Source: Dinochytrium kinnereticum
Lineage: Eukaryota; Chytridiomycota; Chytridiomycetes; Chytridiales; Chytridiaceae
Length of the DNA: 30,734 nt
Assembly: GCA_027604005.1 (NCBI GenBank)
Contig: JADGJT010000288.1
Coordinates: forward strand, 1 to 30,734
Reading direction: 5' to 3'
A program made the position numbers and the translations under genes. This document shows, piece by piece, positions 1 through 30,734 of this stretch; position 1 is the first letter of the stretch; every line of letters starts with the position of its first letter. The notes beneath the pieces were generated by a model that saw nothing but the letters and a program-made list of their open reading frames with translations, ran no database searches and had not been told where the DNA came from.

Positions 1-334
1 CAAAAAAAAAAAAAAAACAGGATTGGAAGTTGCCAGAAAGCGGGAGGTTGACGATTTTGAATGTGAAGGAGGTTTGTTTTGTGGATGGTTTGAGTTTGGT
101 GAGCGGTGGAGGGGTTGTTCATCGCGGGTTATAAAAAGGCCTTTGGGCAGGTTGCCTTTCTTGAGACGACCACCTTTGTCCTCGCTTCCACCAAACCCTC
201 CATCCCACAAATCCTCAAACCAACAATCCGCAAAGCATCAAAAACTATCATCCAACCCCCCCCCCCCCCCCCCCCCCCACCCCCCCCAAAAAAAAAAAAA
301 ATAAAAAAAAAACCAAAAAAAAAAAAACACCCAC
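1..334. other. Low-complexity stretch, probably intron of fumarylacetoacetase
   Basis: This stretch follows the last recognisable fumarylacetoacetase exon on the minus strand, starting at a GTGGGT donor. It contains long A, C and T homopolymer runs (a C run around 257-278 and A runs around 290-327). I looked on the minus strand for the next conserved block of the enzyme (the LPVGYHGR region) and did not find it. The exon either lies beyond the left edge or the gene is interrupted here. Confidence 0.5.
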
Positions 335-1102
335 CAATTAGGCATCAAAGCATTCTCCCTCCCCCTAAACATCGCACCAACATTCATAGCATGCTCCTTT
401 GACGCGTAAAAATCCGTGTAATCTCCAATCGAGGCAGGAAGATGGGTCTCCACGGTTGATCGATGATGAATCGATTTGGCTTGAAGAGCCTGATCTTCGC
501 GAAGCTTGGAGGGGTGGGTCGCGGAGAGGAGACGTTGAAGGGTTGATCGTGCTTCTCGCCAGATTGGACGGCCGAGCGACATGAAGTGGTTGAGGGTGGG
601 CTGACGGGGGAATGAGAGTGTGTGGTTAGGTTGAGATGGGGTATTGAAAGTGGGGGGAGAGGGTTGCCTGGGGTTTGGGTGAGATGGGTTGTGAAGAGCG
701 GTGGAGAGGTGGGGTTTTCCTTCTGTGATTTTCCTCCTTTTTGGAGAGGGGGGGGGGGGGGGGGGGAAGGGGTTGTCCACTTCTTCACCTCGGAGAAAGT
801 CTTGACGGCAATGTCTTTCAAGAGAGGCCCATCAAAGAGCCCAGCGATGGCCAACTCGCGGAGGTCGACGACATGGTCACCAATGATCGTTGCAGGGCGG
901 TGGGAAGCCTGTTTTTTGGAGTGCACGAGAAAAAGCGTTAAGCAAGTCTGAACGGGAACCATCAACCCCATTCATTGCATGCAGACAAGAGAATCAATGC
1001 AGCAAAGGGCAAGGCACGCACATCAGCGGCGGTGGAGACGATGCCGAAGGGGATGTTCTCGATGGGGAAGTCCGAGTTGTCGGGGACTGGGATGAACGAC
1101 AT
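335..1102 (-). CDS. Fumarylacetoacetase, N-terminal part (partial, 3 exons)
   Basis: Fumarylacetoacetase catalyses the last step of tyrosine breakdown, cleaving 4-fumarylacetoacetate to fumarate and acetoacetate in the cytosol. The exons, in gene order, are 1022-1102, 789-908 and 335-600, with GT-AG introns, giving 155 full codons plus two bases. The start MSFIPVPDNSDFPIEN matches the conserved N-terminus of the family. PTLNHFMSLG, PASIGDYTDFYASKEHAMN and NALMPNW are family blocks. D130 and H137 correspond to the metal-binding and catalytic Asp126 and His133 of mammalian enzymes. The model stops at a donor splitting the Trp156 codon. The C-terminal two thirds, including the Glu/Asp metal ligands, are not in the window. 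It is divergent to the gene starting at 1837. The enzyme identity is very secure; whether the gene is intact is unknown. Confidence 0.9.
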
Positions 1103-1110
1103 TTTGCAGG

Positions 1111-1138
1111 GTGAGGTGAGGTGAGGTGAGGTGAGGTG
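1111..1138 (+). repeat. Pentanucleotide microsatellite (GTGAG)n
   Basis: Five perfect copies of GTGAG plus a partial sixth lie directly upstream of the fumarylacetoacetase start codon. On that gene's sense strand this is a CTCAC repeat in the 5' leader. Confidence 0.9.
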
Positions 1139-1226
1139 ATGGAGGTGTCCTGTCCGGTGTAGATTCGGGGAAGGAAGGAGAAAGGAGCGATTATATTATT
1201 TAATTATTATTTATTATTATGGATTT

Positions 1227-1300
1227 TGTACATATTAAAAATGAATAATTCTAATTATTATTATTCATTTTTAATATGTACATAATAATAATTAGAATTA
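1227..1300. repeat. AT-rich nested inverted repeats able to form two competing hairpins
   Basis: Hairpin A pairs 1227-1248 with 1261-1282 (perfect 22-bp arms, 12-nt loop). Hairpin B pairs 1246-1264 with 1282-1300 (perfect 19-bp arms). They share sequence, so they exclude one another. They sit in the divergent promoter region between fumarylacetoacetase and the gene at 1837. AT-rich surroundings (1185-1375) make part of this expected by chance, but the arm lengths are long and perfect. Confidence 0.85.
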
Positions 1301-1410
1301 TAATAATAATGGGTGTCACCTTGCTGACCATGTGCATAATTAAATTAATTAATTAAATAATTAATTAATGTCTTTATAACAGCACCTGCTGCTGCTGCTT
1401 GCATACTCCC

Positions 1411-1450
1411 ACACACACGCACACGCACACGCACACGCACACGCACACGC
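1411..1450 (+). repeat. Hexanucleotide microsatellite (ACACGC)n
   Basis: About six perfect ACACGC units follow a short AC run, in the probable 5' leader of the gene starting at 1837. A (CTG)4 run precedes them near 1385. Confidence 0.9.
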
Positions 1451-1836
1451 GTCATTCACTACTCACTCAACTCAACTCACTCACTCTTCTACTGGTCCTG
1501 TCCCTTTGCTGCGATTTACGCTGCGGGCAATCCTTGCCAGCCACGAACGGTGGAAATCCTTTCAACTCTTTCTCTCCCTCCCTTTCATCGAGACTCGTCA
1601 ACGCGTTTTTCCCTCTCTCCCTCTCCATCCTCCCTCTCCTTCCTTCCTCCTTCCTCCTTCCTGCTGCTGCTGGCTACCGACCGACACGACATCTCACACA
1701 ACTACACACTCACACACACACACAAACCTCTTCTCTCACGCAAACGCTTGACTTCAACCGATCCGAAAAAGAAAAAAAAAGAAAAACCAAGAGACCCCCG
1801 CAAACACCTGGCATCGCCAACCCTCACTCACTCAAC

Positions 1837-3476
1837 ATGACGATGCCAGAATCCGCGGCGGTCGCGAAAAAGGCCGACTCGGCCATCTGCGTCCAAGACA
1901 ATGAGACCGGGCCCTCCCTCTCAACCTTTCCAAAGCTTCAGGGTCCCAAGGTCTTGAAACGGGCGGCGTCGATGGTCCCTGTCACCTGCGGAGGGGGCCA
2001 GGACGACGATCGAGGTGATGTGGAGAACAGACCGCTGTTCTCTCAGAGGGATGTTGAGGTCATTGTGGCGGAGACGCTTGCGCTCACGAGGTCGTCGACC
2101 GCGAAAGCCATCTTGGAGGAGCAGAAGAGAGTGCTGCAGAGGATTTTGGAGTGTCAGGCCAAGGTGTGTGGTGAGGATGGAGCAAAGGGGACCGTGTTGA
2201 AGAAGGGGGCTGTGAGGAGGGAGGTTTTGGTCAAGGCGGGGAATGACGTGGAGGGGGTGAGTTTGGTGGAGGTTAAGAGGATGAATCGTTGCAGGCGGTC
2301 AGGGCGATCCCGGTATTGGGTTGTGAAGCCGCGTCGGGGAGGCGTTGGAGGTCTTGCGTCTTCACGTCGTGGTGGTGATGCTGCTGAGGTTGTGGTTCAG
2401 ATGCCCTCCACCGATTGTTCATCAGATGTTACCTCTCCCGCAACGTCTGTCACGGTTCCGTCGACCCCTGCGGAACCTGCTGTTCTTGTGGAGAGTTTGG
2501 TGGAGAGGGAGAGGAGGATGAGGCAGAAGGCCATGGCAGACATGTGGAGGTACCTGTTCTTGCCGCCCGTTGAATCAAATGTTCCCAAAAAGAAGGTCAC
2601 CTGGAGCAACGAGCCTATCGTGTATCATTACTTTTACAAATGTGGTGAGTTGGGTGGACCGCTGCTGGTCTTGAGTGATGTTCGATTTTCTTACTCCCTT
2701 TTCAACCTTTTTCCACTTTCCTTTCCCCCGCCCCGACCAACCACGTAGATGAGCCTTCAAAGATTGCGCCAAAGGATCTTGCCGCTACCGACACCCTGAC
2801 GGCTGATTCGGAGCAACCAGCAACCACCTTGACATCTCAACCCCTCGACACGTCACCTCCCACTTGCTCTCCACCCACAACCAAACCCTCCTCCCCCTCC
2901 TCGATCCCGTCCCCTCCAACAACATCCCCAACGCAAGAACCAACCCCCACCTCCCCCCCACCCCCGCGAAAGGTCAAAATCTCCACCTGCACGTCCGAGG
3001 AGGCCCAAACACTCTTTGAGAGGCCACCCGGCAAGGGCCGCAAACACCCTGACGCCCCCCCGCCACCCTCCATCTCACGACGTCTCGGATCCATGATTTA
3101 CAACACCTCAGCCTACCTCACGCCTTCACCCATCAAACACGTTGCCTCCGCCACCTTGTCCGCCGCGTCTGTCGCTGTTGACGCCATCAGGACGGCGAGG
3201 GAGGGCGTGGTTTCGGGGTTGGTTGGGGTGGGTGTTGATGCAGCCTTTTATGTTTTGGGAAGGAGGGAGGGGGAGGGGGGGGGTGATGGTGGAGGGAAGG
3301 GGGGGGAATCGATGACGGGGGGAGGTGAGGGGTTGGGGTCGGCTTCTGATTCTGTGCCTGATCCTGGATCTGGACCTGCGCCTGCTGAGGAGCCTACCGA
3401 GGCGTTGATCCCGGTTTTGGGAGGGGTGGCGACTGCGGTTAGGAGCTCGGTTTGGAGGTTCGTGTTTGGGGCTTAG
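1837..3476 (+). CDS. Hypothetical low-complexity protein with a possible PP1-docking motif
   Basis: I do not recognise the family. The exons are 1837-2644 and 2749-3476, joined over a GTGAGT...TAG intron with matching phase, giving 511 residues. I chose the ATG at 1837 because the frame upstream of it (back to 1399) is only microsatellite and pyrimidine-rich leader. Visible parts are a charged N-terminal half, the motif KKKVTW at 251-256 followed by SNEPIVYHYFY, a Pro/Ser/Thr-rich linker early in exon 2, a small hydrophobic segment near YLTPSPIKHVASATLSAA, and a glycine-rich C-terminal region ending in a short aromatic tail. KVTW fits the RVxF consensus used by regulators to dock protein phosphatase 1. 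That is a short motif and could be chance. Confidence 0.7.
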
Positions 3477-4692
3477 GCTTTGGGGGTTGGAGTTGTTTTT
3501 TTTGTTGGTTTGTTTTTTGGTTGTGTTTGCATGGTGTTTTTGGTTTTTGGTTTGTTTTTTTTTTTTTGTTTGCCTGTACCGTTTTTCCACATTTCAGTAG
3601 GCCGTATCTATCCACCCCCTCCTACCACCCCTTGGCTTTCTTGTTCTTCCCTCCCACATTGCCTGTACCGCCTTTCCACTTGAGTGTCCCGTGTCTATCA
3701 ATTTCCTTCCCAACCCTCCCCCCTCACCTCCCCGCCGACATATGGAATGGCGAAAACTTTTTGTTCACGGTCTCAAGTTGCAAAGTGTTATTCGTTTCAC
3801 GTGCACTTTGTCTTTTTCCGATGTCTTCCTTGCCACTTTCCTGAGGTTTTGTTTGTTTGTTTGTTTGTTTGTTTTTCTTATTCTCTCTCTTCTCTTCGTT
3901 TGTTGGAGTTGAATGGCTCAAAAGAAATTGGACGTGTGTGTTTTTTTTTACTCCCCTTTGACAACGCGTGTTGTAGTGCTCCTTCCCCTGTTTTCGTGTT
4001 TAATTTTCCCCTCATGCGCAACTCACCCCTTCCCCCTGCTTTCCTGTCATTCCGTGCTTTACACTCCATTCCCTTTCCCCCCCCCCCCCCCCCCACCTCT
4101 CCCCTGCTTGTGATCAGGCTGCTTGTTTATCTTTCTTTTTCTTTTGAAAGGTGGAGAAATAGAGCGCCGATTGAAATTTTAACGTTTGGTTTTTTTTATA
4201 ATGTTAGGGTTCAGAGGGGTTGGGGGAAGGGTGGGGTGGATTTCAATGTGGGATTTGGTTCTTGGACAGTCCTTTTGAGGAGGGTGGTGTGTCGCGATTT
4301 TTTTACTATTTATCATTGTTGTTTGCTTTTTTTTTTTTGGTTTTGTTTGTTTGATTTTATGGCGTGATGTCGGTGGGTGGAGCAAGGATTGAGTTGTAGT
4401 TGCTTTGGGATTTGAGGATGCGTCCCGAGTGGAAGAGTGGCTTGGTGTAAGGAATGCTTTGTGTGCCAACACACTTGCCGTTCAACCATTACGTGAGAAT
4501 CCTGTGAAAGGGTTAGGTGAGGTGATGTTTGGAGGGGATGCTCGCGTTGTTTGTGCGGGATGGTGGATTCAGACAGCCTTCATATGACGGCTCCTGAGAG
4601 ACGTGTGTTGTTGCAGGGCTCTGAGTTTGTCAATTGTTTTTTTTTTTTTTTCTTTCGTTCTTCCTGACGATCTTTGAAACGTTCACAAGAGA
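3477..4692. other. Intergenic, T-rich, no gene seen
   Basis: This spacer holds many T and C homopolymers, a (GTTT)n run near 3846-3872 and a C run near 4078-4094. Open frames here are short and made of Phe/Leu/Ser low complexity. It should contain the 3' end of the upstream transcript and the promoter of the gene at 4693. I see no RNA gene. Confidence 0.6.
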
Positions 4693-6353
4693 ATGGGCTT
4701 TCATGTGCTGATCCTCGGAGACGGTGAGCTGAGATGCAACGATGGCCAGACAGCGGCCAATGACGGCCTCATTCAATGGCTGGGCACCGGGACAAATCTG
4801 GCTGACTCTCTTCCATTCCATCCATCGGATCACCTCCAGGCAACTTCTCTTTCTCGCTGGCTCTTGCCAAGCTACTCTGGCCGGATCCCGCCAGACCTCT
4901 TCCCCTCCCTGCATCATCGACTCACCCTGCATTGACCCCTGCTAGAGATCCGGAGGCTGTTGCGAGAGAGTACCTGGGACTCAAGCCGGGTTCTCCCACC
5001 TCGGATGTCACCATCCTCTCCACGTCGTTTGATTCTCGGGAGCAGTTGCTGGCAAAGTACCCGGAGTCAAGGGATATCTTGGTGGGCTTGGAGAAGTTTT
5101 CGAAGAATGTGTTGGTTAGGCATGGCGTCAATGCTTGGGAGCTGGCCTCTTTCTACAAGCCGGTTGGGACGTCTGATGCCGCAAATCCTGATGTCAAGGG
5201 CCAGGTTCCTGATTGGACTCTGGGACAGCGGGAAGATGGGACTGTGGGGTTTGATGCTATCGTTTGGAATCATCCTCACCTTGGAACGGAGGATTTTAGA
5301 CTGCATCGCTTCCTGATGGCTCACTTTTTTAGAAGCGTCTCGGAGGTGTTGAGACGGCCTGATCCTCCGGCTGAGGATGGCAAAGTGGTTCAGCTTGGTG
5401 GATGCGTTGTTGTGAGTTTGGTGAGGGGTCAGGAGACTCGATGGAATCTCGTTCAGGAGGCTTCACGTTCTGAGCTGGGTCTCACGGCGGACGCTCCGTT
5501 CTTGTTTGAGGAAGGTGATTGGGATGGGTACGTTGTCAAGCGCAACAAGCATGGGAGGTCTTTCAAGAATGAGCAGACTAGAAAGCATGTTGGGACCGAT
5601 ATGAGAAGTCATGGCTTCAGGTTCAGGTTTGGTCAGGCGGCTGTGGCCGTTCTTGAACCTCAGTCTGCACAGGATAAGATCTCGGAAACCCTGGCCGCCA
5701 CTCTCACCACCACAAACTCCTCCCCGTCCGTCCCGCAACCTTCCTCTATTGCAGTCGCTGCTGGAGCAAAGAAGCCTGGGAACGCCATCACCGCCAAGGA
5801 TCTCAAGAGAGGTCCCATCCCTCCAGACATGAAATGCCAGCACTGTGGTCGTCAGCTCACATCCCCGAGGGCTTACCGTCAGCACGTTCATCAGATTCAC
5901 GTTCTGAAACAGCTTGGGGAGGATTGGAAGCCTGATCGGCCGGCAAGCCTTCCATGTGATGTTGAGGGATGCGCAAAGTCTTTCACGTCAGAGGACGCGA
6001 GGTGGCAGCATCGCGTGAACAAGCATTCGACGGTCTCTATGGGTGAGCTTCCGCCTGTTGGGGCTCGAGGGGGGCATGATGATGGGAAGGAGGGTCCTTT
6101 GAGTGGCGGCGTTGTGGTTGGGGAGGAGGAGGGTGGGGATGATTATGATTATGTGCCTTGCGATGTTTGTGGTCAGGCTGTTGCGAGACGAACTTGGGGG
6201 ATGATGATTCATTTGGAGACGCTTAAACCGGCTGTTGGGTTGGATATGGGATGTCCGATCTGCTCGAGCACGTTTATTGAGAGGAGGGCGCTGTTTCAGC
6301 ATTTCAAGTTCTGCAGGTTGAAGCATAAGGCTGTTTTGGAGGTGGCGGTGTGA
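4693..6353 (+). CDS. Bmt5-like (DUF2431) rRNA methyltransferase with C-terminal zinc fingers
   Basis: The family holds SAM-dependent methyltransferases such as yeast Bmt5, which makes N3-methyluridine in 25S rRNA in the nucleolus. The exons are 4693-4723 and 4840-6353 (GTGAGC...CAG), giving 514 residues. The tiny first exon is essential: splicing rebuilds the cofactor-binding motif VLILGDGNFSFSLALAK at 5-21. STSFDSREQLLAKYP and the block DAIVWNHPHLG...RLHRFLMAHFF are further family signatures. After a linker come four zinc-finger-like units: CQHC with His pair (343-364), CDVEGC with His pair (from 383), CDVC (from 451, degenerate) and CPIC with H-x3-C (from 482). Zinc fingers could help bind RNA. 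Membership of the methyltransferase family is strong; the exact modified base is inferred from yeast. Confidence 0.88.
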
Positions 6354-6692
6354 AGTGTTTTGCGGTTGGGGGGTTGGTATGGGCCTTGGCCATTTGTATT
6401 TATTCGCACCTTTGCGGGTGTGGTTCTCTTGAGGTGTTCAGCGGCAAATAGAAGCGATACTCTCTCCCACTTTATTCTGTCGAGAAGCCCTTTTGATAAG
6501 TTTCGCATGTGTTTGTGCAAAGGCGTGTGGTTGCCGTCGTGGCCACCGTTGTTCTTCCAGTGAGAATTCTTTTTTCTCTCTGGCATGCTCCCTTCCTTGC
6601 TGCTGAATCGGAATCGCGAAAGTTGGACGGGTTCCGGAATTTGTCATCCAACAAAAACTGCCTTGATCCGTCACCGTCCAGCGCAACAGCCA
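6354..6692. other. Intergenic, promoter region of the aldo-keto reductase
   Basis: This is a spacer between two genes on the same strand. It should hold the 3' end of the methyltransferase transcript and the aldo-keto reductase promoter. I see no repeat, RNA gene or further reading frame of note. Confidence 0.5.
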
Positions 6693-8081
6693 ATGACCAT
6701 CGACACCAGCAAGCCTTACGGCGGCATCACCACCGTCACTTTCAGCAACGGACAGGTTGGTGTGATGGCCTCTTGAGGACGTTGATTGACGCTGCACACC
6801 TCCCCCCCCCTTCACCCATCTGTCCGCACGCGTTCGATAAGGGTTGCTGCACAAAAACTCTAGAGCTTAATGCGTTTTTTACTTTGTTCAGATCGTGCCT
6901 TCCGTCGCATATGGGACAGGAACAAAGTGGTTTGCAGGCATCAAGGGGAATGACAAGACTCTGGAGGAGCTGAACCCGGACCTTGTTAACTCCATTTTGG
7001 AGGCCCTGAGGGCTGGATTCAGGCACATTGATACCGCAGAGGTGAGTTGGGCTGTTTTGGGCTTTGGTTTTGATGGCTTCTGTGGGTGGGTTTGGTTTGG
7101 ATGGCTTCTGTGGGTGGCTGTTGTTTTCGATGCTTCACGGCTGGTTGTCTTTCCGCCGCTGATCGTGACCAACCGCAATCTTTGCATGATGTTGACCTTG
7201 CTTTTGAAATCTGGTAGATGTACGGAACAGAGCTCGAGGTCGGCGCTGCCCTGACTCAATTCTTCAAGGAGACTGGGCTGAAGCGCACGGATGTCTACAT
7301 CACCACCAAGGTTTACTACCACATTGACGACATCCCCAAGGCCCTCGACAGCTCTCTTGCTCGTCTCGGCCCGTCGGTTGAAGGCTACGTGGACCTCTAC
7401 CTCATTCACTCACCATTCTGGGACAAGTCCAAGCAGAGCTTTGAGGGTGCTTGGAAGTTGATGGAGGAGTGCTTGGATTCGGGAAAGGTTAAGGCGATCG
7501 GGACCTCCAACTACCGTGTTCAGGACTTTGAGGAGATCTTCAAGTTTGCAAGGATCAAGCCGGTTTGTAATCAGGTGAGTCTCTGCCTGGCTGTGGTGAG
7601 GGGGGGGGGGGGGAAGGGGGGTTCCGGCCACTCTCGAATGTTTTCGTCGTCATTTGCTGAGTCCTTTTTTGGTGTTTTTCCATAAAACCAGATCGAATAC
7701 AACCCCTATCTCCAGAACCCTTCCCTCAAGACTTTCTCTGACGCCAACGGCATCACCACCGCCGCCTACGCGCCTCTTGGCCCCCTCACCCACCACGCTC
7801 AGAACGGCACCCTCCAATCCACCGCCGACAGCATCAACGCCACCAGAAGGTCAAAGGGCCTACCTGAGTTGACTCACTCCCAGCTTCTGCTTCTTTGGAG
7901 CTTGAATCAGGGAGCCATCGCTGTGACCACGACGTCTAAGAAGGAACGCATGCTTGAGTTTCTTGATGTTCAGAATGGTGGGGCGTCGGTGGATGCTGGT
8001 GAGGTTGCTCTTGTTACTTCTAATACTGAGGCCTTGGAGTTGAGGAGGTTCTGGGCAAAGGAGTTTGCTGCCACTTCGTAG
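6693..8081 (+). CDS. Aldo-keto reductase
   Basis: This is a cytosolic NAD(P)H-dependent reductase of carbonyl compounds with a TIM-barrel fold. The four exons are 6693-6755, 6892-7041, 7218-7574 and 7692-8081. All three introns are phase 0, and the protein has 319 residues, the normal family length. The catalytic tetrad is complete: D68 and Y73 in HIDTAEMYG, K102 in ITTKVYY and H135 in YLIHSPFWD. GTSNY, NQIEYNPYL and AYAPLGPL are further family blocks. The C-terminal cofactor region is more divergent (AVTTTSKKERM in place of the common IPKS motif), so cofactor preference cannot be read. Intron 3 holds a G run of 14. The start gives MTIDTSKPYGGITTV, with no targeting signal. The substrate is unknown. 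Confidence 0.92.
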
Positions 8082-8552
8082 GAAACCGTTGTTTGTTTGA
8101 TGGTTGTTTTTTTTTTCTTTGTTGTTGTTGGTTTCGTTGGAAGGTGGTTTTGGAGAAGTAAACACGGTCTTTGCCTTCTTTCTTGATGGCCTTTTTGGAT
8201 GGGGCCTCATCCCATCCAGCCCTCATCATGATTTATCAAGGTGCTGTGCGGATGCTTGGTGGGTGGGTCGCGTGTCCCTTGTTTGAAACTCAGTTTCAAA
8301 ATCAAGAGTCCAAAAAAAAAAATAAACTCCTTTGCCTCCCTCGCCGTCTCTCCACTTTTGCTCGCCTCTCTCACCTCGCCCCTCAAAGCAACCTCATTTT
8401 CTTCCTCACGGCCGTCGTCCCGCGTGTTATTCTGCCCGAAACCACTTGCTCATCTCCGCCTCCAAACTGCTTAGTATTGCTCACGGCCACTTGCCGGTTA
8501 ACCTCATAAACCAAAAACGCCACACTCTCTTGGAGTCTGGGAGAGGAAAGCT
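8082..8552. other. Intergenic, promoter region of the alpha-galactosidase
   Basis: This spacer holds T-rich and CT-rich sequence and a perfect 19-bp palindrome at 8282-8300 (separate entry). No convincing gene or RNA is seen. Confidence 0.5.
8282..8300. promoter_or_regulatory. Perfect palindrome upstream of alpha-galactosidase
   Basis: TTTGAAACT and AGTTTCAAA form 9-bp arms around a single C. It lies about 250 bp upstream of the alpha-galactosidase ATG, a position and symmetry that suit a dimeric transcription factor. The role is inference. Confidence 0.4.
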
Positions 8553-10650
8553 ATGCTGTTCACCACCGCTCAGGCCATTGTGGCCTCCTTATTCTTGGTT
8601 TCTCAGTCTGTCCAGCTCGTTGGCGCTCTGGATAATGGGTTGGGACTGTGAGTGCCTTTATCTTCTCCGAGCTGGAATGGATGTATTTACCCCCATCTTC
8701 TGCCTTGAAACAGTACTCCGGCCATGGGATGGAACAGCTGGAATCTGTTTGCCTGTGATATTAGCGAGGAGATTGTGAAGGGGATGGCTGATACCATCGT
8801 TCGATTGGGTAAGGGATTGCTTTGCCTTCCATACCTTTTTTGGAGCCCTTGAGTTTGATTTTTGATTTTGGGGCTATCCATTCAGCTTTCGTTCTTTGCA
8901 TTCTTGCTTCGTTTGTTTGTTTTTTTGTTGTTTTTTTTTTTTTGCTGTGGTGTGGTGTGGGTCAGGCGTAGATTTCTTATCTCTTTGTGGTATAGGTCTG
9001 GACAAGCTTGGATACCGATACATCAACATTGACGACTGCTGGCAGATTGACAGAGATGAAAAGGGATTCATTATCGTTGACAAAGTGACCTTCCCGTCTG
9101 GTATGAAGGCCCTCGGTGATTACAGTAAGTTTGGAGAGTTCAAGTCTATTCCTTCTTTATTTTACACGAGTTTTATGATGCCTTTTCGTGAATGTTGCAT
9201 TCTCATCTCGCCGAAACAAACACAGTCCACTCAAAGGGCCTTCTCTTTGGCACCTACTCCTCCGCTGGCACATACACCTGCCAGGGACGCCCTGGGTCCC
9301 TGAACTATGAGACTCAGGATGCGATCTCCTACGCGAGTTGGGGGGTTGACTATTTGAAGCTTGACAACTGTTACAATGAAGGGCTGTCGAGCAAGGAGGG
9401 CACCATCTATCGATACGGCCGTATGCGGGATGCGTTGAATGCCACTGGACGCCCTATGCTTTATAGTTTGTGCAATTGGGGTGAGGCGAGGAGCTGGGAA
9501 TATGCTGATGATTTGGGAAACTCGTGGAGGACTACTGGGGATATCTGGTTTGTTGTTTTTTTGTTTTTGCTTTTTTTTTCTTCTTTTTTTTTCTGGTCTT
9601 TTGTGAGGCGGATCTTGCTCTTCTTTTGGAGGGAGGTCAACGACTTTAGTTGTTGTTCATGATGTCGTGTGAATTTTTTACGTGCCTATTCCGTACTTCA
9701 ACGCTATCTACTCACACACTCCTTCTATTTGAACCCAGTGACTCCTTTGAAGAGCGCGAGTGTTCCGCGATGAAGATCCTTGACCAGAATGCCCGAATCA
9801 TGAACTACTCTCACCCCGGCGGTTTCAACGATCTCGATATGCTCGAGGTTGGAAATGGTGGTATGACGAAATCCGAGTACCGTGCCCACTTTTCCATCTG
9901 GAGCGCCCTCAAGTCGCCCCTCCTTCTCGGCAATGATCTTCGAAGCATGACCAAGGATACTGTTGACATCATCACGAACGAGGAGGTGATTGCTATCAAC
10001 CAGGATTCTTTGGGAGTGTCTGCTAAGAGGGTTATGAGGACTGATGACGGGCTGGAGATTTGGGCTGGACCTTTGGCTAATGGAGATAAGATCTTGGTTG
10101 CTCTTAACAGGGGTAGTGAGAAGGTTGATGGGTTTTTGTTGGGCATGAATCTTATCTTTGGAAGCAAAGGGGGAAAGTTTTTGAAGCAGAGTGTTAAGGC
10201 ACGCGATTTGTGGAAGAAAACGGACACTTATATGTATGCCAAGGCATTGCAGATTGGAGAGATCAACGCGCATGATGTTGTTATGCTCAGGGTGAGTCTC
10301 TTTTCCCAAGCTCTTTATTTTAATTATTTTTTTTTTTTTTTGTTGCCCTGTCTCTCTTTTTCTTTTTTTTCTTTCTTGTTTTTTTCGTTTTTGCTTTTCC
10401 TTCACCTGAAAGATGCCTTCTGACTATGCATGATGAACACCACCAGATCTCGAAGGCCCCCACCCCTTGGTACCACCAGTTCGCCGATGGGGCTGACTCT
10501 ATCACGACTTTCCAGGCGTTCATTCTCTTGTTCATCTTCTCTGTTCTCGGCTTTGGCGCTTACAAGGTGTACATTCTTGTCATGCAGTACTACTTTTCGC
10601 GTAAGGAGGGGCGGATCCGGCTGCAGGACGAGGATGAAGAGGGGAACTGA
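8553..10650 (+). CDS. GH27 alpha-galactosidase, secreted, with a C-terminal membrane anchor
   Basis: It removes terminal alpha-galactose from raffinose-type sugars, melibiose or galactomannan outside the cell. The exons are 8553-8647, 8714-8808, 8996-9124, 9226-9547, 9739-10291 and 10447-10650, giving 465 residues. A signal peptide covers about 1-25, cut before LDNGLGL. Family blocks are [31 protein letters not shown] with nucleophile D153, RTTGDI with acid/base D212, and [17 protein letters not shown]. Exon 6 adds a transmembrane segment (about 414-440) and an acidic cytosolic tail ending DEDEEGN. An acceptor 36 nt earlier (AAAG before 10411) would instead end the protein after seven codons without an anchor. 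Intron 4 uses a weak GTTTGT donor and leaves Cys where Trp is often found. Confidence 0.92.
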
Positions 10651-11164
10651 AGGTGCTGCGTCGCTCGTTGGTCTTTGAAATGAAGCCGTGAATGAAGAAT
10701 GCTCTTCTTGTTTTCATCACACCGATTCAGCCTTGTTGTTATTGGCATGTTGTATTCGAAGCAATAATGAATGTTGACTGTGTGCTAATAATTGATAATG
10801 CTTCGATTCGTAGTGGGAGGGGGATGCTCTGGCATTTGAAATATTTTCAAACGCGAAACTTGATCAGAACAAGCTGGCGTTGCGTTACAGCGCAGTACAT
10901 CGTTCCACGGCCTTGCGACACTCTGTCATCAGTTGGGTGACGACGACTTTCCTGCCTGGCCAACAGGAGTGGCAAGTGTACGTTACGTGTTGACCTTGCA
11001 GGGTTGCAGCCGACTCGCCGTTCACTGCAGGCATCATCCATTCATTCTTCAATCAGTCCCTTGGCCTCTGCTGCTGCTGCTGCTGCGGCGACCTGGATCA
11101 GGCCTCGTACCAGTTGTCAAGAACAGACATCTCTTGGGTGTGGAAAGATCGCTGAGGACCAGCC
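10651..11164. other. Intergenic; possible unseen first exon of the next gene
   Basis: No clear gene is seen. A (CTG)n run lies at about 11068-11085. The next LRR gene lacks a signal peptide in the model given here, so a short 5' exon coding for one may lie in this stretch, spliced to the AG just before 11163. I could not identify it with confidence. Confidence 0.4.
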
Positions 11165-11981
11165 ATGACGGATTGTGAGCGCTTGACGGCTCTGTTCTAC
11201 CCCAATAATGCGCCTCCCCGGTGGTCAACGGCGGGTCCGAATGCATGCTGTGGATACCTCGGTGGTTTGAGCTTTGAAGGGGAGGACCATCGAGCTATCG
11301 AGTGCGATGGGAATAATCGGATTGTGACCATGTGCGTGGGCTTCCTCTTGTCTCCTCCTTGCCAGTTGATGTCTTGCATGCCCATTTGCGATCCTCACTC
11401 AGCTCCTCGGCTGATCACTTCATTTTCAGGTTCCTCAACAGGATGGGATTCACCATCCGGGTGGTTCCTGACCTGTCGTCGTTTTCGGCCCTCAGGAGGA
11501 TTGATCTATCAGGGAACGTCTTTAACTCTTTTCCGGATTCTCTGGCAGCAATTGCACCGTCCATTACCTACCTGTGAGTGGGCCTTAGGCTTATTGAGGC
11601 CGTTGATTTGTCTCAACTGCATGCCAACACTTATTATTATAATCGCAGGCGGCTGGAAGCAGGAACCATGCTGAATTCCCCCTTTCCGCAATCTGTTGGC
11701 GCAATGGTGAATCTGGAGCAGATGTTAGTTGGCATCGCTTGCTGATAAACGGTTGATTGCTCTGCTCTCGTTCTAATTATTTGACCTCAGGTGGATGAAC
11801 TCGCTGTTTGCTGGAGTCGCTCCTGATCTGTCAGGGCTTCAGAGGTTGAGGACCTGTAATCTTGATAGCAATGCAGGAATGTGCATCAACTACGTCAATA
11901 CTCAAGATTTCCTTAATGCTCAACCTCGCTCGTGCTTCAATGGATTTAGCAGCATGAATGCTGGAAGACCTTGTGCTGGAG
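11165..11981 (+). repeat. Single cap-LRR-cap module of the SAM-tailed receptor
   Basis: Exons 1-4 code for this module of about 192 residues. It ends in phase 1, as every module of the two neighbouring LRR genes does. The C-cap reads CINYVNTQDFLNAQPRSC. Confidence 0.8.
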
Positions 11982-14542
11982 GTTAGTGCTCTGGCGGTGA
12001 TTTCTTTCATCCTATGTGCTCACTGACTGTATCGGGTTTATGTTTACTTCAAACAGCAACCGCACGATATCCCGTATCGGGAGTTGTAAACCCTCCAATA
12101 TCACCAGATCCTCAAGTTCCGTCCAACCCTCAACCGCCCCCAAACACTCCCAATCCTCAAAATCCTCAAAACCCGGCTCAGCCTCCTCAGAACCCGATAA
12201 CAAATCCGAGCAATCCCAGTTTACCCACAGAAGCCCCCATCAACCCAGCCCTTCCAGGGGCTTCCGTTTCTCTCTCTACCAGATTTATTACTTTAGGAGG
12301 AGGTCAAGATCCTTCAACGCTTGGTCTTACGGATTCATCCGACGTCATCATCATTGTTCAGACCGCTGGTGACGATGGGAATCCGTCGTTACCCGGAGAT
12401 GGCGGTAATGGGGCTAATGGAGGAAGCAGTGGATCTGGTTCACGGACCTTACGACCCACTGCTACCCCGACTCAGGATTCTGGAACTTCCGCAAGCATTA
12501 TGACCAATACGGCTATAATTGTCCCTGTTGCAGTTGGCGTGATGGCCGCGGTCATCCTCTTTCCCCTTATAGCGTTCTTCATCGGTCGTTCGAAGCAACG
12601 CCGCCTAATCCGTGAAAGGGCTGCATCGGAGAAGGATGTGGAGTTGTCCAAGGCGAACATATCTATAACCGTCGCTGGCGTTTCAGATTCTGGGGATTCC
12701 GATTCCGGTTCTTCTTCTATGCTCGATGCCGGAGGGCTTCCTCTCAAGTCTCGAGTAGCTATGGCAGCAGATGAAGGTGGCTTGTTTGAAGGTGTCTCGA
12801 GCAATCCGCTTTATTCGAAAAGCAGAAGGTTGGGAGGCGGAGGTCCAGAGGATTCTGAACTTTTCCACGGAATCGGTATTGAGGATATGAATTTGAATAT
12901 AGGTGTCTTGACCGCTGATGTGGCTGGTATCGATAAGAAAGGCGAACCTGGCATCGTGGAGGTCCTACCCGGCAGTAGTGGCATTTCAGAGGGAGATTCT
13001 TCGGGCGGCCCTAGTCGTTCCCAATCCACTTCTTTATCTCCGGCTCACCGCATTGTTTCTGTAGCGGGTCTTCCCGTCCGGCGTCGCGTTGTTCTAAACA
13101 TCCCTAGCTTAACCGCAGGATCTGTGTCTGTTGTTACCTCTCCTACCATTATTCCATCCCCTGCACCTTTTGACCAGATCTCTTCACGTAAAACATCGGC
13201 CGGGCGCGTTCTTACAAAGCGATCAATCCCTTCCGTCGCGGGATCTGACTTGAAGCAGGAGGTGTCACTGTCTCCTGTTCCATCGTCAGCTTCTTTGAAC
13301 TCTAGACTGTCCGTGTCGCTTGAGTCTGCATACAAATGTGGCGAAGTAGATACACTACCTACGTCTGTGGTTAGAGATCATTCAGCAGATGATCTTGATG
13401 ATGATGGAGAAGAAGACGACGTGGTGGTGGATGTGATTGGAAAGCCTGTGGAATGGTCTGTGGATGAAGTCGTCATGTATTTGACTAGAATGGGAGTTCC
13501 AGACCATATTGCTGTCGCATTTAGAGGTATTGTACCTTTCCTTTTCGTTTCAGATTGTGTATCATATCTTTTTCGTATTGGGAGATGCTAATAAGCAAGG
13601 GTTTCCCTTTGATGCAGATCATTCCATCGACGGTCGAAACTTTCTGGAGCTCACAGCTGAAGACCTCGAAGCCGAGCTTAACCTACCAGACACGATCGTC
13701 ATCCCACCCAGCGCCGAATCTAACGAGGCGTTATCCTTGCCTCCTCAATCTGATACCCTTTCATCATATCCAACCGATAATGCAGGACCCTCTGAAGTCA
13801 CTGCCGTTTCCACGACCCATGTTACCCTTGACATTCATGCGACTGTTGTCTCTATTATTCAGGCGCTACGGACTTTGCAGAAGGAAGCTGAGGCGATTGC
13901 TCGTGCTGCTGAGGGCAGAGACGAGGAGATAAATGGGGGTGAGCATCAGGGTGAGGCAATAGTGCCACCACAGGTTTGGGAGGTCGAGCGGGTTTGCGAT
14001 TGGCTGGGGGATGTTGTTGGGGCTTCTGAAGAGGTTGTTGGCAAGTTTAGAGGTGCGTTCTGCTTGCATATTTTTTACTATTCTACGTTGTTCACACGCT
14101 CATCCCATTTATTTTGGTTATGTGTTGCCCTTATCATTCCACGTCGTTACTCTTCTCGTTATCAATGTGTTTTTGTTTTATTTTTTGTTTGTTTTTTGTT
14201 TTCGTTTTCTTTCTTTTCTTACCAACCTTTTGCCTTACAGCCAACCGCGTCACTGGCCAAAAACTTCTCAATCTCTCCGTCCAAGACATGCGTCAAGAGC
14301 TCAATATCCTTCCCTTTGGCATCCGTACCACAATCCACTCTGCAATCGCCCTCTTGCGCAGTGGAGATCCAGTGGCTATTTTAGGACGGACGGCGGGCAG
14401 CGCTGGCGCTGCAACCACCATTGCTGCCCTGACGGACGTCGGTGCAAGAACGGTAGGGAGCTCGGCGATGGGGAATGCGGCGTTTGGAAGAGGCGCAGTG
14501 TTTTCTGTTGTTCCGCCGCCGCCGTATCGGGAGGGATCCTGA
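11165..14542 (+). CDS. LRR receptor-like protein with transmembrane helix and tandem SAM domains
   Basis: The seven exons are 11165-11331, 11430-11573, 11649-11723, 11791-11981, 12057-13526, 13618-14052 and 14241-14542, giving 927 residues. Residues 1-192 form one LRR module: an N-cap with DC and ACCGY, plant-type LRRs (VVPDLSSFSALRRIDLSGN) and a C-cap with paired cysteines. A Pro/Asn-rich stalk follows (about 193-340), then a transmembrane helix (about 345-369) ending AFFIGRSKQRR. The cytosolic part is long and Ser-rich, with an acidic patch (DDLDDDGEEDD), SAM domain 1 (about 657-712) and SAM domain 2 (about 802-870). The C-terminus is VVPPPPYREGS, a PPxY motif. No kinase is present. SAM domains usually oligomerise or recruit other SAM proteins, so a signalling role is inferred. 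The start is uncertain: no signal peptide is encoded. Confidence 0.82.
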
Positions 14543-14926
14543 TTTGACCTTGTGTGTGAGAAATATATGGAGGTCTCTTTTCGAATGGCTGCTGTTGTTT
14601 TAAGATTCGCTGTTGCCCATGCAGCATACATGTATTTTAAGTTGTTTTGTTTCTTTGACCTTGAGCCAGCTGCCAACCTCCATTCTGCTCTGTTCGTTAT
14701 TCTGGCATGTAATGATAATTACAATTAAAGCTTAGAATATCTTTCAACATTTGAGGTGCGCCGTGTAGACAGCGTGTGTACGTTCCAATGAAATAGCGAT
14801 ATTGTTAGACACCCTTGGACCTTGTTTGACAAGGTGCAACGTTTGAGTCCACCTCAACAATACTTGAGTTTTTGGGACTCTTGGGAGGGTTTCAACGGTA
14901 GTTGAAGACGGCACTCATTGCCGGCG
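14543..14926. other. Intergenic, 3' end of one LRR gene and promoter of the next
   Basis: This is an AT-rich spacer between two LRR genes on the same strand. A small stem (ACCTTG with CAAGGT) occurs near 14818-14834. No gene is seen. Confidence 0.5.
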
Positions 14927-15796
14927 ATGATGACCAGCATAGGGGCCCTCGCGACGGCCGCCATCACTGCATCGTCGCCTGGAAGCATCCCTTCTGATTG
15001 CGCCATTCTCAAGGACCTGTTCTTCCCTGACACTGTACCGCCATGGGGCACTGACCTCGGCAGTGGATGCTGCGGATACAACACGAACAGGGTGGCGATC
15101 GCCTGTGATTCTGCATTAAAAGTAACCACTGCGTACGTTTCTTTCTCTTGATTTTTGCTGCTGTGGGATCCGAAGATCCCTCTCTTCTCTGCTCATTTAA
15201 TCGTCTCTATTGCTTTCATCGGATGCATGCTGATAGTACTAATGCCATTATTTCCACCCTCTCTTCATTCAATCCTGCAGTCGATTAACTTTCCTCTTCA
15301 CTGGGAATATTGGAATCGTCAACCGTGAACTACCCGATATTCGACGCCTGCAAAGCTTACGGGTTTTTGAGTGTGACTTTTGCGGATATTCGAGCGTCCC
15401 AGATATCTTTGAAGGTGTCCTGGCACAGAACCTCAACACATTGTAAGAAACTGTTCGACTCTTGAGCGTTGACTGAAAGTTGTTTCACCACCTGAAGCCG
15501 CCTTTATGGAGTGAATGCCCGAACCTCGTCATTCCCGAAGTCGATTTCGACTCTCACGAACCTGGCCACTTTGTAAGTTAAGCTGCTTGCATTATCTCTG
15601 TTAACGCTTACATTAAGATACATGCCGGACACGACGGGGCCTTTACCAGACCTGTCACGTTTGAGAAGGCTCACGACCTGCTCACTTGGACGATTTGCTC
15701 AGAACTGCATCGGATTTGTGGATAAGGATGAGTTTATAAGCCAGCAACCTGCAGCCTGCCGTGCGGGCATGAGGAGGATCCCAGTTTGTAGTGGAG
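14927..15796 (+). repeat. LRR module 1 of the plus-strand five-module gene
   Basis: The exons are 14927-15132, 15281-15442, 15498-15572 and 15618-15796. In this module the DC and CCG parts of the N-cap are fused into one exon. N-cap: SDCAILKDLFFP and SGCCGY. C-cap: NCIGFVDKDEFISQQPAAC. Confidence 0.85.
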
Positions 15797-18700
15797 GTGG
15801 GTAGTTCGCCACTTCCCTTTCTTTTTTATTAAACGTATAGTGCCGTTAGCATCGAGATATTATAGGCCGATTCCTGTCGATGACTGTTCAAAAGCTGCAT
15901 CTCTCTTCTTCAGTGAGTCCCTGAAAGAATTTCTTTCACTTGTATTGTGCAAAAAACAAAAAAGCATGAGCCTGATCGTAGATTACAGGCCCTACAACGA
16001 TACCGTGGCAAAACTGCTGCGGATGGAAAGGCCCAACACCCAGTACTCAGTTTATTGATTGCCTCCCAAATGGAGCCATCACCAAGTTGTTCGTATTGCC
16101 GATCGCCTAATTATGCCTCTGATTCTTCTAACCCTTGATAGATATTTACGCGGTATGCCTGTGTCTGCCGTTAGCCCTTATAGGGCTGTTCCTGATATTA
16201 GTGTATTCGCTTCTCTTGTTGAGCTGGACTTGCAAGGATGTGGATACAACAGTATGCCGGATATTTTTACGTCAAATATGATGATTTCTTACATGTAAGT
16301 TTGCTTTACCTGACAATGTGTATCGTTACATAATCCCTAACAATTATATGTGTGATCCTCTTTCGCTCTGGGACGGAGTAGTAATCTCGCAGGAAATTCT
16401 ATGCAAAATTCACTCTTCCCAACGAGCCTCGGGAGCCTTCCAAATCTTCGATTCATGTGGGTCTTTTATATCAACCCCTGGATGGGCTGGCCATAGTCAC
16501 TTTCCTTATTATCACGGCCTTCTCTGGTGGCTAATATCCTGACTGAAACTATTTCAATGCAGGCAACTATCGAGTACTCGCGGAATGGCCCCAAACTTCA
16601 AAAATGCTCCTGGTCTTCGCCGATGCTTTTTCGGCAGCAACCCTAACTTTTGCATTCCGTTCACGGACAAGGCAAATTATCTTGATGACCAGCCTTGGCC
16701 ATGTGTAGATACGTTACAAGCTCGCCCTGTTTGCGAGAGTAAGTGGCTGCATGCATTCTCGAAAATTTTCTGTGTTGTATAATCTTTTCATACATTTGAC
16801 ACTGATTATGTGTGCGTGCTTAGGTTCATCTGTTTATAAAGAGCTTCCGGCGCCATCTCCTCCCAATTCTCCGGATTGTGAATTTGTCGCAAAAGCTTTT
16901 TTCGGTGGTGGGTCATTCCACTATATCGTTGATATCTTTTCTTTTTTTGTTCAATCGACAAATGTGGGAACATCATCGTAACCTTTTCATAACGAAATGA
17001 AAGTGATCTCTGCGCCATGGCGAAATCGAACTTCGTGCTGTGGGTGGGAAAACGTCCCTGGATACTGGGTAACGGCCCGAAATGCGCAGGCTATCAAGTG
17101 CGATCAAGATCTAAGGGTCACAGAGATGTGAGCGCGCTTCTGTATTATATTGGTTTCATTTTTATTCTTCGTCTCTTCGTCTTTCGAGAATGCCACTATC
17201 TAATCCCTTAAATAGACTATTGTCGAACATGGATTTGGTAGGGGTCATCCCGGACCTTTCTCCTCTCGACCGGCTTGAAAAGCTAGATTTAAGCTTAAAT
17301 AAATTTACGGGAGTTACAGACTTCCTGGTAGGGAACATCACTTCGACCCTGCGGTTCATGTAAGTTTTTGATTTTGTAGCCTTCTTTCAGAACAAACCCC
17401 GTCTTATGCCGAAATCTTCTTTACGCAGGCGCATTGGGAACCCCTCAACCGTAAGCCTGATTCCCCAGTCCATTTCCCAAGCGCGAAATTTACAAGTACT
17501 GTAGGTGCACGTCACTCTTTTGATCTTATTAATGTAAAAATTTCTAAGATGGATGGATGGACCTTTCATTGGTCCGTTCCCAGACCTCCGCAATCTTACA
17601 GCCTTGAATATTTGTAGGCTGGACGAGCAAAAAACCTGCATTCCGTTTATCAATGCGGCTGAGTTTAGGGCAGCGCAGCCTTTACCATGTCAGGGACCAG
17701 CTTTGGAATCATTGCCAGTGTGTTCAGGAGGTCCGTGACACTATTCTTAAGCCTTTTTATACTTTTGTGTTATTTAGTCTAATGTCTGCCTTCTTTCAAA
17801 ACCTGTAGCTGTACAGGTTTACTCTTCAGAACCTATCGATTCGGGCGACTGCGCGAAAGTAACCAATCTATTCTTTGGTAGGCCGGAATTAATTTGGAAA
17901 GCATCTTTAGAGTTAACGCGTAAACAAAACAGCTGAGAGAGCCCCTCCGTGGTCACCAGGCAAAGCCTGCTGCGGATGGGTGGGATCGGCAAATGGGGTC
18001 TACAGGGGCGAGAATATCCAATACATTCGTTGCAATTCAGATGGGTTCGTAGTAGGCATGTAAGCAACATGTATGCCTCCTTCTGTGGCATTGAAACAAA
18101 AGTACAAGCTGACTTTCTCACAGCTCACTTTGGCGAATGGCATTAGCAGGAACGTTGCCGAATTTGTCTGATCTCCAACACTTGCAATGGCTTGAGCTCG
18201 CAGATAACAGTTATACTCATATTGTTGACGAGCTAGATGGCCTTTCTCCAACTCTAAAATACCTGTGCGTTGTAGTCTTCTCATCTCGATGAATAGGATA
18301 CTTACTTTTGATGCTTTTTATAGTTCCATCCACGACTTGAAAAACGCAGGCCTACCGTTTCCGCAGTCCATATCAAAGCTTGTTAATCTTGAAATTCTGT
18401 AAGACTTTTGCATGCTTCTTAAGCAGCTTAAATCTAATCTGTTAAAAAGCCTCATCTATACGACCTTTACTGGACCGGTCCCAAACCTCTCAAATCTTAC
18501 CAGTCTTACCACCTGTGCAATTTTCAATCCGACATGCATCCCGGCCTCGGATAAGAAGAGGTACATTGAAACCCAGCCGAGGGCTTGCTGGGAGCATTTA
18601 GAGAGGATGCCGATTTGTAGGGAATGTGCGTGTATTGTTTATTGAGTTACTTTTCACGCACCAGCGGCTTGAAGCTAATAGTCTCTTAATCTATAGATCT

Positions 18701-20228
18701 GTCGGATTGCGATAAACTTTCGGGCATGTTCTACCGTAAGTTATCTGCTTCAGTCTTTTTCATATTTTATATACACTCATTGTAAATTCTCTGCTGCTGA
18801 AATTATAACATAATAACAATCATTTAGCGGCTGGTGAGGAACCATGGAAAAATAATTCGACCTGTTGCGGATGGCAACACATCCCAGGATGGTTCTGGGG
18901 AGCGAAAAATCTCCGCAGGATCGACTGCGACCCACAAGGCAGAATTACAAGCATGTAAGTGTTTCCTATGCTATCAATCTGTGGCTTCCTCTTTAGCGAG
19001 GATTAATAATATCCTCCTCACTTCTCAGCATGCTGTTTGGCATGTACTTGACAGAGTTTTATTTAAGTGGGCCAATGCCAGACCTCTCGGTATTTTCGCA
19101 GCTCCAGGAAATCGAGTTGGCAGAAAATTTTTTCACTGAAGTGGGAGACTTTTTTGAACCGTTGGCTCCTACTTTAACATATTTGTAAGTTTCCCGCTCC
19201 TTTTTTTCACTTTTCTTTCCAGACTTCACCTTCCTCTATTTTAACGCGATCGTTCCAGGAGCCTCCACGAGAATCGCGTGGCTAAATCTAACTTTCCCCC
19301 ATCCATTGCAAAATTAGTGAACCTGAAGGAATTGTAAGTTGCTGCCATTACGCGATACTATAGTAATGGAATATTATCGCTAACATCTTTCTATCTGTAG
19401 GCTCTTATATAATCGATTTGGTGGTCCGTTACCCGATCTTTCTCCTCTCACATTTTTGGAAGTATGCGTGATCAATCAGAATCCCGAGTTATGCATTCCA
19501 TTTGTGAATAGAGAGACTTTCTTGGATGTTCAACCTAGTGCCTGCCGTGATTCTTTACACGTTATTCGTGTTTGTCCTGAAGGTGAGACTCACGAAGTTC
19601 CTACCTCCCATTCTTTTAATCTCTGATATTGAACGCATTTACAGCAATAGCAACATTCACCCCGTTACCACGCTCAACATCTGAAGCACTTGCATCTACA
19701 ACGACCACCATCTCCATCACAGTATCGACCGCCTCCGCAACCACCCCTGCGGCTATACCCTCAATAATCAACATTTCAAGCACTATTGCTACCACCACTA
19801 CACCCTTGGCAACCATCACCCCGCCACCTCGGGATCCAAACTTTCCCTCTATGATCGCAGACGTTTTTATTCTTTCTCAAGATCTCTCAGACCCTGAACC
19901 ACCACCCTTCCTCCCCAGAACCTTCACAATTTTCGTTTCTTCTAACCTCAACCCATCCCGCACTCTGACTGAATTGTCTTTCACATTCCCAATCTCGCCA
20001 CCGTCCCAAGGGGATACGACCAGCGTGGCTTCACCCAAAAATAGCGAAAATGGATTGCCAATGTTTACTTTTTTGACTATTATGGGCCTGGTTGGTACTG
20101 TTGCGATGTTGTCGACGATTGGGGCTTTTTTTGTTGGAAGATATTATGGGAGGGTTGATGTGGGTGGGGCTTCTGTCGATAGGCAACTTATGGCGGACGT
20201 GGGTGTTTCCACGGACATGCGTTCCTGA
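14927..20228 (+). CDS. Five-module LRR membrane protein, plus-strand member of a mirror pair
   Basis: The 25 exons (listed under the module entries; last exon 19645-20228) join without a stop into 1183 residues. A weak hydrophobic start (MMTSIGALATAAITASS) may be a signal peptide. Five modules follow, ending at residues 207, 399, 600, 796 and 989. Each has an N-cap (DC...FF, then PW...CCGW...C), two to three plant-type LRRs with L-x-G-x-[IL]-P-D-L, and a C-cap (C-I-P-F...QP..C...PVC). A Thr/Ser-rich stalk leads to a transmembrane helix (about 1129-1153) and a tail of about 30 residues (GAFFVGRYYGR ... DVGVSTDMRS). No catalytic domain is visible. It probably binds an external ligand or partner at the cell surface; the ligand is unknown. 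The start ATG aligns exactly with that of the minus-strand paralog (206-nt first exons). Confidence 0.85.
15841..16738 (+). repeat. LRR module 2 of the plus-strand five-module gene
   Basis: The exons are 15841-15912, 15989-16088, 16142-16294, 16382-16456 and 16563-16738. N-cap: DDCSKAASLFF and IPWQNCCGWKG. C-cap: FCIPFTDKANYLDDQPWPC. Two acceptors here (at 15988 and 16381) were chosen because only they keep the repeat frame. Confidence 0.82.
16824..17730 (+). repeat. LRR module 3 of the plus-strand five-module gene
   Basis: The exons are 16824-16904, 17004-17127, 17216-17359, 17429-17500 and 17549-17730. N-cap: SPDCEFVAKAFFG and APWRNRTSCCGW. LRR: LVGVIPDLSPLDRLEKLDLS. C-cap: TCIPFINAAEFRAAQPLPC. 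Confidence 0.85.
17809..18625 (+). repeat. LRR module 4 of the plus-strand five-module gene
   Basis: The exons are 17809-17877, 17933-18059, 18124-18264, 18324-18398 and 18450-18625. N-cap: GDCAKVTNLFFG and PPWSPGKACCGW. C-cap: TCIPASDKKRYIETQPRAC. Confidence 0.85.
18697..19582 (+). repeat. LRR module 5 of the plus-strand five-module gene
   Basis: The exons are 18697-18735, 18828-18954, 19029-19184, 19259-19333 and 19401-19582. All five lengths (39, 127, 156, 75, 182) equal those of module 5 in the minus-strand paralog. N-cap: SDCDKLSGMFYR and STCCGWQHIPGWFWG. Confidence 0.87.
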
Positions 20229-20621
20229 TTAGGGTGTTTTGTTACGTTATTTATGATCTTGTGTTTTGTATATGTAGGCAGAATGTATATTTTGGAAGGT
20301 TGTAGAGCTACGGGAGGAGAAAAAGAGATTAAATAGATAAATAAATATATTAGCTTTCATACCGCTTAATCGTAATCGTTCCTGTATGGTTATTTTGGCA
20401 TGCCCATATGTATATGCATCATCTATTCGCATAATCGCATAAATAGCAGTTTTCATGAGTAGGTTTGACAGTATCACTCTATTACAATGCTATTATAGCC
20501 GATATCATTTTGATTAATCAAGGGCTTTGGGGCGATAGAAAAATAAATAAATAAATGAATTAAGCCCCGTCTAAATTAGAAAATAGTGGCAAAAGGCAAC
20601 CAAAATACCCATTCAGCCCCT
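20229..20621. other. Convergent spacer between the mirror-image LRR genes
   Basis: The two LRR genes end 393 nt apart, tail to tail. The spacer is AT-rich, with AAAT repeats near 20335-20350 and 20540-20562. It is the centre of the inverted duplication. No gene is seen. Confidence 0.6.
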
Positions 20622-23600
20622 TCAAACCTCCCGATCAGTAGAAACCTGCATGTCCGTCATAAGCGGCTTCTTAACCTCTAAGACCGCCAACCTCCCCAGG
20701 TACCTCCCAACAAAAAACGCCCCAACGCTCCCAAGAACAGCAACAAGCCCCAACACAACCACTACCACTAATAAGGGAACGCTAGCCTCCCTGGAAACTT
20801 CATTCGACTCTGCAGTTTTCCCACCATCACCCCCCTCACCGTTCGGAGAAGGATTGGTAGTTGATGTAGAGGAAGGTTGTCCAGAGTTTTGCTGGATAAT
20901 TGTGCGTGTTCTACCAATGTTTGAGAGGGTCACAGGGAGGGTCTCTGGAAGTAGAGTAAAGGTTATTTCGGAAGCTTCTTGAAGCTCTGCGGAGATATCT
21001 GGGACCATGGAGGGGAAGCGGGGATCTCGAGGTGGGTCCGTTATGCTTGCTGGTGGGGAAGTGGTGGTTGCTGTCGATGTGGCTGTAACTTCTATAGCGG
21101 TAGAGGTGGTGGTGATCGTAGTCTGACTCTCCGTCACCTGCGTTGTCGTTCGCTGCGGTGGTACGTATGTCGCCGAGGCTATATGTTTTATGAAGCATTA
21201 TCAAAAAAGTTTCATTACCAATTTGAGGTCAACTCACCGTCAGGACAGACTGGAAGTGAATCCACATTTGGTTGACAAGCTGGCGGTTGAGCTTCCCAAA
21301 ACACCTGCTTGTTCACAAATGGAATGCAGAGCTCCGAGTTTTGATTCACAACACATTCCTCAAGTTGGGTTAAGGCAGAGAGGTCTGGGATTGGTCCACC
21401 GAAACGATTGAATACATGCCTGGTATTCGATATTAAGAATAAAGTGGAAGGATATAGGACTTACAGTTCTCGGAGGTTGGTTAATTTAGAGATGGATGGT
21501 GGGAACATAGTTTTCACCAGACGGTTTTCACGTAGATCCCTAGGACGATGTCAGGCATCTTATTTCAACCACGCAAATAGATACTCACAGAACCTTCAAA
21601 GTTGGCGCCAACCCAGCGTAAAAATCACCCGCATTGTAGAAATAGTTTTCTCCTAGGTTAACCTGCTCCAACCTGGAAAACACAGAAAGGTCCGGAATTG
21701 TGCCGCTCAGATAATTTGGCGTAATGTACATGGCAAAGAGTTTGCTATGTGGATAAAATGAGCAAACGGAGGTTTGACATGAGCATCCGAGCACACAAAA
21801 ACTTACAGAACGGTGATCCGACCGTCAGCATCACATTCGATACGTCTCCAGTTCTCTGCCCCCCAAAACCATCCAGGATCGTGCTGCCACCCACAGCACG
21901 TAGGACGTCCAGCCCAGGGCTCCAAACCCGCGGCTGATGATTTTCGTTTGTTGTTTTGGGTATATATAATATATGTAATAAAAGATAATAATAAACATCG
22001 GTGAGTGAGTGCCAGTGAAAAAGCATATTGCAGGAAATATTGATATCACTATTTAGCAAATGAGAGTCACAAGAAAACTACTTACGATAAAACATTCCCG
22101 AAAGCTTGTTGCAGTCACTCTCGTCTATAAATCCCAGGTTAGGAAAATGCCAGAAAACCACAAGCAAAAAAGAGAAAAAACCAAGAAAATCAAAAAATAA
22201 GTGCCCCCACATTCTCTGCAAATAGGCATATTAACTAAATGCTCCCTACAAGCCCTTGGCTGAGTGCTAATATATGCGGCCCTATCCGAGGCAGGGATAC
22301 ACGTCGGGTTAAAGATCGCGCAAGTCGACAAGGATGTCAAGTTAACCAGATTCGGAATCGTCCCGGTGAAGGTTGGGTGCACGAGGCTGCAGAGGCCAAA
22401 ACAATGAAATAAGCAAGCCAGCAAGTAAAGAGTAAGTCGAGGGATTAAAAAGTTATCGCTATGACGACGTACAGGGTTTCTAGGTTAATTAGCTGAGAAA
22501 TGGATTCCGGGAAAGGGAGTCGACGACCTCTCAAATCGCGAATAGACCTTTTGTTTTTTTGTACAGTTAAGGGCAAGGTTATCAGCCTCTGAGCCACCAC
22601 CTGAAATGCAAAAAAAAAAAAAAAAAAAAAGGAAGCAAAAAAGCACCGAAAATTACTCACAAATACTTGATCGTCCCAGAAACAGCCTCTAAATCCTTTA
22701 TGTCACTAAAGCTATTATCCGAGAGCTCTAAATGGCGCAACCGTGTTAGGGACGACAAGTTTTGGACGGTTCCGCTCAAACCCATCCTCCAAAACGATCT
22801 ATTAGCCGCCGCCACAACAAATTAATGAAAGGATTCATTTTAAAAAAGGAACGAAAGAACACTGAGAAAGGAAAAAAAGTGTAAAGGCACAATAAAATCT
22901 TTACTCACATATGCGTGACATACGCCTCCCCATCACACCTCACAAATTGCAGACTCTCTCCTCTGAAAACTCCGTCGGGTCTTCTGCTGTTCCACCCACA
23001 GCAATTGGCGTTAGGGAACCATGGCGGGTTATTGTCGGCTATTTCAATAATTAGCAACGCTTATGAAATAGAAAAGGACGGGGTAAGGAGGAAAGTATGC
23101 AACTTACGAAAAAAGAGTTGAGCAACCCTCGAACAGTCCTCGGGAACGATAGGTTTAAGAAGGTAAACATCAGTGGCTACAAATTACAAGAATCAGAAAT
23201 CAAATCATTCGGCAAGGTTTTCATAAGTGAACACCCTTTCCACAAACACCAACAGTATCGAAACTCACCCCCAACACAAGTTGGCAACGCATTTAAACTG
23301 GCCCCTTGACATGCCGGAGGCTGAGCGGCCCTAAAATCTGCAGCATTCACAAACGGGATACAGGTCACTGAATTCATTAAAGTACATCGATGGAGTGACG
23401 TTAAGTTTCTCATGTCTGGAAGTGGGCCCGGGTAAGGAGTGTCCAGCCATCTGCAGATTATAATGAGCCAGGAATGTGAACTAAGGTTTAGAAAAGGGCC
23501 TGCTTACAGAATTTCCAGGTTGATCATTTTAGAGATAGATTGTGGAGCCGCACTTTGCATGCGTGGGTTTCCAAGTGCTCTGAAACCCCATTAAAGGTCA

Positions 23601-26097
23601 GAAACATTAGATTTTCCAAAGTCAGAAGTAAACGACTCACAAAAACTTCAGGGAAGTCGTCAAATTGCCCCCAAAAACGTCAACCGTAGACGAGAACCTA
23701 TTACTCCCAATATCAAATTTCTCAAGCTTCTCGAGTTGTGTGATGTTGGGGATAGCGCCACTTAGGCTCATGGATGAAAAGGATCTGTTTTTTGGGAATC
23801 AAAAAGTTAAAAAGATGAGTGATGCACTTACAATTCGGTAATGCGAAGGTCTTTATCGCACTTGATATATTGGAGGTTTTTTCCGAACAGCCAAAAGCCT
23901 GGAGACCCTTCGAAACCGCAGCAGGAGCCTCGGGATCTCCAAGGGGCGGTCGCAGCGCCTGCGAAGTAGGAAAGCCGTTAGAGGCGAGGACTGTGAGTCG
24001 CTAGGCGGCAGCAGTCACACACTTACCTCCGAAAAAGGCAGTCTCCACAAACTCGCAATCTGGGGAATTTTGAGGAATAACCCCTGGGGTCTCCTTATAA
24101 ATCATCGCGCCTTAAAAAAGAAAACCATTAGACGAAATTTTAAGTTTCTCAATACTATAATAATAGAAGGAAATATAGCCTTACTGGGACAAACCGGCAC
24201 ATTCTGTAGACCCCCCACACATGCAAAAGGCTGATCATTCAAAAAATTCTCCTTGTCTACGAATGGTATACAAAACGAAGGGGATCCGAAAGAACATTGA
24301 GTGATTAATTGTGAGTTTTTGAAGTTTGGTGCGGGATTTTGCGTTCCTGAAATTCGCCTGGTCATGATTTAAATCAAATGGGTTACAGGTATTCCTTTTG
24401 AATGGGAGGTGGGTCTTACATTTGTTGTAGGTTTGGAAGGTTGGCGAGACTAGTCGGGAAGGGTGACCTTTCCAAACTATTCTGAGCCAGGTTGCTAGAA
24501 TAAAAAGCGAAAAAAGATGTCAGCGATGTATTCGGTTTAGTAACTCTTCAGTTCCATATACATTCCCTGCCGATAGCCAAAAAAAAAAAACAAACCCAAA
24601 TCTCGACCACTCACACAATAGTCAGCCCTGTCATACTTGCTTTAAACGTATCCTGTACACTAGTATACCCACATCCCTGGAGATCGAGCTCTCGAAGAAA
24701 TGGGAATACGCTCACATCCGGTACAGCCCTGGTAGGGCTCGCGTTCGACACCGGCAGACCACGAAAGTATCTATATTCAAAAAAAAGGAAGAAACAACGT
24801 TAGGGCGAAGTCACTTTAAAAGGAAGGTTTTCGAAATAAACTTAACAGTTTCGTAACGGCTCCATTGGGCAGACAATCTATTAATTGATTCGCAGCGCCT
24901 TTCCAACCACAACAAGTTGACGCTTTCCACGGGATTGTTGTAGGTGCTATGTTTCTGGTTAAACAAAGGCTACCGAGGAACAAAAAAATAATGTCAGTTG
25001 CTTACTGAAAAACAGAGCCGCGACTTTTGCACAATCATCCGAAGGAGTTTGCTTGTAATAGCTCGTCGCTATAAAATCATATCCAAAAAATCATTATCAA
25101 AGAAAAAAAATTTAGAGGTTTATATAAATATCCATATCTGCTATTTAAAGTAGAAGAAAGGCATTGAACAATACCAATAGAACCAATAAAACAGACTATC
25201 ACAAACCTCCAGGACAAACAGGAAACCGGCTCATCTGTCCTCGGCAAACAGCAGGCTGAGCATTAACAAACTCATCACGGTCCAAAAAGTTGATACATAT
25301 TTGTGTGTATTTTCCTAACCCGCACGACGAGAGTTTCGCCAACTTAGACAGGTCTGGGACAGGGCCAGACATATCAGGCATTGTCCTGTTTTAAAGGTAC
25401 AGAGTATAATTAGACGAAGGTGAATGTTTCCAGTTCGAAGCGGACGAAAACACGTTGAAAAAACGTGGTGAGTCGCTTACAGGCTAACAAGGTTGACAAG
25501 ATTACCGATTGTGCTGGGAAACAAATAATTACGGGCGTTAACGCCAGCCATTCGGCTATCAAGTTTGAAGCAAAAGAGGAGAGAAAAGCGTTAGTGGCTA
25601 AAATCAATGCAGCAAAGAAAGCCGAACAAGAAAAGAGACGATGATCTCACAAAGTGTTGAGATTATCTGTAATAGGACCGGTAAATATGTCCGATGAAAT
25701 ACGAGTATAGCTACAAAAGTCACATCGAAACTCCTTCAACATCTCCAGTCGTCTAAGATCTGGCAGGGCTTCATCAATGACCCCAATCCTCCCCGTGAAA
25801 GTTTGGGAGAGCTCGCTGTCATCAAGGAAACAGAGGTCAAATATTAATAATCAAGGCATGATAACATTGAAAATCTCAAGGAAAGACTCACGCAACAGTG
25901 ATCCTGCCCGCAGCATTGCATCGAATCAACACCCTATTAGAATTGTATTCACAACATGCAGAGCTCCTCAGATCTGTGCCCCAGGGCGGGATAGTCTCCG
26001 GGAAGAACAGGTCCTTCAGAACAGCGCAGTCCGATGGGACGATGGGAGTTTGCAGAGGCGGCAAGGGGACGCCAGGGGCCGTTGTCGAGAGGGCCAT
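20622..26097 (-). CDS. Five-module LRR membrane protein, minus-strand member of a mirror pair
   Basis: The 25 exons (first 25892-26097, last 20622-21178; others under the module entries) join into 1174 residues. Five modules end at residues 208, 397, 600, 796 and 989, almost the same positions as in the plus-strand paralog. Each has the N-cap cysteines (DC, CCGW), plant-type LRRs such as FTGTIPNLVNLTSL, and the C-cap CIPF...QP..C. A Thr-rich stalk (TTTSTAIEVTATSTATTT) leads to a transmembrane helix (about 1123-1146) and a tail of about 30 residues ending DMQVSTDREV. The N-terminus MALSTTAPGVPLPPLQTP is a poor signal peptide. An upstream exon coding for one is possible: ATG at 26343 with an in-phase donor and a TAG acceptor just upstream of 26118. 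That is not proven. The role is inferred to be surface recognition. Confidence 0.85.
21238..22124 (-). repeat. LRR module 5 of the minus-strand five-module gene
   Basis: The exons are 22086-22124, 21807-21933, 21589-21744, 21465-21539 and 21238-21419. N-cap: SDCNKLSGMFYR and TCCGWQHDPGWFWG. C-cap: LCIPFVNKQVFWEAQPPAC. Exon lengths are identical to those of module 5 of the plus-strand paralog. Confidence 0.87.
22211..23176 (-). repeat. LRR module 4 of the minus-strand five-module gene
   Basis: The exons are 23108-23176, 22909-23038, 22661-22798, 22473-22547 and 22211-22386. N-cap: EDCSRVAQLFF and NANCCGW. C-cap: TCIPASDRAAYISTQPRAC. Confidence 0.85.
23269..24110 (-). repeat. LRR module 3 of the minus-strand five-module gene
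   Basis: The exons are 24027-24110, 23832-23958, 23641-23784, 23508-23579 and 23269-23450. N-cap: SPDCEFVETAFFG and APWRSRGSCCGF. C-cap: TCIPFVNAADFRAAQPPAC. Confidence 0.85.
24185..25068 (-). repeat. LRR module 2 of the minus-strand five-module gene
   Basis: The exons are 25006-25068, 24847-24946, 24615-24770, 24420-24494 and 24185-24357. N-cap: DDCAKVAALFF and STCCGWKG. LRR: RAVPDVSVFPFLRELDLQGC. C-cap: FCIPFVDKENFLNDQPFAC. One donor is the weak GTTAAG. Confidence 0.82.
25207..26097 (-). repeat. LRR module 1 of the minus-strand five-module gene
   Basis: The exons in gene order are 25892-26097, 25651-25815, 25481-25555 and 25207-25385. N-cap: SDCAVLKDLFFPETIPPWG and SACCEY. C-cap: ICINFLDRDEFVNAQPAVC. 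Exons 1, 3 and 4 have the same lengths as in the plus-strand paralog. Confidence 0.85.
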
Positions 26098-26589
26098 TTG
26101 ACGGTGTGAGCCAGGATGGGCTACCAGGCGTGTGCGACGAAGACATGGCGTCTCTGCCGTTGTCACACACGTCCCCGAGACGCCGAGCTCCAATGGAAAC
26201 AGATGCGCACCGTTCGGCAAGTACCACCGGATCTACAACTCTAAAGCACAGTTTTCTTTTTGCCTGAATCGGATTGGAATCGGACATGTAAATAAGCGCA
26301 GAAGTCGGCCGAGCAAGCGTTTCCACCACACCTTGAACGCAACAAAAGAGGGTCCAATTCATAACAGAAGTATTATCATGATACCACGGCGTTCGCATTT
26401 TGCCGAGATGAGGGCCGTGTGGACAGGCAGATACTTTTCATTTCTCTAGGACTTGCAGCGACTAGAGAGAGGACGTGAGAGGAAGGAATTTCACCTTGCC
26501 CGTCGTCGGTCAACTTTCAACAACCCCTCACAAGCGTCTGTTATCGATGGACAATTTTTTCTGCACTTGACAACAAGTCACCGCAGAAG
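26098..26589. other. Divergent promoter region
   Basis: This spacer separates the minus-strand LRR gene from a plus-strand membrane protein gene. It may hold a short 5' exon of the LRR gene (ATG at 26343 on the minus strand). No other gene is seen. Confidence 0.45.
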
Positions 26590-27691
26590 ATGCTTGAACG
26601 TATCCTCGCGTTAACCTGCACAACAATCTACGCCTTCATCCTCTTCACCACATCGGCATTCCTCATCCTCCTCCCGTCCATACGCCTCCTCCTCAGCTCC
26701 CCATCCCCCTCTGGTCTTCTTCACACCATCTTCCGCCCCATCCCTCAGCCCGTCCTCCTCCTCCTTCACTACGCAAGGTCGATTTCGTTTCTCAACCCCA
26801 CACCACCGGAAGCATCAACCCCACTAAAGCCCGTGTCGAGTGATGGAAAAGGCGCTAAGAAGAAGAAATCAAAAAAGGATTCGAACCCTGCTGATGCGAT
26901 GATGAAGAAGAAGGTCATGCTGCAGGAGGCTAAGGGGTTGGGATTGGCGGCAAGAGAGGCTACGAGATTTGATTTGCCACCGAGGGTGAGGCCATCTGAG
27001 CAGTTTAGGGATTTGTGCTTGCTGGCGTTGTCGGTTTTTGTGGTTACTTATGTTCTCATGTGGATGGCAAGGCTGTTGTTGCTGACGGGGTCGGGGTGGG
27101 ACGTTGTGACGGTAATGTTGAATTTGGGGCATGCGGTGAGGATATTGTTTCTTGTGTTTTTTGTTAAGTTTTTTTTGATCTTGTTTATAATAGTTGTGTG
27201 ATGGATTTGCACGTACTTAGGTTTTAAATCTTTATTAAACATAATAGGGGATTCTCTATCTTGCCGTCAAATTAACATGCACCTTCCACCCTCCTAAGGC
27301 CGCCGACTTCAACCTCTTTCCAACCTCGGAGTCAATAACAACTTCAGAAGCCGTCACCAGCAACCTCCCCTCAGCTCTGCCTCCCTCAACTTCCCACGCC
27401 TTTCTCCAAACAACCCGCGGTATCGCTATCTACACCGTTCTGATCTATCCGCAACTCTGTTCAGACCTGATGCCCCTCAATTGGCTTTCAACTGCACAAT
27501 TTGTTGGAGGATTGATAGGTGGAGCGCTCGGGAGTTGCGCTATTTATGCGATGGTTGCTGTGCAGGTTTATGAGTACGGGTGTTATAGGGAGTTGAGAAA
27601 GATTTGGCAGGCTCGGGAAGTGCAGCAGATGGAAGTTGATGTTGGTGATGTGAAGGAGCAGGTGAAGTTGGCGATGCGTAAACATAAATAA
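26590..27691 (+). CDS. Multi-spanning membrane protein of unknown function
   Basis: I do not recognise the family. The exons are 26590-27135 and 27299-27691, joined in phase 0 over a GTGAGG...AAG intron, giving 312 residues. Hydrophobic segments lie at about 8-32, 55-70 (weaker), 139-165 and 247-270, with another around 223-235. A lysine-rich stretch (GKGAKKKKSKKDSN) lies between the first and second strong segments, and the C-terminus is charged (VKLAMRKHK). Topology suggests an internal-membrane or plasma-membrane protein. If the intron is kept, the frame runs to a stop at 27199-27201 and adds about 20 very hydrophobic residues instead of the second exon. The ATG is the first in the frame. 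Confidence 0.7.
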
Positions 27692-28870
27692 ATAACTTTG
27701 TTGGACTTGAGTATTTGATAATGTTTTCAATGTTAGTTCAATTTCTCTGTACGGAATTGCACCAGTTCTGGTATCCGCAAATGTTCGCAAAACCGGCTGG
27801 ACAGGGAGAAGCTGGCGCACTGCTCACAATGTACAAAGAGAAAAAGAAGGTACATTGTGAAGTTCTCTCTTTGGTCCTCCATGACTCAGCCTTGACCGTC
27901 ATAGAAGAGAACCAACCACATTTGCAACGCCGTCATATATCTCGAACGTACTTCGCGATCCAAGGGCAGAACCCGCTCCTCTTTTGCTGAGGCAAGGTTT
28001 TTTGTGTGCTGTACTGCCAAGCGGGTCTCTCACAGTTTCATCATATAGTAAAAGGGAAAACGAATAACAAAACTGAACCCAGTCGGGAATCACACATACC
28101 TGTCGGATTTCATGGCTCTCCCCGCTCAGTCTAGCTGGAGGGGGTCGGCCAAGAGCCACAAGAACATCCCCAACGGGTAGAAGTTGGAAGGGGACGTGTA
28201 ATAAATAAAAAGGTGTAAAGAACCGACAAAGATGGAAGAAGAAAGAGGGAAACTGAAGGGGTAAAAGTGGAAGCTGAAACAATACAGAACTCCATATACA
28301 CTGACACTCTACCGTGAAACTACAGCACGGTCCTGGGGCCCCGAGGATTCCAAGCCTTTGGGGGCAGCCGGGTGGGAAGCCTTTCTATCCGCCGCTTATG
28401 AACTCGTTTCAAACCGTTGTGGTAGTAAAAGATGTTTAGTTGTTAGTCTTTTCTCTATGAGGGGTTTTTGGTTACATGGGGTGGATTTGTAGTATCTTCA
28501 TCTTTAATGTATTCCCCCTTTACTTCCCTGTGTCTTTTACGCGTCACTTGTTAGAACTCTGTTCTTACGCGACCTTCTTTACGTCTTCTAACACGTGCTC
28601 TTGTTTTTAATCCTTTTATTCCTTTTTCACGTGTGGGGAATTGATTTTCAACATTGTGGGAAGAAGGGAATTCGGGTGAAAACGGGGGAGATTGTTAGTT
28701 GTTGTTTCAAGAGAAGTGGTGTAGTGGTCGAGACCTGTCAAGTGGTTTGGAATAGAAATCAAGGTCTACGCATTCTATCCGCTATCACTAAGACCATTTC
28801 TATTCCCACAGTGGTGGTTGCGTCCTTGTTATCGTACCTGATTAAGTCTTCATACTTATTCCGCTTCGCT
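27692..28870. other. Intergenic / 5' flank of the Gag-like frame
   Basis: No convincing gene is seen. It contains a perfect hairpin at 27824-27860, a smaller stem pairing 28113-28119 with 28152-28158, and two CACGTG sites near 28591 and 28628. The frame of the Gag gene stays open upstream of its ATG back to 28595, but with hydrophobic, non-Gag sequence. I found no long terminal repeat matching the other side of the Gag frame. Confidence 0.45.
27824..27860. repeat. Perfect 11-bp inverted repeat
   Basis: TCACAATGTAC (27824-27834) and GTACATTGTGA (27850-27860) flank a 15-nt purine-only loop. It lies about 130 bp after the stop codon of the membrane protein gene and could form a hairpin in its 3' transcript or be a protein-binding site. 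Confidence 0.8.
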
Positions 28871-30286
28871 ATGAGTCTCCCGTCCTTGTCAGTTGTCTTA
28901 GGGGAGGTGACAATTCCCTCCTTCGATGGCTACAATGAGAGGAAGTTCCGTGTCGACGTTGCTCGTATGGTTTCAAGGATCAGATTGTCGGGGACCTCAC
29001 CATCCGATGAGGCCTTGGTCGAGTTCATTATCGAGAACTGTTTCTTGGGTTCAGACCATGTGAAGAGTCTGATCAAGGACTGGTGTACCTCGTTGGAGGC
29101 TTTGAAGACCCCGATCACCCTCGCTGGTCTCTTGTCGTTCATTAAGGACACCTACCACGAGAACAATCCGACGGTAACTACGGAATCCCTCTTGGAGTTA
29201 GCCAGAAGCTACGTCGACCTTCCCGTCACTGATGCCAGTTGGGAGGGCATTGTGTCAGCGTTTACGACCCTCCGAGAGAAGATGATTCTGCGTCCTTTGG
29301 ACAGCGAGCTAGTGAAGTGGGTTTTCTCACCTATGACTGAGACTATGAGAACTGGCGTCATCGATTGGATACAGCGTACTCGCATTGAGGACGCTCAAAC
29401 GAAGGAGATGGCGCGCCTTTGGAAGTATACTGAAGAGGGTCTGGAGTCTATCAGACTTGCGGGACCTAGTGGATTGTCAGGCGTCTCCCTGCCGACCCAA
29501 GGTACTGCTGTTCCGACTGACACTGGACCCATCAGTCTTTCCGAGCTCGAGGTTGCCATCAGGAAACATGTTCGCACTACTGGACCGCTTCACCGCTTTT
29601 CTGAAGGCATCAGCTCTACGCCCGCTCCGGCTCTTAACGGCTTCGACCAGAACGCCATTGATTCTCTCGTTAGAGGCCACAAGGTTGCCCCTGCTGGCAC
29701 GGCCCCTCGAGGTTCAGTCCCTTTCTCTTTTGATACGTCTGCGGCATCTAGCGGCGGCGGAGTCCCTATAATTACCAATAGGTTCAAGGATGCCGCGGTC
29801 GATGAGCTGTCGCAGATGATGGAGGGACTGAAACTGTTTAGGCAAACCGTCGCAGAAAACACTAAGGTTATCAAGGAAGAATCAGCATCTCGAGTCAGCT
29901 CTAAGCAGCTCAAAACGTCTTTTGCTAAGCCTCGTCAGCCGCCCTCATCCGGAGATAGTTCTGGCGTTGTTTCGGCAAATTTTGAAGTGTCGTCTCTTGT
30001 GGGTTCTAGTCAGATCCCTAATGTTCGCTGTTTTTATTGCGGTCTTTCTGGCCATTACAAGGACCATTGCGAGATCGTTGAACAGGACATTTTGGACGGG
30101 GCTAAGGTTATGATAGGTCGGGACAGGAAGTTGCGATGGGTGGTTGAAGACAAGAAAACAGGCTCTAGGGTTTTGGGTGAGGAGGTGAAAGGACATAGGG
30201 ACGGGGCTAGACGTAACGTAGTCGAGGTGGAGTTAGGGTTACAAGGGCCTCCCCTCCCGGTTATGGTCATGGTTTTGTGTTACTGA
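28871..30286 (+). CDS. Retrotransposon Gag-like protein with one CCHC zinc knuckle
   Basis: Gag proteins package element RNA into particles. This frame of 471 residues starts at the first ATG (MSLPSLSVVLGEVTIPSFDG). It has an all-helical capsid-like region (about 10-200), a Ser/Pro linker, and a zinc knuckle C-x2-C-x4-H-x4-C (C387, C390, H395, C400). A segment with IVEQDILDGAKVMIGRDRKL follows, resembling the region after the knuckle in fungal Ty3/Gypsy Gag proteins. No protease, reverse transcriptase or integrase follows: only about 450 nt remain and they carry no such frame. It is therefore a solo Gag, either a decayed element or a host-retained copy. The open, undamaged frame is notable. 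Confidence 0.75.
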   Translation: MSLPSLSVVLGEVTIPSFDGYNERKFRVDVARMVSRIRLSGTSPSDEALVEFIIENCFLGSDHVKSLIKDWCTSLEALKTPITLAGLLSFIKDTYHENNPTVTTESLLELARSYVDLPVTDASWEGIVSAFTTLREKMILRPLDSELVKWVFSPMTETMRTGVIDWIQRTRIEDAQTKEMARLWKYTEEGLESIRLAGPSGLSGVSLPTQGTAVPTDTGPISLSELEVAIRKHVRTTGPLHRFSEGISSTPAPALNGFDQNAIDSLVRGHKVAPAGTAPRGSVPFSFDTSAASSGGGVPIITNRFKDAAVDELSQMMEGLKLFRQTVAENTKVIKEESASRVSSKQLKTSFAKPRQPPSSGDSSGVVSANFEVSSLVGSSQIPNVRCFYCGLSGHYKDHCEIVEQDILDGAKVMIGRDRKLRWVVEDKKTGSRVLGEEVKGHRDGARRNVVEVELGLQGPPLPVMVMVLCY

Positions 30287-30289
30287 CTT

Positions 30290-30295
30290 AATAAA
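30290..30295 (+). terminator. Possible polyadenylation signal
   Basis: AATAAA lies four bases after the stop codon of the Gag-like frame. A second AATAAA-like element follows near 30312. Confidence 0.35.
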
Positions 30296-30440
30296 AGTTG
30301 TTCGAAATAGTAAATAAATATGAGTTACATAGTACCGGTTACACCGGTTCTGCCTCCCTGAAGTGTTCGAGGAGAAATAAGATTTTACCATTTACATATG
30401 GTTAATTAATAACTTTGGTCCACGATTCCACGACCAATCC

Positions 30441-30734
30441 ACCATAACTTTTTCTGCTTTTTTGCACTTGCTCCTTAAACATGTCCAACAACATTCGGAA
30501 GGGGTCGGCATACCCTTGTTCGTAATCATGATTTATATGAAAGTTGGTTTTACTTTTGCTCAGACTTATGGTCGGGGACTTCGGTCCATCTTTTCGCGGT
30601 AACGCCACCATAACTTTTTCTGCTTTTTTCCACAAGCTCCGGAAACAGGTCGAATACCATTGTGGATGAATCGCCATACCCTTGTTCGTAATCATGATTT
30701 ATATGAAAGTTGGTTTCGCTTTTGCTAAGTACTT
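30441..30734. repeat. Tandem repeat, 166-bp period, reaching the right edge
   Basis: Two copies start at 30441 and 30607 (both with ACCATAACTTTTTCTGCTTT). A second shared block (catacccttgttcgtaatca) starts at 30509 and 30675, also 166 bp apart. The conserved blocks are identical at DNA level, while the segments between them have diverged. The period is not a multiple of three, so the repeat as a whole is not one coding frame. It may continue beyond the window. Confidence 0.85.

What the first reader, a model, noticed from the sequence alone, without database searches (positions are those of the whole stretch)
14927..26097. Mirror-image pair of five-module LRR genes with matching exon maps
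Two 25-exon genes lie tail to tail. Module ends fall at residues 207/208, 399/397, 600/600, 796/796 and 989/989. Many exon lengths are identical; the whole of module 5 is 39, 127, 156, 75 and 182 nt in both. Module n of one gene resembles module n of the other (for example DKLSGMFYR and CCGWQH in module 5 only) more than its own neighbours. A five-module array was thus built first and then copied as an inverted duplication. Repeating the full N-cap + LRR + C-cap unit five times in one chain is unusual, since LRR proteins normally have one cap pair.
Basis: partly seen in the sequence, partly recalled or inferred. Interest (0 to 1): 0.8.

Follow-up and report, generated by a model that had tools for sequence, protein, structure and literature searches.

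The report
Paired five-domain LRR receptor-like genes, chytrid
A chytrid fungus carries two old sister genes, lying tail to tail, for membrane proteins whose outer part seems to string together five capped leucine-rich-repeat domains; this matters because fungi were thought to have almost no receptors of this kind.

Summary
The window is a whole contig of the chytrid Dinochytrium kinnereticum. Two 25-exon genes, G1 (14927-20228, +) and G2 (26097-20622, -), lie tail to tail; each reads as one chain of five N-cap+LRR+C-cap modules, a Ser/Thr-rich stalk, one hydrophobic helix and a tail of 28-30 residues. Splice phase matches at 24 of 24 junctions; 18 of 25 exon lengths are identical, the rest differ by multiples of three. 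Cognate modules are 54-63% identical, other pairs 28-40%. Trees pair modules by number and clustering by gene is rejected. The array therefore predates the gene duplication, which is old: synonymous sites near saturation, introns unalignable, coding sequence under purifying selection. Capped LRR cassettes in tandem have precedents (Slit, four; an unnamed, presumably bacterial protein here, about ten), but three protein searches named no fungal relative outside this genome. The genome also has single-module LRR-TM-SAM proteins, one next door. Most likely the pair are receptor-like surface proteins that signal through SAM-bearing partners, a fungal parallel to plant RLPs. Function is inferred: no signal peptide was found, no RNA-seq was at hand and no structure could be predicted.

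The parts
14927..20228 (+). G1: 25-exon gene, 1181 aa, five LRR modules + stalk + TM + 30-aa tail
20622..26097 (-). G2: 25-exon paralogue, 1174 aa, five LRR modules + stalk + TM + 28-aa tail
   Evidence: public model P0001 = HDU67_005257
14927..15796 (+). G1 module 1 (exons 1-4; aa 1-207)
15850..16738 (+). G1 module 2 (exons 5-9; aa 208-396)
16824..17730 (+). G1 module 3 (exons 10-14; aa 397-598)
17809..18625 (+). G1 module 4 (exons 15-19; aa 599-794)
18697..19582 (+). G1 module 5 (exons 20-24: 39,127,156,75,182 nt; aa 795-987)
19645..20228 (+). G1 exon 25: Ser/Thr-rich stalk, hydrophobic helix (aa 1131-1151, window 20073-20135), 30-aa tail
   Evidence: mean hydropathy 2.00 over 21 aa
25207..26097 (-). 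G2 module 1 (exons 1-4; aa 1-208)
24185..25068 (-). G2 module 2 (exons 5-9; aa 209-397)
23269..24110 (-). G2 module 3 (exons 10-14; aa 398-600)
22211..23176 (-). G2 module 4 (exons 15-19; aa 601-796)
21238..22124 (-). G2 module 5 (exons 20-24: 39,127,156,75,182 nt; aa 797-989)
20622..21178 (-). G2 exon 25: stalk, hydrophobic helix (aa 1126-1146, window 20771-20709), 28-aa tail
   Evidence: mean hydropathy 2.87 over 21 aa
11165..14542 (+). G0: neighbouring single-module relative, LRR module (aa 1-192) + hydrophobic helix (aa 346-366) + two SAM domains, 7 exons, 927 aa

Best explanation
G1 and G2 are old paralogues encoding single-pass membrane proteins of the LRR receptor-like (RLP) type. SHOWN by sequence: each chain is five homologous cassettes (N-cap, about five LRRs counted by eye, Cys-rich C-cap; each starting at a phase-1 intron from module 2 on), a Ser/Thr-rich stalk, one hydrophobic helix and a 28-30 aa tail with a conserved end (LMxDxxVSTD) but no recognised signalling domain; the cassettes multiplied before the gene duplicated; the two coding sequences have diverged under purifying selection. 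INFERRED: the cassettes stand outside the cell as a jointed rod with several binding surfaces; ligand binding is relayed by pairing with single-module LRR-TM-SAM proteins of the same family (G0 next door, C553 elsewhere), whose SAM domains would supply the cytoplasmic assembly, as plant RLPs rely on a partner kinase. The two copies probably differ in ligand.
For: Architecture and phases. LRR Pfam families over cut-off in G1 (LRR_14, LRR_8, LRR_4) and G2 (those and LRR_1). One top hydrophobic segment in each, next best 1.15 and 1.01. Tails of 30 and 28 aa fit the 20-30 aa of plant eLRR-RLPs (PMC3914901, passages). Eight Cys are invariant in all 11 window modules, which fits extracellular caps. 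Purifying selection: pN 0.297 against pS 0.799 over 1148 codons. G0 carries the same module with a helix and two SAM domains. C553 has module, helix and SAM. Introns lie at homologous places in the 11 window modules. Trees and AU tests.
Against: No convincing signal peptide. A script over 1.8 kb upstream gave 0 candidates for G0 and G2, 10 for G1 and 1 for C553; those listed (8 of the 10, and the 1) need introns of 216-294 nt, longer than any of the 54 modelled (45-188), and the G1 ones lie just 3' of G0. N-terminal hydrophobicity (best 9 residues) is 2.10 in G1, 1.68 in G2, 0.52 in G0 and 1.13 in C553. Pfam recognised no N-cap family (LRRNT_2). The stalk-helix-tail part is the least conserved (pN 0.422). 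There are no ligand, expression or interaction data. An adhesin role fits the same anatomy. Partnership with SAM proteins rests only on shared modules and proximity.
Confidence: 0.5

Rival explanations
1. Surface adhesins rather than receptors: five capped LRR cassettes on a Ser/Thr-rich stalk hold the zoospore or rhizoid to a substrate or host surface, with no signalling.
For: Tails of 28-30 aa without a recognised domain; long Ser/Thr-rich stalk, the least conserved part together with helix and tail (pN 0.422); an architectural parallel, P0068, has PF00395 in its precomputed Pfam list, which I recall as the SLH surface-layer domain.
Against: Short blocks near the membrane and in the tail (PPRDPxFPSM, GAFFVGRYxGR, LMxDxxVSTD) are kept between copies that are 56% identical overall and suggest an inside function; single-module relatives carry SAM domains.
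Confidence: 0.3
2. The cassettes are separate short genes and the long chains are an artefact of joining exons.
For: No RNA-seq was available. The public model of G2 starts inside exon 3 and lacks the end of exon 5, exon 6 and exon 23. No near-identical protein for G1 was among the hits (checked).
Against: Module-boundary junctions keep phase 1 in both genes, no module from 2 on begins with Met, and there are no internal stops. The public model P0001 joins the end of module 1 to module 5 independently.
Confidence: 0.05
3. Cognate modules look alike because of later gene conversion between the two genes, not because the array came first.
For: pS is somewhat lower in modules 1-2 (0.742, 0.698) than in 3-5 (0.842-0.914).
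Against: All modules are near or at synonymous saturation, and cognate introns are no more alike than non-cognate ones (mean 0.616, n 24, against 0.617, n 552), so no recent conversion tract is visible. Conversion would also need the same modular register to exist beforehand.
Confidence: 0.04
4. Intracellular or secreted soluble LRR proteins (the hydrophobic helix not being a true anchor).
For: No convincing signal peptide for any of four family members.
Against: Helix of mean hydropathy 2.00 and 2.87 followed by G-R-Y-x-G-R; eight invariant Cys per module; G0 and C553 share the layout.
Confidence: 0.1

Closest known systems
Plant LRR receptor-like proteins, e.g. the inverted pair Ve1/Ve2 of tomato (PMC3914901, passages)
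   Same: LRR region, one membrane helix, short tail without signalling domain; closely linked, inversely oriented paralogues. The best PDB matches of the module profile are plant LRR receptor kinases (best 60 of 353 shown).
   Different: Ve1/Ve2 have a signal peptide and two LRR regions parted by a non-LRR island; that plant RLPs have one cap pair is recalled. Here five cassettes, no signal peptide found, no LRRNT_2 hit.
Slit (animals)
   Same: Several LRR domains in series in one chain: four, D1-D4 (PMC5807052, passages); that each has its own caps is recalled.
   Different: Slit is secreted and has EGF, laminin-G and cystine-knot domains; Pfam found only LRR families in G1 at E<=1 and, over cut-off, in G2.
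Tandem LRR cassette proteins of unnamed, presumably bacterial origin (P0068, P0002, P0003)
   Same: N-cap + LRR + C-cap repeated in one chain: a motif scan counts 10 N-caps in P0068 and 9 in P0003; five are visible by eye in P0002, where the scan caught 3.
   Different: Profile comparison with six P0068 cassettes joins the LRR core only, not the caps (columns 66-160 of 215). Membrane helices were not looked for in them. Common descent of the array is not indicated.
LRR-TM-SAM proteins of the same genome (G0, C553)
   Same: Same module and a membrane helix; C553 shares the N-cap phase-1 intron of modules 2-5.
   Different: One module instead of five; long cytoplasmic part with two (G0) or one (C553) SAM domains.
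Fungal LRR receptors of Soanes & Talbot 2010 (PMC2939053)
   Same: LRR domain plus one TM helix, their definition (section 5 read).
   Different: They accept five fungal examples in four species, none with another predicted domain; I did not see those sequences.

Membership tests
LRR receptor sensu Soanes & Talbot 2010 | at least one LRR Pfam domain over cut-off | tested here: met
   G1: LRR_14 45/40, LRR_8 38.5/27, LRR_4 36/27 bits; G2: LRR_14 56.2/40, LRR_4 56.2/27, LRR_8 54.7/27, LRR_1 29.5/20.6. They used three older LRR models, of which only PF00560 (LRR_1) is among these; it is below cut-off in G1 (15.7/20.6).
LRR receptor sensu Soanes & Talbot 2010 | single transmembrane helix | tested here: met
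   hydropathy only: one segment at 2.00 (G1) and 2.87 (G2), next best 1.15 and 1.01; no TMHMM available
Plant-type RLP | short cytoplasmic tail without signalling domain | tested here: met
   30 and 28 aa; no domain (G1 at E<=1; G2 at E<=0.1)
Plant-type RLP | signal peptide | tested here: inconclusive
   no convincing candidate in G1, G2, G0 or C553 (N-terminal hydropathy); no SignalP on hand
Plant-type RLP | plant N-cap family LRRNT_2 (PF08263) | tested here: not met
   no hit in G1 at E<=1, in 0 of 11 modules at E<=1, or in G2 at E<=0.1
Plant-type RLP | partner receptor kinase | not testable with these tools
   needs interaction data
Slit | four LRR domains followed by EGF, laminin-G and cystine knot | tested here: not met
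   five LRR modules; Pfam finds LRR families only in G1 at E<=1
LRR-TM-SAM family of Dinochytrium | homologous LRR module | tested here: met
   G0 module 31-35% identical to the ten modules; C553 27-44% to the nine modules given to (modules 1 of both genes left out there)
LRR-TM-SAM family of Dinochytrium | cytoplasmic SAM domain | tested here: not met
   none in G1 at E<=1 or G2 at E<=0.1

The most novel reading that the evidence does not exclude
This chytrid has its own LRR cell-surface sensing system, in a kingdom surveyed as nearly lacking LRR receptors: short-tailed five-cassette binders (G1, G2) working with single-cassette LRR-TM-SAM transducers, where SAM assembly takes the place of the kinase or TIR domain of plants and animals.
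Probability: 0.25. Interest if true: 0.75.

Novelty: new variant of a known kind. Interest (0 to 1): 0.48.

Why it matters
A 2010 survey (PMC2939053, section 5) found no LRR-receptor genes in 43 of 49 fungi and accepted five examples, none with another predicted domain. If G1/G2 and the LRR-TM-SAM proteins are displayed at the surface, at least one early-diverging fungus does have such receptors, built differently, and the question of how fungi sense other organisms becomes testable in a zoosporic species. The exon map is also a clear record of a cassette bounded by phase-1 introns multiplying inside one gene, followed by duplication of the gene.

Tried and rejected
Signal-peptide exons upstream of four genes: nothing convincing (details under evidence against). 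Prokaryotic promoter/terminator scan of 20100-20800: 3 promoter-like (2.1 expected) and 0 terminator-like sites (0.5 expected), uninformative for a eukaryote. Codon pattern for C-C-G-W in the genome: 103+112 matches against 45+43 for the reversed pattern; protein searches of the genome, which score only the best candidates, show the window genes, C553 and weaker LRR loci, so the pattern count alone does not mean a large cassette family. Gene conversion: disfavoured. Bacterial origin of the caps: not supported, since only the LRR core aligns. Nearest single-module relative of the array: unresolved; C553 with module 5 is not rejected (p 0.33) but not shown, and C553 with G0 is not rejected either (p 0.28). 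Paper searches: chytrid + leucine-rich repeat: 50 papers, 25 listed; one followed up, PMC2939053; Dinochytrium kinnereticum: one, on CDKL kinases; none; one, soybean GWAS; six; 27, five listed. Papers not followed up were judged by title and abstract start. Passages of PMC10199209 on Slit2-N were seen and not used. The library holds open-licence papers only.
Full report
What was checked. The window is contig C288, 30,734 bases, of a 22.4 Mb genome in 558 contigs. A public protein from a contig of that length, HDU67_005257, names the organism as Dinochytrium kinnereticum, a chytrid placed by NCBI in Chytridiales.

Gene models. I marked exons by hand and a script assembled them. G1 (+, 14927-20228) and G2 (-, 26097-20622) each have 25 exons and no internal stop, 1181 and 1174 aa. 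They lie tail to tail with 393 bases between the stops. Splice phase agrees at 24 of 24 junctions; 18 of 25 exons have the same length and the other seven differ by multiples of three. All 54 introns of G1, G2 and G0 are GT-AG.

Modules. The ten modules and the single module of G0 (11165-14542) align end to end. Twenty-one columns are invariant, eight of them Cys. Introns lie at the same alignment columns: 90, 145 and 170, phase 2, in 11 of 11; a fourth, in the N-cap at column 43 (44 in one), phase 1, in modules 2-5 of both genes but not in module 1 or G0; and modules 2-5 start at a phase-1 intron. The unit is therefore bounded by phase-1 introns. C553, a single-module gene elsewhere, has the N-cap phase-1 intron, lacks two of the phase-2 ones and has one of its own (exon lengths).

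Order of events. Cognate modules are 54-63% identical; every other pair among the ten is 28-40%, and G0's module is 31-35% from all ten. The 11-row tree gives all five pairs starred support. With C553 added and the N-terminal tails trimmed, four pairs remain starred and A5+B5 drops to 82/86, which weakens only module 5. Trees that hold modules together by gene are rejected (p 2.3e-7 and 1.1e-4). The order in which the five modules arose is not resolved. The gene duplication is old: pS 0.80 (modules 3, 4 and 5 beyond correction), pN 0.30, codon-position differences 398/310/724 over 1148 codons; the tail part is less conserved (pN 0.42); cognate introns are no more alike than non-cognate ones. 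In 10900-27000 the only repeats of 40 bases or more were five inverted pairs within the genes, so inverted duplication and duplication followed by inversion cannot be told apart.

Membrane anatomy. Each protein ends in a Ser/Thr-rich stalk, one hydrophobic segment and a tail of 30 or 28 aa, with short blocks conserved between the copies. No convincing signal peptide was found for any of four family members. This is the main gap in the surface reading.

Relatives. Three protein searches (57, 100 and 6 hits) returned, as named fungal proteins, only D. kinnereticum's own (P0001, P0157, P0158). No near-identical protein for G1 was among the hits. In its own genome the module is found in the window and in C553, and weakly at C150, C165 and other LRR loci (best candidates only). 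Several loci combine LRR, hydrophobic helix and SAM. G0 and C553 are full models. C313, C544 and C110 rest on separate ORFs: LRR_8 matches of 36.9, 25.5 (below the cut-off of 27) and 28.0 bits, helices, and SAM on joined exon halves. C52 rests on an LRR match below cut-off (22.7), a SAM match just over it (21.2 against 20.5) and a helix.

Is the architecture new? LRR domains in series are known in Slit, with four (PMC5807052, passages). A simple N-cap motif scan of the 162 proteins held gave ten copies in P0068, nine in P0003, three in 8 proteins, two in 9, one in 25 and none in 118; it under-counts, since five are visible in P0002. Profile comparison of the fungal modules with six P0068 cassettes joined only the LRR core. 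So the kind of architecture is not new. I saw no report of it in a fungal membrane protein in the listings (open-licence library; one search listed 25 of 50). Soanes & Talbot 2010 (section 5 read) found no LRR receptor in 43 of 49 fungi and accepted five examples without further domains.

Mechanism. Plant eLRR-RLPs have tails of 20-30 aa, and Ve1 binds the receptor kinase SOBIR1 through its C-terminus (PMC3914901, passages). By analogy I think it most likely that G1 and G2 bind ligands outside and rely on partners inside, the SAM-bearing relatives being the natural candidates. The Ve1/Ve2 locus is also an inverted pair of such genes. All of this step is inference; an adhesin role is the main rival.

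Noticed in passing
window 11165-14542; L056 (C553) 6437-4041; L062, L061, L065, L066: A family of LRR-TM-SAM proteins in this chytrid: G0 with two SAM domains, C553 with one, C313, C544 and C110 with LRR, helix and SAM in neighbouring ORFs, and C52 on weaker matches.
   Followed up: partly
window 20622-26097: The public model of G2 (HDU67_005257, P0001) starts inside exon 3 and lacks the end of exon 5, exon 6 and exon 23; no near-identical protein for G1 was among the hits.
   Followed up: yes
C553 9244-9354 (-): A second SAM half on the C553 contig, upstream of the C553 gene, suggests another relative there; HDU67_008573 (P0158) is a partial protein with helix and SAM from a 9,995-base contig.
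   Followed up: no
window 28595-30286 (+): 563-aa ORF with a CCHC zinc knuckle by eye (CFYCGLSGHYKDHC), perhaps gag-like; no Pfam hit at E<=0.001.
   Followed up: no
window 4932-6353 (+): BMT5-like rRNA methyltransferase domain (71 bits) followed by a C2H2 finger match below cut-off in one ORF.
   Followed up: no
window 7218-7685 and 9650-10423 (+): Aldo/keto reductase and alpha-galactosidase (melibiase) pieces.
   Followed up: no
window, both strands: AATAAA occurs 38 times against 20 expected (0 of 100 shuffles reach it); three overlap in a short AATA run at 20542-20555 between the two genes.
   Followed up: no
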